A stretch of DNA of 62,194 nucleotides from Gemmataceae bacterium (lineage in GTDB: Bacteria > Planctomycetota > Planctomycetia > Gemmatales > Gemmataceae), in the NCBI GenBank assembly GCA_009692005.1, contig SHZZ01000016.1, positions 1 to 62,194 on the forward strand, given 5' to 3'. The position numbers and the translations under genes were made by a program. The notes under the pieces are model-generated. The model was not told the DNA's origin, searched no databases, and saw only the letters and a program-made list of their open reading frames with translations. Of the stretch, positions 1 to 62,194 are shown one piece after another. Position 1 is the stretch's first letter. The number at the start of each line of letters is the position of its first letter.

Positions 1-200
1 TTGAGCTCTTCCCACTTGGCGGGCGGGCGGTTGAAGTGCTGGGTGGCCAGCATGTAGGCGTTTCCAATCTTTTCCAAATTGATGTGGGTGGGGTCGGTGC
101 TTGCTTCTTTGATGCGACCGCCGCCGCAACCCAAAAGCAGGGAAAAAAGTAAGGCGGGAAAAAAGGCCTTGGAGGGAATGAAGTAGATCCTACGAAACAT
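1..200 (-). CDS. Small lipoprotein, C-terminally cut by the window edge
   Basis: Reading leftwards from an ATG at 200 gives 66 codons with no stop before the window ends, so only the N-terminus is seen. The protein starts with a basic tip (MFRRIYF) and a hydrophobic segment ending in LLLGCGGG, a good lipobox with the modified cysteine at residue 25. It should therefore be an exported lipoprotein. The mature part begins RIKEASTD and includes NAYMLATQHFNRPP. I do not recognise a named family. Short proteins of this look often sit beside DUF1559 genes in planctomycetes, but no such gene is next to it inside this window. Function is unknown. Confidence 0.7.
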   Translation of the reverse strand, partial: MFRRIYFIPSKAFFPALLFSLLLGCGGGRIKEASTDPTHINLEKIGNAYMLATQHFNRPPAKWEEL

Positions 201-376
201 GAACCCTCCCTGCGGGTCAGGGCCAAAAACCGATGAAAGAAAGGATAAGGTTGTGTTGAGCCTTACTTTCCCCTCTGAAATGATCTAAGTATTTTACCCT
301 TCCCCCTTCCGACTACAAGACCAATTACCGCGCCCCGGCTGTTTTCTGAAGCCCCTTGGGGCCTTGCACCCCCAGG

Positions 377-1330
377 TTACTTCGCCTCCAACACCCAAAT
401 ATTCCGGTAAGCCACCGGGTTCCCGTGATCTTGCAACAAGATCGACTGCCCTTTCTTGGCGTTGCCTTTAATTACCACCCCGTCATGAACCTTGACCCCA
501 TTGTGAATGACCGTGTACGAGATGGCATCCTCACCTGCAGGTGCGGTTTCAATATCGAAAGTCTGCCAGGTCAACGGTGGCAGGCACATATTCACCAGTG
601 GCTTGGCGTGGCCATACAAGCCGCCACACTCGTTCTGCTCCCCGGTCAGCCCGAAGCTATCGAGAACCTGGATTTCGTTGCCCAGGATGTAAACCCCGCT
701 GTTGCCCCGCCCTTGCCCACCGGCCTTGGGCTGAAAAGGCGTGCGGAATTCAAAATGGAATTTCCCCGTGGCAAAGGGCTTCTTGCTCTGCGTGCCGCGA
801 AGCAGAAGAACCTCCTCGGTGATTTTTCCGTTGCTCCAATGCTCTGGGCTGGATCCGTCAAAAAGGACAACAGCGCCAGCAGGCGGCTTGGCCCCCATGG
901 TGGGGCTTTTTCTTTCCACGCGGGTCAGAGTAAAGTTTTCTCCAGAGGGATTTTTCCCCACCAGCCGGTTCGACTCAATATTCCCCTGCCATTTGGCCCC
1001 GGAAAAATCGACTTTGTCGTCGGCAGTTTTTGCAGATACTTTGACCCTGGTTTTGCCATCCCAACCATCTCCCGGCAGTCCGCCTTCCAAAATGTAGACT
1101 TCGAATTTCCCGTCTCCCTTGGCCACCACCTGCGCGCCAAGTTTGCCCTTGCCCTCCACCGTGCCGCTGTAATCCCCCTGGATTTTGAAATCAGGCCCGG
1201 CGTCCTCGGCCTTGGTGTAAACCTCGGCGGGTTTTTTGGCCTGCGCTTTCTTCGCCTCCTGGGCCAGGGAGAAAAAAGGCGCCGTCGCCAACAACAAGGT
1301 TAGAAGAAAGTGTTTTGCAAGGGATTTCAT
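377..1330 (-). CDS. DUF1080 (3-keto-disaccharide hydrolase-like) secreted protein with an extra N-terminal domain
   Basis: A 317-residue protein. I chose the ATG at 1330 over the longer frame because it opens directly on a signal peptide (MKSLAKHFLLTLLLATAPFF, cleavage near SLAQ) and has a GGAG about ten bases upstream. Residues from about 150 to the end form the DUF1080 jelly-roll (concanavalin-like) domain, with VLFDGSSPEHW at its start, HFEFRTPF, NSGVYILGNEIQVLDS, and the closing LLQDHGNPVAYRNIWV that is typical of the family. Members of this family hydrolyse 3-keto-glycosides. Residues of about 35-145 are an additional beta-rich segment not present in the second DUF1080 protein of this window (7469-8236), perhaps a small binding domain. 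It is monocistronic. Substrate cannot be told from sequence. Confidence 0.85.
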   Translation of the reverse strand: MKSLAKHFLLTLLLATAPFFSLAQEAKKAQAKKPAEVYTKAEDAGPDFKIQGDYSGTVEGKGKLGAQVVAKGDGKFEVYILEGGLPGDGWDGKTRVKVSAKTADDKVDFSGAKWQGNIESNRLVGKNPSGENFTLTRVERKSPTMGAKPPAGAVVLFDGSSPEHWSNGKITEEVLLLRGTQSKKPFATGKFHFEFRTPFQPKAGGQGRGNSGVYILGNEIQVLDSFGLTGEQNECGGLYGHAKPLVNMCLPPLTWQTFDIETAPAGEDAISYTVIHNGVKVHDGVVIKGNAKKGQSILLQDHGNPVAYRNIWVLEAK

Positions 1331-1452
1331 GGTGTTGCTCCAAAAGGGCCAAAGAGGGAAGGACAACTTTGCGTGATGAAAATAATTTACACTCCGGCAG
1401 GTCCGGGGGGTAATGTTTTTTTTAATGTGCGGACTTTCGCGGGATTAAAACA

Positions 1453-1517
1453 CCCTGGGAACGCCAGGCTCCAGCCTGGCAAAGGAAGAAGCCACGCTGG
1501 AGCGCGGCGATCCCAGG
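1453..1517. repeat. Dispersed intergenic palindromic element, copy 1
   Basis: This element lies in the 347-bp gap between the divergent genes at 377-1330 and 1678-3069, which otherwise holds no gene that I can support. The outer arms CCCTGGGA and TCCCAGGG are inverted repeats. Inside is a second palindrome, GCCAGGCT-CCAGCCTGGC, then CGCTGGAGCGCGGCGATCCC. The same two blocks appear in opposite orientation near 16881-16998, with weaker versions at 28390-28423 and 57463-57592. It resembles REP-type intergenic repeats. No coding capacity. Confidence 0.7.
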
Positions 1518-1677
1518 GAAGAACTAATCACGCTTGCACCCCAGAGGGTGCTTGGACCCTGAGCGGCGCGGAAAATGGGGACATTTCTATCTGTGGATGA
1601 CAAACCCTGGCCAATTGTCTTGACATCCCGAAGCCAGAAAGTGAATCTATAGCTACCTGCCTAAAGGTCTTATACCG

Positions 1678-3069
1678 ATGCATTCAAGAAGGTCGTTCCT
1701 GGTTGCCTCCACCGCCATGGTAGCGGGATTGCGTTTTGGCGCCGCCGGCCCCAGCAACCCGGCCAACTCGGCCAAGGGTGGGAAAGCCAAATCGACCATC
1801 CTCTTTTTCCTAAGCGGCGGGGCCTCCCACCTCGACACCTGGGACATGAAGCCCAATGCCCCGGAGGAATACCGCGGGCCGTTTAAGCCGATGGCCACCA
1901 GCGCCCCTGGCATCCAGCTTTGCGAACATTTACCCATGACTGCCAAGCTGGCCCATCACCTGGCGCTGATCCGGCCAATCCGCGGCACGGTCAACACCAA
2001 TGATCACCACGGCGGTTATTATCACAACCTGACCGGCCACGCGCCGGACCTGAGTTTCCTGACCCTGGGGAACAACCGCACGCCGTTCCCCGACGACTGG
2101 CCTTTCATGGGTTCGGTGGTGGCTTCGCGGAGGAAGGCGCACCCGTATTTACCCAATGCCATCACCTTGCCGCAGAAGCCCAGCAAGGCGCCTTACACTC
2201 GCCCTGGGCAGTTCGCGGCAAAACTGGGGGTGGAGTTCGACCCGCTGTATGTCCTGGGCAGCCGGGACAATCCGTTGCTCTTCACCACCCCCTCGTTGAA
2301 TTTGGATACTACCGTTTCCCCTGCCCGGTTGAAGGAACGGAATGGCTTGCTGACGCGTTTTGATGAAGCCCGGCGGGAGTTCGACCAAGGCGGTGGGAAA
2401 CAAAACTGGGATCGCATTCGCGGCCGGGCTTTTAGCCTCCTCACCTCGTCGCAAACGGCGGGCGCCTTCGATTTAACCAAGGAGCCGGAAAAACTGCGGC
2501 AGCGGTACGGCGCCAACGCCAATGGCATGAGCCTGCTCCTGGCGCGCAAATTGGTGGAGGCTGGCGTGCCATTTATCACCGTCTTCTGGCTGGAAGATGA
2601 GAAAATCGACAACAAGTGCAAAAGCGCCGGCGGCTGGGACACGCATGGCAACAACTTTACCTGTTTGAAAGAGCATCTGCTGCCTGAATTCGACCGCGCC
2701 TATTCCGCCTTGATTGAAGACCTGGCCGAGCGCGGCTTGCTCGATTCCACCCTGGTCATGATTACCAGTGAGATGGGTCGGAAGCCAAAGATCGGCGACC
2801 CTCGCAGCGGGGGGCCCAACGGCGCCGGTCGCGATCACTGGACCCATTGCCTCACTGATATTCTTGCCGGCGGGGGAATCCGCGGCGGCTCGGTCTATGG
2901 CGCATCCGACAAGCGCGGCGAATACCCCGACCTGAAAACCGTCACCCCTGCCGATGTCACCAAGACCGTCTACCACGCCATGGGCATCCACGATCTTGAA
3001 GCCATCGACCGCGAGGGCAAGCCCTTTAACTTGCTTTCTGAAGGCAACCCGCTGCTGGAACTGTTTTAA
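1678..3069 (+). CDS. DUF1501 family exported protein (alkaline phosphatase/sulfatase superfamily fold)
   Basis: A 463-residue protein. The N-terminus reads MHSRRSFLVASTAM: the twin-arginine SRRSFL (residues 4-9) before a hydrophobic stretch indicates Tat export of a folded protein. DUF1501 motifs are present in order: ILFFLSGGASHLDTWD near residue 45, GGWDTHGNN near 318, ITSEMGRKP near 362 and GRDHWTHC near 384. Asp, His and Glu residues in these motifs match the metal-binding pattern of the alkaline phosphatase/sulfatase superfamily. Enzymatic activity of DUF1501 proteins is not established. The gene is 29 bases upstream of the propeller gene at 3099, probably in one operon. Unlike the two other DUF1501 genes in this window, it has no adjacent DUF1549/DUF1553 partner. 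Confidence 0.88.
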   Translation: MHSRRSFLVASTAMVAGLRFGAAGPSNPANSAKGGKAKSTILFFLSGGASHLDTWDMKPNAPEEYRGPFKPMATSAPGIQLCEHLPMTAKLAHHLALIRPIRGTVNTNDHHGGYYHNLTGHAPDLSFLTLGNNRTPFPDDWPFMGSVVASRRKAHPYLPNAITLPQKPSKAPYTRPGQFAAKLGVEFDPLYVLGSRDNPLLFTTPSLNLDTTVSPARLKERNGLLTRFDEARREFDQGGGKQNWDRIRGRAFSLLTSSQTAGAFDLTKEPEKLRQRYGANANGMSLLLARKLVEAGVPFITVFWLEDEKIDNKCKSAGGWDTHGNNFTCLKEHLLPEFDRAYSALIEDLAERGLLDSTLVMITSEMGRKPKIGDPRSGGPNGAGRDHWTHCLTDILAGGGIRGGSVYGASDKRGEYPDLKTVTPADVTKTVYHAMGIHDLEAIDREGKPFNLLSEGNPLLELF

Positions 3070-3098
3070 AAGCCACTTCTTATTAAAGGAACGCTCCG

Positions 3099-4541
3099 AT
3101 GAGAATGCCTTTTTGGTTCTCTCTGGCCTTGCTGTTTTGTCAGGAAGCGAAGTCGATGGCAGCCGCGCCGCCTGCTTCTCCCGTGGACATTGGGTCGCGC
3201 AAGGAATTGTTCGTCGATGGTTTCCTGATTGATTCACTCAACGGGGCCCGGCTGGCGCTTCACCCTCCCGTGGCGCGGGAAATCGTTCACACATTCGACA
3301 AGCCGTGGGAAGGTGTCTACAGCGGTTACTTGACGGTGCTCAAGGATCAAAACAAGTTTCGCATGTACTACCGCGGTTTGCCCGTGGCCAAGCATAGTTT
3401 GGATGCCGAGGTCACTTGCCTGGTGGAAAGCAAGGATGGCATTGAGTGGACCCGCCCGACGGTGGGGATTTATGAAGTGTCAGGCGCCAGGGAAAACAAT
3501 GTCGTGCTGGCCAGGCACCGGGCTTGTCATAACCTGGCGCCATTCATCGACACCCGCCCCGGTGCGCCGGCCGAACAGCGCTACAAGGCTCTGGGAGGAA
3601 CAGGAAAACCAGGCCTGATCGCTTTCGCTTCCCCCGATGGCATTCATTGGAAACCGCTGCAAGAAAATCCGGTGATCACCGAGGGGGCCTTCGATTCGCA
3701 AAACATCGCCTTTTGGAGCGAGGCGGAAAGCCGCTATGTCTGTTACTTCCGGGTCTTTCGCGAGGGAGTTCGTTGGATTGCCCGGAGCGACTCGTTGGAT
3801 TTCGTTAACTGGAGTCAACCGGTCGATCTAGATCCTGGGAAATTGCCGCGCCAGCACCTGTACACCAATCAGATGCTGCCTTGCCCTGGTGCGCCGCACC
3901 TTTACATCGGATTTCCCACCCGCTTTTTCCCCAACCGCAGGGCGCTTTCCGACGAGGAACTGTCTCATCTCGGCACGCCCAAGGAATGGGGCTACGCCAA
4001 GGATTGCACCGACATTGTGCTGGTGTCGACGCGAGGCGGGAGTCAATTCGACCGTTCCTTTATGGAAGCGTGGATCCGGCCTGGGCTCGATCCCAAGAAC
4101 TGGACCTCCCGGGCCAGCTATGGCGCCCATGGTCTGGTGCCCACGGCGGCGAATGAACTTTCCCTTTATGTCCTGCACAATGGCGGCTACCCGACTTCCC
4201 ATGTTCGCCGTTACTCGCTTCGGCCTGAAGGATTTGCTTCCCTGCAAGGCCCTTACCAGGGGGGAAGCGCCACCACGGTGGCCTTAAAGTTTCAGGGGAA
4301 GCGGTTGAAGTTGAATTGTTCCACCTCGGCGGCCGGGGGCATCCGCGTGGAGGTGCAAACGCCGGAGGGAAAGGCCATTCCAGGATATTCCCTGGCAGAT
4401 TGCCAGGAGATATTGGGTGACAGTTTGGAAAAGACGGTCCAATGGAAAAAGTCTTCCGTGGAAGCCTTGCAGGGCATGGCAGTGCGCTTGAAGTTTGAAC
4501 TCCGCGACGCCGACTTGTACTCAATTCAGTTTGTGAAGTGA
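3099..4541 (+). CDS. Secreted beta-propeller protein, glycosidase-like (GH32/GH43 resemblance)
   Basis: A 480-residue protein with a signal peptide (MRMPFWFSLALLFCQ) and an AAAGGA ribosome site. Its body has repeated blade-like phrases: FRMYYRG, CLVESKDGIEWTRP, LIAFASPDGIHWKPL, WIARSDSLDFVNWSQP. This 'S.DG..W' pattern is seen in five-bladed propellers of sucrose/arabinan-type glycoside hydrolases and related sialidase-like proteins, and planctomycete homologues are often labelled that way. The last ~110 residues are a beta-sandwich-like segment (VEVQTPEGKAIPGYSLADC). I cannot point to a catalytic triad, so hydrolase activity is only inferred. It follows the DUF1501 gene closely and probably acts with it outside the cytoplasm. 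Confidence 0.75.
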   Translation: MRMPFWFSLALLFCQEAKSMAAAPPASPVDIGSRKELFVDGFLIDSLNGARLALHPPVAREIVHTFDKPWEGVYSGYLTVLKDQNKFRMYYRGLPVAKHSLDAEVTCLVESKDGIEWTRPTVGIYEVSGARENNVVLARHRACHNLAPFIDTRPGAPAEQRYKALGGTGKPGLIAFASPDGIHWKPLQENPVITEGAFDSQNIAFWSEAESRYVCYFRVFREGVRWIARSDSLDFVNWSQPVDLDPGKLPRQHLYTNQMLPCPGAPHLYIGFPTRFFPNRRALSDEELSHLGTPKEWGYAKDCTDIVLVSTRGGSQFDRSFMEAWIRPGLDPKNWTSRASYGAHGLVPTAANELSLYVLHNGGYPTSHVRRYSLRPEGFASLQGPYQGGSATTVALKFQGKRLKLNCSTSAAGGIRVEVQTPEGKAIPGYSLADCQEILGDSLEKTVQWKKSSVEALQGMAVRLKFELRDADLYSIQFVK

Positions 4542-4582
4542 ATCGGGTCGGGGAAACTTCAAAAGGCTTGGCAGAAAACAAA

Positions 4583-4625
4583 CCACCTTGCTTACCCTGA
4601 GTTTGTCGCAGGAAGAGCAAGGTGG
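4583..4625 (-). terminator. Probable rho-independent terminator for the gene at 4671-5381
   Basis: Perfect ten-base arms CCACCTTGCT and AGCAAGGTGG flank a 23-base loop in the gap between two convergent genes. Read on the minus strand, the stem is followed by TTTGTTTTC, which suits termination of the minus-strand gene. The plus strand has no comparable U run. Confidence 0.55.
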
Positions 4626-4670
4626 GGATTTACACTTTCAGGCGCTCAATCCGCCTGAAGAGAAACCGTT

Positions 4671-5381
4671 TTACTTTTTCTTCAACCCTTCGATTTCCTT
4701 TTCGATTTTTTCCAAACGCTGAAGGATCAGATCGAGCTTTTTGGAATTCTCGGTTGCTATGCCGGGGGCGCCCAAGACAGTGACGGCGCCCTTTTGACCT
4801 GCCATGGCTGCTGCAATCTTTTTCTTCAACTCCTCAGATACTTTGCCATCCACCCCATTCACTACGAATTGAAATTGCACACCTTTTTTCGGATCGGGTT
4901 TTTGCTCCACAGGTTTGCCATCTTTGCCGATGACAATCACTTTCTTTTGGACTTCCACATTGCCTTTGCCACCTTTGACACCGGCCTTGGCCAAGGCCTC
5001 CTCGATCAGCTTTTTAATTTCCGGAGGAAGTTCCTTGCCATCGCCCAGGGAATATTCAGTTTTCTTCCCATCGGGGCCGATGATAATGACATGGCATTGG
5101 ACCTTGGTTTCCGTCTTGCCCGGGACCTTGCCTTCCTGCTTGGTCGGTTCCTTGATTACGCGGATTTCAACTTTCTTTTCGTCCTTTTTCCCTTCCTGGG
5201 GTTTTACTTCAGTGATGACTTCATCGTTCCCTCTGCGGAAGAGGAGGATGCGTTTTTGCGGCTGTACTTCCACCTTGGGCGGATCCTGGGAAACCTTTTT
5301 GGGCTCCTCGGGGAAAGAAAAACCCTGGCCTTGAAAGGCGCCCCAGACCAGAGCCGCGCAACCGAACTTTTGCCATTTCAT
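4671..5381 (-). CDS. Secreted lysine-rich protein of unknown function
   Basis: A 236-residue protein preceded by AGGAGA six bases before the ATG. The first ~24 residues look like a signal peptide (MKWQKFGCAALVWGAF). The mature part is highly charged, with three similar beta-hairpin-like phrases: RVIKEPTKQE, CHVIIIGPDGKKTEYSLGDG and KKVIVIGKDGKPVEQ. Each of the last two is followed by a short helix of the PPEIKKLIEEALAKAG or SEELKKKIAAAMAG type. The C-terminal ~30 residues (KLDLILQRLEKIEKEIEGLKKK region) should form a coiled coil. I recognise no family. The 'I.G.DGK' repeats suggest a duplicated small fold, possibly periplasmic and oligomeric through the coiled coil. Confidence 0.75.
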   Translation of the reverse strand: MKWQKFGCAALVWGAFQGQGFSFPEEPKKVSQDPPKVEVQPQKRILLFRRGNDEVITEVKPQEGKKDEKKVEIRVIKEPTKQEGKVPGKTETKVQCHVIIIGPDGKKTEYSLGDGKELPPEIKKLIEEALAKAGVKGGKGNVEVQKKVIVIGKDGKPVEQKPDPKKGVQFQFVVNGVDGKVSEELKKKIAAAMAGQKGAVTVLGAPGIATENSKKLDLILQRLEKIEKEIEGLKKK

Positions 5382-5542
5382 GCTGATTCTCCTGTAATAA
5401 ATCGGCGTGTTACCACCTAATAAGACGATTCAATACGGGCAATAGATTAACCGGCGAGCGGATTTATTATTACCCGGTTTGCCTGCTTTCGCAAGGGGAG
5501 GAAATGGGGTACAAGGGACCTTCCTTCTTGAAAGGAACTGCC

Positions 5543-7384
5543 ATGAACTTCCGCCTGCTGTCCTTGATCCTGGTTGGACTGACGACTTCCCTACTTCTGG
5601 CCCAGGAAAACCCCTACGGGAATTTAAAAAACATCGAGTTAAAGCAGGTGGCAAAGGCGCCTGGGTATTCCGAGGGCCCCACCTGGGTGAAGGGTGAAAT
5701 CTTTTTTTGCAGCGGCGCCCTGTTGCGGGTTCGCCTAGATGGAAAAGTCGAAAAATTTCTCGATATCAATCCTGGTGGGACAGTGCTTCGGGGCGATGGA
5801 CAACTTCTCATCTGCGATAACAAAACCCCCGGCTTGCTGGCCTATTCACCGGAAGGCAAGCTGGGTGTGCTTGCCGATTCTTTTGCAGGCAAGCCGTTGA
5901 ATAGTTTAAACGACCTGACGGTTGATGCGGTTGGAAATATTTATTGGACCGACCCCTCGGGCTCCTCGAAAGACAAGCCAGTTGGGAACATCTTTCGCCT
6001 GACCCCTGAAGGGCAAGTGACCAAGGTGGCCACGGGACTGGCGTTTCCCAACGGCCTGGATGTCGATCCCGCTGGCCAGGGCCTTTATGTCATTGAATCG
6101 CAAAGCCAAAAAATCCTGCGTTATTCGTTGCTGCCTGATGGCGGCCTTGGGAAGCCCGAGGTGTTTTACGATCTGGGAGGGAGCGGCGGAGACGGGTGCG
6201 CCTTCGATGAAAAAGGGAATCTCTGGGTGGCGGACTTTCATCGGCCTGAAACCAAGAAGGGGCGGATTCTGGTCCTCAATCCCAAGGGGGAAGTTCTGGG
6301 CGCCATCGCCGTGCCGACCCAGGTAGTGAGCAATATCAGTTTTGGCGGACCCAATCACGATGAGATTTACTGCACCACTGGCACCCCGGACGGCGTGTTC
6401 CACGCCAAGGTGGGCATCAAGGGTTTCAGAGGGCATCCGGGAAAGGCTGGTAAAGTGTTGCGGCAACTGCCCCTGCCGCCCGGGTCGCCTGCTTCATCGG
6501 TTGCCCCCCGCAAGTTCGGTTCCCCCGGAGGAATGGGCATTACTCGTGGCTGGTACCTTTGGCAAAAGTACGACCCGGCCAAGGGAGAAGCCGAGGTGGT
6601 TCGCGAATCGGATGGCCAGGTTTTTCAAACCCGGGTTCTCCCCTGGGCTACAACCTACCGGCGGCTGGCGTATGGCGGGTCGCCAGCGGATCTCCTTCCC
6701 AAGGAAAGGGTGAACCTGTTTTTCAACCCGGATGAAAAAACCCAGCGAGGCTATCTGGTTCATTTCCAGGATGAACTCTGCCAGATGAAAGGGCACGGTC
6801 ACGCGTGGGAATTGGTTTCAGTAGAGCAAGGCGGGCGAAGTTTTGTCGCCAAGGGAATGGCCGGGGACAAACCGCTCGATGGCGGGGTGATGTATTTTAA
6901 GCTGGCGCCCCAGTGCGAGGTTTGGCAAGGAGGAAAAAGGGTTCCTCAGGGGGAGTGGAAAAAAAGCGCCCGTTGCTATTTGTGCTGGAGCGTGGAGGGG
7001 AAAGGGGGCATCGTCCACTTGCTGGCCGATGACGCGAGTTTGAAAGCGATTCAGGAGCAGGAGGAAAAACGGATTCGCGCCCGGCTGGAGAAGGATGGCC
7101 TGGAGGGCCGGTTGGAGGGAGTCAGCGGTTCACGCCTCGACTTTATGGCTTACGCGACCTACTGGTCCCAGGCCAACCAATTGCAGCCGGGGCAGAAAGT
7201 CCAAATTGGCCCGGACCGTGGCGTGGCCATTGCAGCGGCCGTAGTTTCAAGAAAGAATCAAGGGACTTATGGTTCCGGGGTTTGCGACCTTGCCCTGGAT
7301 TTGGCGGATGAAAAGGACGGGGCTTTGGCAATGAAATGGCCATTCGAGCAACCGGTTCGGCTCTGGTTGCCCGCGGCCAAATAA
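5543..7384 (+). CDS. SMP-30/gluconolactonase-like secreted protein with an additional C-terminal domain
   Basis: A 613-residue protein. The start chosen is the ATG at 5543, preceded by AAAGGA and opening a signal peptide (MNFRLLSLILVGLTTSLLLAQ). Residues of about 30-290 are an SMP-30/gluconolactonase six-bladed propeller: APGYSEGPTWVKGEIFFC, LNDLTVDAVGNIYWTDP, FPNGLDVDPAGQGLYV and GCAFDEKGNLWVADF. These are the usual positions of the Glu, Asn and Asp metal ligands. Known members open sugar lactones. The remaining ~300 residues are unlike the family, which is normally about 300 residues long. They include cysteine and tryptophan-rich segments (ARCYLCWSVEGKGG) and an all-helical EQEEKRIRARLEKDG stretch, and I do not recognise them. 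It is divergent from the gene at 4671. Confidence 0.8.
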   Translation: MNFRLLSLILVGLTTSLLLAQENPYGNLKNIELKQVAKAPGYSEGPTWVKGEIFFCSGALLRVRLDGKVEKFLDINPGGTVLRGDGQLLICDNKTPGLLAYSPEGKLGVLADSFAGKPLNSLNDLTVDAVGNIYWTDPSGSSKDKPVGNIFRLTPEGQVTKVATGLAFPNGLDVDPAGQGLYVIESQSQKILRYSLLPDGGLGKPEVFYDLGGSGGDGCAFDEKGNLWVADFHRPETKKGRILVLNPKGEVLGAIAVPTQVVSNISFGGPNHDEIYCTTGTPDGVFHAKVGIKGFRGHPGKAGKVLRQLPLPPGSPASSVAPRKFGSPGGMGITRGWYLWQKYDPAKGEAEVVRESDGQVFQTRVLPWATTYRRLAYGGSPADLLPKERVNLFFNPDEKTQRGYLVHFQDELCQMKGHGHAWELVSVEQGGRSFVAKGMAGDKPLDGGVMYFKLAPQCEVWQGGKRVPQGEWKKSARCYLCWSVEGKGGIVHLLADDASLKAIQEQEEKRIRARLEKDGLEGRLEGVSGSRLDFMAYATYWSQANQLQPGQKVQIGPDRGVAIAAAVVSRKNQGTYGSGVCDLALDLADEKDGALAMKWPFEQPVRLWLPAAK

Positions 7385-7406
7385 AAACCCCCGCGGAGAA
7401 AAGCCA

Positions 7407-7436
7407 GCCGGGGCGCACTGCAAAATGCGCCCCGGC
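7407..7436. terminator. Strong hairpin between convergent genes
   Basis: Perfect 11-bp arms GCCGGGGCGCA and TGCGCCCCGGC with an eight-base loop lie between the converging ends of the genes at 5543-7384 and 7469-8236. On the minus strand it is followed by TGGCTTTTC. On the plus strand there is no U run. It probably ends transcription, chiefly of the minus-strand gene, or insulates both. Confidence 0.6.
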
Positions 7437-7468
7437 AAAAGCATCGGCCCCAAGGACCTTACTACGGG

Positions 7469-8236
7469 CTACTTTTTCTTTTCCTGTTCCCGTTTCTTGG
7501 CATCGTCGATGTACTTCTGCTCGCGCTGGTAAATCTCTTCACTCACCTTGGCCGGGGCAACCGGGGCCTTATCGATTTCACTATCGGCCTTGAGTTCCCG
7601 CAAGCGAATAGAGCGGAACCAAACCGGGTCGCCATGGTCTTGAATGTGCAAGTTGGCCCCGCGCGCCTCTAGGTTGGCGCCACGGTGCTTGAGCAGTTCC
7701 ACCTCCCATGCGTACTTGGGGTCGGTGTAATCAAAATCGATCACCTTGACGCCGTTCAGCCAATGCTGAATGACGGCGCCCTTGCAGACAACGCGTCCGG
7801 AGTTCCATTCCCCCACGGGGTTGGTGGCATCCTTGGAAGGCGGCATGCAGAAATAAAGTGAGGCGGCGCTGGTGCGCGGGTTTTTGCCGTCGTTGTGAAC
7901 CTTGTTGTCGAGGATCTGATATTCGTACTGACCGGGTCGGTAATAGAGCCCGCTGTTGGACCCTTTGCCGACTTTCCAATCGAAACGGAGTTCGAAGTTG
8001 TCGGGGATTTTTTTGGCGGAATAAGTGATGTCGCCTCCTTTGTCTTTGCGCGCCATGGCGCCATCGACCGCCACCCAGTTTCCTTTATTATCCCAGCCGG
8101 CGAAATCGCTGCCATTGAACAGCAGTGTGAAACCCTGCTTCTTTTCCTCGGGTGAGAGGGTGATGGGGGAGTCAGCAGCCAGACCGGGCAAGGTGAAGCA
8201 AAGGAGGGCCGCGGCCAGGCAACACAGTCTTTTCAT
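7469..8236 (-). CDS. DUF1080 (3-keto-disaccharide hydrolase-like) secreted protein
   Basis: A 255-residue protein starting at the ATG at 8236, which opens a signal peptide (MKRLCCLAAALLCFTLPGLAA). The DUF1080 domain fills residues of about 35-215: FTLLFNGSDFAGWDNKGNW, KKIPDNFELRFDWKVGKGSNSGLYYRPG, YEYQILDNK, and the closing HIQDHGDPVWFRSIRLREL. This is the single-domain form normal for the family. The last ~40 residues are a Lys/Glu-rich helix (REQKYIDDAKKREQEKKK), probably exposed. Known members hydrolyse 3-keto-glycosides, but the substrate here is unknown. Downstream is the strong hairpin at 7407-7436. Confidence 0.88.
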   Translation of the reverse strand: MKRLCCLAAALLCFTLPGLAADSPITLSPEEKKQGFTLLFNGSDFAGWDNKGNWVAVDGAMARKDKGGDITYSAKKIPDNFELRFDWKVGKGSNSGLYYRPGQYEYQILDNKVHNDGKNPRTSAASLYFCMPPSKDATNPVGEWNSGRVVCKGAVIQHWLNGVKVIDFDYTDPKYAWEVELLKHRGANLEARGANLHIQDHGDPVWFRSIRLRELKADSEIDKAPVAPAKVSEEIYQREQKYIDDAKKREQEKKK

Positions 8237-8367
8237 GGGAAACTCTCTTTTGGGAATGACAGGGGAGGCAAGGAACCGAAAACAGGGATTTTTACACCTG
8301 GCCATATTCTTTCCGATGAGGGCTCAGTGTCAACCACTAATAAATTAAACCGTTCTCGGGGGTGGAG

Positions 8368-8811
8368 TTATTTCTCCGGGATGAAAGAGGAGTGTTCCGC
8401 CAGTGCTTTCCAACCGGCGGCAGTGCGGATCCAGACCAGAGTGAAGCGAGTGGTTTCGTCGATTTTTTTTCCGGCTCGAATTCCCACGGTCCGCACTTTT
8501 CCCGTCTCTATGGCGGTGGCACCCGCCACACGCACCTCCACCTCCGAGGAATCGAACGATTCATAGCGGGTTTCCTGTTTGCCGAGATTGGCCAGCATGT
8601 TGGCTTTGTTTATCTTTTTCCCTGTGGCAGTAGTCAGGACAAACTCTTGGGCGAGAATGTTTTCCAGCGCTGACTTGTTTTTTTCGGCCAAGGCTTTTTC
8701 ATAACGGGCCGAGGCGATGTGAACTTCCTTTTTGGCCAAATCGACGGCGGCAGCCTGGGCCGTTTCCTGGTCGGGAAAGAACAAGCAAGGGAAAAGTAGA
8801 ATAGTTAACAT
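8368..8811 (-). CDS. Secreted SnoaL-like/DUF4440 (NTF2-fold) protein
   Basis: A 147-residue protein. The upstream ATG at 8823 overlaps the ribosome site (ATGGAGGATTCC), so the ATG at 8811, five bases after GGAGG, is the better start. A hydrophobic leader (MLTILLFPCLFF) is followed by a helix and cone-shaped beta sheet typical of NTF2-like proteins: AEKNKSALENILAQEFVLTT, GKKINKANMLANL, VRVAGATAIETGKVRTVG, and RFTLVWIRTAAGWKALAEHSS. The spacing matches SnoaL/DUF4440 proteins, which are small binding or isomerase-like domains with varied roles. No catalytic residue can be assigned. It is divergent from the SDR gene at 8892 with 80 bases between them. Confidence 0.8.
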   Translation of the reverse strand: MLTILLFPCLFFPDQETAQAAAVDLAKKEVHIASARYEKALAEKNKSALENILAQEFVLTTATGKKINKANMLANLGKQETRYESFDSSEVEVRVAGATAIETGKVRTVGIRAGKKIDETTRFTLVWIRTAAGWKALAEHSSFIPEK

Positions 8812-8891
8812 GGAATCCTCCATTTCACTTTACATAATTGGTCCAGCTAATTATTGTGGGTGAATAAGCAAGAAGGATGCGAAACTAAAGT

Positions 8892-9695
8892 ATGGCAGGA
8901 AAGTTTGCGGGGAAAACGGCGCTGATCACGGGGGGTTCCTCGGGAATCGGCCTGGGAATTGCTCTGGAGTTATGTCGGCAGGGCGCGCGGCTGGCCTTGC
9001 TGGGCCGAAACCCAAGCAAACTGGAAGAGGCGGCTGGGAAAATTAAGGCCCTGGGTGGGGAAGTCCATTGCCTCAGCGCCGATGTGGGCGAGATCCAGGA
9101 GTTGGAAAAAGCGGTTGAACAAACCCTGGACCGCTTGGGTTCCCTGGATATGGCAATCGCGTCGGCGGGGGTTTCAGTGCGCTCGCGGTTTATGGAAACT
9201 TCACCCGCCATCCTGGAACAGGTGATGCGGACCAACTTTTTCGGCGTGGCCAACTTGGCCCGGTTCACTTTGCCCCATTTGGAAAAAACCCGCGGGTCCT
9301 TGGTGGCCATCAGCAGCCTGGCTGGCCGGCGGGGCGTGCCGGAATACTCGGCCTACGGCGCCAGCAAGTTTGCCGTCCAGGGATTATTGGATAGCCTCCG
9401 CATGGAAGTGGCGCTCCTGGGAATTCATGTGGGGGTAGTGTCCACGGGTTTTGTCGATACGCCCCTGCGCAACCAGGTGCTTGGGGGAAATGGGAGCGTG
9501 CTGCCTGATTCGACAAAACTCCCTTTTCGGCTCTGGCCGTTGGAAACTTGCGTGAAAATGACCATTAATCTGATTGAAAAACGCAAGCGGGAAGCGCTGC
9601 TGCCCTGGTTTGTCAGGCCGCTTTTCGCGTTCGATGTGGCGACCGGAGGCAAGCTGGGCGACCGGTATCTGGGAAGAAAATTCGGAATATCCTGA
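8892..9695 (+). CDS. Short-chain dehydrogenase/reductase (classical SDR)
   Basis: A 267-residue cytoplasmic enzyme, normal length for a classical SDR. The nucleotide-binding motif TGGSSGIG is at residues 13-20, with LLGRNP after beta 2. An Arg there suggests a preference for NADP(H). The usual NNAG is replaced by ASAG (IASAGVS). The catalytic set is Ser141/142 (AISSLAG), Tyr155 and Lys159 in YGASK. The C-terminal part (RKREALLPWFVRPLFAF) resembles the SDR subgroup that acts on lipophilic substrates such as 3-ketosphinganine or sterols. The exact substrate is not predictable. It is not in an obvious operon with its neighbours. Confidence 0.88.
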   Translation: MAGKFAGKTALITGGSSGIGLGIALELCRQGARLALLGRNPSKLEEAAGKIKALGGEVHCLSADVGEIQELEKAVEQTLDRLGSLDMAIASAGVSVRSRFMETSPAILEQVMRTNFFGVANLARFTLPHLEKTRGSLVAISSLAGRRGVPEYSAYGASKFAVQGLLDSLRMEVALLGIHVGVVSTGFVDTPLRNQVLGGNGSVLPDSTKLPFRLWPLETCVKMTINLIEKRKREALLPWFVRPLFAFDVATGGKLGDRYLGRKFGIS

Positions 9696-9864
9696 CAACT
9701 GCCTGGGCATGTGTCTCCCAAAGTCCCCGCATGGTCTGGTTAACCCTTACCCTTGTTAGGGTTCCTCTATTTTCAAGACAATTCTCTGCGTAATCGTTTG
9801 CCATTGCCGGCCTCATTTGCCGATTATTCTCTGGATTCATTTCCCATGGATGGGAGGCTTTCTC

Positions 9865-10575
9865 GTGATCACGACTCTTGGCGCCCTGGTTACCCTTTCC
9901 GCTTTAGCCTTTGCAGAACCCAAGCTTATCAGCGTAGGCTATCTTTGGCACCAGAAATCGACCCCGGGTGGCCAGGAGGAAATCCAGGCTGTGCCCTATG
10001 TTCCCTGCGTGGGGGATGTGCTGTTGTTCGACGACATGAGTCGGTTTTGGACCTTTCTTTACAAAATAGCCGGGACCGCGCCCCCCTTTCATGCCGGCAT
10101 CGTCTTCAAAAAACCGGATGGCTCGTTAGCGGTGCTGGAATCGGGCCCCGACGACACCCTGCATGTTTTTCTTTTGGATATTCACCCGCGCTTGCATGAT
10201 TTCGAAGGCAGCATCCTGATCCGCCAAACCAAAAAAGTACTGAGCCAGGAAGAATCGAAAAAACTGACCGATTTCGCCGTGGCGCAGGACGGCAAGCGCT
10301 ATGCCATGTGGCGGCTGCTGCTGCAGGGAACGCCAGTGCGGCATCGCGGCGGAATAAAGGAAAAGATTTTGGCCACCACCTATGCCGACCGCTCTCGTTG
10401 GCTTTGCGCCGAGATCGTCGTGTCGGCGGGCACCCTGGTGGGCCTGTTCGATCCCGCCAAGGTGAAAGGGACAACCACCTACCCCTTGGACATGGTCGAT
10501 GATGTGCGCATAGACCTGTCGGCGACTTTTGAACCGCCTTACTACTGGAGTTCGCTTACCGCGCCCAAGCGTTAA
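9865..10575 (+). CDS. YiiX/YebB-like (permuted NlpC/P60-type papain fold) exported amidase or peptidase
   Basis: About 236 residues from a GTG at 9865, which has GGGAGG seven bases upstream and opens a signal peptide (ITTLGALVTLSALAFA). The same frame is also open from an ATG at 9850 or a TTG at 9817. The order of motifs is that of permuted papain-like enzymes: GDVLLFDD near residue 50, His76 in FHAGIVF, and Cys181 in WLCAEIVV. His before Cys is the permuted arrangement. Such enzymes cleave amide or ester bonds in peptidoglycan, peptides or lipids. The gene ends by overlapping the stop of the convergent beta-barrel gene by four bases. Confidence 0.78.
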   Translation: MITTLGALVTLSALAFAEPKLISVGYLWHQKSTPGGQEEIQAVPYVPCVGDVLLFDDMSRFWTFLYKIAGTAPPFHAGIVFKKPDGSLAVLESGPDDTLHVFLLDIHPRLHDFEGSILIRQTKKVLSQEESKKLTDFAVAQDGKRYAMWRLLLQGTPVRHRGGIKEKILATTYADRSRWLCAEIVVSAGTLVGLFDPAKVKGTTTYPLDMVDDVRIDLSATFEPPYYWSSLTAPKR

Positions 10576-11483
10576 AACGCCTGGGCCAGGCCGATGTAAG
10601 TGTTGTACGGAGGGAGCTTGGTTGCCACCCCCGCGTTGTAGGTTCCAAAAACTGCCAGCCGCTCGGTTAGATCGAATTTCACCCCCCCGCCCACGACCAC
10701 ATCATCGGAAAAGCCTGGCAAGCTGGTGCCGTTGTAATATCCATGGGTGAAAATGGAAAGCCGGTCGGTGACTTCCTTCTCCAGCGCCCATTGAATGGCC
10801 AGTTCCAGAGTGAATTCCTTCTTCTGTTTGCCCAGGCCCTTTCCTTGAGCACCGATACTCCATTCCAGGGTCCAGGTGTCGGTTAGTTCCTTGGCGAACA
10901 AAAGAGTGATGCCTGGCTGCAAGCCATCCTGGAGAAATGGGGAACCAAAATTGGTCTGTAAAAAGATCTCGGCGCCCATGGCCGGCATCCAGGAGTTTTC
11001 CTCCGGCTCATCCCAGAATTTCACCTTGATGTTAAAGACCAGGGGGGCGAAACCGGAAGTGCGTCTTTCACACGGTTCGTCGGGGAAAGTGGCGGTCAAG
11101 CCGTTGCCTAATAGGCGGAACTCAACCTCATCCGTGACACCGTAGCGCAAAAGATATTTCCAGTTGTACACGGTGGGTAGATTTGAAGAGCTCCCGGTCA
11201 GGACCAAGGGCGAAGTTTCCAAATAAAACCTGCCCTTGGGAAGCGTGTAGGGGCTGTTGGGAAAGGTGGCGGTGTCAGGGCCGGGAAATGAAATATCAGG
11301 CCGGGTCGGCTTGTCATCCTTATCGGGCACTAAAAATTGGGCGAAGCGGTAAAGAAAGGTATCGCCGGCCGGGTCGCCTTCTTCCTTCTCCTTTTTGCCG
11401 GTTTCTTCCTGAGCCAAAAGGGTGGAATTCCCCGCCAGGAGAATACCAAGCGACATCAAGCAGTAAAAACACACCTTGTCCAT
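10572..11483 (-). CDS. Outer-membrane beta-barrel protein (MetA/phenol-degradation transporter-like)
   Basis: A 303-residue protein. The ATG at 11483 opens a signal peptide (MDKVCFYCLMSLGILLAGNSTLLAQ). After a short acidic linker come alternating beta strands ending in aromatic residues: GRFYLETSPLVL, YNWKYLLRYGVTDEVEFRLLG, TWTLEWSIGAQG, DRLSIFTHGYYNGT, VVVGGGVKFDLTERLAVFGTY. It ends in LAQAF, a C-terminal Phe as in barrel-assembly signals. The pattern matches the 'putative MetA-pathway of phenol degradation' outer-membrane family, whose members are barrels of largely unknown cargo. The presence of a barrel fits the diderm-type envelope of planctomycetes. Confidence 0.75.
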   Translation of the reverse strand: MDKVCFYCLMSLGILLAGNSTLLAQEETGKKEKEEGDPAGDTFLYRFAQFLVPDKDDKPTRPDISFPGPDTATFPNSPYTLPKGRFYLETSPLVLTGSSSNLPTVYNWKYLLRYGVTDEVEFRLLGNGLTATFPDEPCERRTSGFAPLVFNIKVKFWDEPEENSWMPAMGAEIFLQTNFGSPFLQDGLQPGITLLFAKELTDTWTLEWSIGAQGKGLGKQKKEFTLELAIQWALEKEVTDRLSIFTHGYYNGTSLPGFSDDVVVGGGVKFDLTERLAVFGTYNAGVATKLPPYNTYIGLAQAF

Positions 11484-11615
11484 GGCACCCCCAACTCCAT
11501 ACCCATGTGGGAGTGAAATAACGGGGGCAGGATTTGGCGCAAGGGCAAAACTTTCAATTCCCAATGGGCGTGAAGGCGTGGAAAGGCAGACAGGAAATCT
11601 GGGCGAGTTGAGGCC

Positions 11616-12599
11616 TTATTTTCCCCCAGGGGTGTTGGCCCCCGCCAGGTACTTCTCAATTTGCGCAAAATCGAATTTGTCCGGCGCGGGGTAATCCATG
11701 TTCTCGCGCAACTCCGCCAGGGTGGGCCGTTTGGACTCCACCCCCTTGGCCGGGACTTCCATTTTGCAAATCCACACCAGGGAGTTCAAAATCAGTTTGC
11801 GGTTGTTATCAATCCCCCAGTTCCAGTGGGAATGCGCGCCGGTGTAGCCAAAACCCCTGCCGCCATCCGGCCTTTCCATGGCCCAGGCCAAGACCTGTTT
11901 CTCTTTCCGATCCAGCACCGCTTCACGCACAAACTGATTATTGCTGTGCGGGCCATCCCCGCGGGAGAGTTTTCCATCGGCGCGGACCAGCGTGTCCTTG
12001 GGCGGCATGGCGCTGAGAATAGGCGTGACCCCTGTCATCTTTTCCGGAAAACGCATGTGGTAGTACCATTCATCCTGGGATTCAAAACTGCCCACGCCGT
12101 TGGTCAACGGGTGATTTTTGGCCAGCACGCATTCCTTGAGGCGCCAATGGGGGTTCACCGACCAGTTGGGCTCGAAGTATCCGCCGATCCATTCGAGAAA
12201 CTTCTCGCCGCTTTTTCCCTTGGGAACTTCGACGGCGTAATGCATCATGGCCAGGCCGACGCCCTTTTTCGCCAAGGAGTCGATCTTACTTAGATTGGCG
12301 TTGTAGGGGTGCCCGCCGCCGCCATCGCTAAAGATGCAAATCCCAGCCGCGCCGTTGAACACCGATTCGTCCTTGGGCCAGCCATCGAGAACCACCACGG
12401 TTTCCAACCCCGGGACATTCTCATCCAACGCTTTTTTCAAAAGCATGCATCCGGCCTTGAAGGAATGCTGGCCGTAGCCATGGCTTTTCCTGCCAGCAAT
12501 AAGCACCAGTTTCTTTTTTCCCTCCTCGGCCGCTTGCACCGGGTAGGTCATTGCCAGGGCCAACAGAGCCAGGCCCAACCCCGCCATCATTCGTTTCAT
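11616..12599 (-). CDS. ThuA-domain secreted protein (trehalose-utilisation-like, glutamine-amidotransferase fold)
   Basis: A 327-residue protein. The first ATG of the frame (12611) lies in the ribosome site GAGGTGG, so the ATG at 12599 is preferred. It opens a signal peptide (MKRMMAGLGLALLALAMTYPVQA). The ThuA domain covers residues of about 30-275: KLVLIAGRKSHGYGQHSF, ICIFSDGGGGHP, KKGVGLAMMHYAVEVP, EWIGGYFEPNWS, KNHPLTNGVGSF, EWYYHMRF, and GRGFGYTGAHSHWNWG. Known ThuA proteins act on trehalose or other 3-keto-disaccharide metabolism. Exported planctomycete versions are often near DUF1080 genes, as here. Catalytic residues are not established. Confidence 0.85.
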   Translation of the reverse strand: MKRMMAGLGLALLALAMTYPVQAAEEGKKKLVLIAGRKSHGYGQHSFKAGCMLLKKALDENVPGLETVVVLDGWPKDESVFNGAAGICIFSDGGGGHPYNANLSKIDSLAKKGVGLAMMHYAVEVPKGKSGEKFLEWIGGYFEPNWSVNPHWRLKECVLAKNHPLTNGVGSFESQDEWYYHMRFPEKMTGVTPILSAMPPKDTLVRADGKLSRGDGPHSNNQFVREAVLDRKEKQVLAWAMERPDGGRGFGYTGAHSHWNWGIDNNRKLILNSLVWICKMEVPAKGVESKRPTLAELRENMDYPAPDKFDFAQIEKYLAGANTPGGK

Positions 12600-12728
12600 G
12601 TTCCACCTCATCTGGTTTAAATTGCCTTCTGAAAGGATAAGGGCGGGAGGGGGCCATTTCCAGCAGCGAATGGAAATTCACGCGGTCGATTTGGCTCGGT
12701 CAGGAGACCGGCCGTCAACTGGCCGTGA

Positions 12729-13214
12729 TTACTTTACCTCAAAATCAAGGCGATTGGCCCCTGGTTGAATCAGAGCCCTAAGCGGCGTGGTTTCATGCGA
12801 GGCATAAGCAGCATCGATGGGGATATATTTTTCCCCGCCGACCTTCTCTCCCAGGCCCGTGCGCGCCAACTCCTTTTCCAATCCCGGATTTTCTCCAGGC
12901 TTCAATCCGCCCGGGCCGCGCCCATCCTTCTCCGAGGGCGTGATAAACGATCCACCCGCACGCAAAAGGGCTTCATTATTGATCACTACCTTGCATTCGC
13001 CCAGGGGGGCGTCCAGGACTTCATACGACCCGTCGGCGCGGATGATCCCAGCCCCATGCTGGCCTTTCAGCGGCACCAATTGAATCGTTCCCCCGGTCAG
13101 CGGGCCTTTCTCTTTGACGGAAATTTTCCCGGCCACCCGCGGCGGATCCTCCTTGGGGCTGGCACAACCAGCAATCACCATGGACGCCATGAGCAATAAA
13201 GGAAATCGAACCAT
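12729..13214 (-). CDS. Lipoprotein with carboxypeptidase-regulatory-like domain
   Basis: A 161-residue protein starting at the ATG at 13214. The leader ends in MASMVIAGCAS, giving a lipid-modified Cys17. The mature part is a small beta-sandwich: VAGKISVKEKGPLTGGTIQL, GAGIIRADGSYEVLDAPLGECKVVI, then an 'SFITPSEKDG...GLKPGENPG' linker and a C-terminal GEKYIPIDAAYASHETTPL and LDFEVK. This is clearly paralogous to the lipoprotein at 17073-17558, which shares GPLTGGTIQ, DAPxGECKVV and the F(E/D)VK ending. Here there is no neighbouring DUF1559 gene, so it is an orphan of that usual pair. It probably coats a membrane surface. Confidence 0.8.
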   Translation of the reverse strand: MVRFPLLLMASMVIAGCASPKEDPPRVAGKISVKEKGPLTGGTIQLVPLKGQHGAGIIRADGSYEVLDAPLGECKVVINNEALLRAGGSFITPSEKDGRGPGGLKPGENPGLEKELARTGLGEKVGGEKYIPIDAAYASHETTPLRALIQPGANRLDFEVK

Positions 13215-13338
13215 GAAGGCATAATAACCAGGGCAAAAATAAAGCGCTGGGTTATTCTTGCCATTTGCCAGCAGAATTATCTCACCCACCCCAGGCTCCT
13301 TGCTAATTCCGCCAGGCGGACTCTTTGTCTTTCAAATA

Positions 13339-13932
13339 TTATTTCACGGCCCCGGCTGCCACCGAAGCCATATGAACCAGCGCCGATTGATTGCTGCGCA
13401 CCTGAAGGTGGCGCGTGTAGGGCCCCGCCAGCCAGGTCAGCCAGTTGCCTGGCCGCGACCACGAACGCAAGGCAGCCACGACTTCCCCCGTGGCCATGTT
13501 TTTCTCCACGCTAAAAATTTCCTCGCCTAGTTCCGGATGTCCTGCCAGGGTGCGGTACTTGAACCCGGTTCGCCACTGGCCGCCTTGCTCTTCATCAAAA
13601 CACTCCACTACCCGGGCGGCGCAAAACATATCGAGCCCTGGCAGGAAGTGAAAAAGAATGCCCACCGTGTCGCCAGGCTCCAGCGGGACTTTGCGCAAAA
13701 CCGGGGAAACAACTTTTGGGGGAAACACTTCATAGGCGAAAATGGCCCGGGCCACCCGCCGGTGCGCCCCGTTTGCTTCCGGTGCGCCAGCCACTTCAAC
13801 AGCGACAATTTTTTCAAACGAGTCGCGCCGGTCGTTGCTTCGGGGGCCAAGGTCCGCCGTTGGGGTAAATGGGCGGTTGACCCAATCTTCCAACCGCGGC
13901 TTTTGACCCAAACAAGTCAAAATGAATTGCAT
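13339..13932 (-). CDS. DUF1990 family protein
   Basis: A 197-residue protein from the ATG at 13932 (a TTG at 13956 would add eight residues). Family hallmarks are clear in the second half: PGDTVGILFHFLPG, AARVVECFDEE, FKYRTLAGHPELGEEIF, and then LRSWSRPGNWLTWLAGPYTRHLQ. DUF1990 proteins have a barrel-like lipocalin/START-type character and no known enzymatic role. There is no signal peptide, so it is probably cytoplasmic. The stop codon of the upstream alpha/beta hydrolase gene is 32 bases before this start, so the two may be co-transcribed. Confidence 0.8.
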   Translation of the reverse strand: MQFILTCLGQKPRLEDWVNRPFTPTADLGPRSNDRRDSFEKIVAVEVAGAPEANGAHRRVARAIFAYEVFPPKVVSPVLRKVPLEPGDTVGILFHFLPGLDMFCAARVVECFDEEQGGQWRTGFKYRTLAGHPELGEEIFSVEKNMATGEVVAALRSWSRPGNWLTWLAGPYTRHLQVRSNQSALVHMASVAAGAVK

Positions 13933-13964
13933 GGTTCGGATCCCAGGGTTGATCAAACGGTTCT

Positions 13965-15071
13965 TTACTTCCCCAATACTTTTTTCTCTTTCAACCAGTA
14001 CTCGAAAAACTGGTAGATGAGCTCATTGGATTCCACCGTGGGGGAGTGAGTCGGGCGGTTCGACATGGCCACCCGGCCTTCGTAACCCAAAAAGCGGTTC
14101 ACTGCGACTAAATGATTGAGCGCCTGCCAGCGCCGGGGCGGGTCTTCCGAACCGCCGGAAACCAGCACGGGCCGCGGCGCCATCAGCGCGTGCAGCTCCT
14201 GCAGGTCACGCCCTTTTTCCATCAGCATTTTGTACGGGCCGGTCCGCGGGTTCTCTGGCGTGATCACGCCACGCTTGCGCTCCTTCCCTTTTTCATATCC
14301 CAGGTACCACGGCTCCCAATAATTCACACTCGGCCTTTTCTCATCGAAGACGATCCCGGGATCGCACCAGCAGGCGGCGGCAAACTTGTCGTACAAACAG
14401 GAACCGAACAACGCCCACTTGCCTCCGTAGGAATGCCCCACGATTCCTATCAGCCGGCCATCGACGCTGGGCAAGCTGGCCAAAATCTGATGGCAATTGG
14501 CCGCGACATAACCGTGATAGGTCAGCGGTTGCAACTGCACATTTTCCTTGCTGGGATAATAGCTGTTTGGATCGCTGCCGACGGAAAGGGTGACGAAGCC
14601 TCGCCGGGCAAGCTGCCAGGCAAAGTCGCGCAGTTCTCCTTTTTTCCCGATCCCGGTCAGGGATTCGTAATAAACGACCACAACCGCTGGGAACGGCCCT
14701 TTTCCTTCCGGCACCAGAAGATAAGCGTCATCGGTGAACTTTCCGGGCGCCACTTCGATTTTTACCTGAGACTGGCTGACCTTCTCGCGTTGCTCCTTCA
14801 CCAGGTATTCCACTTTCGGCTTGGCGATTATCTCGGGCCAATGCCCGAGGGCATCGTTCCAGGTCTGGCGGATCTGTTGCCGTTTTCTTTGCCAATCTTC
14901 CTTGGTCTTCACGCCGTCCAGCGGGGAAGGGTAGGGGTTGATGCCTTGAGAGAAATCGGCCGGCGGCACGGTAAAGGGCTGCAGTTTTTGCCACAGAGAA
15001 TCGGGCTCGGCGGCAATGCACAAAAGACTCAAGGTCATGGCCATCATGGTCAAGGCGAGTGTTTTCAACAT
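13965..15071 (-). CDS. Secreted alpha/beta hydrolase (esterase, dienelactone-hydrolase/glucuronoyl-esterase-like)
   Basis: A 368-residue protein starting at the ATG at 15071, which has AGGAG six bases upstream and opens a signal peptide (MLKTLALTMMAMTLSLLCIAA). The longer open frame reaching 15317 is not needed. The hydrolase core has PFPAVVVVYYES as the first strand, the nucleophile Ser214 in GHSYGGKWA, acid Asp310 in SGGSEDPP, and His342 in RPTHSPT. This triad order is standard. The N-terminal helix (WQRKRQQIRQTWNDALGHWP) is typical of large exported esterases acting on plant or algal polysaccharide decorations. The substrate is not predictable. Confidence 0.85.
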   Translation of the reverse strand: MLKTLALTMMAMTLSLLCIAAEPDSLWQKLQPFTVPPADFSQGINPYPSPLDGVKTKEDWQRKRQQIRQTWNDALGHWPEIIAKPKVEYLVKEQREKVSQSQVKIEVAPGKFTDDAYLLVPEGKGPFPAVVVVYYESLTGIGKKGELRDFAWQLARRGFVTLSVGSDPNSYYPSKENVQLQPLTYHGYVAANCHQILASLPSVDGRLIGIVGHSYGGKWALFGSCLYDKFAAACWCDPGIVFDEKRPSVNYWEPWYLGYEKGKERKRGVITPENPRTGPYKMLMEKGRDLQELHALMAPRPVLVSGGSEDPPRRWQALNHLVAVNRFLGYEGRVAMSNRPTHSPTVESNELIYQFFEYWLKEKKVLGK

Positions 15072-15208
15072 GGTATACTCCTGTAAGGAACCGACAATCC
15101 TGGCTGGAAGCGTCTCGGCGGTTGCATTTGATAAATTTTCCTCGCTTCCACTTCCTTCAGATGATAACGGGTGAATAGCTGCGAGGTAATTATTAATCGA
15201 GGTGTTCC

Positions 15209-16672
15209 ATGCTGGCAGGCAATGGCATTGTTTATTTTCTGGCGCTGATGGCGGGGTTTCAAGAATCCCCGGCGGCAACTCCCTTGCACAAGGAAGTTTT
15301 CCGTTCCATCGAATCAAGGGAAGATTCCGCCTGGGAGTTGGCGAAAAAAATCTGGCAACTGGCCGAGCCTGGGTACCAGGAAAAAGAATCCGCCCGGCTC
15401 CTGGCCGATTCTTTGGAAAAACAGGGCTTTCGACTGCAGCGCGGCGTGGCCGGCATCCCCACCGCCTTCACCGCCACCTTCGGCTTGGGTAAACCCGTTA
15501 TCGCCCTCTTGGGCGAGTACGATGCCTTGCCCGAGCTTTCTCAAGAAGCCGTCCCCGAGCGTCAGCCCAAGAAAGAAGGCAACGGCTATGGCCATGCTTG
15601 CGGGCATCATTTGTTTGGCGTGGCCTCGGCCAACGCCGCCATGGCCCTGGCCGAGGCAATCCAGAAAGGCCAGTTGAAAGGGACCATCCGGTTTTATGGC
15701 TGCCCGGCCGAGGAAGGCGGCGCCGCCAAGGCTTTCATGGTTCGCCAGGGATTGTTCAAGGATGTCGATGTGGCTTTGCACTGGCATCCGTCGAGCGCCA
15801 ATTCCGCCGGCGATTCCTCCTGCCTGGCCCGGATCGCGGTGAAGTTCCGCTTTCATGGCAAGGCGGCCCACGCCGCCGGGTCGCCCGAGAAAGGCCGCTC
15901 CGCACTCGACGCTCTTTTACTGACCATTCACGCCATTGAGTTAATGCGCGAACACACGCCGGAGGGGACCCGCCTGCACCACACGGTGACCTCGGGTGGC
16001 GGGGCGGCCAATGTTGTGCCCGAATTTGCCGAGGGGTTTTTCTATGTCCGCCATCCCAAGGCGGAGGTGGTCTCAGTCCTTTGGCCGAGGCTTCTCAAAT
16101 GCGCCCAGGCAGGCGCACTGGCCACGGAAACTCGCCTCGAGGTGGTTCCCCTCGGCGGCACCTTGCAGCTTCTTCCCAACAACACACTGGCGCAAATCAC
16201 TCGCAGGAACCTCATCGCCTTGAATGATTTGCGATACACTCCCGAGGAAACCGCTTTTGCCCTGAGGTTAAGGGAATCTTTTCCTGATAAAAACATCTCG
16301 TTGGAATCGATACGGCAAGTCAACGATGTCACTGGAAAAACCACCATGGGCTCCACCGATGTGGGCGATGTTTCTTGGGTAGTTCCCACCACGGGATTCC
16401 AGGCGGCAACTTGGGCGCCAGGCACACCCGGGCATTCCTGGCAAGCGGTGGCTTGTGGCGGAACCACCATCGCCAAAAAAGGAATGATGCTTGCTTCTAA
16501 GGTTCTGGCAGCCACAGCGGTGGACCTGATGCAAGACCCTAACAAAGTTGAACAAGCGAGAATTGAGTTTTTGAAACGGCTGGAAGGCGATGCCTACAAG
16601 CCGCTTTTGGACAAGGACCAGAAACCGCCCCTGGATTACCGCACGAACGGCAGGAGAACCACCGGGGAGTAA
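15209..16672 (+). CDS. M20 family metallo-amidohydrolase (AbgB/HipO-like)
   Basis: A 487-residue enzyme. Metal-binding motifs: GHACGHHLFG (residues 128-137) and FYGCPAEEGGAAK, with the catalytic Glu in the adjacent EE pair and GKAAHAA in the lid domain. A smaller dimerisation domain lies between about 215 and 330 (HTVTSGGGAANVVPEFAE), as in p-aminobenzoyl-glutamate or amino-acid amide hydrolases. The closing part holds VPTTGFQAATWAPGTPGHSWQ, the second metal-ligand region. A weak hydrophobic start (VYFLALMAGF) may be a signal peptide. It is divergent from the esterase at 13965 with about 137 bases between starts. It probably releases an amino acid or aryl amine from an amide, with substrate unknown. 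Confidence 0.87.
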   Translation: MLAGNGIVYFLALMAGFQESPAATPLHKEVFRSIESREDSAWELAKKIWQLAEPGYQEKESARLLADSLEKQGFRLQRGVAGIPTAFTATFGLGKPVIALLGEYDALPELSQEAVPERQPKKEGNGYGHACGHHLFGVASANAAMALAEAIQKGQLKGTIRFYGCPAEEGGAAKAFMVRQGLFKDVDVALHWHPSSANSAGDSSCLARIAVKFRFHGKAAHAAGSPEKGRSALDALLLTIHAIELMREHTPEGTRLHHTVTSGGGAANVVPEFAEGFFYVRHPKAEVVSVLWPRLLKCAQAGALATETRLEVVPLGGTLQLLPNNTLAQITRRNLIALNDLRYTPEETAFALRLRESFPDKNISLESIRQVNDVTGKTTMGSTDVGDVSWVVPTTGFQAATWAPGTPGHSWQAVACGGTTIAKKGMMLASKVLAATAVDLMQDPNKVEQARIEFLKRLEGDAYKPLLDKDQKPPLDYRTNGRRTTGE

Positions 16673-16741
16673 TGCCTGGGTTGAAGTAGAATTGGCCCTA
16701 CAGGCAGGGCCATGGGATTACGCGCCTGGGATTTTCTTGCT

Positions 16742-16788
16742 CCCTCTCCACGCTGCGAAGCAGTGGGGGAGAGGGCGGGGTGAGGGGG
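16742..16788. repeat. Intergenic hairpin repeat (CCCTCTCC...GGAGAGGG type)
   Basis: Arms CCCTCTCC and GGAGAGGG enclose an inner CTGC-GAA-GCAG stem. The element lies in the 400-base gene-free stretch 16673-17072, which holds only repeats. Sequences of this type are commonly scattered between genes in GC-rich genomes. It sits just after the M20 gene and could also act as a weak terminator, but no clear U run follows. Confidence 0.5.
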
Positions 16789-16799
16789 CCAAAAAAAGA

Positions 16800-16826
16800 A
16801 GAACCCGTCGCTGACGCTTCGGGCTC
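16800..16826. repeat. Intergenic imperfect palindrome GAACCCG...CGGGCTC
   Basis: The segment has near-complementary ends (GAACCCG and CGGGCTC) around TCGCTGACGCTT. The core CGTCAGCGAC, read on the other strand, also occurs in the repeat at 28390-28423, which links this to the dispersed repeat population of the genome. There is no coding content. Confidence 0.45.
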
Positions 16827-16880
16827 GGATGCTGCGGCAAGCTTGAACGCTTTGGCGGCCTCGGTAAAGTAATTTGTTTT

Positions 16881-16998
16881 TCGCTGGGATCGCCGCGCTC
16901 CAGCGCTCCAGCGCTCCAGCGCTCCAGCGCTCCAGCGCTCCAGCGCTCCAGCGCGCAGCCAATCAATCTGCCAGGCTGGAGCCTGGTGTTCCCGGGGA
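16881..16998. repeat. Dispersed intergenic palindromic element, copy 2 (inverted, expanded)
   Basis: It begins with TCGCTGGGATCGCCGCGCTC, the reverse complement of the right block of the element at 1453-1517. It ends with GCCAGGCTGGAGCCTGG and GTTCCCGGGG, the reverse complement of that element's left block. Between them the 8-base unit GCGCTCCA, present once in copy 1, is repeated seven times (16895-16950). The element is therefore the same family, in opposite orientation and internally expanded. Confidence 0.7.
16895..16950. repeat. Perfect tandem repeat, 7 copies of the 8-mer GCGCTCCA
   Basis: Seven exact head-to-tail copies occupy 56 bases with no interruption, then the array breaks into GCGCGCAG. 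Because the unit is 8 bases, it shifts frame at every copy, and no gene crosses it. It lies within the larger palindromic element 16881-16998. Such short perfect arrays can change copy number by replication slippage. Confidence 0.9.
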
Positions 16999-17072
16999 GG
17001 GGGAAAAGACGGGCCCTTGGATCTTCGGATGCCAAAGAGGCCAAAACCCGCACCCTCTTAACCGTTTAAACC

Positions 17073-17558
17073 CTATTTCACATCGAAATCGACGCTGTTG
17101 GCGCCGCGGGTTAAGGTAGCTTTCAACGAGGTGGTTTCCGCCTTGGAAAAGGAGGCATCGATTTTCATGTATTTGGAAGCAGTCTTGGCGCCGCCCATCT
17201 CGCCTGGGATTATTGCGCCCTTTGGGGCAGCCCCCATTTTTGAATTATCCTTCCCTTTGCCCATCTTGACTCCGGGTGCGCCACCCGAGGGGCCTGCCAA
17301 GTTGGAATTATCCACCACGACTTTGCATTCTCCCACTGGGGCATCGGTGACGGTGTAGGAACCATCGTCACTGATGACTCCCGCCCCATAGGACCCGTTG
17401 GCGGGAATGAATTGAATGGTGCCACCGGTTAAGGGTCCTTTACCCCCGACGGTTACTTTGCCCTTCACGGTGGATCTGGGGCCGACACCCCCGCCGCCGC
17501 CGCAACCGAGCAGACCCAAGAAAAGACCAAGAGCCAGCAAGCGGAAAAGAATTTTCAT
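17073..17558 (-). CDS. Lipoprotein with carboxypeptidase-regulatory-like domain, paired with DUF1559
   Basis: A 161-residue protein. The leader MKILFRLLALGLFLGLLGCG gives a lipobox with Cys19 followed by a glycine run. The mature beta-sandwich has VKGKVTVGGKGPLTGGTIQF, GAGVISDDGSYTVTDAPVGECKVVV, a Gly/Lys/Pro-rich linker, then ASKYMKIDASFSKAETTSL and VDFDVK. It is a paralogue of 12729-13214. It follows the DUF1559 gene (17637-18554) in the same direction, a very common planctomycete pairing of a pseudopilin-like protein and a small lipoprotein. A terminator hairpin sits between the two genes, so this gene probably has its own promoter or is read at a reduced level. Function is unknown. Confidence 0.82.
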   Translation of the reverse strand: MKILFRLLALGLFLGLLGCGGGGGVGPRSTVKGKVTVGGKGPLTGGTIQFIPANGSYGAGVISDDGSYTVTDAPVGECKVVVDNSNLAGPSGGAPGVKMGKGKDNSKMGAAPKGAIIPGEMGGAKTASKYMKIDASFSKAETTSLKATLTRGANSVDFDVK

Positions 17559-17581
17559 GGATGAAACTCACTTGGTGTTAG

Positions 17582-17614
17582 AAAAACCATGGCGGGAAGA
17601 AAGTCCCGCCATGG
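17582..17614 (-). terminator. Rho-independent terminator after the DUF1559 gene
   Basis: The stem CCATGGCGGGA / TCCCGCCATGG with a short loop lies directly downstream of the DUF1559 stop. On the minus strand it is followed by TTTTTC. This is a classical intrinsic terminator. Since the lipoprotein gene starts 24 bases further on, it may act as an attenuator between the two. Confidence 0.75.
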
Positions 17615-17636
17615 ATGAGAAAAACAACAAAAAGGC

Positions 17637-18554
17637 TTAGAGGTCGCCACCGACTTCGCCGCCAGTCGGTGTAAGCGCAGCACGCCATACAGCAGCCTGG
17701 ACATCGGGCCGGACATTTTTCACCGCCCCATCAGCCATGCTGACCTGGCATCCCCCTGTCGAGAAACCGGTGGCTCGCCATTCCTGGCAAGTGGTATTCA
17801 AAGGCGAAACGGCCGGAGTCTGCCAGGCATTAGAGTTTAAGTTGCTGGCCGGCCCGTAGATGTCGGTGTTGGCGAAGGTGGGCAGCCAAGCGGCATTCCA
17901 CCAGCCATGGCCCCAGAGGTTGCCATTGTTGTAATTAAAGGTGGTGTTGTTGCCGGCGTTGCAACCGCCCCGTTTCTCCGCCACCAGAACCGTGGTAGAA
18001 GTGCCGTCCTGGATTTTCGCCAGTTTGGTAGCGCCCATGCAACCCCAAGCCCAGCCCCAGGCATGTTCGGGTCTGCCGAATACCTGGTAATTCATGGCGT
18101 AGCTGCCTGGTCCCCAGCCATAAATCTTTTCGACATTGGTGGGATCGAGGTCAGCCTGGAAGGTTTTTATCATCTCGGTATGGGCGCCTGCGTAAATGTC
18201 CCGGCCGCCATTTCCTCGCGTTTTGAAGACATTTTCCTGTTCGATAAAGGGCAGGAGGAAAAAGAAGCCTGTACCGGTGGCTCTCAAAAACGGCCCGCTG
18301 TACATGTGCCCGGCGGCGGGATCGACCCAGCTTTCAATATAAACAGGCGGCAGGTACCCGCTATAGGTGCTGGCCATGTTGTGAAAGCCCAAGCCCATTT
18401 GCTTGAGGTTGTTCTGGCTAGTGCTGCGCGCAGCGGCCTCACGCACCTTTTGAATGGCTGGCAATAACAAGCCAATCAAAATGGCAATGATGGCGATAAC
18501 GACCAAAAGTTCAATAAGGGTGAAGCCCTTCTTGGTCCGAAAATGAGAAAACAT
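17637..18554 (-). CDS. DUF1559 pseudopilin-like protein
   Basis: A 305-residue protein starting at the ATG at 18554. The N-terminus carries a type IV prepilin signal: basic residues, then [19 protein letters not shown] (G|F cleavage, Glu at +5), then the hydrophobic helix and [19 protein letters not shown]. This is the DUF1559 hallmark. The C-terminal head is beta-rich with [15 protein letters not shown] and the terminal [14 protein letters not shown] motif typical of the family. Planctomycetes encode many of these proteins. They are thought to be exported and processed by prepilin peptidase, but their role is unknown. It is paired with the lipoprotein at 17073. Confidence 0.92.
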
Positions 18555-18879
18555 ATTGGGACTCCGGTAGGAAGAAAAGGAATAATCACCATGGGAACTC
18601 AATCCACCCAGATGAACACGAAGAAAGGTAGGGGGGGAAGAGCTGCCCCGGAGCAGGGAATACCTGCCTACCTATATTTTTAAACCCCTTTTTTAATGAT
18701 TGCAAACAAAAAATCATCATTTTTAAGATTTCCCCTACTCAGGGATTGGGGCGCCCGGATTCTCTCAGCAAACCCTTTCCCATCGCCATTCCCCCATTTG
18801 CTCCTTGTTTGGTAAAATCCAAAGCTTGGTTAGGGGCGTCTAGTAAGCAAGGCAAAATACTTTCTTTCCTGGGTGCATA
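18555..18879. other. Divergent intergenic region, AT-rich
   Basis: This 325-base gap separates the divergent DUF1559 and macroglobulin genes, so it should carry both promoters. A conspicuous A+T-rich core (about 18675-18730, with TATATTTTTAAACC and AAAAAATCATCATTTTTAAG) stands out from the GC-rich surroundings. I see no gene and no promoter boxes I can place with confidence. Confidence 0.5.
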
Positions 18880-21800
18880 ATGAACAAAAAACTCCTGCAT
18901 GTTGGACTTCCCGCCCTGGGGCTGCTGACAATCCTGGCAGCGGTTTTCCTCACCCGCGGGTCAGTTTTTGCCCAGGAAACCCGGGAGGGGTATCAAAAAC
19001 TTTACAACCAGGGGAATTACAAAGCCGCACTGGAGGGATATAAGAAGCTGGCCCTTGACGCCAAAACCAGCCCTGCCCAGGCCGGCAACGACATGAACAT
19101 GGCGCTCTACTGCCTGCGCAACCTCGGCCGCACCGATGAAGTCGATGATCTGCGCGACAGCGTGATCAAGGCGCATGCCGGCCAGTGGGAATTCATGCGC
19201 ATTGCCGCCAATTCTTTTTTGGAAGCGGAACACTTTGGCTACATCGTGGCGGGAAAGTATTACCGTGGGCACCACCGTGGAGGCGGCCGCATGGTCAGCA
19301 GTTATGCCCGCGACCGCCTGCGCGCCATCCAATTGATGGACGAAGGGCTGCAGAAAATAGACAAGGCTCCGAGCAAGAATGCCGCCGCCAGGTTCCTACT
19401 CGACTTTGCCGACTTGGTTTTGCGGGGCTCCGCCGGCCAGGAGGCCTGGCGCTTGCAAGTGCTTAGCGATTTCTCCCTTATTCCTGAATACGAAGACACG
19501 CCCTATTGGAATCCCTACCACGGGGTTTCCCCGGCGCCGGTGGACGAGAATGGCAACCCGGTTTTTCACAAGCTGCCTGCCTCTTATGAAAAAGCCGCCA
19601 CCGATGGCGAGCGCTGGCGCTGGCTGCTGCAGGAAGCACCCCGCCTCGAAGCCACGGTCAAGCAGGAAGCGAGCATGCGCTTCGCCTCTTTCCTGCATTC
19701 CCAGTTTGGCCCGCAAACTCTGGCCGGCTTCTTTCCCGGATTCATGGATGACACCAAGGCGGAAACCGGGGCCTACGCACTGGCCTCGCTAAAAGACGGC
19801 GAGACCATTGCCCGCATAGCCGCGGGTATCAAGCGCCTGAGCTTGCCCGAGGAGTTCAACTACCTTTCCCTTTGGAAGCAGGTGGCCGGGGAAGGGAAAA
19901 GCACGCCAGGAATGCAGGCGCGGGAGCTGATTGCCCATGAGTACGAGAACCGCAGGCAGCTTGAAAAAGCCGCCGAGGGATGGAAGAATGCCATAAAGGA
20001 ATACGGCGACAACGGCGGACATGGCCGGGGTTACCGCTTGCAACAAATCATCGGCAACTGGGGGAGATTTGAACCGGCGCCGGGGCAAACTCCCGACATC
20101 AACCCCACTTTGGATTTCCGTTTCCGCAACGCCAAGGAAGTGGAGTTCGAAGCCTTTGAAGTGCTGGTGGATAAACTCCTTACCGATGTGAAAAAGTATT
20201 TGCCTGGGCGGCAGGGGCAGCTTGATTGGCAGAAGTTGAACATCAGCGATGTGGGCCAACGGCTGGTTTACCAGAATGAAACGGCGTACATCGGCAAAAA
20301 GGCGGGGCAATGGAAGCAGAAATTAACTCCGCGCCCGGGGCATAACGATGCCCGCGTTCAGGTCGAGGTGCCCAAGCTTCCGGGCGGGGCTTACCTGGTT
20401 GTGGCCAAGCTGGAAGGCGGCAACACCAGCCGCGTGGTTTTGTGGATCAATGACCTGGCCATCGTGCGCAAGAACATTGATGGGCAGTCGTACTATTTCG
20501 TGGCCGATGCCATCAGCGGCGCGCCAGAAGCCGGGGCCAAGCTCGATTTCTTTGGCTGGAGGCAGGAACAGGTGCGCCCCAATCAGAACCAATATCGCGT
20601 CGTCCACAAGGAATTTGCCAAAACTCTGGACGCCGATGGGCAAACCTTGCTCGATAGCGCCACCGCGCCTGCCAACATGCAGTGGCTGGTGGTGGCCAAG
20701 GGAGCCAACAACCGCCAGGCCTATCTCGGATTCAGCCATTTCTGGTTTCAGAATTACCAGGACCACTATTTCCAGCAGGCCAAGGCCTTCGCCATCACCG
20801 ACCGTCCAGTCTACCGCCCGGGGCAAAAAGTCGAGTTCAAACTTTGGGCGGCACAGGCCCGCTACGATCTTGAAGGGCCAAGCCAATACGCGGGCAAGGA
20901 TCTTCATGTGGTGATTCGCAATCCCAAGGGGGACAAGGTCTATGAAAAAACCCTGCGCGCCGATGCTCACGGCGGCGTGGCAGGCAATTTCGACATCTCC
21001 AAGGACAGTACGCTCGGCGTGTATTATTTGGGAACGGAGAATGGCAACCCGGCTGGCGGCGTGCAGTTCCGCATTGAGGAATACAAAAAGCCCGAGTTTG
21101 AGGTCAAAGTCGAGGCGCCGGAAAAGCCCGTCATGCTGGGGGAGAAAGTTCCCGTAACTTTGTCGGCCAGGTATTATTTCGGCGCGCCGGTGGCCAAGGG
21201 CAAGGCCAAGATCAAAGTTCTGCGGCAATCCAAGACCACCGATTGGTATCCCCTGGGCGTGTGGGATTGGTTCTACGGCCGCGGGTACTGGTGGTTTGCC
21301 CCCGATTATCACTGGTACACCGGTTTTGAAAAGTGGGGCTGCATGCGCCCCTGGCCCTGGTGGTATCCGCGCGTGCAAGGGCCGCCCGAAATCGTACTCG
21401 AACAGGAATCTCCCATCGGGCCGGATGGAACCGTCAAGCTGGAGATCGACACCGGGCTGGCCAAGCAGTTTCATGGCAACCAGGACCATGAGTATTCCAT
21501 CACTGCCGAGGTGACCGATGAATCCCGGCGGGTTATCAGCGGGTCGGGCAAAGTCATCGTGGCGCGCAAGCCGTTCCGCGTTTTTACCTGGCTGGCCCGC
21601 GGGCATTACCGCACCGGCGATACGGTCGAGGTTTCCTTTCAGTCGCAAACCCCGGATGGCAAGCCGGTAGCGGGCATGGCCGAAGTGACTCTGTACCAGA
21701 TCACCTACGACAAGGAAGGCAAGCCGGTGGAAAAGGCTGTCGATCAGGTCAAGATGCCTGTGCGCGAGGAAGGCAAGGCGGCGCATAAGTTTGTTCCCCG

Positions 21801-24800
21801 CTTCCCGGGGCAATTTCGCGTTGCCATGATATTGACCGATGAAAAGGGCCGCGCCGAGGAAGGCGCTTACCTCTTCAATGTTTATGGCAAGGATTTCGAC
21901 ACCAAGAAACTGCGCTTCAACGATCTCGAACTTATTCTTGACAAGCGGGAGTTTGCGCCTGGGGAAACCGCCCAGTTGCTCATCAACACTAACCGGGAAA
22001 ATGGCACGGTCCTCCTCTTTTCCAAGCCGGTCAACGGCGTGGCCAAGGCGCCCAAGGTGATCCGCTTGCAGGGTAAATCGACCCAGCAAGGTTTAGTTCT
22101 CACACAGGCCGACATGCCCAACACTTTTGTCGAAGCCATAAGTGTTTCCAACGGCAAGCTGCACACCGAGATGAAGGAACTGATCATTCCGCCGGAAAAG
22201 CGCGTGCTCAATGTCCAGGTGGAAACCGACCAGGCCGAGTACAAGCCGGGGCAGAAGGCCAAGGTGAAGGTGAAAGTCACCGGTCTGGATGGCAAGCCGG
22301 TTTCAGGATCGGTGGTCCTTTCCGTTTACGACCGCAGCGTTGATTACATCGCTGGCGGATCCAATGTTCCCGACATCAAGGATTTCTTTTGGAAGTGGCG
22401 CAGGCGCCATTCCCCCAGCCAGGAGACTTCGCTTTCCAAAAACAGTTACAACCTGTTGAAGCAGAACGAAACGGGCATGGGCAATATCGGCATCTTCGGG
22501 GCCACAGCCGTGGAGGAATTTGCTGGCAATGGGATGGGTGGTCGGAGCGGCCAAACTCGGGAATCTTCTCGGCGTGACGGTGGTGGGCTAAGGGAAAATA
22601 TGGAGATGGACGCCTTGGGGCTGGGGGCGCCGGGGGGCTTTGGCGGCGGGTATGCCAACAACGCCTTTGAAGGCCGAGCCCTGATGAAATCCGCCATGGC
22701 CTCCGGGCCGGCCGGCGATAAATCCCCGGTGGGCCAGGAGGGCGGCCAGCCGGAAGGCGAAAATCCCATGCTCGTGCAACCCGGCATACGCAAGAATTTT
22801 GCCGACACCGCACTGTGGATCGCCTCGCTGGATGCCGGGCCCGATGGCACCGCCACCGCGGAACTCACCATGCCCGAAAACCTCACGGGCTGGAAGGTGC
22901 ACGCCTGGTCAATGGCCAACGGCACCCGGGTCGGCGATGGCGAAACCATCGTCACCACCAAGAAGGACCTCCTCGTACGCCTGCAGGCGCCACGGTTCTT
23001 CACTCAGAACGATGAAGTCATTCTTTCTGCCAATGTGCACAACTACCTCAAGGATGCCAAGACCGTCGAGGTTTCGCTGGAACTCGATGGCAATGTGCTG
23101 AAGGCCTTGTCGCCATTGACCGTGCGCGTGCCGATTTCTCCCAAGGATGAGAAGCGCGTCGATTGGAAAGTGAAAGTTGTTAACGAAGGGCAGGCTGTTG
23201 TGCGTGTGAAGGCGCTCACCGATGTGGAGTCGGACGCCATGGAGATGCGCTTCACCTCCTACATTCATGGCATGTTGCGGACGGAATCGTACTCTGGGGC
23301 CATCCGGCCCGGACAGACCGGCGCCAAGGTGCAGTTCACCGTGGGGGCCGAACGGCGAATCAACGACTCCAAACTGGAAATCCGCTACTCGCCCACCCTG
23401 GCTGGCGCCATGGTCGATGCTCTTCCCTACCTGGCTGACTACCCCTACGGCTGCACCGAGCAGACGCTCAACCGCTTCGTGCCAACTGTTATTACTTTGA
23501 GTCTTTTGGAACGGATGAAGATCGATCTGGCGGCGGTTCGCGACAAGCGGGCTAATTTGAACGCGCAGGAGATCGGCGACCCACAGGCCAGGGCCAAGGG
23601 GTGGAAACGCTTCCCAAGCAATCCTGTTTTCGACCCCAAGGAAGTGCGCGAGATGGCCGCCTCTGGGGTGAAAACCCTGCAGGGCATGCAAGTGTCCGAT
23701 GGCGGCTGGGGATGGTTCAGCGGCTATGGCGAATATTCTTCCCCGCACACCACCGCCGTGGTTGTTCATGGGTTGCAAATCGCCCGCGAGCACGGCATCC
23801 AGCTTCCTCCACAGATGCTGGAGCGCGGCATCGCCTGGCTCAAAGCCTACCAGCAAAGGCAGGTGGAGCTGATCAAGCGCGCCCCGGCCAAGGTTCTCCC
23901 TTACAAAGACCATGCCGACGACATGGATGCCTTTGCCTACATGATCCTTCTCGACGCCGATGTCGCCAACAACGATATGATGGAGTTCCTCTACCGCGAC
24001 CGCACCAAGATCAGCGTCTATGGCAAGGCCTTGTTCGGCATCGCCATGCACAAGCAGAAGCAGAATGATAAACTCCAGATGATTTTGAAAAACATCAGCC
24101 AATACCTGGTGCAGGACGAGGAGAACCAGACGGCGTATTTGAAGCTGCCACCGGAACATGCCTGGTGGTATTGGCATGGCAACGACACCGAGACCAACGC
24201 CTGGTATTTAAAACTTCTGGCCCGCACCGATCCCAAGGGCGAAACACCTTCTCGCCTGGCCAAGTACATCCTCAACAATCGCAAGCATGGCGCTTATTGG
24301 GACAGCACCCGCGCCACCGCTTTTTGCATCGAAGCTTTGGCCGAGTTCTTCAAGGCTTCCGGCGAAGACGCCCCGGACATGACTGTCGAGGTCTTGCTTG
24401 ACGGACGCAAGCTGAAAGAAGTGGCCATCAACGCCAGCAACCTTTTCACCTTCGATGGCACGGCGCTGGTCATGGGCGACGCGTTGGAATCGGGGGAACA
24501 CACCCTGGAACTGAAGAAAAAAGGGAAAGGTCCGCTTTACTTCAACGCTTATGTCAGCGTCTTCACTTTGGAAACGCCCATCAAGAAAGCCGGCCTCGAG
24601 GTCAAGGTTAACCGCAAGTATTACTTGTTGAAGAAGCAAGACACCACGGTCAAGGCGCCGGGCGCCCGCGGACAGGCGGTCAACCAGAAAGGCGAGAAGT
24701 ATGAACGCGTGGAGATTCCTGATCTGGGTGGAGTGAAGAGCGGCGACCTTGTCGAGATTGAGATGGAAATCGACAGCAAGAACGATTACGAGTACCTGCT

Positions 24801-25107
24801 GCTGGAAGACATGAAGGGGGCGGGGTTCGAGCCGGTGGAAATCCGCAGCGGTTATGGCAACAACGACATGCGCGCTTACATGGAACTGCGCGACGACCGC
24901 GTCAGCTTCTTCCTGCGCACTCTGGCGCGGGGGAAACATAGCCTTCGCTACCGGCTGCGGGCAGAGATCCCCGGCGTGTTTCATGCCCTGCCGGCAAAAA
25001 TGAATGGCATGTACGCCCCGGAGCTCAGGGCTAACTCGGATGAGATCCGCGTGCTGATTGAGGATGCCCCGGTGACCGTGCCGGGCGCCGCCACCGGGTC
25101 GAACTGA
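18880..25107 (+). CDS. Bacterial alpha-2-macroglobulin (MG domains, thioester intact)
   Basis: A 2075-residue exported protein with a signal peptide (MNKKLLHVGLPALGLLTIL, then cleavage near SVFAQ). Residues of about 35-330 are helical, with a tetratricopeptide-like start (YQKLYNQGNYKAALEGYKKL). From about 480 onward come macroglobulin beta-sandwiches: AFAITDRPVYRPGQKVEFK is the MG2 signature. The A2M domain begins near residue 1305 (TALWIASLDAGPDGTA, then TGWKVHAWSMANG). The thioester motif CTEQ is at 1525-1528 in YPYGCTEQTLNRF, followed by the alpha/alpha thioester barrel (SDGGWGWFSGYGEYSSPH). Such proteins trap attacking proteases and bind them covalently. No penicillin-binding protein partner lies nearby. 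A Gly/Arg-rich insert at about 1213-1273 is a candidate bait region. Confidence 0.93.
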   Translation: MNKKLLHVGLPALGLLTILAAVFLTRGSVFAQETREGYQKLYNQGNYKAALEGYKKLALDAKTSPAQAGNDMNMALYCLRNLGRTDEVDDLRDSVIKAHAGQWEFMRIAANSFLEAEHFGYIVAGKYYRGHHRGGGRMVSSYARDRLRAIQLMDEGLQKIDKAPSKNAAARFLLDFADLVLRGSAGQEAWRLQVLSDFSLIPEYEDTPYWNPYHGVSPAPVDENGNPVFHKLPASYEKAATDGERWRWLLQEAPRLEATVKQEASMRFASFLHSQFGPQTLAGFFPGFMDDTKAETGAYALASLKDGETIARIAAGIKRLSLPEEFNYLSLWKQVAGEGKSTPGMQARELIAHEYENRRQLEKAAEGWKNAIKEYGDNGGHGRGYRLQQIIGNWGRFEPAPGQTPDINPTLDFRFRNAKEVEFEAFEVLVDKLLTDVKKYLPGRQGQLDWQKLNISDVGQRLVYQNETAYIGKKAGQWKQKLTPRPGHNDARVQVEVPKLPGGAYLVVAKLEGGNTSRVVLWINDLAIVRKNIDGQSYYFVADAISGAPEAGAKLDFFGWRQEQVRPNQNQYRVVHKEFAKTLDADGQTLLDSATAPANMQWLVVAKGANNRQAYLGFSHFWFQNYQDHYFQQAKAFAITDRPVYRPGQKVEFKLWAAQARYDLEGPSQYAGKDLHVVIRNPKGDKVYEKTLRADAHGGVAGNFDISKDSTLGVYYLGTENGNPAGGVQFRIEEYKKPEFEVKVEAPEKPVMLGEKVPVTLSARYYFGAPVAKGKAKIKVLRQSKTTDWYPLGVWDWFYGRGYWWFAPDYHWYTGFEKWGCMRPWPWWYPRVQGPPEIVLEQESPIGPDGTVKLEIDTGLAKQFHGNQDHEYSITAEVTDESRRVISGSGKVIVARKPFRVFTWLARGHYRTGDTVEVSFQSQTPDGKPVAGMAEVTLYQITYDKEGKPVEKAVDQVKMPVREEGKAAHKFVPRFPGQFRVAMILTDEKGRAEEGAYLFNVYGKDFDTKKLRFNDLELILDKREFAPGETAQLLINTNRENGTVLLFSKPVNGVAKAPKVIRLQGKSTQQGLVLTQADMPNTFVEAISVSNGKLHTEMKELIIPPEKRVLNVQVETDQAEYKPGQKAKVKVKVTGLDGKPVSGSVVLSVYDRSVDYIAGGSNVPDIKDFFWKWRRRHSPSQETSLSKNSYNLLKQNETGMGNIGIFGATAVEEFAGNGMGGRSGQTRESSRRDGGGLRENMEMDALGLGAPGGFGGGYANNAFEGRALMKSAMASGPAGDKSPVGQEGGQPEGENPMLVQPGIRKNFADTALWIASLDAGPDGTATAELTMPENLTGWKVHAWSMANGTRVGDGETIVTTKKDLLVRLQAPRFFTQNDEVILSANVHNYLKDAKTVEVSLELDGNVLKALSPLTVRVPISPKDEKRVDWKVKVVNEGQAVVRVKALTDVESDAMEMRFTSYIHGMLRTESYSGAIRPGQTGAKVQFTVGAERRINDSKLEIRYSPTLAGAMVDALPYLADYPYGCTEQTLNRFVPTVITLSLLERMKIDLAAVRDKRANLNAQEIGDPQARAKGWKRFPSNPVFDPKEVREMAASGVKTLQGMQVSDGGWGWFSGYGEYSSPHTTAVVVHGLQIAREHGIQLPPQMLERGIAWLKAYQQRQVELIKRAPAKVLPYKDHADDMDAFAYMILLDADVANNDMMEFLYRDRTKISVYGKALFGIAMHKQKQNDKLQMILKNISQYLVQDEENQTAYLKLPPEHAWWYWHGNDTETNAWYLKLLARTDPKGETPSRLAKYILNNRKHGAYWDSTRATAFCIEALAEFFKASGEDAPDMTVEVLLDGRKLKEVAINASNLFTFDGTALVMGDALESGEHTLELKKKGKGPLYFNAYVSVFTLETPIKKAGLEVKVNRKYYLLKKQDTTVKAPGARGQAVNQKGEKYERVEIPDLGGVKSGDLVEIEMEIDSKNDYEYLLLEDMKGAGFEPVEIRSGYGNNDMRAYMELRDDRVSFFLRTLARGKHSLRYRLRAEIPGVFHALPAKMNGMYAPELRANSDEIRVLIEDAPVTVPGAATGSN

Positions 25108-25113
25108 GCGCAG

Positions 25114-27255
25114 TTATTTGCTGGTGGCGTGGAAGGTGCCATCCCATTCCGACCCCGGCGGGTTTTTTATGAAGCCCTGGCTGCGCTCTTCCATCCGCCG
25201 CGCCAGTTCATCCTGGGGAAAGGCGGCCCGGAGTTCTCCATAGGCGTTCGCCGCCTCGGACCAGTTCCTGGCCTGGTACAGTTCCCAGGCGTTGCGGGTC
25301 AACTCCGCTTGCTTGAGCAAGTCCGCGGAACAATCTTTCACCAACCCCAGAAGTTCGTGGACCAGCAACCCCTGGCTTATGCCTTTAACCGCCATGAAAT
25401 CGACCGGTCGGCAGAGGATTTCCCCCTGCAGGCCAGACACCGTATTTTCCGAGGCGAGGATGCGCGTGCCATAGTGTTTGTTGGCGCCTTCCAGTCGGCT
25501 GGCCAGGTTGACCGCGTCGCCCAGGGCGGTGTAGTTCAACCTTTCGCTTGTGCCGATATTACCCACGATCACATTTCCGGTGTTCAGACCGATGCGCATG
25601 GACAAAACGGGCAGCCCTTTTTCCTGGCTGATCCGGTTGAATTCGGCCAATTCCATTTGCATTTTCAAGGCCGCCTTGGCAGCTTGCAATGGGTGATCCA
25701 CAAGGTCTTCAGGAGCGTTCCAAAAAGCCATGACCGAATCGCCAATGAATTTGTCCACCGTGCCCTGGTGTTGATCCACAATGGTGGAACACATGGCCAG
25801 GTGGTCGCCTATCAGGGCGACCATTTGATCGGCTGGCAATTTTTCGGCGATGGAGGTGAATTGCGCCAGGTCGGTGAACAGGATCGTGAGGACCCGTTTT
25901 TCCCCGCCGGGGATCGCTTCCTTTCCCGATTGCACCACTCGGCGAACGACTTCGGTCGGCACATATTTTTTGAACGACAACAGGCCGGCTTTCATTTCCT
26001 CGATGGCAGTACGCAACCGCTGGATTTCAATTACCGGATGGGTCGGCAGGCGCCTGGGAATAATATCCATTCGCCCCACTTTTTCTGCCTCTATGGATAT
26101 CGTTTCCATCGGCTTGGTGAGAAACCGCGACAATCCATAGCCCAACGGCAGGGAAAAGACAAACAGGATCAACAGGGCCTTGGAAAAGCGGGTCAGGCGT
26201 TGCCAGGAGTCGGCATAGAGTTGGTCTTCTTTGGCCAGGGAAACTACTATCCACTCCGGGGCATTTAACGGAAATACATTGGACCAGGCGCACAGCCATT
26301 CCTTTCCCAGGTCATCCGTCAACCGGGTGAAACCGGTTTCCCTCATGTCAAAAGGGTCCTCGCCGGTTTTCATGCGTGCTTCAAGGAACCGGCCGAATGC
26401 CTGGACTCGTGAATCGGGGAAATTGGCAAATTCGGGTAGTTCCCCCTGCTGCAATTGAAGGGCTTCCCCGGAAATGCCTTTATAATCATGGCCGATGACC
26501 ACGATCTTTCCCTTCTGGTTTTTTTCCATGGCAAAGGCTGTTCCCCCAATGCCGATTTTTTCTGCCTGTTCATGCAAGAATTTTCCCACTTCTTTCATGC
26601 CCATATCGATGATAAACATGCCTTGCAGGGAATGGTCCGGGTTTCTCAAGGGAAAGACAAAGCTGAAAACCGGCTCATGCATGCGGTAGAGGTTGTTGGT
26701 CCGGGGCCGAACATTGGTCCAGCCCGGACCCTTATTCCGGAAGTCCTTGTAATAGACATATTCACGCGGATCGATGGGGTTGGCCACTGCCGGCTTGGGG
26801 TTTAAGCGCTGCACATCCCCTTCCAAAAAGACTCGGGAGGCAAAGCCTTTTTTTACCGGGTCAAAAAAAACTTCTAAAGTAAAAACTTCCTTGTTTTCCA
26901 ACCGCCCAACATGAAAGGAATGGCCAGTCTTGTCATCGATATATTCCATCCCAGGAACCAGGTTATTTTGATTGATGAGGTCCTGGAAAATCGGAACAAT
27001 CTGGCTGGCATCCGAAACATTCAACAGGTTTTTTTGGCCCAGAAGTCCAAAGTCCGTGGCTCGTTGCTGGACTTGGGTTAACAACCCCTGGGTGTCTCGG
27101 GTGATCGCGTCGGAAACCAAGGCCAACACCTTATTGGTGTCCTCCTCCACCTGGCGGTTTTCCATCCAAAAGGCCAGGATGGCTACCATGCCTCCCGCCA
27201 GCGCCATCAAGAGCAGTTGCAACACCATCAGTATTGTTTGAATGTAGAATTGCAT
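25114..27255 (-). CDS. Membrane-bound class III adenylate/guanylate cyclase with extracytoplasmic sensor domain
   Basis: A 713-residue protein. A membrane helix near residues 8-30 and a second near 365-385 (LLILFVFSLPLGYGLSRFL) enclose a roughly 330-residue sensor region that resembles dCache domains (VFSFVFPLRNPDHSLQGMFIIDMG). A short HAMP-like linker leads to the cyclase domain, about 445-640: ILFTDLAQFTSIAEKL with the first metal Asp, KFIGDSVMAFWNAP with the second, then IGLNTGNVIVGNIG and LGDAVNLASRLEG with the transition-state Asn/Arg. All catalytic elements look intact, so cAMP (or cGMP) synthesis is likely. The C-terminus adds about 65 residues with a tetratricopeptide-like helix pair. 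The gene converges on the macroglobulin gene with six bases between them. Confidence 0.9.
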   Translation of the reverse strand: MQFYIQTILMVLQLLLMALAGGMVAILAFWMENRQVEEDTNKVLALVSDAITRDTQGLLTQVQQRATDFGLLGQKNLLNVSDASQIVPIFQDLINQNNLVPGMEYIDDKTGHSFHVGRLENKEVFTLEVFFDPVKKGFASRVFLEGDVQRLNPKPAVANPIDPREYVYYKDFRNKGPGWTNVRPRTNNLYRMHEPVFSFVFPLRNPDHSLQGMFIIDMGMKEVGKFLHEQAEKIGIGGTAFAMEKNQKGKIVVIGHDYKGISGEALQLQQGELPEFANFPDSRVQAFGRFLEARMKTGEDPFDMRETGFTRLTDDLGKEWLCAWSNVFPLNAPEWIVVSLAKEDQLYADSWQRLTRFSKALLILFVFSLPLGYGLSRFLTKPMETISIEAEKVGRMDIIPRRLPTHPVIEIQRLRTAIEEMKAGLLSFKKYVPTEVVRRVVQSGKEAIPGGEKRVLTILFTDLAQFTSIAEKLPADQMVALIGDHLAMCSTIVDQHQGTVDKFIGDSVMAFWNAPEDLVDHPLQAAKAALKMQMELAEFNRISQEKGLPVLSMRIGLNTGNVIVGNIGTSERLNYTALGDAVNLASRLEGANKHYGTRILASENTVSGLQGEILCRPVDFMAVKGISQGLLVHELLGLVKDCSADLLKQAELTRNAWELYQARNWSEAANAYGELRAAFPQDELARRMEERSQGFIKNPPGSEWDGTFHATSK

Positions 27256-27388
27256 TTCGGCCTGTCTTTGTTGGATTCAGGGTTTGCACCATACTACGGC
27301 AACCAATTTTCCATGGCCCATTCGATTATTTCAAACTTATTCCCCTAAAGGGCAGGCAACCGGACTTTAAAGGCGGTTTCCCTGGGGA

Positions 27389-28291
27389 TTAAAAAAACTC
27401 GCTCATTTTTTCCTGGCAGGTTTTCGCCGCCGACACCGGATCGTACCCTTCCCGCGAGGAAACCATGGAACTTACTTCGCAATTGATGTCCCCTTGGTAA
27501 CCGGCTTCTTTCAGTGTTTTCAGCAACGGGGCGTAATCGATTTGGCCCGTTGTCCCCGCCAGTTCAAACACCACCTTGCCTTCTTTTTGCACGGCATCTT
27601 TCACCGCCACATGACCCAGGATCGGCAATATACCCCGCAGTTCTTTTTCCAGATCCAGTCCACGGAACACTAAATGGCTCGGATCGTAAACCACTTTTAA
27701 CCAGGGCGACTTCCCCGTTTCTTCCCATAACCACTTCGCTTGCGAAGGCAGCGACATCGCACCAGACCGGTGCGGCTTGATCGCCAGTACCACTTGGTGT
27801 TTTTTCGCCAGCTCGACCCAGGAGGAAAGCGTTTTCTTGTACCCCTCCTTCAATTTTTCCCAATCGCCCCCGCCGAGAACCGTTTGCACCAGCGGCGGAT
27901 GGTCGCCCCCGAGGTCGCGAGCCAGTTCAAAGGCCTGTTGCAGTCGGACGGTAGGTTCACCGGGTTGGGCCGGATCGGTCGAGGGGACCAGGTGTTCCAT
28001 GAGCGCGGTGAGGACCAAGTTGGAATCCTGGATGGCTTTTTTGATTTTCCCCCGACCGTCAAAGGCAAGCTTGACTGCTTCTGTTGGCCAGCCAGGCATC
28101 AGGCAAAGTTCCAGGGAATTGAATCCCGTCTTGCGGATGATTTCAATCGCCTGCAAGGGCGCCAGAAACTTCATGCCGTAATTGCTGAAACCAAGAGTGA
28201 TTCGTTTGCCTTTGGGCGCTTGGGCTTTCAATGGCTGGGCTGCCAGGATAGCCAGCGAGGCAAAATATTCCCTGCGGGTTAAAAAAGGCAT
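27389..28291 (-). CDS. Exported sugar-phosphate isomerase/epimerase-like TIM barrel
   Basis: A 300-residue protein of normal length for the xylose-isomerase-like TIM-barrel (AP endonuclease 2) family. The N-terminus MPFLTRREYFASLAIL has a twin-arginine-like TRREYF, so Tat export is likely. Barrel strands are visible: ITLGFSNYG, FNSLELCL, VVLAIKPHRSGAM, LKVVYDPSHLVF, GHVAVKDA, GDINCEVSS. Metal ligands expected in the family would be Glu, Asp/His and Glu. Here Asp203, His206, His228 and Glu272 are present, but the first Glu position is Lys172 (AIKPH). Exported members probably act on sugars rather than phosphates, for example 3-keto-glycoside lyase or epimerase steps. This is an inference. Confidence 0.85.
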   Translation of the reverse strand: MPFLTRREYFASLAILAAQPLKAQAPKGKRITLGFSNYGMKFLAPLQAIEIIRKTGFNSLELCLMPGWPTEAVKLAFDGRGKIKKAIQDSNLVLTALMEHLVPSTDPAQPGEPTVRLQQAFELARDLGGDHPPLVQTVLGGGDWEKLKEGYKKTLSSWVELAKKHQVVLAIKPHRSGAMSLPSQAKWLWEETGKSPWLKVVYDPSHLVFRGLDLEKELRGILPILGHVAVKDAVQKEGKVVFELAGTTGQIDYAPLLKTLKEAGYQGDINCEVSSMVSSREGYDPVSAAKTCQEKMSEFF

Positions 28292-28389
28292 AAAGGTTCC
28301 CCAGCCTGAGTGTTGTCGGATTCATTTAACCTGGTAAATCGGCTGGGAGCAAAGGGAAAACATCCCTTGTTGCCTCGATGAGGGATTTG

Positions 28390-28423
28390 TTCTTCGCTGG
28401 GATCGCCGAGCGTCAGCGACAGG
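28390..28423. repeat. Partial copy of the dispersed intergenic element
   Basis: TTCTTCGCTGGGATCGCCGAGCGTCAGCGAC matches the TTTTTCGCTGGGATCGCCGCGCTCCAGCG block of the element at 16881-16998 for its first 20 or so bases, then diverges into a CGTCAGCGAC core also found in 16800-16826 on the opposite strand. It lies in the gap between the TIM-barrel gene and the small membrane protein. Confidence 0.5.
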
Positions 28424-28456
28424 TTCATCCTCTTTAATGCGCCTCGGCTTGTTGAC

Positions 28457-28738
28457 TTAAGTTTGCCGGACTGCCTGGCACTGCTTAAACAATCGCGCAG
28501 TGGCAGCCAAGTTGCCGAGTAAACCGAGGGCGGCAGCAAAATGGGCCAGGGTAGCCGAGGTCAGCGCCCCGAACGCCGCGCAAACCACCAGGCCTTGCCC
28601 AAGCCAGACAGTCTTCAGACAACTTTTGTTGTTCACCGGGCCTTGCCGGTTTTGGAAGGCTAATTGTAGCGGAAGAAGCAGGGATAGCAAAACCATGCCT
28701 GCCAGGCAGCCCGTGTCGGCTAGCGCCAATTCACGCAT
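28457..28738 (-). CDS. Small membrane protein, unknown
   Basis: A 93-residue open frame from an ATG at 28738, and it stays open further upstream (to an ATG at 28828). Two hydrophobic segments are visible, TGCLAGMVLLSLLLPLQLAF and the LGQGLVVCAAFGALTSATLA / LGLLGNLAAT region, so it is likely an inner-membrane protein with two or three helices. No ribosome site is convincing and I recognise no family. The frame is not a shadow of any other gene and lies alone in its gap, which is the main reason to keep it. It could still be non-coding. Confidence 0.45.
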   Translation of the reverse strand: MRELALADTGCLAGMVLLSLLLPLQLAFQNRQGPVNNKSCLKTVWLGQGLVVCAAFGALTSATLAHFAAALGLLGNLAATARLFKQCQAVRQT

Positions 28739-28907
28739 GAGAAACGGCCCTTTCAAATCGTCTCTTTCTTGATTTTCAAACAATTGCCAAACCGGTTCAA
28801 GATCTTTTCCCGGCTTTTTCTGGCACATTCCCCTGGCGAAGTTATCATGGTGGTTGCGGCTTGCCCGGTTTTCCCACCCGACCATCGCGCACCAGGAGCA
28901 ACCACCC

Positions 28908-29939
28908 ATGACCCCCGACCGGCTTTCCCTCGCGGCCTTTCTCATGTCCCTGACACTCGGGCTTTTTCTCCACGCTCAGGAAAAAAAGAAGGAGGAGCCC
29001 AAGCTCCCCGATTTCCCCCGGGTGAATCTTGCCACCTGTTATGAAGTGGCGCCGGCCTGGCCGGAAAACCCCAAGGCGTTTCCTCCCGGAGATGTTCCAG
29101 GCATCGCGGTAAACTCCAAGGACGAGGTTTATGTCTTCACCCGGGCCAAGCCGCCCGTGCGGGTCTACTCTACGGAAGGAAAACTTTTGCGTTCCTGGGG
29201 ATCCGACACGGTGGAGACGGCGCATCACATTAAAATCGATCAAGGAGGAAATGTCTGGCTGGCCGACATCGGCCTGCATGTGGTGCGCCAGTTCACTCCT
29301 GAAGGGAAACTGCTGAAAACCTTTGGCATTCCAGGCGAGTTTGGCGAGGACGAGCGAAGATTGAAAATGCCCACCGACATGGCCATTGCGCCGAACGGCG
29401 ATGTCTTCATTTCAGACGGATATGGCAACAACCGAATCGTGCACTTTGATGGCCAGGGGAAATTCATCAAAGCCTGGGGGAAGATGGGGACAGGGTCTGG
29501 CGATTTCAGTTTACCCCACGCCATCGTCATGGATTCCAAAGGCCGCCTCTATGTGGCCGACCGCAATAATGTCCGAGTCCTGGTATACAACCAGGATGGC
29601 AAATTGTTGAATATTTGGAATAACCTTATTGTTCCCTGGGGTTTTTGGATCAATGCCAAGGATGAGATCTGGGTCTGCGGTTCGTCCCCCATGCCCTGGA
29701 GGGATGATCCCAAGTACAAGGGCGCCCCACTCGGCTGTCCGCCCAAGGACCAGGTGATTTTGAAATTCAACCCTGAAGGAAAAGTCTTGCAGCACTGGAC
29801 CTTCCCCAAGGGAGAAGATGAAAAAGAAAAGCCCGGGGATTTGAACTGGGTCCACGCATTGGCGGTGGATTCACAAGGGAACCTCTATTTGGGCGACATC
29901 ATCGGCAAGAGGGCGCAGAAATTCTCCCGAATGAAGTGA
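28908..29939 (+). CDS. Secreted NHL-repeat beta-propeller protein
   Basis: A 343-residue protein. The ATG at 28908 has AGGAG nine bases upstream and opens a signal peptide (MTPDRLSLAAFLMSLTLGLFLHAQ). Six NHL-type blades follow, each of the form 'DG.G.IYV.D..N.RI..F': NVWLADIGLHVVRQFTPEGK, MAIAPNGDVFISDGYGNNRI, VMDSKGRLYVADRNNVRV, AVDSQGNLYLGD. This resembles peptidyl-alpha-hydroxyglycine lyase-like and other NHL propellers, which bind rather than cleave in most bacteria. It is the first gene of a tight run: the cytochrome/DUF1549/DUF1553 gene starts 27 bases later, so a shared role in an exported degradation module is plausible. Confidence 0.85.
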   Translation: MTPDRLSLAAFLMSLTLGLFLHAQEKKKEEPKLPDFPRVNLATCYEVAPAWPENPKAFPPGDVPGIAVNSKDEVYVFTRAKPPVRVYSTEGKLLRSWGSDTVETAHHIKIDQGGNVWLADIGLHVVRQFTPEGKLLKTFGIPGEFGEDERRLKMPTDMAIAPNGDVFISDGYGNNRIVHFDGQGKFIKAWGKMGTGSGDFSLPHAIVMDSKGRLYVADRNNVRVLVYNQDGKLLNIWNNLIVPWGFWINAKDEIWVCGSSPMPWRDDPKYKGAPLGCPPKDQVILKFNPEGKVLQHWTFPKGEDEKEKPGDLNWVHALAVDSQGNLYLGDIIGKRAQKFSRMK

Positions 29940-29966
29940 TCCTCCCAGAGGAAGCGGGATTTCCCC

Positions 29967-32780
29967 ATGAATCGCGGCGCTACTGTTGGCCTGATGTTTT
30001 TGCTGGCGGGGCCTCTTTGGGCTCAAAAGGATTCCGCCGAGATCGAGCATTTTGAAATGCGCGTGCGCCCGCTGTTGATCAACCAGTGCCTGAAGTGCCA
30101 TGGCGAAGAAAAGTCCAAGGGCGGGTTGCGGCTCGATTCTCGCGAGGGCCTCTTGCGTGGCGGCAACAGCGGGCCGGCGGCCAAGTCCGGACAGCCCGAC
30201 CAAAGCCTTCTTCTTCAAGCGGTCAGGCAAGTTGGCGAATTGAAGATGCCCCCCGAGGGGAAATTGAAAGGCCAGGAAGTGGCCGACCTGACCACTTGGA
30301 TCAAAAACGGCGCGCCTTTCCCTTCTGGGCCAATGAAAACCCTGAAGCCCCTTCCCCTGGCGAGGGCAGCGGACCTCCTCCCCAATTCCGCGGAACTTGC
30401 GCCCCTTCTGGAAGGCTGGTACCAGGCGAGTTCCATTAAGTCCGAGGAGGGCAATGCGGTCGCCAACTGGCCCGATTCCAGCGGCAAGGGTAAGAACCTG
30501 AGTGCGCCAAGTAATCAGGGGCCACTGTTTGTGGCTAAAAGCAAAGTCAACGCCCGCCCCGCGGTTCGCTTCGACGGAAACGCCAAGCTTACAGGCTTTT
30601 CCACCGTAGGGCCGCCTGTCAGCCCGGGAAGTATCTTTCTTGTGGTTCACCTGGAGGGAAACCTGGGGAAACCTGGGGGACAACTTTTGGCATGGATGCA
30701 ACCGTCCGGGAAGGAAAGCAGCAAGTTTTTTGTCGATGGCGTTCTCTCTTCCCCGATCCTGGAAAATCCCCTGCTTTGGCAGGGAGGAGTTCGGGGGGAA
30801 CTGGCCGAGATCCTCCTTTTCAACAAGGCGCTGAGCGAAAGCGAGCGCGTCGGGATAGAAGCTTACCTGGCCAGGAAGTACGCTCTGGTGCTTCCGGGCA
30901 GCTTGCGCGACACGGCCGGTTCCTTTAGCAAGGCCGAGAAGGAATTCTGGTCGTTTCAGCCGGTGAAAGATCGGCCGTTGCCCGCGGTCCGCGATGCCTC
31001 TTGGGCCAAAACGCCCATCGACCGCTTCATCCTGGCCCGTTTGGAGGAAAAGAATCTGAAACCGTCGCCCGCGGCGGACAGGCGGACGCTGGTTCGCCGG
31101 GTTTACTTTGATCTCACCGGCCTGCCTGCCACTCCCGATGAAATAGAAAAAGCGCTGCAGGACAAATCCCCCAGGTGGTTGGAGAGCGTGGTGGAGGGGT
31201 TGTTGCAGTCGCCACACTACGGCGAGCGTTGGGGCCGCCACTGGCTGGATGTGGTCCGCTACGCGGAAACCACGGCCAACGATGCCAACGCTGTCATGCG
31301 TTTCGCTCACCGCTACCGTGATTATGTGGTCCACTCATTTAACCAGGACAAACCCTACGGACAGTTCATCGTGGAGCAGTTGGCGGGCGACTTGCTGCCC
31401 GACACCACCGATATCAGTTTGAAAGCATCGCGTATTATCGCCACAGGGTTCCTCATGCTTGGGCCGAAGGCGCTGGCGGAAACCGACAAGGAGCAGACGC
31501 GCCTCGATATCGTGGATGAGCAGATCGATGTGACGACGCGGGCGTTTCTGGGCCTGACGGTGAGCTGTGCCCGCTGCCATGATCACAAGTTCGACCCTGT
31601 GCCGACTGCCGATTATTACGGCCTGGCGGGGATCTTCCGCGGGACCGAACCGTTGATGGACGAAAACCGCAACGCCACCATGTTTCAAGAGTGGCCGCTC
31701 TTTCAGATCGCGGGGGAAAAGCCGTTTTTGGTGATGGCGCCTCGCGAAGGCCTGCCAGTGAACCTGCAAGTGCACCTGCGTGGCAACCGCTTCCAGTTGG
31801 GAGCGCTGGCGCCGAGGCGCCTGCCGCAGATTCTCGCGGGCCCCGAAGCTCCAGTGCTTTCCTCCCAGAGCGGACGGCTGGAACTGGCCCAGTGGATCGC
31901 CTCGAAAGGCAACCCGCTGACAGCTCGGGTCATGGTCAACCGCGTCTGGCAGCACCACTTCGGCACGGGGCTGGTGGCCACCAGCGACAATTTCGGCAAG
32001 CGAGGCGAAAGCCCTTCCCATGCGGAACTCCTCGATTGGCTGGCTTCCCGTTTTTTGGAAAGTGGCGGATCGGTCAAGGCCCTGCACAGGCTGATTCTCT
32101 CTTCTAGCGTTTACCAGCAAGCCACCCGGTCCAATGCCGCGGGGGAAACGGCCGATCCGGAAAATCGCCTGCTTTGGCGCATGAATCGCCGCAGGCTCGA
32201 AGCCGAGATCCTTCGCGATGCCATGCTGGCAGTGAGCGGCAAGCTAGACCGGACAATCGGCGGCAACGACAGTGGCGAATTCCTTTACCGCGAGGCGGAG
32301 ATCCAGGATCCCAAGCGGGGATTCGCGCCCAACAAGGTCAAAGGCGACCATCCGTTTTACAACGCTTCACTGCGCCGCAGCCTCTACCTGCCCGTGGTGC
32401 GCAATATGCTCCCGGATGTAATCACGGTCTGGGACGGCGCCGACCCCTACGCCGTCACTGCCGTGCGAACGGAAACCACCGTGCCTTCACAAGCGTTGTT
32501 CCTTTTGAATAATCCGCTGGTGCGCGAGCAGGCGTTGCAGTTTGGAAAATTGCTTTTAAGCGAGGGAAAGCCCGATGACACCGACCGGCTGCGGCGGGCT
32601 TGCCTGCGCGCGCTTGGCAGAGAGCCGGTGGCGGAAGAGACGGCCCAGGGCTTAACATTTCTGAAAGCGTATGCCGCCGAGGCCGAGAGGTTGAAAACAC
32701 CCGGCGACCGCCTCGCCGCCGCCTGGCAAAGTTTCTGCCAGATGCTGTTCTGTTCCAACGAGTTCCTTTATGTGGAGTGA
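29967..32780 (+). CDS. Planctomycete cytochrome c + LamG-like + DUF1549 + DUF1553 protein
   Basis: A 937-residue exported protein (signal MNRGATVGLMFLLAGPLWAQ). The first domain is a planctomycete-type cytochrome c with a heme motif C41-LK-C44-H45 (INQCLKCHGEEKSKGG). A LamG-like jelly roll follows at about 155-310 (LEGWYQASS, NWPDSSGKGKN, FDGNAKLTG, RVGIEAYLARKY). DUF1549 begins at KTPIDRFILARLEEKNLKPSP and contains a second CxxCH, C534-AR-C537-H538, in CARCHDHKFDPV. DUF1553 closes the protein (NPLTARVMVNRVWQHHFG, SHAELLDWLASRFLESGGS, DPYAVTAVRTETTVPSQALFL split across its length). These proteins are found with DUF1501 partners and are thought to be exported redox proteins. Their reaction is unknown. 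Confidence 0.92.
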   Translation: MNRGATVGLMFLLAGPLWAQKDSAEIEHFEMRVRPLLINQCLKCHGEEKSKGGLRLDSREGLLRGGNSGPAAKSGQPDQSLLLQAVRQVGELKMPPEGKLKGQEVADLTTWIKNGAPFPSGPMKTLKPLPLARAADLLPNSAELAPLLEGWYQASSIKSEEGNAVANWPDSSGKGKNLSAPSNQGPLFVAKSKVNARPAVRFDGNAKLTGFSTVGPPVSPGSIFLVVHLEGNLGKPGGQLLAWMQPSGKESSKFFVDGVLSSPILENPLLWQGGVRGELAEILLFNKALSESERVGIEAYLARKYALVLPGSLRDTAGSFSKAEKEFWSFQPVKDRPLPAVRDASWAKTPIDRFILARLEEKNLKPSPAADRRTLVRRVYFDLTGLPATPDEIEKALQDKSPRWLESVVEGLLQSPHYGERWGRHWLDVVRYAETTANDANAVMRFAHRYRDYVVHSFNQDKPYGQFIVEQLAGDLLPDTTDISLKASRIIATGFLMLGPKALAETDKEQTRLDIVDEQIDVTTRAFLGLTVSCARCHDHKFDPVPTADYYGLAGIFRGTEPLMDENRNATMFQEWPLFQIAGEKPFLVMAPREGLPVNLQVHLRGNRFQLGALAPRRLPQILAGPEAPVLSSQSGRLELAQWIASKGNPLTARVMVNRVWQHHFGTGLVATSDNFGKRGESPSHAELLDWLASRFLESGGSVKALHRLILSSSVYQQATRSNAAGETADPENRLLWRMNRRRLEAEILRDAMLAVSGKLDRTIGGNDSGEFLYREAEIQDPKRGFAPNKVKGDHPFYNASLRRSLYLPVVRNMLPDVITVWDGADPYAVTAVRTETTVPSQALFLLNNPLVREQALQFGKLLLSEGKPDDTDRLRRACLRALGREPVAEETAQGLTFLKAYAAEAERLKTPGDRLAAAWQSFCQMLFCSNEFLYVE

Positions 32781-32864
32781 TGTGGGGAAAGAAACAGGTG
32801 GCTAACACAGGGCGCTTGCCAAAAAACTGGCGACCTGGGCAGTTGGACTTTAAGGAGAAAAACC

Positions 32865-34274
32865 ATGGCGCCAATCTACCAGCCTTCTCGTCGTGAACTG
32901 CTTGGCCACAGCGCTTGCGGTTTTGGCTCGGTCGCACTGGCTGGGTTGCTTGCAGGCGATTCTCTGGCAATTGAAAAAAATCCCCTGGCGCCAACCAGGC
33001 CCCACTTTGCCCCCCGCGCCAAACGAGTCATCTTCCTCTTCATGCATGGCGGCGTTTCTCATGTCGATTCCTTCGACCCCAAACCCAAGCTCACCCTGAT
33101 GGATGGCAAGCCGCTGCCTTTCCCCAAGCCCAAGTTCGAGTTCGCTCCGACCGGCAATCTCTTGAAATCCCCGTGGAAGTTCTCCAAGCACGGGCAAAGC
33201 GGCATGGAGATTAGCGAACTCTTTCCCCACATTGGTTCCCGCAGCGATGATATTTGCCTCTTGCGCTCGATGAACGGGGGAAACCAGGTTTCGCACGGGC
33301 CAGCGCTGCTGACCTTGAACACGGGCGACGGAGTATTCAACCGGCCCAGCCTCGGCGCCTGGGTTCTTTACGGCCTGGGTAGCGAGAATCAGAATTTGCC
33401 GGGGTTTATTTCCCTTTGCCCTTCCGTCTATCACGGAGGGGCGCAGAACTATGGCGCTGCCTTTCTGCCCGCCTGCTTTCAAGGAACGCGGGTCGGCGAC
33501 GGCTTTGCTCCCATTACCGAGGCCAGGCTATCCGACACCACGCCACAAGATCCGCCCGCTCTGCAAAAGATTCAACTCGATTTGCTGAGAAAAGAGAATG
33601 AGCGCCATCTGGCTCTCGCAGGCCGTGATGACCGCCTCGAAGCGCGCATTCAATCCTTCGAGACCGCTTTCCGCATGCAGATGGAAGCGCCCAAAGTCCT
33701 CGATCTTTCTTCAGAAACCAAGGAAACGCAAGCGCTGTACGGTATCGGCGGCGGCCCCACGGAAGAATTCGGCAAGTTATGCCTGCTGGCCCGACGGCTG
33801 TCCGAGGCAGGCGTGCGCTTTGTCCAGATCAATCATAGCTACCCGAGAAATTACTGGGATGCCCATGGCGATCTGAAGAACAATCATTCCACCAACGCTC
33901 TCAAGGTGGACAAACCTATTGCCGGATTGATCGAGGATTTGAAGCGGCGGGGAATGTTCCGCGATACCTTGGTGGTGTTCGGCACGGAATTCGGCAGGAC
34001 ACCCGCGGGGCAGAGCAATGATGGCCGGGATCATCACCCGCATGCTTTTTCCATGTGGCTGGCGGGGGGCGGGGTCAAGGGCGGCCTGACTCACGGCCAG
34101 ACCGACGAGTTTGGCTATTATGTTCAGGAAAACAAAGTCACCATGCCCGATTTCCACGCCACCCTGCTTCACCTTTTGGGCCTCGATCACAAGCGCCTGA
34201 CCTACCGCCATGCCGGCCGCGACTTCCGCCTCACCGATGTCCATGGCGAGGTAGTTCAACCCATCCTGGCCTGA
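32865..34274 (+). CDS. DUF1501 family exported protein
   Basis: A 469-residue protein preceded by AAGGAG. The leader has a twin-arginine SRRELLGHSACGFGSVALAG, so Tat export is likely. Superfamily motifs are RVIFLFMHGGVSHVDSFDPK near residue 47, AHGDLKNNHS (where the first DUF1501 gene has WDTHGNN), VVFGTEFGRTP, and DGRDHHPHAFSMWLAGGG, with the closing RLTYRHAGRDFRLTDVHG that is typical of this subgroup. Asp/His-rich motifs suggest metal binding. It is 84 bases after the DUF1549/DUF1553 gene, the standard planctomycete pairing, and the same pairing recurs at 36361-39888 on the other strand. Activity is not known. Confidence 0.92.
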   Translation: MAPIYQPSRRELLGHSACGFGSVALAGLLAGDSLAIEKNPLAPTRPHFAPRAKRVIFLFMHGGVSHVDSFDPKPKLTLMDGKPLPFPKPKFEFAPTGNLLKSPWKFSKHGQSGMEISELFPHIGSRSDDICLLRSMNGGNQVSHGPALLTLNTGDGVFNRPSLGAWVLYGLGSENQNLPGFISLCPSVYHGGAQNYGAAFLPACFQGTRVGDGFAPITEARLSDTTPQDPPALQKIQLDLLRKENERHLALAGRDDRLEARIQSFETAFRMQMEAPKVLDLSSETKETQALYGIGGGPTEEFGKLCLLARRLSEAGVRFVQINHSYPRNYWDAHGDLKNNHSTNALKVDKPIAGLIEDLKRRGMFRDTLVVFGTEFGRTPAGQSNDGRDHHPHAFSMWLAGGGVKGGLTHGQTDEFGYYVQENKVTMPDFHATLLHLLGLDHKRLTYRHAGRDFRLTDVHGEVVQPILA

Positions 34275-34414
34275 TTGCCAGCCCATGCGGTGCGCTGCCC
34301 CCTCACTCAAATCACCCAAGGGTGGGCGGCTACAGCTTTTCTTTTCCCCTCCCCCTTTATCCAGTATGATGGCCAATTCTTGCCCAATGACGGTCGCCAG
34401 ATTCTTCAAGGAGA

Positions 34415-35671
34415 TTGCACATCGATAGAGCTTTACGAACCGCCTGGCTGATTGTCGCGCTTCTTTGGCCGGTGGCGCTGTTGAATTATCTCGATCGGCA
34501 AATGATCGCCGCCATGCAACAGTCAGTCATGCAGGATATCTCCGACATCGGTTCCGACACTCGCTGGGGGCTCATGCTCGGGCAGTTCAAATGGGTGTAC
34601 GCCTTCTTCAGCCCGCTGGGCGGGTGGCTGGCCGACCGCTACAGCAAAAAGATCACTATTTGCGGAAGCTTGTTCGTGTGGTCGGTGGTGACCTGGGCAA
34701 CCGGCCAGGTGGTCACCTACAACGGCTTGCTCTGGACCCGCACTCTGATGGGGATCAGCGAGGCCTTTTACATCCCTGCGGCGCTGGCGCTCATTGCCGA
34801 CTACCACACCGGGCATACCCGGTCCCGCGCCGTGGGCATTCATCAAATCGGCATATACTCCGGAGTAATCATTGGGAGTTTCGCCGGTTATGTTGCTGAT
34901 GCCCCCAGCCTGGGATGGCGCTGGGCCTTCGACCTGACCGGGTTGGCCGGAGTGATTTACGCTCTGCCGCTCCTTTTTTTCCTGAAGGACCAGCCCGTTG
35001 CCAGCCGCCAGGCCAAAGGGGCGAACACCACTCTGGCTGCCTCGTTTTTCGCCTTACTTGGGAATGGTTCCTTTATCCTGCTGGTGCTTTATTTCACGCT
35101 GCCGGCGATGGCCGGTTGGGTGGTGCGCGATTGGATGCCCGGGGTTCTGCGCAAGGAGTTGAACTTGCAGCAAGGAATCGCCGGGGTCAGCGCCGTGGTC
35201 TACTGGCAAGGCGCGGCGATTGCCAGCGCCATATTTGGCGGCTGGCTGGCCGACTATTGGATGCGCCGCACCAGCCGCGGCCGTATCTATGTCAGCGCCC
35301 TCGGCATGTGTTGCATCATTCCCGCCATGCTGGGTGTGGGCATTGTCATTAGCCAGGGGTCGCTTTCCTTGGCCGTGGCCTTCCTGATCCTGTTCGGCAT
35401 CGGCTGGGGCCTTTTCGATTGCAACAACATGCCGATCCTGTCGCAGATTGTGCCGCCGCATTTGCGGGCCACCGGCTACGGAGTCATGAACATGGTGAGC
35501 ATCAGTTGTGGCGGCCTGGCGGATTTGGGGTTTGGCATGCTGCGCGACAAGCAGGTTCCCTTGCAACTGATCTTTGGCGCCTTCGCCTCCATCGCCCTGG
35601 TCTCGGTGGTCCTGGTGCTGCTGATCCGGCCGCGGGCGGAGCTGTCCGATGGGCTGGAAGAGAAAAAATAA
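34415..35671 (+). CDS. MFS transporter
   Basis: About 418 residues with 12 predicted helices in two halves. The loop motif GGWLADRYSKKI between helices 2 and 3 and a second GGWLADYWMRRTSRGRI in the second half are typical of major facilitators. WRWAFDLTGLAGVIYALPLLFF is helix 6. N-terminal sequence ALLNYLDRQMIAAM is common to organic-anion or sugar-acid transporters of the ACS-like type, so the cargo may be a sugar acid or similar. No ATG lies near the 5' end. The frame opens at a TTG (34415) that overlaps the AAGGAG site, see the finding on this start. It probably belongs to the run beginning at 28908. Confidence 0.85.
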   Translation: MHIDRALRTAWLIVALLWPVALLNYLDRQMIAAMQQSVMQDISDIGSDTRWGLMLGQFKWVYAFFSPLGGWLADRYSKKITICGSLFVWSVVTWATGQVVTYNGLLWTRTLMGISEAFYIPAALALIADYHTGHTRSRAVGIHQIGIYSGVIIGSFAGYVADAPSLGWRWAFDLTGLAGVIYALPLLFFLKDQPVASRQAKGANTTLAASFFALLGNGSFILLVLYFTLPAMAGWVVRDWMPGVLRKELNLQQGIAGVSAVVYWQGAAIASAIFGGWLADYWMRRTSRGRIYVSALGMCCIIPAMLGVGIVISQGSLSLAVAFLILFGIGWGLFDCNNMPILSQIVPPHLRATGYGVMNMVSISCGGLADLGFGMLRDKQVPLQLIFGAFASIALVSVVLVLLIRPRAELSDGLEEKK

Positions 35672-35707
35672 CCACGGCCAAGAGACCTTGAACCCGGGGT
35701 CGATGTC

Positions 35708-36298
35708 ATGCCCGAGAAAGTGAAACTAGACTTGCCTGGGGCGGAGGTTTACTTTTTTCCAGACTTCCTCACACCGGCCGAGGACGCGGAGTTTTTCTCC
35801 CGCTTGATGCTAGAAGTCACCTGGAAACAGGAATCGATGAAAATGTTCGGCAAAGAAGTGAAGCTGCCGCGCCTGACTTCCTGGCATGCCAGCGACGGGC
35901 TTTCCTATAGCTACTCCGGCATCACCTCGCTTCCTTTGCCCTGGCTTCCCCCTTTAACCTGGCTCAGGGAAAAGGTGGAACAGGTTTGCCAATGTTCCTT
36001 CAACAGCGTGTTGCTGAATCTCTACCGGGATGGCAACGACTCCGTCTCCTGGCACGCCGACGATGAAAAAGAGCTGGGGCCCGATCCGCTGATCGCCTCG
36101 GTATCGTTGGGTGCGCCGCGCAGGTTTCAGTTCAAAAGTCGGGTGAAACCGGAATCGCGTAGGGAAATCCTTTTGACCAGCGGCTGCCTTCTATTCATGG
36201 GCCTGGGGTCGCAGACGCTTTGGCTGCATCAGGTTCCAAAAGAGAAGATGGCAACTCAGGCCAGGATCAACCTGACCTTCCGTTGCATGGAGATGTGA
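35708..36298 (+). CDS. alkB: AlkB-family 2-oxoglutarate/Fe(II) dioxygenase
   Basis: A 196-residue protein of the size of short AlkB homologues. The Fe(II) triad is visible: His116 and Asp118 in SWHADDE, His174 in LWLHQVPK. Arg186 in ARINLTFR binds 2-oxoglutarate, and Arg192 is the second conserved Arg. LNLYRDGNDSVSWHADDE is a textbook stretch of the family. Such enzymes remove N-alkyl lesions from DNA or RNA. It is cytoplasmic and lies 36 bases after the MFS gene, perhaps by chance rather than by function. The subtype (ALKBH2/3-like DNA repair versus RNA) is not certain. Confidence 0.92.
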   Translation: MPEKVKLDLPGAEVYFFPDFLTPAEDAEFFSRLMLEVTWKQESMKMFGKEVKLPRLTSWHASDGLSYSYSGITSLPLPWLPPLTWLREKVEQVCQCSFNSVLLNLYRDGNDSVSWHADDEKELGPDPLIASVSLGAPRRFQFKSRVKPESRREILLTSGCLLFMGLGSQTLWLHQVPKEKMATQARINLTFRCMEM

Positions 36299-36360
36299 AG
36301 TTCAAGCTGGCCTGGAATAAATAAATTTCTCTCCCGGTGTGGGGGTGGCCTTTCATTCCT

Positions 36361-37749
36361 TCACGCCATGATCTCTTCCACTACCTTGCCTTCGACATCG
36401 GTGAGTCGGAAGTCGCGGCCGGCGTGCCGGAAGGTCAAGCGCTCGTGGTCCAGCCCCAATAAGTGCAGAATAGTGGCGTGAAAATCGTGGACATGAACCC
36501 CGTCTTGGCCGACCGCTATGCCATGGTCGTCGGAGGAACCATAAACCAAGCCGCCCTTGACTCCGCCGCCGGCCATCCAGGAAGAAAAGACCTGGTGATG
36601 GTGTTCCCTTCCGGGGTGAGTGGCGTTTTCGTGATAAGGGGTGCGGCCGAACTCGGTGGTCCAAACTACCAGGGTGTCTTCAAGCATGCCGCGGTTTTTC
36701 AAGTCGAGAATCAGCCCGGCGATGGGCCGATCGATCTTGGCCGCAAGGCGGGCGTGGTCTTTCATGTCGCCGTGCGAATCCCAGTTGTTGGAAGAGCCAG
36801 TGTCGATGAGTTCAATAAAGCGCACGCCGCGCTCGGCCAGCCTGCGGGCGGCGAGGCATTGCCAGCCAAAGCCGGTAGTTTGCCCGCGTTCAAGACCATA
36901 AAGTCGCAAGGTGGCCTCTGTTTCCCGGGAGAAATCAAAAGCCTCCGGGGCCTGGGCTTGCATGCCAAAGGCGGTTTCAAAGGAGCGGATGCGGGCTTCT
37001 AAAGCCTGGTCGGCCTGGCGTTGTTGCAAGTGTTTTTTGTTGGCCTGGTCGGTGAGAGCCAGTTCCAGTCGTTGCAAATCCGCAGAAGGCAAGCGTGGGC
37101 TGAGGTTGGGAATGGGGTTGGGCCCGGGCTGAATGCGCGTTCCCTGGTGGGAGCCGGGAAGAAAGTTGTTGCCCCAGGTTTGCGCGCCTGCGTAGGGGTC
37201 GGCCGGGGCAATCACCATGAAGGAAGGGAGGTTTTGGTTTTCCGTTCCGAGGCCGTAACTGACCCAGGCGCCCAGGCTGGGCCGTGCGAAAGTCCACGAC
37301 CCGCAGTGCATTCCCAAAGTGCTTTCGTAATGATTGGTGTGGTTGGATTTCATGGAGCGGATAACGCAAAGCTGGTCGGCCATTTCGCGCACATGAGGAA
37401 AAAGTTCGCTAACCTGGGTGCCGCACTTTCCACCGGGTTTGAACTCCCAGTTGGGGCGCTTGAGGAAGCGCTTGAACTCGCCGAGCTTTCCTTGCCAGTT
37501 GTCCACGGAAATGGTCTTGCCCGCGTCGGCGAAGAGCTTGGGTTTATAATCAAAGGAATCGACATGGGAAACCCCGCCGGTCATGTACAGGAAGATGACG
37601 CGCTTGGCTCTGGGCTCGATGTGTGGCGGTTTCGCCGCCAGGGGGTCGACTGTGTCGGCGCGAACTTCTTCCGCCGCCAGGGCTGCCAATGCCGTCATGG
37701 CGAAACCGCCCGCCGCGTTCTTCAATATCTCCCGCCGACTAATAGGCAT
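36361..37749 (-). CDS. DUF1501 family exported protein
   Basis: A 462-residue protein. Leader MPISRREILKNAAGGFAMTA has a twin-arginine SRREIL. Motifs: RVIFLYMTGGVSHVDSFDYK near residue 49, NNWDSHGDMKDH in the last third, VVWTTEFGRTP, EHHHQVFSSWMAGGG, and RLTFRHAGRDFRLTDVEG. It is very similar in layout to 32865-34274. It is directly downstream of the DUF1549/DUF1553 gene 37753-39888 with three bases between stop and start, so the two form one operon. Function is unknown beyond the alkaline phosphatase/sulfatase superfamily resemblance. Confidence 0.92.
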   Translation of the reverse strand: MPISRREILKNAAGGFAMTALAALAAEEVRADTVDPLAAKPPHIEPRAKRVIFLYMTGGVSHVDSFDYKPKLFADAGKTISVDNWQGKLGEFKRFLKRPNWEFKPGGKCGTQVSELFPHVREMADQLCVIRSMKSNHTNHYESTLGMHCGSWTFARPSLGAWVSYGLGTENQNLPSFMVIAPADPYAGAQTWGNNFLPGSHQGTRIQPGPNPIPNLSPRLPSADLQRLELALTDQANKKHLQQRQADQALEARIRSFETAFGMQAQAPEAFDFSRETEATLRLYGLERGQTTGFGWQCLAARRLAERGVRFIELIDTGSSNNWDSHGDMKDHARLAAKIDRPIAGLILDLKNRGMLEDTLVVWTTEFGRTPYHENATHPGREHHHQVFSSWMAGGGVKGGLVYGSSDDHGIAVGQDGVHVHDFHATILHLLGLDHERLTFRHAGRDFRLTDVEGKVVEEIMA

Positions 37750-37752
37750 TGG

Positions 37753-39888
37753 TTAATCCAGGAATAGGAACTCGTTACGGGTTAAAAGGGAACGAGCAAA
37801 GCTGGTGAAAGCCGCCAGCTCGCGCTGCTGGGGCGGCAGGGCGGCAGGCAGGTTTTCCCGGTAGGCTGCCAAATACTCCTTGGCGGAGGAAATCTCCGCT
37901 TCAACAGGCGCTCGCGAGAGAGCCAGAAAAAACCCCTTGCTGATCCTGGCTGGTTCGTCCTGACTGGCGGCAATCATTTTTCGGCCCAGCGATTGCGCGC
38001 GCTCAAAGACAAACGGGTCGTTCATAAAAAAAAGGGCCTGGGTCGGCACGGTGGTTGTGGTCCTGCCCGCTGTGCTGCTGTTGGGGTCGGCGCCATCGAA
38101 GAGGGCCAGGAAGGGATGCCGCTTCAGGCGCGGTTGCATCAGGTAGACCGAGCGCTGCTTGGTTTCATACAGGGCCTGGAAGGGATTGTGCTGGGTGAAC
38201 CCCCATTGCGCCGGCTTGGGAAAGGGGTGTGGGCCGCCGGGGGAAGGATCGAGGTCGCCACTGACCGCGAGCAAGGCATCGCGGATTTCCTCGGCGGTGA
38301 GCCTGCGGGAGTTGTAGCGCTGAAGAAGTTTATTCTCTGGGTCCGCGCCCGATGGATTGGCCTGGGCATTTCCGCCACCTATTTGATACGCCGTGGAATT
38401 CATGATCAGCCGGTGCATGGCCTTGACCGACCAGCCGCTGGCGATGAAACGGGAGGCGAGCCAGTCGAGAAGTTCGGGATGGGAAGGGTGCATCCCGCGG
38501 GCGCCAAAATCGTTGGCAGTTTCCACCAGGCCGCGGCCGAAATGCCCCTGCCATATCCGGTTGACCATGACGCGGGCGGTGAGCGGGTTTTCCTTGCGGG
38601 TCAGCCAATTGGCCAGTTGCAGCCTGCCGCTGCCGGCCTGCGCCGCCAGCGGTTCTCCCCCCAGGATCGCCAGGTTTCTCCTGGGGGCTTCCTTGCCGAA
38701 ATTTTTCGCCTCGCCTCGCTGGCGGATCTTGGCGTTTTGCCCTTTGTCCTCGGTTACCCCGTATGCCAGCGGGAATAAACTGACCTGAGAGAGTTCGTTT
38801 TTCTGCGCCAACAGGGAGTTCATTTTTGCTGCAATGTCCGCCGGCTTGCTGGCGTTGCCGCCGTTCTTTTCCGTGTTGGGTTGTTTGCTTTCCAGTTTTG
38901 CCTTTTCCTCCTGCAGCCGCTTGAGTTGGCCGTTGATTTTCTCAAGCGACGCAGTCCGCTCGTTTTCCCGCCGTTGTATTTCACCTGGAGGAATGGCAGG
39001 GGCAAAGTCACGCTGCTTCTTACTCGATTCGCTGCCGGGGTAGGGATAACGCGTGCTCTCGAAGACGCCAAACCAGCCGTAATAATCATCGCGATTGACC
39101 GGGTCGTACTTGTGGTCATGGCAATGGCAGCAGCCGAGCGACAACCCCAGAACAGTCTGACCCAAAGTGTCGAGCGTGTCCTGGATGGTCAGGTCGTGGT
39201 AGTTTTCTGGGTCGAAGCCGAACCGGCGTGAGATGGCGATAAAGCCGGTGGCCTGGACCAGCCTTTCGAATTGCTCGGTCTGTTTTTCGGAAAGCGCCCC
39301 GCCGGCATTTCGCGCCACCTCCTGGGCGAGAATGTCCCCGGCCAATTGTTCTTGCAAAAACTGGTCATAAGGCTTGTCTTGGTTGAAAGCGTCGATCACC
39401 CAGTTGCGGTACAGGTAGGCTTCCGGTATGGGGAAGTCAGCGGTCTCGCCAGCGGTGTCGGCATAGCGGACGACATCAAGCCAGCGCCGGCCCCAGTGTT
39501 CCCCATAGGAATGGCTGGCCAGCAAACGCTCGATGAGTTTTTCAAACGCCATGGGGGAGTCATCGGCGAGGAACGCTTCGGCCTGCTCGGGAGTTGGTGG
39601 CAAACCGGTCAGGCCAAAGGTGGCCCGGCGGAGCAGTGTCCGTTTATCCGCAAGGGGGGCTTGCTGAAGCCCAGCCGTTTCCAACCGCGACAGGACGAAT
39701 CGGTCGATTCCATTATTCACCCTGGCTGGGTTTTTCACTTGAGGAGGGGCAGGGTCGCGCAAGGGTTGAAACGACCAGAAAGCCCTCTCTTTTTGCGTGA
39801 TGGGCCCAGCTCGGAGAGCGGGGGATTCTTCCTGGAAGGAAAAAACAGCGCTGCTGACGAGGAGGACCGCCAAGGGGATCAGGGTCAT
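37753..39888 (-). CDS. DUF1549 + DUF1553 exported protein without the N-terminal cytochrome domain
   Basis: A 711-residue protein from the ATG at 39888, which opens a signal peptide (MTLIPLAVLLVSSAVFSFQ). The frame stays open upstream to 40107 with no other good start, and no clear ribosome site is seen. DUF1549 starts at NGIDRFVLSRLETAGLQQAP and contains C253-CH-C256-H257 in GCCHCHDHKYDPV, a CxxCH heme-type motif. A helical, Glu/Lys-rich stretch (KLESKQPNTEKNGG region) connects to DUF1553: NPLTARVMVNRIWQGHFG, HPELLDWLASRFIASGWS. Compared with 29967-32780 it lacks the leading cytochrome c domain and the LamG-like segment. It is the first gene of an operon with the DUF1501 gene 36361-37749. 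Confidence 0.9.
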   Translation of the reverse strand: MTLIPLAVLLVSSAVFSFQEESPALRAGPITQKERAFWSFQPLRDPAPPQVKNPARVNNGIDRFVLSRLETAGLQQAPLADKRTLLRRATFGLTGLPPTPEQAEAFLADDSPMAFEKLIERLLASHSYGEHWGRRWLDVVRYADTAGETADFPIPEAYLYRNWVIDAFNQDKPYDQFLQEQLAGDILAQEVARNAGGALSEKQTEQFERLVQATGFIAISRRFGFDPENYHDLTIQDTLDTLGQTVLGLSLGCCHCHDHKYDPVNRDDYYGWFGVFESTRYPYPGSESSKKQRDFAPAIPPGEIQRRENERTASLEKINGQLKRLQEEKAKLESKQPNTEKNGGNASKPADIAAKMNSLLAQKNELSQVSLFPLAYGVTEDKGQNAKIRQRGEAKNFGKEAPRRNLAILGGEPLAAQAGSGRLQLANWLTRKENPLTARVMVNRIWQGHFGRGLVETANDFGARGMHPSHPELLDWLASRFIASGWSVKAMHRLIMNSTAYQIGGGNAQANPSGADPENKLLQRYNSRRLTAEEIRDALLAVSGDLDPSPGGPHPFPKPAQWGFTQHNPFQALYETKQRSVYLMQPRLKRHPFLALFDGADPNSSTAGRTTTTVPTQALFFMNDPFVFERAQSLGRKMIAASQDEPARISKGFFLALSRAPVEAEISSAKEYLAAYRENLPAALPPQQRELAAFTSFARSLLTRNEFLFLD

Positions 39889-40155
39889 GGGCGGCAGGCC
39901 CAAGGGGAAGACTCGCCTGGCAATAAATCTCAAAGGAAAATCTCCGACGAACTGGGCGCACTGGGCAAACTGGCTGCGGCTTGGATTCTTCCCTTTTACT
40001 GTAACTCCGAAGGAAAAATCACTCAAGGAGTTTTTAGTTTCGCCGGGAAATTCTTCCTCTTCACGCCCTGGTTGTGTGCAGTCTCCCTTAAACCATGCGA
40101 CAGGCAAAGGGTTGCACGGGATTCCCCGTCGTTGAACCCTTCGGCCCCTGAAGAA

Positions 40156-41220
40156 TTAGGGGATGGCCACGGGTTCGCCATCTTCGCGAGCGCCCAGGTA
40201 TTGGTAAACCCTCATGTCGATCGATTCATTGATGAATTGGACCCGGCCATCGGCAAAGGCAAAGTTCGCCCCGCCTGAATGGTTCGACTTAAAGCCCCAG
40301 GTAACCGACCAGTTCCACAGGCAACGGGCGGGGTCGCGGGAAGGGTTGAACACCGGGGTGCAGTTGGCGCAATTCCACCCGGGAGGATTCGTGCCCACGG
40401 GAACCGTGTCGATTTTCCAGTTGAGGGGTTGAATCGTCTGCCCTTGGGCGACGGAATTTCCCCCAGCCCAACCGGGATCGAGCCCCGTCACGCTGTTCCA
40501 ACGCTGGAATTCACAAAATTCCGGCAGGGTTTCCCCAATGAGGAAAGTGTTGGAGGTGCCATCCTTGACATGGGACATGGTGATGACTGCGCCTCCGCGG
40601 CAAAACATTCCCCGCATCAAAGTGGCATCAGCGGTGTTGCCCCAACTCATGCTGGCCGGGTAGCCGGGGTGGGTGAGCGGGTTCAATGTGGCCGGCACGG
40701 TGGCGCCTGTTCCTTGCGCGCCGTTGCAGTTTTTTTGAAACGGGTTGCTGCAAGCGGTAGGAGGGTTGTTGCATTGCGGCCCGGTGCTGGCGATGTAGCC
40801 AAAGAGCCGCCCGTCGTGCAGTTCCCAGGTGTCGCTGGGGCAGCGTGACAGGGGCATGCCGCGGGGAAGGATGCGTTGAGTAACGGCGTTGGCCAGGCTT
40901 CCGGAGGCGACAATCTGCGTGTACAGCGGATTTTGCTCGGTGTAGTTCAGGGCTTGAAACATCCAGGAGGTGTTGCCCCCGTTGGGAAAGGTTCCCGTCG
41001 GGGCATTCCCTCGGGGAAATTCCCGGTGGGTCGATTCAAAATTCATGCAGCCGAGCGCCAACTGTTTCAGGCTATTGGTGCATTTGGCCCGGTTGGCCGC
41101 CTCGCGCACTTTCTGAATGGCGGGCAAAAGCAGGCCAATCAAAATGGCTATGATGGCAATGACGACAAGCAGTTCGATCAGAGTGAACCCCATGTGGTTT
41201 GCAAAGGGCTTATTCTTCAT
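40156..41220 (-). CDS. DUF1559 pseudopilin-like protein
   Basis: A 354-residue protein. The ATG at 41220 has AGGGGGG upstream and gives [29 protein letters not shown] in two halves: a short basic leader, then the prepilin cleavage site (G|F) and the hydrophobic helix, then KVREAANRAKCTNSLKQL. The C-terminal FAFADGRVQFINESIDMRV motif closes the family domain. GTSNTFLIGETLPEF is also family-typical. It carries more cysteines (CSNPFQKNCNG, CANCTPVFN) than the other two DUF1559 proteins here, so disulfides are likely. No lipoprotein partner is adjacent. Function is unknown. Confidence 0.92.
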   Translation of the reverse strand: MKNKPFANHMGFTLIELLVVIAIIAILIGLLLPAIQKVREAANRAKCTNSLKQLALGCMNFESTHREFPRGNAPTGTFPNGGNTSWMFQALNYTEQNPLYTQIVASGSLANAVTQRILPRGMPLSRCPSDTWELHDGRLFGYIASTGPQCNNPPTACSNPFQKNCNGAQGTGATVPATLNPLTHPGYPASMSWGNTADATLMRGMFCRGGAVITMSHVKDGTSNTFLIGETLPEFCEFQRWNSVTGLDPGWAGGNSVAQGQTIQPLNWKIDTVPVGTNPPGWNCANCTPVFNPSRDPARCLWNWSVTWGFKSNHSGGANFAFADGRVQFINESIDMRVYQYLGAREDGEPVAIP

Positions 41221-41517
41221 GACACCCCCCTGTAAAAAATGACGAAAAGAGCAAAAACCCCCAGCCTGGCCTGAGAAAGGAGAAAATTCAATCCTCCAGC
41301 AAAGGGAACGAGGGCAGACTTTCCACTGGAAGAATGACACTATGATTATCCCGGGAGTAAACCAATGCAGTCAAGGATAAATTCAAGGGGAAGTGTTGGG
41401 GGGTGGGATCTGGTCGGCATTTGGGAAAAGAAGCCGGGGGGATGCCCACGCTCACAGAAAATGGTCAATCACGGCAATATGAAAACGCTTGAATAAAATT
41501 ATCCGCAATTAAGGGAT

Positions 41518-44500
41518 CTAAACATTTCGCGTGTTGCGGCGGGGCCGTTTGGGTTTTTCCCTCGCCACCTGACTCCCACCGTGGGCTTGCGAAAGCAAAC
41601 TGGGCGCTAGCAAGGCAGCAATTGCCAGGCCGGCGGCCTGGAGCATTTCGCTTTTCCTTTCAACGCCAACCAGGATCTCGGGGAAACGGTCCTGATCAGA
41701 AATGGCTTGATGGCGAGCCAGCCCCAGGGAGAATTCACCCATCTGAGTGTCCCAATTGGCTGTGAAATGCGTGAAATCGCCCAAACTGAGGTCAAACAAA
41801 TCCTCCGGGAGATTTGAAACAACTTCATCTCCGTTGGCAGGAAGTTGGGCGGCTGGTAGCAGGTTGTCCGGGAGCTGAGCCCCCGGGCCTCCTTGCTTTT
41901 CAACTTGAGGAAAAGCCTTGAGCCTGGCTTGCACGAGGTCCGCCAGAATTCCACCCGCGTTCTTAAAGGCTTTGGCCCCTTCTTCCAGCGCAACCTTGCC
42001 GGTGGAATCTACCAGGGAATCCAGGCTGGTTTCAAATTCGCTGGGTACAAAAATAGAAATGGCCCGGTCAACATTCCTGGAAACTTCTTGCAGCAGGTGT
42101 TCCTGTGCGGTCAGGGTGGTTTCGACCACTGCCACCGACAATTCACCTGATTGCAGCAAGGAATTTACGACGAGTTTTGCTGTGGAAATCAGGGGATTGA
42201 CGGAAAGGGCGGATTGGGCCTCCACCTTGCCAGGTTCCAGAGACATGCCGGTTTCATCGGTGATTGCCAGCTTTTGCAGGTCCATTTCCAAGGCTAGGTC
42301 GTCAATTCCTTGGGTTGCCACGCCACCCCCAGCGACAAGGCTGCCGAAAAATTCTTGCGCCAAGGCCGTAGCGGAAAGATTGAAGCCGGTGGTTCCAACC
42401 TGGGAAATGGCGTTCAACAAAGATGAAGAAAAACTTGCTCCGATTCCCTGGGAACCGGAATTGCTTCCCGTGGTTGAGTCGATAGGTCCCGATTGGCCGT
42501 TGTTGCCTACAGGTCCAGGGCTGCCTCCGGGTGTGGAACCAGAAGATTTCGAGCCAAAATCGAGTACTAGGGACAGGCCAGATTTGGGGACATCGGCGGC
42601 GGCAAAGCCCGACACTGCCTGCCCCCCCTGGGTGACGGTTGGATTGATCACCTGGCCATTGGCGGTGACCAAAGCCGCCCCGGCCAGCACCTGACCGGCC
42701 CCAACCCCGGTTAATTGCAGGTTGTACTGTGTGGCCTGCGCCGCGGGGATGACGACCAAGTCGAGGGCGCCCTTGGAAGAAAGACTGGCGGATTTGTTTT
42801 CCAGAATCTGGTTTCCCTGGCTGTTGCCCACCTGCCCGGTTGGGGTGTTCAAGACGAAATCGACCGGGTCGAGCCAGAGCAGGAGGTAATCCTGGTCGAG
42901 TTTCCCGCTGCCGGTTGGATCCTGGCTGGCGATCCAGAAATTCACCAGTTCCTCGGTTATCTTGCTGCTGGCAAGATTGATTGAATCCGCAGCGGAGAGG
43001 TTGGTGGCAACCGAACTGAAGGAGCCGATCAATTCGTTGGAAAGATTATCCAACTGGGTCTGGTCAACTGGGCGGGTGAAACTTTCGGACGAAATGGCGG
43101 GAGACAGAGTGAAGGAATAATCGGTGGACAAGGACAAATCGCCTGGGGCTGTTAAAAGAATGTGGAATTCATCTCCCGAGGAGACCTTAAAGGAAAGGGT
43201 TGGCGAAGTTGCCGAACTGCTGGCCAACTGGATGCTTTCACCGTCCTGGGTGAGAAACACTTTTACCCCGGTCTTCCCGCCTGCGGGGCCGGAAAAACCG
43301 CCCAGGGAAATGGTGGTGTCCTCAAAGGCAACCCCCTTGAAGGCATCGACATCCCCGGCGTGGGAAAAGCTGCCGGTTACTTCCGTACTCTTGGTTCCAA
43401 GGACCAAGGAAGTGGCGGCCGAGGCGGTGTTGCCGTGGTCGTCCGCAGCAGCGCTTGGGTCATGCAGAACTTCCATGCGGTAGGTCCCGACTCCCCCGCC
43501 ATACGACGCGGCGGTCAATAAATAAGTTTCCCCCGCGGTCAAGTCGATGCTGATAAAGCTGTGGGAAACATTGGGGCTGGCATCGTCATTGCTGGCCAGA
43601 ATATTTCCGGCCATATCTTTAACGGTCAGTTGCGTGTCGAGAGGATTCACCGGGCCGGTTCCAAAAAGGCGGATGCGGTAGTTTCCGGAAACCTCCGGAG
43701 CCAGCTTGAACAGATCCTCGTCGCCACAGGCTTCAATCTCGCCCTCCTGGCTGTCCTGGTTGCCCGCCAAAGCAATTCTCCCGGGTGTGGAGCCAAAATC
43801 ATCCACGACCGGTTCAACCTGCAACTCGAAGGCGCCCGTGGTTTGCGATGCCCCTTGGACTTCAAAATAGTAAGACTTTCCTGCTTCCAGGCAGCGGAAG
43901 AGCAAACTGTCGGAAGCCCCCAGGGAGGCATCGCCAGTTTGATTATTGCTGTAAGCGAGCAGGCTGCCGCTGGAATCATAGAGGGATAAATAAGCATCCA
44001 GATTCGACCCGGATTCAGCGGCGAGCGATACCTTCACAATCTCGGTGGTGACCGGGACAAATTCGAAAAAGTCACTCTCGCCCGCGGATTGAATCTCCCC
44101 CAGGGTCGTGGCAAAATTCCCGCTGTTGGCCAGAAGGCTGGCCGATTGCCGGGTATTCCCATGGTCGTCGGTATCGAGCCTGGCCCAAACCTTGTAATCA
44201 CCCACGGAGGAACCCACTCCGGCGGTTTGCAGGTAAATCACCTCCCCGGCGTTGACGGGCAAAGCCACCAAGCTGTTGAAGCCCGACCCAAAGTTGTCAT
44301 CCTCGACCACCAGATTTTCCAAGCTGTTTTGGTAAATTCGCAAGTAGCCATCCAGCTTGCTGGTGGCAGCGGCATTCAATCCGAGATTGAGAATGCCGGC
44401 GGTGGTGATTTCCAGTTTGAATAAATCGCGATCGCCAACGGCATTGATCGTGCCGAGGGAATTGGCCTGGTTGGCCGAATCGAGAACCAGGACATGGCTG

Positions 44501-47500
44501 GCCGGGATAGCGCCCGTGTTGTTGCCGGCCCCATCGGCATCTTGGTGAACAATCGGCTTTAGGGAAAGCTCGTAATTTCCCAAGCTGCCGCCAAAACCGG
44601 AGGCGGCAAGGTAATAGGTGGATCCCTTGGCCGTTTCAAAGATCAAACGGCTGTCACTGCTTTTGCCAAAATTATCATTGGATCCCACCACAGCGCCCTG
44701 GGAATTGAGCGCCGCCAGCACCGTGTCGAGTTTGCTCCCCGCAGCCGCTTTCAAATCCACTTGCACCTGGCCATTCTCAGCCGCCAGGAATTGAAACAGA
44801 TCAACATCCTTGGAAACGGAAATCTTTCCAAGGCTGGCGGCCGCACTGATCGTTCCAAAAGGCAGCTTGGAGGTGGAATTAATTGCATTGGCGAAATCGT
44901 CTGGCGGCGCCTGTTGAACAATTTGGTTTACTTCTAACCGGTAATTCCCCTGCGATTTTCCGCCGCCTTGCAGTTGAATGTAATAAGTTTCTCCAGCGGC
45001 CAGGTTGACCCGGGACAGGGCGGGCTTTCCTCCCGGTTGCTGAACACTGCTGGCCAGAACACTTAAATCCTCCTTGATGATTTTGAAAACTGGGGAGAAG
45101 TCTTTTGCATCTGGCCCAGGGGTTGCTGCGAAGTTGAATATCCCCGCTGCCGGTGAAGTTATCCGGAAAATATCGCTATCGAAAGTTTCCACTCGGTTGG
45201 AGATTTCTCCCTGGCTGCTGGCCGAGGAACCGTCGGTGAAATTCAATCCCGTGGCGAATTTAACACTGTCGCCATGATCGTCTTCCTGGACTTCTTCCGT
45301 AATGGAAAACTGGTAGGCTTGGTTTTCCCCCTGGCGGGTGGAATCAGAAAATTGAATGTAGTACTCTCCCCCTTTTTCCGCCTTCAGAGTCAACCGGCTG
45401 TTCACTCCCGGCCCGGAATCATCATCGGAGAAAAGCAGGTTGCCCTTGGCATCCAAAACCCCAAGTTTCGGGTCGAGAGTGGAATCGCTGGCTGCCAGGT
45501 TGAGCGTGAACACACCGGACTTGGTGGCGGTATAACGGCGCAGGTCCATATCCCCCGCGAAATTCACCGTCCCCTTGAAGATTCCTGGTTCCAAATTGGC
45601 GAGAGCGATTGCCGGCGCCTTTTCGCCAAAGTCGGACACTCGGTCGGGAAGATCATCGCTTAATGCCTGGTAACTCAAGGCGTATTCCCCGGCGCTGCCC
45701 CCGGCGCCAGCGGCCCAGAGGAGAACCGACTTGCTTTCTCCCGGCCCCACCTTGACCTCTTGCTGCGAATTCAGACTGCCTGGCTCGTCCCCTGCCAGGG
45801 TCCAGGTGGCCCCGCCATCGCTGGAAAAATAAAGTAGGGAATCCAGCCGCGACTGGTTTTGGTTGATGGCTTTATGGTTAAATCGCAGCCGGGTCATTTC
45901 CGTGGTTGAACTGTTCACATAATTCAGGCTGAAGAGGTCCGCGTCTCCTGCAAGATTTACCATGCCTTGGAGCTGGGTCCCTGAAAGAGCTGTAGCCGCC
46001 GACTTGCTTTGGCTGGAATAATCATCCAGCCCCGCGTTTAAAGCATAGCTGCCGACATAGGCCCCTCCACCCACTTGCACATGGTAAACTTGCCCTGAAG
46101 TTAATTCGACATTCACCATTCCCTGGTAGCCTTTGGGGCCAAAACTGCTTTCCGCCTGGGAAACCAGGGGCGCCATGTTTTGGTCTAAAATCCGGATTCC
46201 TGGCATTGCGCCGCTTTGCCGGTCTGATGCCTGGAAGGCAAACAGCCCACTGGCCGGAGCAGTGAACTTGAATGTGTCCAGGGTTTGCGCGTTTAAGGCC
46301 CCGGTTGCTTTAGCCTGCTGATTGCTAAACACCAGCAACGCTTCAATGCTGTTGCTAATGCGGTATTCACTTGCCGCCTGGCTGCTTACCGAAATGTAAT
46401 AAGCTTTTCCCGCTTCCACTGGGAATTGGCTGCCCTCGGTGGTGGCTTCCAGTTTGATGGGGGTCCCGTTGGCGTTTAAAACCGCCAGGCGTCCCGTTTC
46501 CAGGATGCTCCCCGTCAGGCCCAAAGTCGCCACACCCGACTGGCGGGCGCTGAATTTGAAGAAATCTTCGTCTCCCGCCTTTTCGATTTTTCCCCTTTGC
46601 TGGAAAGCGCCGGTGGCATCCAAAACCAGGGGGCTGGCTTGGTTGAGGTCGTTCCCGAAATCATCTTCGATTCTCTGGCCTTCCTCCATTTCCACAAGGA
46701 AGTTGCCGCTTTGGGTCTTCAGAGTGGAAACCTTAATGAAATACTCCTGGTCTTGCTCTGTGTTGAAGCGGACGATTGAGGCCGTCCCGCCTCCGGAGTT
46801 GTCATCGGAAATAATGGGCTCAAAATGGCCTGCGGTGGTTTCCACAAATGCCGACAAATAAGGATCGAAATTGCTTTCCTTCGCGGAGGCACGAAGGACC
46901 ATGCTGCCCGAGTTGCCGGCCTTGACTTTGAAAAACTCATCATCCTTTGGCCCATCGGATTGGCCAACCGCGCTTTTTCCCAGGCTTAAGGCGCTGGAAA
47001 ATGACCAGGTGGCGTCTGCCCGAATGGTGGTGGCGGCAATCGCCTGGCTCAAATTCCCCCCCAGATCACTGAGGATTTTTGAAGGCAAGGAAATCGAAAA
47101 GGCCCCTTCTTTGGCAGCTTCCACCGTGAGTTCAAGCAACTTGGGGTTTACCGCCCGGATCGCACTCAGGGTGACCGGTCCGGTGGCTTTGAAGTCGGCC
47201 AACGAAGGCAAACCCGCCATCGCTTCATCCCATTCCACATAAACAAGCCTTTCTTTCCCCAACGGGACGGTCAGCGTGGGAATCCCCGGGAAAGTGCCTG
47301 GGGTCAAGAACTTTCCTTTAGGATTTTGGGTATCGACGGTGACCGGGGTTTCCCCAGCAGCACTGGTGTTCCCGGCGGCATCCGTAGCTTTGGCGCTGAA
47401 GGAGTACGACCCGTCGGCAAGGGTTGCGCTGGTGTAATCAAAAGTCCACGAACCGCTAGTGTCCGCCTTAACTCCGCCGATTGATTGCCCACCCCGGAAC

Positions 47501-49101
47501 AGACTTACCTTGGATTCAGGTTCGGCGGAGCCGCTCAAAACCAGGGTGGTATCGCTGGTGATTCGGTCGGAAGCGGAGGCGCCGGAGTCTTCAGAAATGC
47601 CGGTAAACTCCGGTGCCTTGGGTTCAGCAGTGTCGATATCGACGGAGTCGCCAGCACCGCTGCCGATGTTGCCGACCATGTCGGAGTAGAGTCCGCTGAG
47701 GTTGACTGAACCCTTGTTGGCAATCCCATCCGTGGCGGTGAAGGTGGCGCTGTAGCTGTCGGCATCAATGATTGTGAAGTTGGACAGAGTTCCCCCCGCC
47801 GTGGTCAGGTCAGAGGCGTCAAAGCCGACGACTGCTTCGCTGAATTCGAATTTGACCGGGGAGGACGGGGCGCCATTGCTCAGGGAGGCGGCGACAATGT
47901 CGACTGTGGCGGCGGGGTTCTTGGTGTCAATGGTGACACTAAAGGATGCAAACGCAGACTCAGCTTGGCTATTTAATTTTGCATTGGCAGTGAAGAAATG
48001 GGTTCCCTCGCCTAATGTTGTGCTGGTGTAATCGAAGGTCCAGTTTCCATTGGCGTCAGGTGTGACTGAAGGACCAAGAGTTGTAGATTGTTGAAAAAGT
48101 GAGACAAGGGCGCCTGGCTCGGAAGTTCCATTAAAAACCAAATTCGTATCGTTGGTGGTGCGGTCGGAAATGGATAAACCCGAATCGTTGGAAATAGCGA
48201 GATTGGATGGGGCCAGGATATAAGTAATGGTGGCAAGGCCGTTTCCAGAATTAGTGGCATAGTTGGAAGCAAAGCCGAACTGGCCAGGAGAGAAATTGGA
48301 TCCAGCGTAGCCACCATTACCGTAATATTCATTATTAGAAAAACTGAGAGAACCGCCGAAACCTCCGCCGGTTGAAGACGAACCTTGGGAAATGGCTAAT
48401 CCCCCGCCGCCCCCGCCACCATCAGCATACACAGGCACATTACTACCAGCCTGCCCGGTGGTGGAACTTGTGAAAAATTGGTATGTGGAACCTGGGGTTC
48501 CTTGAGGAGGGTTTCCTGCTCCGCCGCCCCCGCCCGCGCCGGCCGCTACCAGGTAAGAAATTCCTTGCGAATTGCTAAATGAAAGCAGTGACGCGGCTCC
48601 GCCGCCGCCGCCGCCGCCGGAGGCGCCGCTACTACCTGTATCGCCACCCTTTCCCCCGGAGAATCCGCTGGGGAAATCGGAAGAGGCAAATGGTGACCTG
48701 CCGCCGGCTCCCCCTCCCGAGGCGGTCTCGTTGTTGCCGCCATGGCCGCCGACCTCACCAATGTAAAAGGTCAAAGTTTCGCCGGGATTGACAAACAGGT
48801 TGCCGGAGATTTTGCCTGCCGGGCCGGCTGCCCCGCCGCTTGTTTGATAATCGATACCGCCTTGCCCCGCTCCGCCCCCCAGCATGGAAATGGAGATTTT
48901 CCCCGCCCCATCGGGAACCACCCAGGATTCAGCGGCGTTGATGAATGAAAAGGTTTTGGTGGTGGGAGTCAGCCTCGGTTCGAGATTCTCGATGGCCAAG
49001 ATTGGTGGCTTAGATTTTTTTGGAGTTGCCTTTCGGCGAAAAAGTAAGTCCCTGGTATCAAATAAAACCCTGAACCACTTCCGTGACTTTTGCGGGTTCA
49101 T
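41518..49101 (-). CDS. Giant surface protein: LEPR leader, glycine-rich domain, Ig-like and PPC repeats
   Basis: A 2527-residue protein. The basic N-terminus leads to IENLEPRLTP (LEPR at 40-43), the leader motif of planctomycete giant exported proteins. Residues of about 55-295 are a glycine-rich domain (GGGGGGGAASLLSFS, GAGGGGGAGN). Ig-like units follow at about 298-392, 396-490 and 494-592; the first and third share a NWTFDYTS/SWTFDYTS core. About eleven PPC-like beta-sandwich repeats fill roughly 705-2000, most opening with DDHGN or DDFG and containing D.DLF. The last ~500 residues are unlike them, and the very C-terminus is a hydrophobic helix (AAGLAIAALLAPSLL) followed by a basic tail (KPKRPRRNTRNV). 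This looks like a cell-surface or matrix adhesin. The gaps on both sides (41221-41517 and 49102-49391) hold no gene I can support. Confidence 0.88.
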   Translation of the reverse strand: MNPQKSRKWFRVLFDTRDLLFRRKATPKKSKPPILAIENLEPRLTPTTKTFSFINAAESWVVPDGAGKISISMLGGGAGQGGIDYQTSGGAAGPAGKISGNLFVNPGETLTFYIGEVGGHGGNNETASGGGAGGRSPFASSDFPSGFSGGKGGDTGSSGASGGGGGGGAASLLSFSNSQGISYLVAAGAGGGGGAGNPPQGTPGSTYQFFTSSTTGQAGSNVPVYADGGGGGGGLAISQGSSSTGGGFGGSLSFSNNEYYGNGGYAGSNFSPGQFGFASNYATNSGNGLATITYILAPSNLAISNDSGLSISDRTTNDTNLVFNGTSEPGALVSLFQQSTTLGPSVTPDANGNWTFDYTSTTLGEGTHFFTANAKLNSQAESAFASFSVTIDTKNPAATVDIVAASLSNGAPSSPVKFEFSEAVVGFDASDLTTAGGTLSNFTIIDADSYSATFTATDGIANKGSVNLSGLYSDMVGNIGSGAGDSVDIDTAEPKAPEFTGISEDSGASASDRITSDTTLVLSGSAEPESKVSLFRGGQSIGGVKADTSGSWTFDYTSATLADGSYSFSAKATDAAGNTSAAGETPVTVDTQNPKGKFLTPGTFPGIPTLTVPLGKERLVYVEWDEAMAGLPSLADFKATGPVTLSAIRAVNPKLLELTVEAAKEGAFSISLPSKILSDLGGNLSQAIAATTIRADATWSFSSALSLGKSAVGQSDGPKDDEFFKVKAGNSGSMVLRASAKESNFDPYLSAFVETTAGHFEPIISDDNSGGGTASIVRFNTEQDQEYFIKVSTLKTQSGNFLVEMEEGQRIEDDFGNDLNQASPLVLDATGAFQQRGKIEKAGDEDFFKFSARQSGVATLGLTGSILETGRLAVLNANGTPIKLEATTEGSQFPVEAGKAYYISVSSQAASEYRISNSIEALLVFSNQQAKATGALNAQTLDTFKFTAPASGLFAFQASDRQSGAMPGIRILDQNMAPLVSQAESSFGPKGYQGMVNVELTSGQVYHVQVGGGAYVGSYALNAGLDDYSSQSKSAATALSGTQLQGMVNLAGDADLFSLNYVNSSTTEMTRLRFNHKAINQNQSRLDSLLYFSSDGGATWTLAGDEPGSLNSQQEVKVGPGESKSVLLWAAGAGGSAGEYALSYQALSDDLPDRVSDFGEKAPAIALANLEPGIFKGTVNFAGDMDLRRYTATKSGVFTLNLAASDSTLDPKLGVLDAKGNLLFSDDDSGPGVNSRLTLKAEKGGEYYIQFSDSTRQGENQAYQFSITEEVQEDDHGDSVKFATGLNFTDGSSASSQGEISNRVETFDSDIFRITSPAAGIFNFAATPGPDAKDFSPVFKIIKEDLSVLASSVQQPGGKPALSRVNLAAGETYYIQLQGGGKSQGNYRLEVNQIVQQAPPDDFANAINSTSKLPFGTISAAASLGKISVSKDVDLFQFLAAENGQVQVDLKAAAGSKLDTVLAALNSQGAVVGSNDNFGKSSDSRLIFETAKGSTYYLAASGFGGSLGNYELSLKPIVHQDADGAGNNTGAIPASHVLVLDSANQANSLGTINAVGDRDLFKLEITTAGILNLGLNAAATSKLDGYLRIYQNSLENLVVEDDNFGSGFNSLVALPVNAGEVIYLQTAGVGSSVGDYKVWARLDTDDHGNTRQSASLLANSGNFATTLGEIQSAGESDFFEFVPVTTEIVKVSLAAESGSNLDAYLSLYDSSGSLLAYSNNQTGDASLGASDSLLFRCLEAGKSYYFEVQGASQTTGAFELQVEPVVDDFGSTPGRIALAGNQDSQEGEIEACGDEDLFKLAPEVSGNYRIRLFGTGPVNPLDTQLTVKDMAGNILASNDDASPNVSHSFISIDLTAGETYLLTAASYGGGVGTYRMEVLHDPSAAADDHGNTASAATSLVLGTKSTEVTGSFSHAGDVDAFKGVAFEDTTISLGGFSGPAGGKTGVKVFLTQDGESIQLASSSATSPTLSFKVSSGDEFHILLTAPGDLSLSTDYSFTLSPAISSESFTRPVDQTQLDNLSNELIGSFSSVATNLSAADSINLASSKITEELVNFWIASQDPTGSGKLDQDYLLLWLDPVDFVLNTPTGQVGNSQGNQILENKSASLSSKGALDLVVIPAAQATQYNLQLTGVGAGQVLAGAALVTANGQVINPTVTQGGQAVSGFAAADVPKSGLSLVLDFGSKSSGSTPGGSPGPVGNNGQSGPIDSTTGSNSGSQGIGASFSSSLLNAISQVGTTGFNLSATALAQEFFGSLVAGGGVATQGIDDLALEMDLQKLAITDETGMSLEPGKVEAQSALSVNPLISTAKLVVNSLLQSGELSVAVVETTLTAQEHLLQEVSRNVDRAISIFVPSEFETSLDSLVDSTGKVALEEGAKAFKNAGGILADLVQARLKAFPQVEKQGGPGAQLPDNLLPAAQLPANGDEVVSNLPEDLFDLSLGDFTHFTANWDTQMGEFSLGLARHQAISDQDRFPEILVGVERKSEMLQAAGLAIAALLAPSLLSQAHGGSQVAREKPKRPRRNTRNV

Positions 49102-49391
49102 AGTTCTTCAACTTAGGAGTGGACTGACAAGCGAGTTTGCCCGTAAACATCTAGTGTGCCATCCTTCCCTGGCCAAATAGAGGGGAAAAATGGCCAAAGA
49201 AATAGAAAGGGAGACCCCAGATCAATCGCTTTGGCAACCCTTGAGAAAAAAGCGTTGCAAAAGGAGGATTTCGGAACCCCATTCCTCATAAAACAGGATT
49301 GAATAAAAACGGGGGATTGTCAAGTCGCAAATTGCGGTATTTGGCAATGTCGCCAGGGGATTGGTTGAAAGGGAAAACTCGAGAAAATCAG

Positions 49392-52300
49392 CTATTTCGC
49401 CAGCCAGCGGGCTTTTTGTTGGGCATAATCCTGCCCTTTTCGCAGGGAATCAAAGGAGTCATCGGTTTCGATGGCCTGGAGCCAAATGGCCATTCGTTGG
49501 GTTGGGGGGCTGAGATCCCAGGCTTTATCCAAGAAGTCGAAGGAATTCTTTCTGTAAGAAAGTAATAGTTGCGCGCTTTCCGGAGTGCTTTCCTGGCGCA
49601 GGGCTATTTTCCCGTGTACCACCGAATATATCCCCGCCACATTGAGGTAAAGAGGAAGGCTGGGCTGGGCTTCTTTGAGCGCCGCCTGGGCATCCCCGAC
49701 TGCGCCAGCCAGATCATTTTGCGTGGCCCGGATATAGCCCCGCACCTGGTAAGCTTGCGATTTTTCCAAAGGATCCACATCTGCCGATTCCAGAATGCGG
49801 GAAATATCGGCCTCGACCAATTTTTTCCACGCCGAGTTTAACAGCATGGCCCGCCGGTTTCTGGCTTTCATATCAGATGGGAGGAGTTCCACGCCCCGGC
49901 TCAAATCCGCCAGGGCCGGCCCCAATTGGTTCAAGCCGCGCAAGGCATTGCCCCGGCCAAGGTAAGCCCTGGGGTCGAGTCCTCCATCCTTTTTCGGATT
50001 GTGCAAGGCGAAATATTTATTAAACGCGCTAACGGCCTCGGCATATTTATTCTGTTCCACCAGCACCAACCCCGTCATGAGCTGGGCCCCGGGCGAGGCA
50101 GGGTCCAGATTGACCGCAAGAGCGCTTAACTCCAGCGCCTTGTCCAGTTGTCCTTGAGAATAAAGCAGATCCACGGCCAGGAGGTAAGCGGCGGCCTTGT
50201 CCTTGGGCTGGATGCGCCAATTCCCTTCGGCAATAAAATCGGCCAGTGCTTTTGCTTTTTCCGGCGGGGTCAGGTCGAGAAACGCCAGGCCGCGCCAATG
50301 GAAAAACTCGCCCTCGTTGGGGTTGGCACGAATGCATTTATTAAAAAGTTCAATCGCCTCGAGATTTTTTCTCTCTTTTCTGAACACCAGGGCCAGGTTG
50401 GCCATGGGGCGGGTGTCCGAAGGATTCAGGGTCATGGCTTTTTCGAAATCTGCCTTGGCAAGATCCAGGTGGCCGAGGTCAAAATAGGCAACCCCGCGGT
50501 TTACTAGAATGTGAAATTCCGGCACGCCCAAATCCCGCGCTTTGGAAAAATCGGCCAGGGCTTCCTGCAACACTTGGGGCCCGGCGCCGGGCTTTTTCCC
50601 CACGGTCTTGACATCGGCGATGCCCCGCAGCAAGTAACTGAAACCAAGATCAGGTTTTACCCCGATGCAGGCGTTCATCACCGGGCCTACTTTTTCCCAT
50701 TCATCGGCCTTGGCATTGCAGACGGCGACAAAGAAATTGGACCAGAATAAGCCGGGGTCGATTCTTTGACTGCGGGTAAAGAATTCCAAAGCGCTGGCAA
50801 GGTCATTTTGTCCAAGGGCCCGCTGCCCCAAGAGGAAAAACTCCCACCCGCTGGCAGGTTCAATCCCCTTGGCCAGCGCCAATTCCTTGGCGGCTTCCTC
50901 GCCCCGGCCGAGATTCAGCAGCACATCGGCAACCGTGAGGTGGAACACATGGCTCCCCTGCGACAGGCCTTTGCCTTTTTCCAAAAGGGCCAGGGCGGTG
51001 TTATTGCCCTCTTTGAAATCGGCATTACTAGTCCCAGGCAAACGCAAGGTCATTTGCCGGGCGATCAGGATTACCAGTTCGAAGGCTTCTTGGGCCAGCT
51101 TCACTTTTTCCTTGCTCGACAAATAATCCGGTAGGCGCAGGGAAAAGGAAGTGTCTTTTTGCCAATCGATCCCGACCTTTTCCAAGGCATTGGCGGCGTG
51201 AAGGACGCTTTGTTCTTTGCTTTGGGCGGCATTGCCCAGGACATCGGCGGATTGAAACAGGGCTTCGTCGTATTGCCCGGCGAAATCCAACATGTTTTGG
51301 TTTGCCTGGATCCTTTTTTCGGCCTGGCTCAGCAGTTCAGCAGCGGGGGTTTTGATTTCATCCAGGTTGATTTCGTTTTTCAATTCTGCCAGCAGCTTGT
51401 TCAATTGCTCTTTGGCGGGGGCAAATTTCTTTTCTTCAAAAAGGGTCTGCGCTTTCAACAGTTCCGGTTGCGTCGATTTTCTCAAGGCTGCCAGGCGGTT
51501 GTCTTCGCGATTCGAGCGGACAATGTACCCGGCCATACCCAAGATCAAAGTGATAAAAAAGGCCGCCGAGACGGCAATCAGGGCCGATTTGGTCCGGTTG
51601 CGTTTGGCCCACTTCACGGTTTTGGTGAATAAAGAAACGGGCCGGGCCAGGATCGGCTCTCCCTTGATATAGCGGATCAATTCGTCCGCCAGCTCCCCTG
51701 CCGTGGCATACCTTTTTGCAGGATCCTTCTCCAGGCATTTCAAACTGATGGTTTGCAAATCGATTGGGGTATTGGGCTGGAGGGTGCTGGGGGCAACGGG
51801 TTCCAGGGTCAGCACTTGTTTCAGCGTGTCGAGGTAGTTGGCATCCTTGAAAGGAGGTCGCCCGGTCAGGCATTCATAAAGGATGGCGCCGAGGGAATAA
51901 ATGTCCGCCGCCGGGCCGATTTCCTTGATGCGCCCTTCGGCCTGTTCTGGGGGCATGTAAGAAGGGGTGCCCATGATCGAGCCGTCTTGAGTCTGGCCAT
52001 CGTCGCTGTCCATTTTTTTGGCCAGGCCGAAGTCGGTGATTTTGGGATCCCCTTCCTTGGTCAGAAGCACATTGGCGGGTTTCAAATCGCGGTGAAGGAT
52101 CTGGTTTTGGTGGGCGTAGTCCATGGCCTGGGCAAGCTGGCTGAGGATTTTGGCAGTCCACATGGGGGATTGGGGGGTGCCATCGATTTTCCTGTCCATC
52201 GGCCCGCCATCGACGAATTCCAGGGAGAAAAAAGGCGCGCCATTGAATTCGCTGACTTCATAAACCTGGACAATGGCCGGGTGTTTCAAGGCGGCCACCG

Positions 52301-52985
52301 CCTGGGCTTCCAGTTTAAAACGGTCGATGATTTCCGGCGGGACATTGGCGCCGCCGAATATCATTTTCAAGGCCACTACTCGGCCAAGGCCCCGCTGCTT
52401 GGCCCGGTAGACAACACCCATGCCTCCACGGCCCAGCTCTCCGTAAATTTCGTACCCGGGAACCTGCGGATATTTTTTCCCCCCCGGATTTGCTTGGGTT
52501 TCTTTGGCCACCCCTGCCTGCGTGGGGCCAGACTGTTTTTTCCCTAGCTGAAAAGTTTTGTTCAACGCCTCGTCTGTAATCAGGTGACCCAATCCTGGCG
52601 CCACCGTGGCCCCATCGCCTATCGGTTGGGGGTCCTGAATTCCCGAGAATTTCCCCAACGACGGGGGAACAGTGGCCATATTAGGATCGAAACCGGGAGG
52701 CTCCATAGCGGTAACGGGCGGCTGTTTCTTTTGGCCCAGGCCGGAAGCGCCAGGCATAACAGTTGCCTGGTTGGGGTCGTAACCTAAAGAGGCATCGCTG
52801 ATGGGACTGGTTGGACAAATGGTTTCGCCAAAGCCGGCGGCGACTTTGTCCAACTCTTCCTGCATGGCGGCGGAGATCGACTCACCCCCGCGATTGACTG
52901 GCGCCTTATTCTCTTCGCGGCTTGTTGGGGATTCTTGATTCGGTACCGTGGAACTTGGGTTGGGTTCTTGAGGTTTATTTTCCAT
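49392..52985 (-). CDS. Membrane Ser/Thr protein kinase with C-terminal TPR domain
   Basis: A 1197-residue protein. After a disordered N-terminus of about 175 residues, the kinase domain (about 180-455) has GELGRGGMGVVYRAK, Lys207, Glu226, HRDLKPANVLL with Asp300, DFGLAKK with Asp318, and MGTPSYMPPEQAEG in the activation segment. Everything needed for catalysis is present. A single membrane helix lies near 470-490 (SAAFFITLILGMAGYIV), so the kinase is cytoplasmic and the C-terminal ~700 residues are outside. These are tetratricopeptide-like (GHLDLAKADFEKAMTLNPSD, KNLEAIELFNKCIRANPNEG). This is the standard planctomycete receptor-kinase plan. The gene lies upstream of the giant surface-protein gene on the same strand, 290 bases away. 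Confidence 0.93.
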   Translation of the reverse strand: MENKPQEPNPSSTVPNQESPTSREENKAPVNRGGESISAAMQEELDKVAAGFGETICPTSPISDASLGYDPNQATVMPGASGLGQKKQPPVTAMEPPGFDPNMATVPPSLGKFSGIQDPQPIGDGATVAPGLGHLITDEALNKTFQLGKKQSGPTQAGVAKETQANPGGKKYPQVPGYEIYGELGRGGMGVVYRAKQRGLGRVVALKMIFGGANVPPEIIDRFKLEAQAVAALKHPAIVQVYEVSEFNGAPFFSLEFVDGGPMDRKIDGTPQSPMWTAKILSQLAQAMDYAHQNQILHRDLKPANVLLTKEGDPKITDFGLAKKMDSDDGQTQDGSIMGTPSYMPPEQAEGRIKEIGPAADIYSLGAILYECLTGRPPFKDANYLDTLKQVLTLEPVAPSTLQPNTPIDLQTISLKCLEKDPAKRYATAGELADELIRYIKGEPILARPVSLFTKTVKWAKRNRTKSALIAVSAAFFITLILGMAGYIVRSNREDNRLAALRKSTQPELLKAQTLFEEKKFAPAKEQLNKLLAELKNEINLDEIKTPAAELLSQAEKRIQANQNMLDFAGQYDEALFQSADVLGNAAQSKEQSVLHAANALEKVGIDWQKDTSFSLRLPDYLSSKEKVKLAQEAFELVILIARQMTLRLPGTSNADFKEGNNTALALLEKGKGLSQGSHVFHLTVADVLLNLGRGEEAAKELALAKGIEPASGWEFFLLGQRALGQNDLASALEFFTRSQRIDPGLFWSNFFVAVCNAKADEWEKVGPVMNACIGVKPDLGFSYLLRGIADVKTVGKKPGAGPQVLQEALADFSKARDLGVPEFHILVNRGVAYFDLGHLDLAKADFEKAMTLNPSDTRPMANLALVFRKERKNLEAIELFNKCIRANPNEGEFFHWRGLAFLDLTPPEKAKALADFIAEGNWRIQPKDKAAAYLLAVDLLYSQGQLDKALELSALAVNLDPASPGAQLMTGLVLVEQNKYAEAVSAFNKYFALHNPKKDGGLDPRAYLGRGNALRGLNQLGPALADLSRGVELLPSDMKARNRRAMLLNSAWKKLVEADISRILESADVDPLEKSQAYQVRGYIRATQNDLAGAVGDAQAALKEAQPSLPLYLNVAGIYSVVHGKIALRQESTPESAQLLLSYRKNSFDFLDKAWDLSPPTQRMAIWLQAIETDDSFDSLRKGQDYAQQKARWLAK

Positions 52986-53157
52986 GGGAAACCGGGACCG
53001 GCAGCCCTTTCAATCCATTAGAGCGTTGTGTTTAGAAGATACCAACTGGGCAGGTAGTTTCCTAGGGAAGGTTTCAGGACGATTCCCTGGTTCAGTGTCT
53101 GATGCCAAAGCCCGTTGTTAAACGCCAGCACATGGGGATTGAACCTAGCCCAAAACC

Positions 53158-54423
53158 TTACTTCAGAATCCAATAAAGAGGCAGCCCATCAAGACGGCTG
53201 GAAGTTTGTTTAAGCAATTCCAGAAAGGCTGTATCGGCCTGGTCGTACAACTCCATGGTGGCAGCGCCGCCACGGATGGCCAGCGTCAATTGCGGCCCGA
53301 TTTGCGCCCCGAGCCCCCCCAATCCTTCGATCTGCTTGATCATCGCCGCCACATTCGGGTCTGAACGGATCTGTTCCTCCAGCTTGGGCCGGGGAATGTT
53401 CATATTGGCTGCCAGGTTCCCGGACCAGACAGGCACCAGAAGATTGTTAGGCAGGCGCACGAAAAAATGGTCTTCCAGGGAAACTTTTCCCCCCGCCAAG
53501 TCCGGGGTCATGCGCGTGACCCGCACGCCATGAACCTTGGCTTCGCTGGCCAGGCGCGCGGCAGTCTGGTGCCAGGTGGGGTTTTGCTTGGCCTGGCCCC
53601 CGATGCCCAATTCCTTGAAGACATCGGCCAGGGCGGATTTCCCAGCGCCCTGGAAAAGCTCCATTAGGTTGACATCTTTTTTGCCGCCCTGGGTCAGAAA
53701 ATCGCCCGTGCCTTGCAAATGCAGTCCTCCCTCGCGGGCCTGGGCGAACAGCGCTTTTCTTGTCAGCCAGTCTTGCCCCGTTTCCACCGGCATGGAAGGC
53801 ATTCGCTCGGTCAGGCGGATCTTTTCCTTTGCAAAGTCAATTTTTGATTCCTTCAAGTCGGCGAGGAGTTCTTCCGCGCTTCGCGTCTCAATGTTTTCCA
53901 GCCGTTCCTGCCAGGCCACCAGCAGAAGGTGCCTCACCGCCGGGGTCACCTGCGTTTTCTTTTTGACATCAGAAGGTTTGATGTCCACCAGGAGAAACTG
54001 TTCCTGGGCCGGGTTGCGCGAACGCAGGTTTTTCTTTTCCTCCTGGAGGGTTTTCACCCACGAGCTGGGCTTGCCCTCTTTCTCGGATTCTTGGATCCAC
54101 TCGTCGAGGAGTTTTTCCAGAGTCTGCGCCGCTTTTTCCACACGCGCAGCTTCCTCTTGAAACAATTTTTCAGCCTGCTCCGGCAACGACTTTTTCAACC
54201 ACGATTTTTGCACCAGCAGGCAGTATTGGCCCGAGCGGTTTTTGCCCAAGATCAGGCCATGCAACTCCTGGCCATTTTTCAAAGTGAGGGTTTCGCTGGA
54301 TGCCGTTTTTTTCCCGGCTTGTTTTTTCTGCGTCGGTGGACCCTGAGCGTTGCTGTTGATTGCCAGCGACAGGCCAAGGGAAATCATGAGCGATAAACGG
54401 ATTGCCGAATGCAATAGCGTCAT
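53158..54423 (-). CDS. Secreted protein of unknown function, planctomycete type
   Basis: A 421-residue protein with AGGAG four bases before the ATG. The leader MTLLHSAIRLSLMISLGLSLAINSNAQ is a signal peptide. An early SETLTLKNGQELHGLILG strand pair resembles the small beta motif found in many exported planctomycete proteins. A charged helical region at about 75-130 (LFQEEAARVEKAAQTLEKLL) probably forms a coiled coil. The C-terminal half carries HGVRVTRMTPDLAGGKVSLE and DHFFVRLPNNLLVPVW, and ends in GLPLYWILK. No catalytic motif is apparent and I recognise no named family. It may be a structural or scaffold protein of the envelope. Confidence 0.75.
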   Translation of the reverse strand: MTLLHSAIRLSLMISLGLSLAINSNAQGPPTQKKQAGKKTASSETLTLKNGQELHGLILGKNRSGQYCLLVQKSWLKKSLPEQAEKLFQEEAARVEKAAQTLEKLLDEWIQESEKEGKPSSWVKTLQEEKKNLRSRNPAQEQFLLVDIKPSDVKKKTQVTPAVRHLLLVAWQERLENIETRSAEELLADLKESKIDFAKEKIRLTERMPSMPVETGQDWLTRKALFAQAREGGLHLQGTGDFLTQGGKKDVNLMELFQGAGKSALADVFKELGIGGQAKQNPTWHQTAARLASEAKVHGVRVTRMTPDLAGGKVSLEDHFFVRLPNNLLVPVWSGNLAANMNIPRPKLEEQIRSDPNVAAMIKQIEGLGGLGAQIGPQLTLAIRGGAATMELYDQADTAFLELLKQTSSRLDGLPLYWILK

Positions 54424-54489
54424 GGGGCTCCTAAACGGCGAAGGCTTTATCTTACCACGGCCTGACGGGGAAAGGTCGCTTTATTCCCC

Positions 54490-55956
54490 CTATCCTGGAG
54501 ACTCGCTCCCGACGGGGATGACCGGCTTCGATTTGTCTTCCCAAACCCAGCCGAACTGCGTATTGCTGGGGGAAGGGTTAAGGCGGTACTCCTCCCGCAG
54601 GCGCGACATTTTGTCTACGCTCAGAGCCTGGCGTTTTTCCTTGGCGTTGATGTTAAACAAGCGGGCCGCGTTCAGACCCAGGATCTGGTTCTTGATTTCG
54701 TCCGTAAGTTCCGGGTAGTGAAATTTGTCAACCAGTTCGGGAAGCATTTTCAAACGGCGCAAGCGGACGATCTGCCCCTGGGGCGAACCATTCCAGATGG
54801 AATCGGTGCCCCAAATAACATGGTCCGCGCCAGCGGTGAGCAGGATTTGCCCCAGCATATGCAGGCAAGTTTTTGGCGCCGCCGAGGAAAGTATGTTGAA
54901 AGTTCCACCCAGTTCAAAATAGATGTTCTTGATTTTCGGGTTCTTTTTTAAAATCCGCAGAATGTCGGAAACCCAGGGGATTTCCTGCGGATCCTGCGGT
55001 TCCTTTGGCTTCCTGGCAGAATAGCCCTGGTACCCGGAATGGTAGACGATGAAATTCAAATCGGGCCAATCGAGCGCCGCCTTTTCCAAATCGGCTGGAT
55101 GGCAGCCTTTTTCATTGAACAATCCCAAGGGCAAGCCCTTGTGCACGCAGATATTTTTCAACCCGAGTTTCTTGGTCCGCTCCCAAAAGGGGTAGGCCAC
55201 CTTCTCATCATCCAGCCGCCAGTACTTCTCCCCCAGCTCCGCCCCGGTGTACATCTTCCAGGCATCGACTTTCAATTCTTTCACCTGCCGTTCCATCTCG
55301 TCTAATTCTTTTAATCCCAGGTTGGGGCGGATGAGGCCGTGAGACAGCACCCGTTGTGAGCCGGAAATATCGTTGACGAATTTCCTGGTCTCCACCATCT
55401 GATCCGGGGGCAGGGGGTTTTTGTTCCATTCCCGCGTGGGCACGCCGGAGATCATGGCCATGACCGTGTCGGAATCGCCAAACACCTCTTTCACATAATG
55501 CCCGCGGTTCAACGCCTCCAGGGTGTGCTTGAAACCGAAAAGGCTCGGGCGCACCGCTTGCAGGAACCTCTTCACCCCGTTCCCTTCGGGGGTATTGTCA
55601 TACCACTTGCCCGAGACATCGACATGGTGAGTCTGCAGGTCGAAGATGAACTGATCCTTGGGCCAGTTTTCCTTGAAGGCGGCGGGGTCTGCAAGTTCCT
55701 CGGCGCGCACTTCATAACAGGCGCCATAGACTTGATTCAAGGCGGCCAGGGCGCAGGCCATGCCGGCCGAGGTGCGCAGAAAATCCCTGCGGCTGGAGCC
55801 CAGCTTTTTCGCGTGACTTTCCGCCAGTTGCAAGGCCAGGCCGGAATAGCGGATCTGCTCTTCCGTGGGCGGTGGAGGGATGAATTCCTCGTTGGAGATG
55901 ATCCGGGCTGGGATCGGCAAATAACTGGAATCGACTTCACATTGGCGTTTCCACAT
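54490..55956 (-). CDS. Amidohydrolase (ACMSD-like amidohydrolase 2 family) with an internal Tat signal
   Basis: A 488-residue protein preceded by AGGAAG. The twin-arginine signal SRRDFLRTSAGMACALAALN starts at residue 54, not at the N-terminus: about 50 charged, proline-containing residues precede it (EFIPPPPTEEQIRYSGLALQ). The body is a TIM-barrel amidohydrolase: FDLQTHHVDV (the HxH position), ICVHKGLPLGLF, NFIVYHSGYQGYS, HVIWGTDSIWNG with the Asp near the last strand. The family decarboxylates or hydrolyses aromatic or cyclic acids through a metal centre. The HTHxH pattern is not perfect, since THHVD replaces HxH, so activity needs testing. Confidence 0.82.
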   Translation of the reverse strand: MWKRQCEVDSSYLPIPARIISNEEFIPPPPTEEQIRYSGLALQLAESHAKKLGSSRRDFLRTSAGMACALAALNQVYGACYEVRAEELADPAAFKENWPKDQFIFDLQTHHVDVSGKWYDNTPEGNGVKRFLQAVRPSLFGFKHTLEALNRGHYVKEVFGDSDTVMAMISGVPTREWNKNPLPPDQMVETRKFVNDISGSQRVLSHGLIRPNLGLKELDEMERQVKELKVDAWKMYTGAELGEKYWRLDDEKVAYPFWERTKKLGLKNICVHKGLPLGLFNEKGCHPADLEKAALDWPDLNFIVYHSGYQGYSARKPKEPQDPQEIPWVSDILRILKKNPKIKNIYFELGGTFNILSSAAPKTCLHMLGQILLTAGADHVIWGTDSIWNGSPQGQIVRLRRLKMLPELVDKFHYPELTDEIKNQILGLNAARLFNINAKEKRQALSVDKMSRLREEYRLNPSPSNTQFGWVWEDKSKPVIPVGSESPG

Positions 55957-56115
55957 CGCTTGCTTCCTTTTTGGGCTTTCCTACCTTGGAATTATCAACA
56001 GGGCTCAAGAGCAACCTTTACAGTAAATTGCCTTGGCTGCCTCTCTGCATTTTGCCCCGGCCTCCCCATATATTAACGCCACGACTTCCATACCTGTTAA
56101 TAAAAGGATGCCGAC

Positions 56116-57411
56116 ATGGCTCATTCCCACCTCAAGGTCCCTGCCGGGGGCAAGATCATCATTTCTTCGGGCAAGCTCCAAGTTCCCGATCAGCCCATTG
56201 TTCCCTTCATTGAAGGGGATGGCACGGGGCCGGATATTTGGAGGTCGTCGGTGCGCGTACTCGATGCCGCCGTGGAAAAAGCCTACGCTGGCAGGCGGAA
56301 AATCGCCTGGATGGAAGTCTACGCCGGCGAAAAAGCCTTCAAGCAGTTCAATAATTGGCTGCCCGATGAAACCGTGGATGCCTTCAGAGAATTCCTCGTC
56401 GGTATCAAGGGCCCTTTGACCACGCCCATCGGCGGAGGCATCCGCTCGCTTAATGTTGCCCTGAGGCAAATGCTCGACCTCTATGTCTGCTTGCGGCCCG
56501 TGCGCTGGTTCAAGGGCGTGCCTTCACCCGTGAAGCATCCGGAAAAAGTCGACATGGTCATTTTCCGTGAGAACACTGAAGACATTTATGCCGGCATTGA
56601 ATTCGAGCAAGGGTCCGAGGCTTGCCAGAAGTTCCTCAAGCTCTTCCAGGATTCCTTCCCCAAGGAATTTTCCAAGATCCGCTTCCCACTCACCACGGGC
56701 ATCGGCATCAAGGCGGTTTCCCGCGAGGGGACCGAACGGCTGGTCCGCTCGGCCATCGAATACGCCATTGTCAATAAACGCAAAAGCCTCACCCTGGTGC
56801 ACAAGGGGAACATCATGAAGTTCACCGAAGGGGCCTTCCGCAACTGGGGTTACGCCCTGGCGGAGAAAGAGTTTGGCGGCCAGGTCTACACCTGGGAGCA
56901 GTGGGAAAAGACGAAGAAGGAAAAGGGAGAAGAAGCGGCCAACCAGGAACAGAAGTCGGCGCTGGCTTCGGGAAAAATCCTTATCAAGGACGCCATTGCC
57001 GACATTACCTTGCAGCAAGTCCTTACCCGCCCGGAAGAATTCGATGTCATCGCCACCTTGAATTTGAATGGCGATTACCTTTCCGACGCCCTGGCCGCGC
57101 AGGTGGGTGGGATCGGCATCGCCCCGGGGGGGAACATCAACTATGTCACCGGCCACGCTGTGTTTGAAGCGACGCATGGCACCGCGCCCAAGTATGCCGG
57201 ACTCGACCGCGTCAATCCCGGCTCGGTGGTACTGTCCGGCGAAATGATGCTGCGCTACATGGGCTGGAACGAAGCCGCCGACCTTATCATTAAGGGGATG
57301 GATGGCGCCATTGCCGCCAAGCAAGTGACCTACGATTTTGCCAGGCTGATGGAAGGCGGGAAAGAGATCAAGTGTTCGGAGTTCGGTTCCGCCATCATTG
57401 CCAAGATGTAA
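56116..57411 (+). CDS. icd: NADP-dependent isocitrate dehydrogenase
   Basis: A 431-residue enzyme of the tricarboxylic acid cycle, converting isocitrate to 2-oxoglutarate. Nearly all landmarks of the E. coli type are present: [127 protein letters not shown]. Lys and Tyr in APKYAG are the usual NADP-specifying residues. Relative to E. coli there is a Lys/Glu-rich insertion around [20 protein letters not shown]. It has a standard ribosome site. It is the only obvious core-metabolism gene in the window. Confidence 0.97.
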
Positions 57412-57462
57412 GGAGCGCTGAATTTTCTATTGCTCGGGGGGGCAGGCCAGGGCGCGGGGCTT

Positions 57463-57592
57463 CCTGGGTACGCGGGCCTCTGGCCCGCATGAAGAGGTTT
57501 ATGGACCAAAGAAAACCCGTCTGCCCGAAACCGTACGAGGCCCCAAAGGGCCAACCACCCTTGCCAGGCCGGAGCCGGGCGTTCCCAGGGGG
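57463..57592. repeat. Diverged copy of the dispersed intergenic element
   Basis: In the 274-base gap after icd, TTCCTGGGTACGCGGGCCTC at the left and TTGCCAGGCCGGAGCCGGGC plus GTTCCCAGGG at the right correspond to the ends of the elements at 1453-1517 and 16881-16998. The centre (CGGGCCTCTGGCCCGC palindrome and a ~80-base filler) differs. It is a relic or a second type of the same family. Confidence 0.5.
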
Positions 57593-57619
57593 AGGCAATA
57601 GACGAACCCGATGAACCAC

Positions 57620-57641
57620 CCGAGGCCCAAAAGGGCCTCGG
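57620..57641. terminator. Hairpin between icd and the DUF1559 gene (both converge on it)
   Basis: Perfect nine-base arms CCGAGGCCC and GGGCCTCGG around an AAAA loop. U runs are short on both sides (GCGTTTAATC on plus), so termination is likely but not strongly indicated. It probably serves both convergent genes. Confidence 0.55.
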
Positions 57642-57685
57642 CGTTTAATCAGATTTCAAAACCCCGCATCCAAAGCTTTTAGCCC

Positions 57686-58615
57686 TTACCAGTTGGAAGG
57701 CAGGATTTCCTCTCGTTCCCTGGTTAACAGCATCATGACCAAATCAACGGTGGCGCTGGACTTGAGCATTTTCACCGAGCCATCGCCCATGACCACATTG
57801 GCGCCGGCCGAATGAAAGGCGTAAACCTCGCGGTCGTTGATGCCATTGACGGCAATGGGCCCGACGGGGCTGTTGGGATTCGCCGGGTCGAAGCCGCCGA
57901 CATTGATACGGCTGCCCATGTTGGCCCAGGGGCCGTTGCCAATCGTGCCGATCGGCTTCCCCTGGGCGTATAAAATATTCCGCCCGGCACACTCCGCCAG
58001 CATGAGCGTGTTGGAAGAACCATCCTTGATATCCGTGTGTTTACGCAGCGAGATGGAGAGAACCCCGTTGACATAGCGGGTTTGCCCCAGGATGCCAAAG
58101 AAAGAATCGTCGTTGGCAGTGACGGCGGTGGTTTGCGCCGCCGATAGGTACGGGTTTGGCAAAGTGCGGTTGCAAGTGGCGGCGTAATCGAGGCAGCCAC
58201 GATCATCACCCCGTTCAATGGGCGTGGAAGGGCAAACGAACACCGATACCTTTTGCTTGATCGGTCCGTTGGCGTTGTAGTTCCATGTGCGGTCGTCCCA
58301 GGTCTGGTCGAATCGGTAAAGTTTATACAGGGCCTCTTGTTCGATATAGGGAAGAACCCTGGCGGTCCAGGAATGCAGCCAGGGGGCGTTGACAGGTCCG
58401 GCTTCTTCCCGGGCAGCGGGAAATCCGCCCAACGAATCGTGGTGGTTCTGCAATCCCAGCCCGAGTTGCTTCAGATTGTTCTGGCACTTGGAGTTGTTGG
58501 CCGCCTCGCGCACCTTTTGCACCGCTGGCAAAAGCAATCCTATCAGGATGGCGATAATGGCAATCACCACCAGTAATTCAATCAGCGTAAACCCCAGCCG
58601 TTTGATTCTCCGCAT
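57686..58615 (-). CDS. DUF1559 pseudopilin-like protein
   Basis: A 309-residue protein from the ATG at 58615, preceded by AAGGAGA at ideal spacing; the in-frame TTG at 58621 is not needed. Prepilin signal [20 protein letters not shown], then KVREAANNSKCQNNLKQLG. Family motifs in the head: GSSNTLMLAECAGRN and the closing VVMGDGSVKMLKSSATVDL. It is the downstream member of an operon with the lipoprotein gene 58639-59055 (23-base gap), in the reverse gene order of the pair at 17073-18554. Role unknown. Confidence 0.93.
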   Translation of the reverse strand: MRRIKRLGFTLIELLVVIAIIAILIGLLLPAVQKVREAANNSKCQNNLKQLGLGLQNHHDSLGGFPAAREEAGPVNAPWLHSWTARVLPYIEQEALYKLYRFDQTWDDRTWNYNANGPIKQKVSVFVCPSTPIERGDDRGCLDYAATCNRTLPNPYLSAAQTTAVTANDDSFFGILGQTRYVNGVLSISLRKHTDIKDGSSNTLMLAECAGRNILYAQGKPIGTIGNGPWANMGSRINVGGFDPANPNSPVGPIAVNGINDREVYAFHSAGANVVMGDGSVKMLKSSATVDLVMMLLTREREEILPSNW

Positions 58616-58638
58616 GGTCAACTCTCCTTGAAATGAAA

Positions 58639-59055
58639 TTAACGAGATAAGTTAAAAGCCTCGAGGGTATTATTCTCTTCCTTGACCTTGGCTGTGATCG
58701 GCGTGGACTCAAACAAGGCGTAGCGGTCTGGTAATTTGTTCATCGGATTGGAAATCGACCTGGCGTTGGGGGGAAACCAGACCACCAGCACTTTATATTC
58801 ACCCGAAGGGGCGCCATCGCCGTGGGGGTGTGTGGCCAGCATGAACTCGCCCTGGGCATTAACCGTGCCGCGGGGTTTTTCCTCTTTGCCGTTGTCCTGG
58901 CCAATCCGGTGGAAAACAACCGTTGCGCCTTCCGCCGGCTGTCCCTGAAAAGTGACCTTGCCCTTGACCGGGTACAAACCAACGCCACCCCCGCAACCCG
59001 GCAAGACTATGCCAGCCAGGAAAAGCAGAGGTAAAACCCGTTGATTCACGCCCAT
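58639..59055 (-). CDS. Small lipoprotein, carboxypeptidase-regulatory-like
   Basis: A 138-residue protein from the ATG at 59055, with GAGGA nine bases upstream (the ATG at 59064 sits too close to that site). The leader MGVNQRVLPLLFLAGIVLPG gives a lipobox with Cys21 and a CGGG start. The mature domain is a beta-sandwich: YPVKGKVTFQGQPAEGATVVFH, GTVNAQGEFMLATHPHGDGAPSG, EYKVLVVWFPP, and a C-terminal ALFESTPITAKVKEENNTLE. It is a more distant relative of the lipoproteins at 12729 and 17073, with different family details. It leads an operon with the DUF1559 gene. Confidence 0.85.
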   Translation of the reverse strand: MGVNQRVLPLLFLAGIVLPGCGGGVGLYPVKGKVTFQGQPAEGATVVFHRIGQDNGKEEKPRGTVNAQGEFMLATHPHGDGAPSGEYKVLVVWFPPNARSISNPMNKLPDRYALFESTPITAKVKEENNTLEAFNLSR

Positions 59056-59234
59056 AGGCCCCATTCCTCGACCCTGGTAGAAATGCGCATATTGCCCTTT
59101 AAAGGTGGTAACGGCAGTTGGCAGGGAAAAATCGCCGTCAGGGCCCGAATATTTCCCTCGTTTCCTGATTCCCCTGACTGGCGAACCGAAATACAATCAG
59201 CGCACAAGCTCCCTCGGCGCTTTTGGAAACTCAC

Positions 59235-59927
59235 ATGATTCCCGAGCCTTTAACCCAAGCCCTGGCAACCACCCTGGCCGATGGCAAATTGTCCAGCGGC
59301 GAAAAACAAGCCCTGCAAGAGTTGCTTCAGGAATTTCTCTCCAGCGAACAAAAGCGCGGCGCCCTGCTCCATGCTCTGGGGGATATTGCCCAACAAAACC
59401 TGGCCGACCCCCGCGACCGCCCCCTCGTCGATTGGCTCCTCTCGGTTATCCGCCTTTTTCCCGTGCCTAAAACCGTGGATAAAACCCGCTTTGAAACCCA
59501 CTTCTGCCCGGGGGAGGATGCCACTCGGCGGATTATCCAATTGCTGGATACTACACGCGACTCCGCCGACATCTGCGTCTTCACCATTACCGACGACCGC
59601 ATCACCTCGGCCATTTTGAGCGCCTGGAAGCGCGGGCTGAAACTGCGCGTCATTACCGATAACGACAAGGCCCTGGACCTGGGCTCGGATGTTCACCGCC
59701 TGATCGATGCGGGTGTGCCTGTTGCCACTGACCGCGAGCCCTCGCATATGCACCACAAGTTCGCTCTGTTCGACAACAAGTTTTTGGCGACAGGAAGTTT
59801 CAACTGGACGCGAGGCGCCACCGCCAACCTTGAAAACCTGCTGGTGACCGATGAACTGTGCCTTATAGGCCCTTTTCAAGCCGAGTTCGACCGCTTATGG
59901 CAGGCGCTGAATCAGCGGGAGGCGTAG
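59235..59927 (+). CDS. Single-HKD phospholipase D-like protein with TerB-like N-terminus
   Basis: A 230-residue protein from the ATG at 59235 (a TTG at 59223 is less likely). Residues of about 85-225 are one PLD half: ICVFTITDDRITSAIL, then HMHHKFALFDNKFLATGSFN with the HKD residues His173, Lys175 and Asp180, and NWTRGATANLEN. A single HKD is usual for the Nuc/PLD6 (mitochondrial cardiolipin hydrolase, Zucchini) group, which works as a dimer to cut phosphodiesters. The N-terminal ~60 residues (LADGKLSSGEKQALQELLQE) resemble a TerB-type helical bundle. There is no signal peptide. Its 3' end overlaps the convergent amidohydrolase gene by 16 bases. Confidence 0.87.
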   Translation: MIPEPLTQALATTLADGKLSSGEKQALQELLQEFLSSEQKRGALLHALGDIAQQNLADPRDRPLVDWLLSVIRLFPVPKTVDKTRFETHFCPGEDATRRIIQLLDTTRDSADICVFTITDDRITSAILSAWKRGLKLRVITDNDKALDLGSDVHRLIDAGVPVATDREPSHMHHKFALFDNKFLATGSFNWTRGATANLENLLVTDELCLIGPFQAEFDRLWQALNQREA

Positions 59928-61624
59928 ACTTCAGTGCCGCCGACCCAGGTGGATAGGCATTGCGTTTTCGCCATCTGCTCCAGCGGGCACTGCAAAATAT
60001 CGCGGTCCAAGACGATGAAGTCGGCCCATTTTCCTTTTTCCAACGACCCGGTTTCCTTTTCCAGAAACATCAAGTGAGCGTTGTTGATAGTGTAGAAGCG
60101 GATGGCCTGCTCCCGGGTCAGCGCCTGTTCCAAATGCACCGGCGCAGGGGAAAATTTCCCCACTCTTGAGATGGCCACCGACATGCCCAGGAACGGGTTG
60201 TACGGGTTGACGGAATCGAAGGAGTCCATTTTCTGCATGTGATCCGAGCCGCCGCCGACGATGCCACCGAGCTTGAAAATACTTTGCAACGGCTGGAAAA
60301 ACTGCAGCCGCTTGTCGCCAAACTGCGCCCGCAGGGTATGGGAATCGAGATAGAGCCAGGCCGGCTGAATGTCCGCCACGATACCCATGCGCGGCATCGC
60401 CTCCATTGCTTCCTGGCTCATGAAATTGGAATGGGTGATGCACGGGCGGGTGGCCCGCACCGGGGTTTTCTTGTTCACCTCCTCATACACGCCCACCAGT
60501 GTTTCCACCGCGCCATCGCCCACGGTGTGGGCCGTGAATTGCAATCCCGCCTCCACCACCGCTTCCACCATGCCCTGCAATTTCTCTTTGGATAAAAAGA
60601 GCAAGCCACGGTAGGCGGGGTCGTCAATGGCGTAAATCTTGCTCACCCCCCAGGGCTGTTTCATATAGGCGCTGCCGGTCAGCATGCCGCCATCGAGAAA
60701 AATCTTGGTCCCGATGATCTTCAGCATGGGGTCTTGCCGACGCAACGGATGGCTGGCCACCTTGGCGATTTCCTGACGCAACTTTTCCATCGGATCGCCC
60801 GTGCCTACGGTGACCGATGCCGCCGTACGCAGGGTTAACTTCCCCGCCCCGTGAATTTTCTTGAACCTTTCCAGCGAACCACTGCTCGCCCCGCGATCGA
60901 TGATCCCGGTCAGCCCGACCGCGTTGTAATGGCGGAGCAGCATCAGCAGCCTTTCAGTTTGGTCGGCCTCGGTGGCTTTTCTGGCCGAGGGCTGCGAGGT
61001 TTTTACGAAGCGGGTGCAGTTGCGCAGGATGCCTGTCGGTTCTCCCGTGGCAGGGTCTTTTTCCGCATGGCCCGCCCCGCCATCGCTCACTTTGAAGTCC
61101 TTGCCAATCCCGCTCATCTTCAGCCCCAGGGAATTGAGCGAGGCGTCCGGCCCGGTGGAATAGAGCACCGGGTGGTTGGGCGCAGAGGCATCCATCTCCT
61201 GACGCGTCGGGTAGCGCTGCTCCTTCAACCGAGTGATGAAGACCTGCCGGAGCACAATCCATTCGCCCTTGGGCAGGATCTTGGCCCGAGCCCGAATGTA
61301 ATCCAGAACATCCTGGATCGAATGAAAGGGGGGAATCGGATGATCGAAATCGTGCATGGAGGCGCCGGAGGGGTGAACATGAGAGTCGATCAACCCGGGC
61401 AAGACCATTTTTCCTTGCAGGTCGATGACGCGGGTCTTTGCCCCTTGAGATTTCAACACCTCGCTGGCTTTTCCCACGGCAAGGATTTTCCCCTCCTTCA
61501 CGGCCATGGCCTCGGCCAGGGAAAACGAACCGTCCACCGTGACGATCTTGCCATTGGTCAGGATCAAATCGGCCGGAGCTTCTTGACATGGGAGGAGAAA
61601 CAGCAAGGCGTGAAGAAAGTTCAT
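59912..61624 (-). CDS. YtcJ-like amidohydrolase (metal-dependent, exported)
   Basis: A 570-residue enzyme with AGGAT before the ATG. The leader MNFLHALLFLLPCQEAPAD is a probable signal peptide. The N-terminal strand set DLILTNGKIVTVDG and VIDLQGKMVLPGLIDSHVHPSG carries the HxH metal ligands. KIFLDGGMLTGSAYM, FTAHTVGDGAVE and CITHSNFMSQ supply further ligands, and GGGSDHMQK near residue 460 supplies the Asp. The C-terminus has the usual YTINNAHLMFLEKETGSLEKGKWADFIVLD in pieces. This matches the YtcJ/amidohydrolase 3 group, acting on amides or lactams. The substrate is unknown. It is convergent with the PLD-like gene. Confidence 0.9.
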   Translation of the reverse strand: MNFLHALLFLLPCQEAPADLILTNGKIVTVDGSFSLAEAMAVKEGKILAVGKASEVLKSQGAKTRVIDLQGKMVLPGLIDSHVHPSGASMHDFDHPIPPFHSIQDVLDYIRARAKILPKGEWIVLRQVFITRLKEQRYPTRQEMDASAPNHPVLYSTGPDASLNSLGLKMSGIGKDFKVSDGGAGHAEKDPATGEPTGILRNCTRFVKTSQPSARKATEADQTERLLMLLRHYNAVGLTGIIDRGASSGSLERFKKIHGAGKLTLRTAASVTVGTGDPMEKLRQEIAKVASHPLRRQDPMLKIIGTKIFLDGGMLTGSAYMKQPWGVSKIYAIDDPAYRGLLFLSKEKLQGMVEAVVEAGLQFTAHTVGDGAVETLVGVYEEVNKKTPVRATRPCITHSNFMSQEAMEAMPRMGIVADIQPAWLYLDSHTLRAQFGDKRLQFFQPLQSIFKLGGIVGGGSDHMQKMDSFDSVNPYNPFLGMSVAISRVGKFSPAPVHLEQALTREQAIRFYTINNAHLMFLEKETGSLEKGKWADFIVLDRDILQCPLEQMAKTQCLSTWVGGTEVYASR

Positions 61625-61704
61625 GTTAAATCCTGTTAGCCAGTGGGCGGCTACCAGTGTAAAGAATGGGAAGAGCTTTCGCCATGCCCGGCAAAATAAA
61701 TGGT

Positions 61705-62194
61705 GTCAGTTCATTTTCCCGTGTCATTCACGGATAGAAATGACCCCATTAAGCTGCTTTCAAAGGAGGCAGCCAATGGAGACGATAACGATGAGTCGGA
61801 AGGAAATGTCACAGTTGGAATGGATGGAGAAGGTAAAGCGAAAAGAGCTTTCACTTCGCTCGGCATCGAGCAAGATGTCGCTGAGTTACCGGCAGGCCAA
61901 GCGGCTGAAGAAGCGCTTTGAGGCCCAGGGCGCTTCGGGTCTGGTGCATGGCCTTCGGGGCAAGCCATCCAATAGGAAGGCGGATGCAGGGCTGCGTCAG
62001 CGAGTCCCGGCCCTCTTTCGAGAGAAATATCACGACTTTGGCGCAACGCAGAGCCGCTTCTACCCCGAGGAGACGACGGCAGCAGCAATGGATGTGTTCA
62101 GCCGTTATGTGTTGAAGTACGGGCTGCCGCAGGCGCTCTATGTGGATCATGACAGCATTTACGAAACAAGCCGAAAAACCAGCATAAAAGAGGC
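61705..62194 (+). mobile_element. Left part of an insertion-sequence remnant (ISNCY/IS1202-like), cut by window edge
   Basis: The transposase fragment at 61776 and an upstream stretch beginning TGTCAGTTCATTTTCCCGTGTC (61705 onward), which contains a short TGTCA direct repeat, suggest the left end of an insertion sequence. No right end or target duplication is visible in the window, so boundaries are uncertain. See the deleted transposase entry. Confidence 0.45.
61776..62194 (+). pseudogene. Internally deleted ISNCY/IS1202-type transposase, runs off the window
   Basis: The frame is open from an ATG at 61776 with AAAGGAGG at good spacing, through the last base (139 codons), so its 3' end is not seen. 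It begins METITMSRKEMSQLEWMEKV, with a helix-turn-helix RSASSKMSLSYRQAKRLKKR and GLVHGLRGKPSNRK, as in ISNCY transposases. KYHDFGATQ is then followed at once by SRFYPEETTAAAMDVFSRYV and KYGLPQALYVDHDSIYETSR, the core of the DDE catalytic domain. In full-length family members some 150 or more residues separate these blocks, including the first catalytic Asp region. The reading frame is kept across the join. It is therefore probably inactive. Confidence 0.75.

Follow-up and report, generated by a model that had tools for sequence, protein, structure and literature searches.

The giant gene and its leader

Within the window, the whole stretch of 62,194 nucleotides that was analysed (genome G000), a minus-strand ORF with an ATG start encodes a giant surface-type protein, and the next gene upstream encodes a kinase. 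The two genes and the parts of the giant are arranged as follows:

49392..52985, minus strand: Ser/Thr kinase, 1197 aa, immediately upstream of the giant gene with 290 bp between the two
41518..49101, minus strand: giant LEPR-leader protein, 2527 aa (ORF and Pfam)
48964..49101, minus strand: leader, residues 1-46 (RKWFRVLF ... IENLEPRLTP), basic, without a hydrophobic core
48217..48960, minus strand: glycine-rich head, about residues 48-295 (direct reading of the sequence)
47317..48216, minus strand: Ig-like units Big_13, Big_12 and Big_13, about residues 296-595 (Pfam)
43153..47010, minus strand: eleven PPC-like units, residues 698-1983 (profile iterated on the giant itself)
41926..42195, minus strand: conserved block (VPSEFE) of the family C-terminal region, residues 2303-2392
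41590..41646, minus strand: hydrophobic helix MLQAAGLAIAALLAPSLLS, residues 2486-2504, KD19 1.73, presumed transmembrane anchor
41521..41589, minus strand: basic tail, residues 2505-2527, net charge +6, presumed cytoplasmic

A first-pass annotation had described this succession of leader, glycine-rich domain, Ig-like units, about eleven PPC-like repeats, helix and basic tail, and the architecture is confirmed by Pfam, profile searches and hydropathy. Pfam matches over cut-off comprise Big_13 (two stretches), Big_12 and one PPC (PF04151); the count of eleven PPC-like units comes from the self-iterated profile, includes one partial unit (1026-1069) and leaves out a further partial match that is in the profile (2106-2169) and weak matches at 166-187 and 2263-2320. 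The PPC array and the helix are separated by some 500 residues of C-terminal sequence that is specific to the family. The giant resembles PPC, Ig and FG-GAP repeat surface proteins in its repeat stalk and variable head, but differs from them in the shared leader form, the anchor-like end and the adjoining kinase gene. Elsewhere in the window (18880-25107, plus strand) a bacterial alpha-2-macroglobulin of 2075 aa is encoded, with bait-region and TED domain matches.

The same annotation had assigned the N-terminus to the planctomycete LEPR leaders, which stands for a looser LExRxxP form and not for the curated family. The giant is like LEPR-8K proteins (NF012209) in having a basic N-terminal leader with LExR near residue 40, but its LTP form escapes the curated model, which gives no match at E≤1 in G000 and none when NCBIfam models are searched against the N-terminal 100 aa of the giant; the term LEPR leader is therefore used here for the looser class, to which the giant belongs by its N-terminal motif. 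Nineteen-residue stretches starting at residues 1-45 peak at KD 0.43, hence no ordinary signal-peptide core is visible. The LExRxxP pattern occurs at 30 places in G000, compared with 15 for a reversed-pattern control, and 16 of these (the window and 15 others) read as leaders at ORF starts, a count that leaves out two loci with an N-terminal LExRxxP and an ordinary signal peptide (L084, L090). The sixteen leader ORFs, among loci L076-L102, have a basic, often aromatic N-terminus in addition to the motif.

Conservation and distribution of the C-terminal tail

The C-terminal region of the giant is present in six of the 102 genomes of the order, and homologues were found in six of the 397 genomes and two of the 185 genera sampled from the class. 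Together these genomes supply ten homologous C-termini (two each in G000, G019, G106 and G110, one each in G108 and G111), the two of G000 being the window giant and a remnant on contig C22. A scan of an 84,980-species collection with one peptide pattern returned five loci, whose contigs appear to be those of five of the ten C-termini. All ten retain the L, A, P and L of an LxAPxxL core within a helix of KD19 1.39-1.98, followed by a basic end of 18-23 residues, and the net charge changes from -2 to -4 over the 20 residues before the helix to +4 to +8 after it. Four positions are invariant in residues 2483-2512, and one in the 90 residues before the helix region (2393-2482). Across the 44 codons of the tail, dN (0.03-0.10) is below dS (0.06-0.32) in each of nine close pairs. 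With the exception of the C22 remnant, the family members carry Ser/Thr at the end of the tail (…RRNTRNV, …KKRNS, …KKRKS, …RKQKS). The conservation among homologues that the first-pass annotation had made a check of its proposal is thus present, and as judged from these sequences the view of the tail as a conserved, uncatalogued C-terminal anchor-like segment is supported.

That proposal, an undescribed anchor signal for planctomycete giant proteins, went further, and in its general form it did not hold. A tail-only profile applied to the 102 genomes recovered the ten family places at E≤6.3e-20, followed by a gap up to 0.026, and no match outside the family fell below E 0.02. Some match at E≤10 exists in 97 of the genomes, and 24 ORF loci among the weak matches listed (L032-L055, E 0.026 upward) had no such C-terminal anchor by eye; G000 itself gave six matches at E≤10, and among its matches listed (E<1.5) there were just two, both family members. 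We then scored complete LEPR proteins by a combination of KD ≥1.39 and net charge ≥+2, values set after the family had been seen. None of 27 other complete LEPR proteins reaches both (0/9 from the same genome, 0/18 from other planctomycetes), so the tail is rejected as a general LEPR anchor and the motif expected across LEPR-leader proteins is not shared; by sequence it appears confined to one protein family. The window giant is the sole protein with such a tail among the ten complete LEPR proteins read in G000, where nine of the 15 other leader places have a readable C-terminus and six run off contigs. The other planctomycetes were represented by 20 stretches yielding the 18 complete proteins, with L131 running off its contig and further partial ORFs dropped; L143, of which the C-terminal part alone is available, has no such tail. 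Near misses among the 27 are L109, L113, L130, L134 and L142, with KD ≥1.39 but net charge of -1 to +1, and three of these (L109, L113 and L134) pass if the charge limit is relaxed to ≥+1. The 27 include three proteins with a kinase neighbour (L130, L134 and L140) and none downstream of the TPR-type kinase described below.

In outline, a C-terminal hydrophobic helix and then basic residues, the giant is like the PEP-CTERM/exosortase (TIGR02595, PF09721), GlyGly-CTERM/rhombosortase and LPXTG/sortase A signals. It had been noted that no known recognition tripeptide precedes the helix, and we agree: NCBIfam models gave no match to the last 161 aa (limit E 10, with filters that drop most matches above 0.1), the sequence holds no PEP motif before the helix, and no GlyGly-CTERM or LPXTG signature was seen there. 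Co-occurrence with an exosortase, sortase or rhombosortase had also been suggested as a check, and no such enzyme over cut-off was found to pair with the tail. Exosortase is present in 49 of the 59 genomes searched; G000 (none at E≤0.01) and G019 are without it, and this absence is not specific, because eight further genomes that are not known carriers also lack it. Across the two carrier genera (G000, G019, G106-G111) none of the eight genomes has an exosortase over cut-off, G109 giving one match below it (E 0.17). Sortase was found in none of the 59 genomes, G000 and G019 included, by a search that gives a match in three of 14 control genomes. No rhombosortase exceeds the 84-bit cut-off in the eight carrier-genus genomes (best 45 bits), with weaker rhomboid-like matches below it in all eight as in 14 of the 14 controls. 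The known sorting systems were ruled out for the tail by the absent NCBIfam match and the lack of a cognate enzyme over cut-off in the genomes searched.

An upstream TPR-type kinase gene

The kinase encoded upstream of the giant has a kinase domain at residues 178-428 with HRD and DFG present, one TM helix at about 468-486 and a TPR region at about 490-1197, and thereby fits a planctomycete TPR receptor kinase, a type defined by a Pkinase domain with its catalytic motifs, a single TM and a TPR region at the C-terminus. The same order of parts is given for planctomycete transmembrane Ser/Thr kinases with periplasmic TPR in the available portion of a paper that predicts the kinase inside, one TM and the TPR mostly outside, and calls the TPR function mostly unknown (PMC11032199); from the kinases described there the window type differs in its pairing with a LEPR surface protein. 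Residues 69 to about 130, before the kinase domain, contain DPNxATxxP-like motifs, possibly phosphothreonine sites, which are more numerous in the g20 kinases than in the window kinase.

A profile built from the TPR regions of three such kinases, with no more than 11 candidates scored in any genome, found matches at E≤1e-60 in ten of the 102 genomes of the order; seven of them score ≥1270 bits and the other three 214-218 bits. The high-scoring seven comprise the six genomes that carry the giant's C-terminal region, together with G109 (73% complete), in which a giant follows the kinase and is interrupted by a frame break and by the end of the contig. Each g20 genome with a match has one such kinase at this threshold. 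A LEPR protein is the next same-strand gene after the TPR kinase in all ten loci, and as related sequences are not independent this pairing represents five genera and not ten events. Seven are close pairs (window, L009, L115, L156-L159), and a like leader is present in the seven close pairs, the window counted, in which the N-terminus of the giant is visible. The other three are distant loci chosen by their kinase before the neighbours were known, with LEPR partners of 907 aa (G081), 1736 aa (G018) and 2269 aa (G015). Gaps between kinase and partner measure 41-462 bp in the ten pairs and contain no ORF over 93 aa.

The C-terminus of the partner is readable in six of the ten pairs, those of G106, G108, G109 and G111 running off contigs, and each of the six terminates in a Pro-containing hydrophobic helix (KD19 1.39-1.98) and a tail of net charge +1 to +6. 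At KD ≥1.39 and net ≥+2 five of the six pass, versus 0/27 other LEPR proteins, and at net ≥+1 all six do, versus 3/27; the G081 partner has net +1 only. Helices are weaker in the three distant partners (KD 1.39-1.47; LCLAPAAML, LLWLVPWTSTF and LILLPTLQAML), whose tails have net +1 to +4 and whose ectodomains match SdrD_B or FG-GAP repeats in Pfam, with one PPC match below cut-off in G015. Heads vary even among close relatives, from Gly-rich/Ig in the window to DUF4347 in g20 type B and Big_12 in the type-A-like protein of G108.

A comparison of a handful of proteins flanking the window locus and the g20 kinase locus revealed none in common. In the intergenic DNA between kinase and giant we saw no conserved element in common with the window copy; there is no promoter-like site, and two terminator-like sites lie on the opposite strand (1.4 expected). 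Searched against plasmids, the kinase TPR domain gave no match, and in the titles and abstract starts listed from the open-licence literature we found no description of the giant's tail or of the pairing of a LEPR protein with a TPR kinase. Near the window giant lies a DUF1501 gene with 35% identity over 217 aa to a gene next to the G019 type-A giant.

Contig C22 of G000 carries, at about 9071-10532 (L010), a fused remnant of a second kinase-giant pair, in which kinase residues ~99-186 are joined to giant residues from 2140 on; its flank is of g20 type, with a similar gene downstream. The remnant is a deletion or a misassembly, with pieces of both genes together either way. For the type A giants, the second giants of g20, the contigs of G019, G106 and G110 begin inside the gene and the upstream side is unseen. 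The giant behind the kinase in G108 shows, up to the end of its contig, repeats like those of type A, and therefore type A may also adjoin this kinase. Also in G108, the giant at L116 (contig C55) is most like type A (77% to that of G019) in a type-B locus flank, a location that suggests module exchange between paralogues.

When LEPR genes were picked regardless of kinases, 6 of 34 loci had a Ser/Thr kinase neighbour versus ~0.6 expected, a rough estimate over mixed orientations with the downstream side visible at part of the loci. The six are L134 (G011:C1167), L168 (G023:C258), L177 (G046), L167, L191 and L196. Kinase-adjacent LEPR genes without the tail occur in G046 (L177/L140, with a 362-aa kinase without TPR match) and, in divergent orientation, at L130. 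At L134 the LEPR protein has a TM-like C-terminus and the kinase ORF starts 19 bp downstream. A baseline of 400 kb from one other genome contained 3 kinases in ~321 ORFs, 0 followed by a LEPR protein; it gives the kinase frequency but is a weak pairing control because the stretch is without any LEPR candidate.

A candidate receptor and kinase pair

We consider it probable (about 0.6) that the giant and the upstream kinase form a two-gene surface module in which the giant is permanently membrane-anchored and the TPR domain reads its state. The LExR leader would take the ectodomain across the inner membrane, by a presumed route since no Sec-type core is visible, and present outside a Gly-rich/Ig head on an eleven-unit PPC stalk. 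The C-terminal helix would stop in the membrane as a permanent anchor, uncut by any known sorting enzyme, with the basic tail in the cytoplasm; the positive-inside charge is the reason for placing the tail inside and the stalk outside, and the predicted membrane-spanning topology draws on hydropathy and charge, which fit. The upstream gene would supply a single-pass kinase with its kinase domain inside and its TPR solenoid outside, where the TPR domain would sense what state the anchored giant is in, be it tension, ligand or assembly, and switch the kinase. This topology, the export, the physical contact and the direction of the signal are what we infer for the pair. The TPR domain may bind the giant, or the kinase may act on the tail, and the Ser/Thr found at the tail's end in nine family members may be a kinase target.

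It is also possible, although we would put it forward tentatively, that the giant is no more than an adhesin with a transmembrane anchor and that its kinase neighbour regulates other things, or the giant's expression, with no physical signalling between the two. A helix plus a basic end is an ordinary stop-transfer anchor, and the gap of 290 bp in the window (352-462 bp in the six g20 pairs) permits separate transcription; the pairing is, however, kept in five genera despite differing ectodomains, which is more than a chance neighbour would give. That the hydrophobic segment is instead buried in a soluble C-terminal domain, without ever entering the membrane, is quite unlikely. Its moderate hydrophobicity and internal proline would allow this, and AlphaFold models of the 528 and 228 C-terminal residues, with pLDDT 34 and 33, are too poor to speak against it, but no other 19-residue stretch of the 2527-aa window protein exceeds KD 1.6, the segment lies at its very end (two relatives have one or two extra stretches just above this value, 1.65-1.68), the shift from net negative to basic across it recurs in 10/10 homologues, and similar tails occur on proteins with unrelated ectodomains.

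An undescribed sorting signal, in which an unknown processing enzyme cuts the tail, with release of the giant or its attachment to the envelope, seems to us unlikely. The helix does contain helix-breaking Pro/Gly, rhomboid-like sequences are present below the rhombosortase cut-off, and the known tripartite signals look similar in the available portions of their descriptions (PMC1569441, PMC3237569). According to the same portions, however, PEP-CTERM has many occurrences per genome (PMC1569441), and likeness among GlyGly-CTERM proteins is usually limited to that region, with 0-5 residues following the helix (PMC3237569) as compared with 18-23 in the ten members of the giant's family. Both signals, as so described, recur on otherwise unrelated proteins whereas the tail was found in one family, which argues against a sorting signal, as does the want of an exosortase, sortase or rhombosortase over cut-off where these were searched. 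The evidence suggests a surface receptor system of two genes, not a new sorting signal, and the stable gene pair makes a general sorting role of the tail unlikely.

Our reading of the giant and its kinase as one surface module could, more speculatively, be extended to a modular receptor design in which interchangeable LEPR ectodomains (PPC/Ig, DUF4347, SdrD_B, FG-GAP) are joined to a Pro-bearing anchor and basic tail and served by a dedicated upstream TPR-sensing kinase, an extension that we hold to be possible but doubtful. Planctomycetes have many membrane kinases with periplasmic TPR, going by the portion of the survey available (PMC11032199), and many large LEPR proteins without assigned partners. 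If the modular reading is true, orphan periplasmic TPR domains would have ligands, and the stable kinase-LEPR gene pair offers a concrete, testable ligand-receptor hypothesis.
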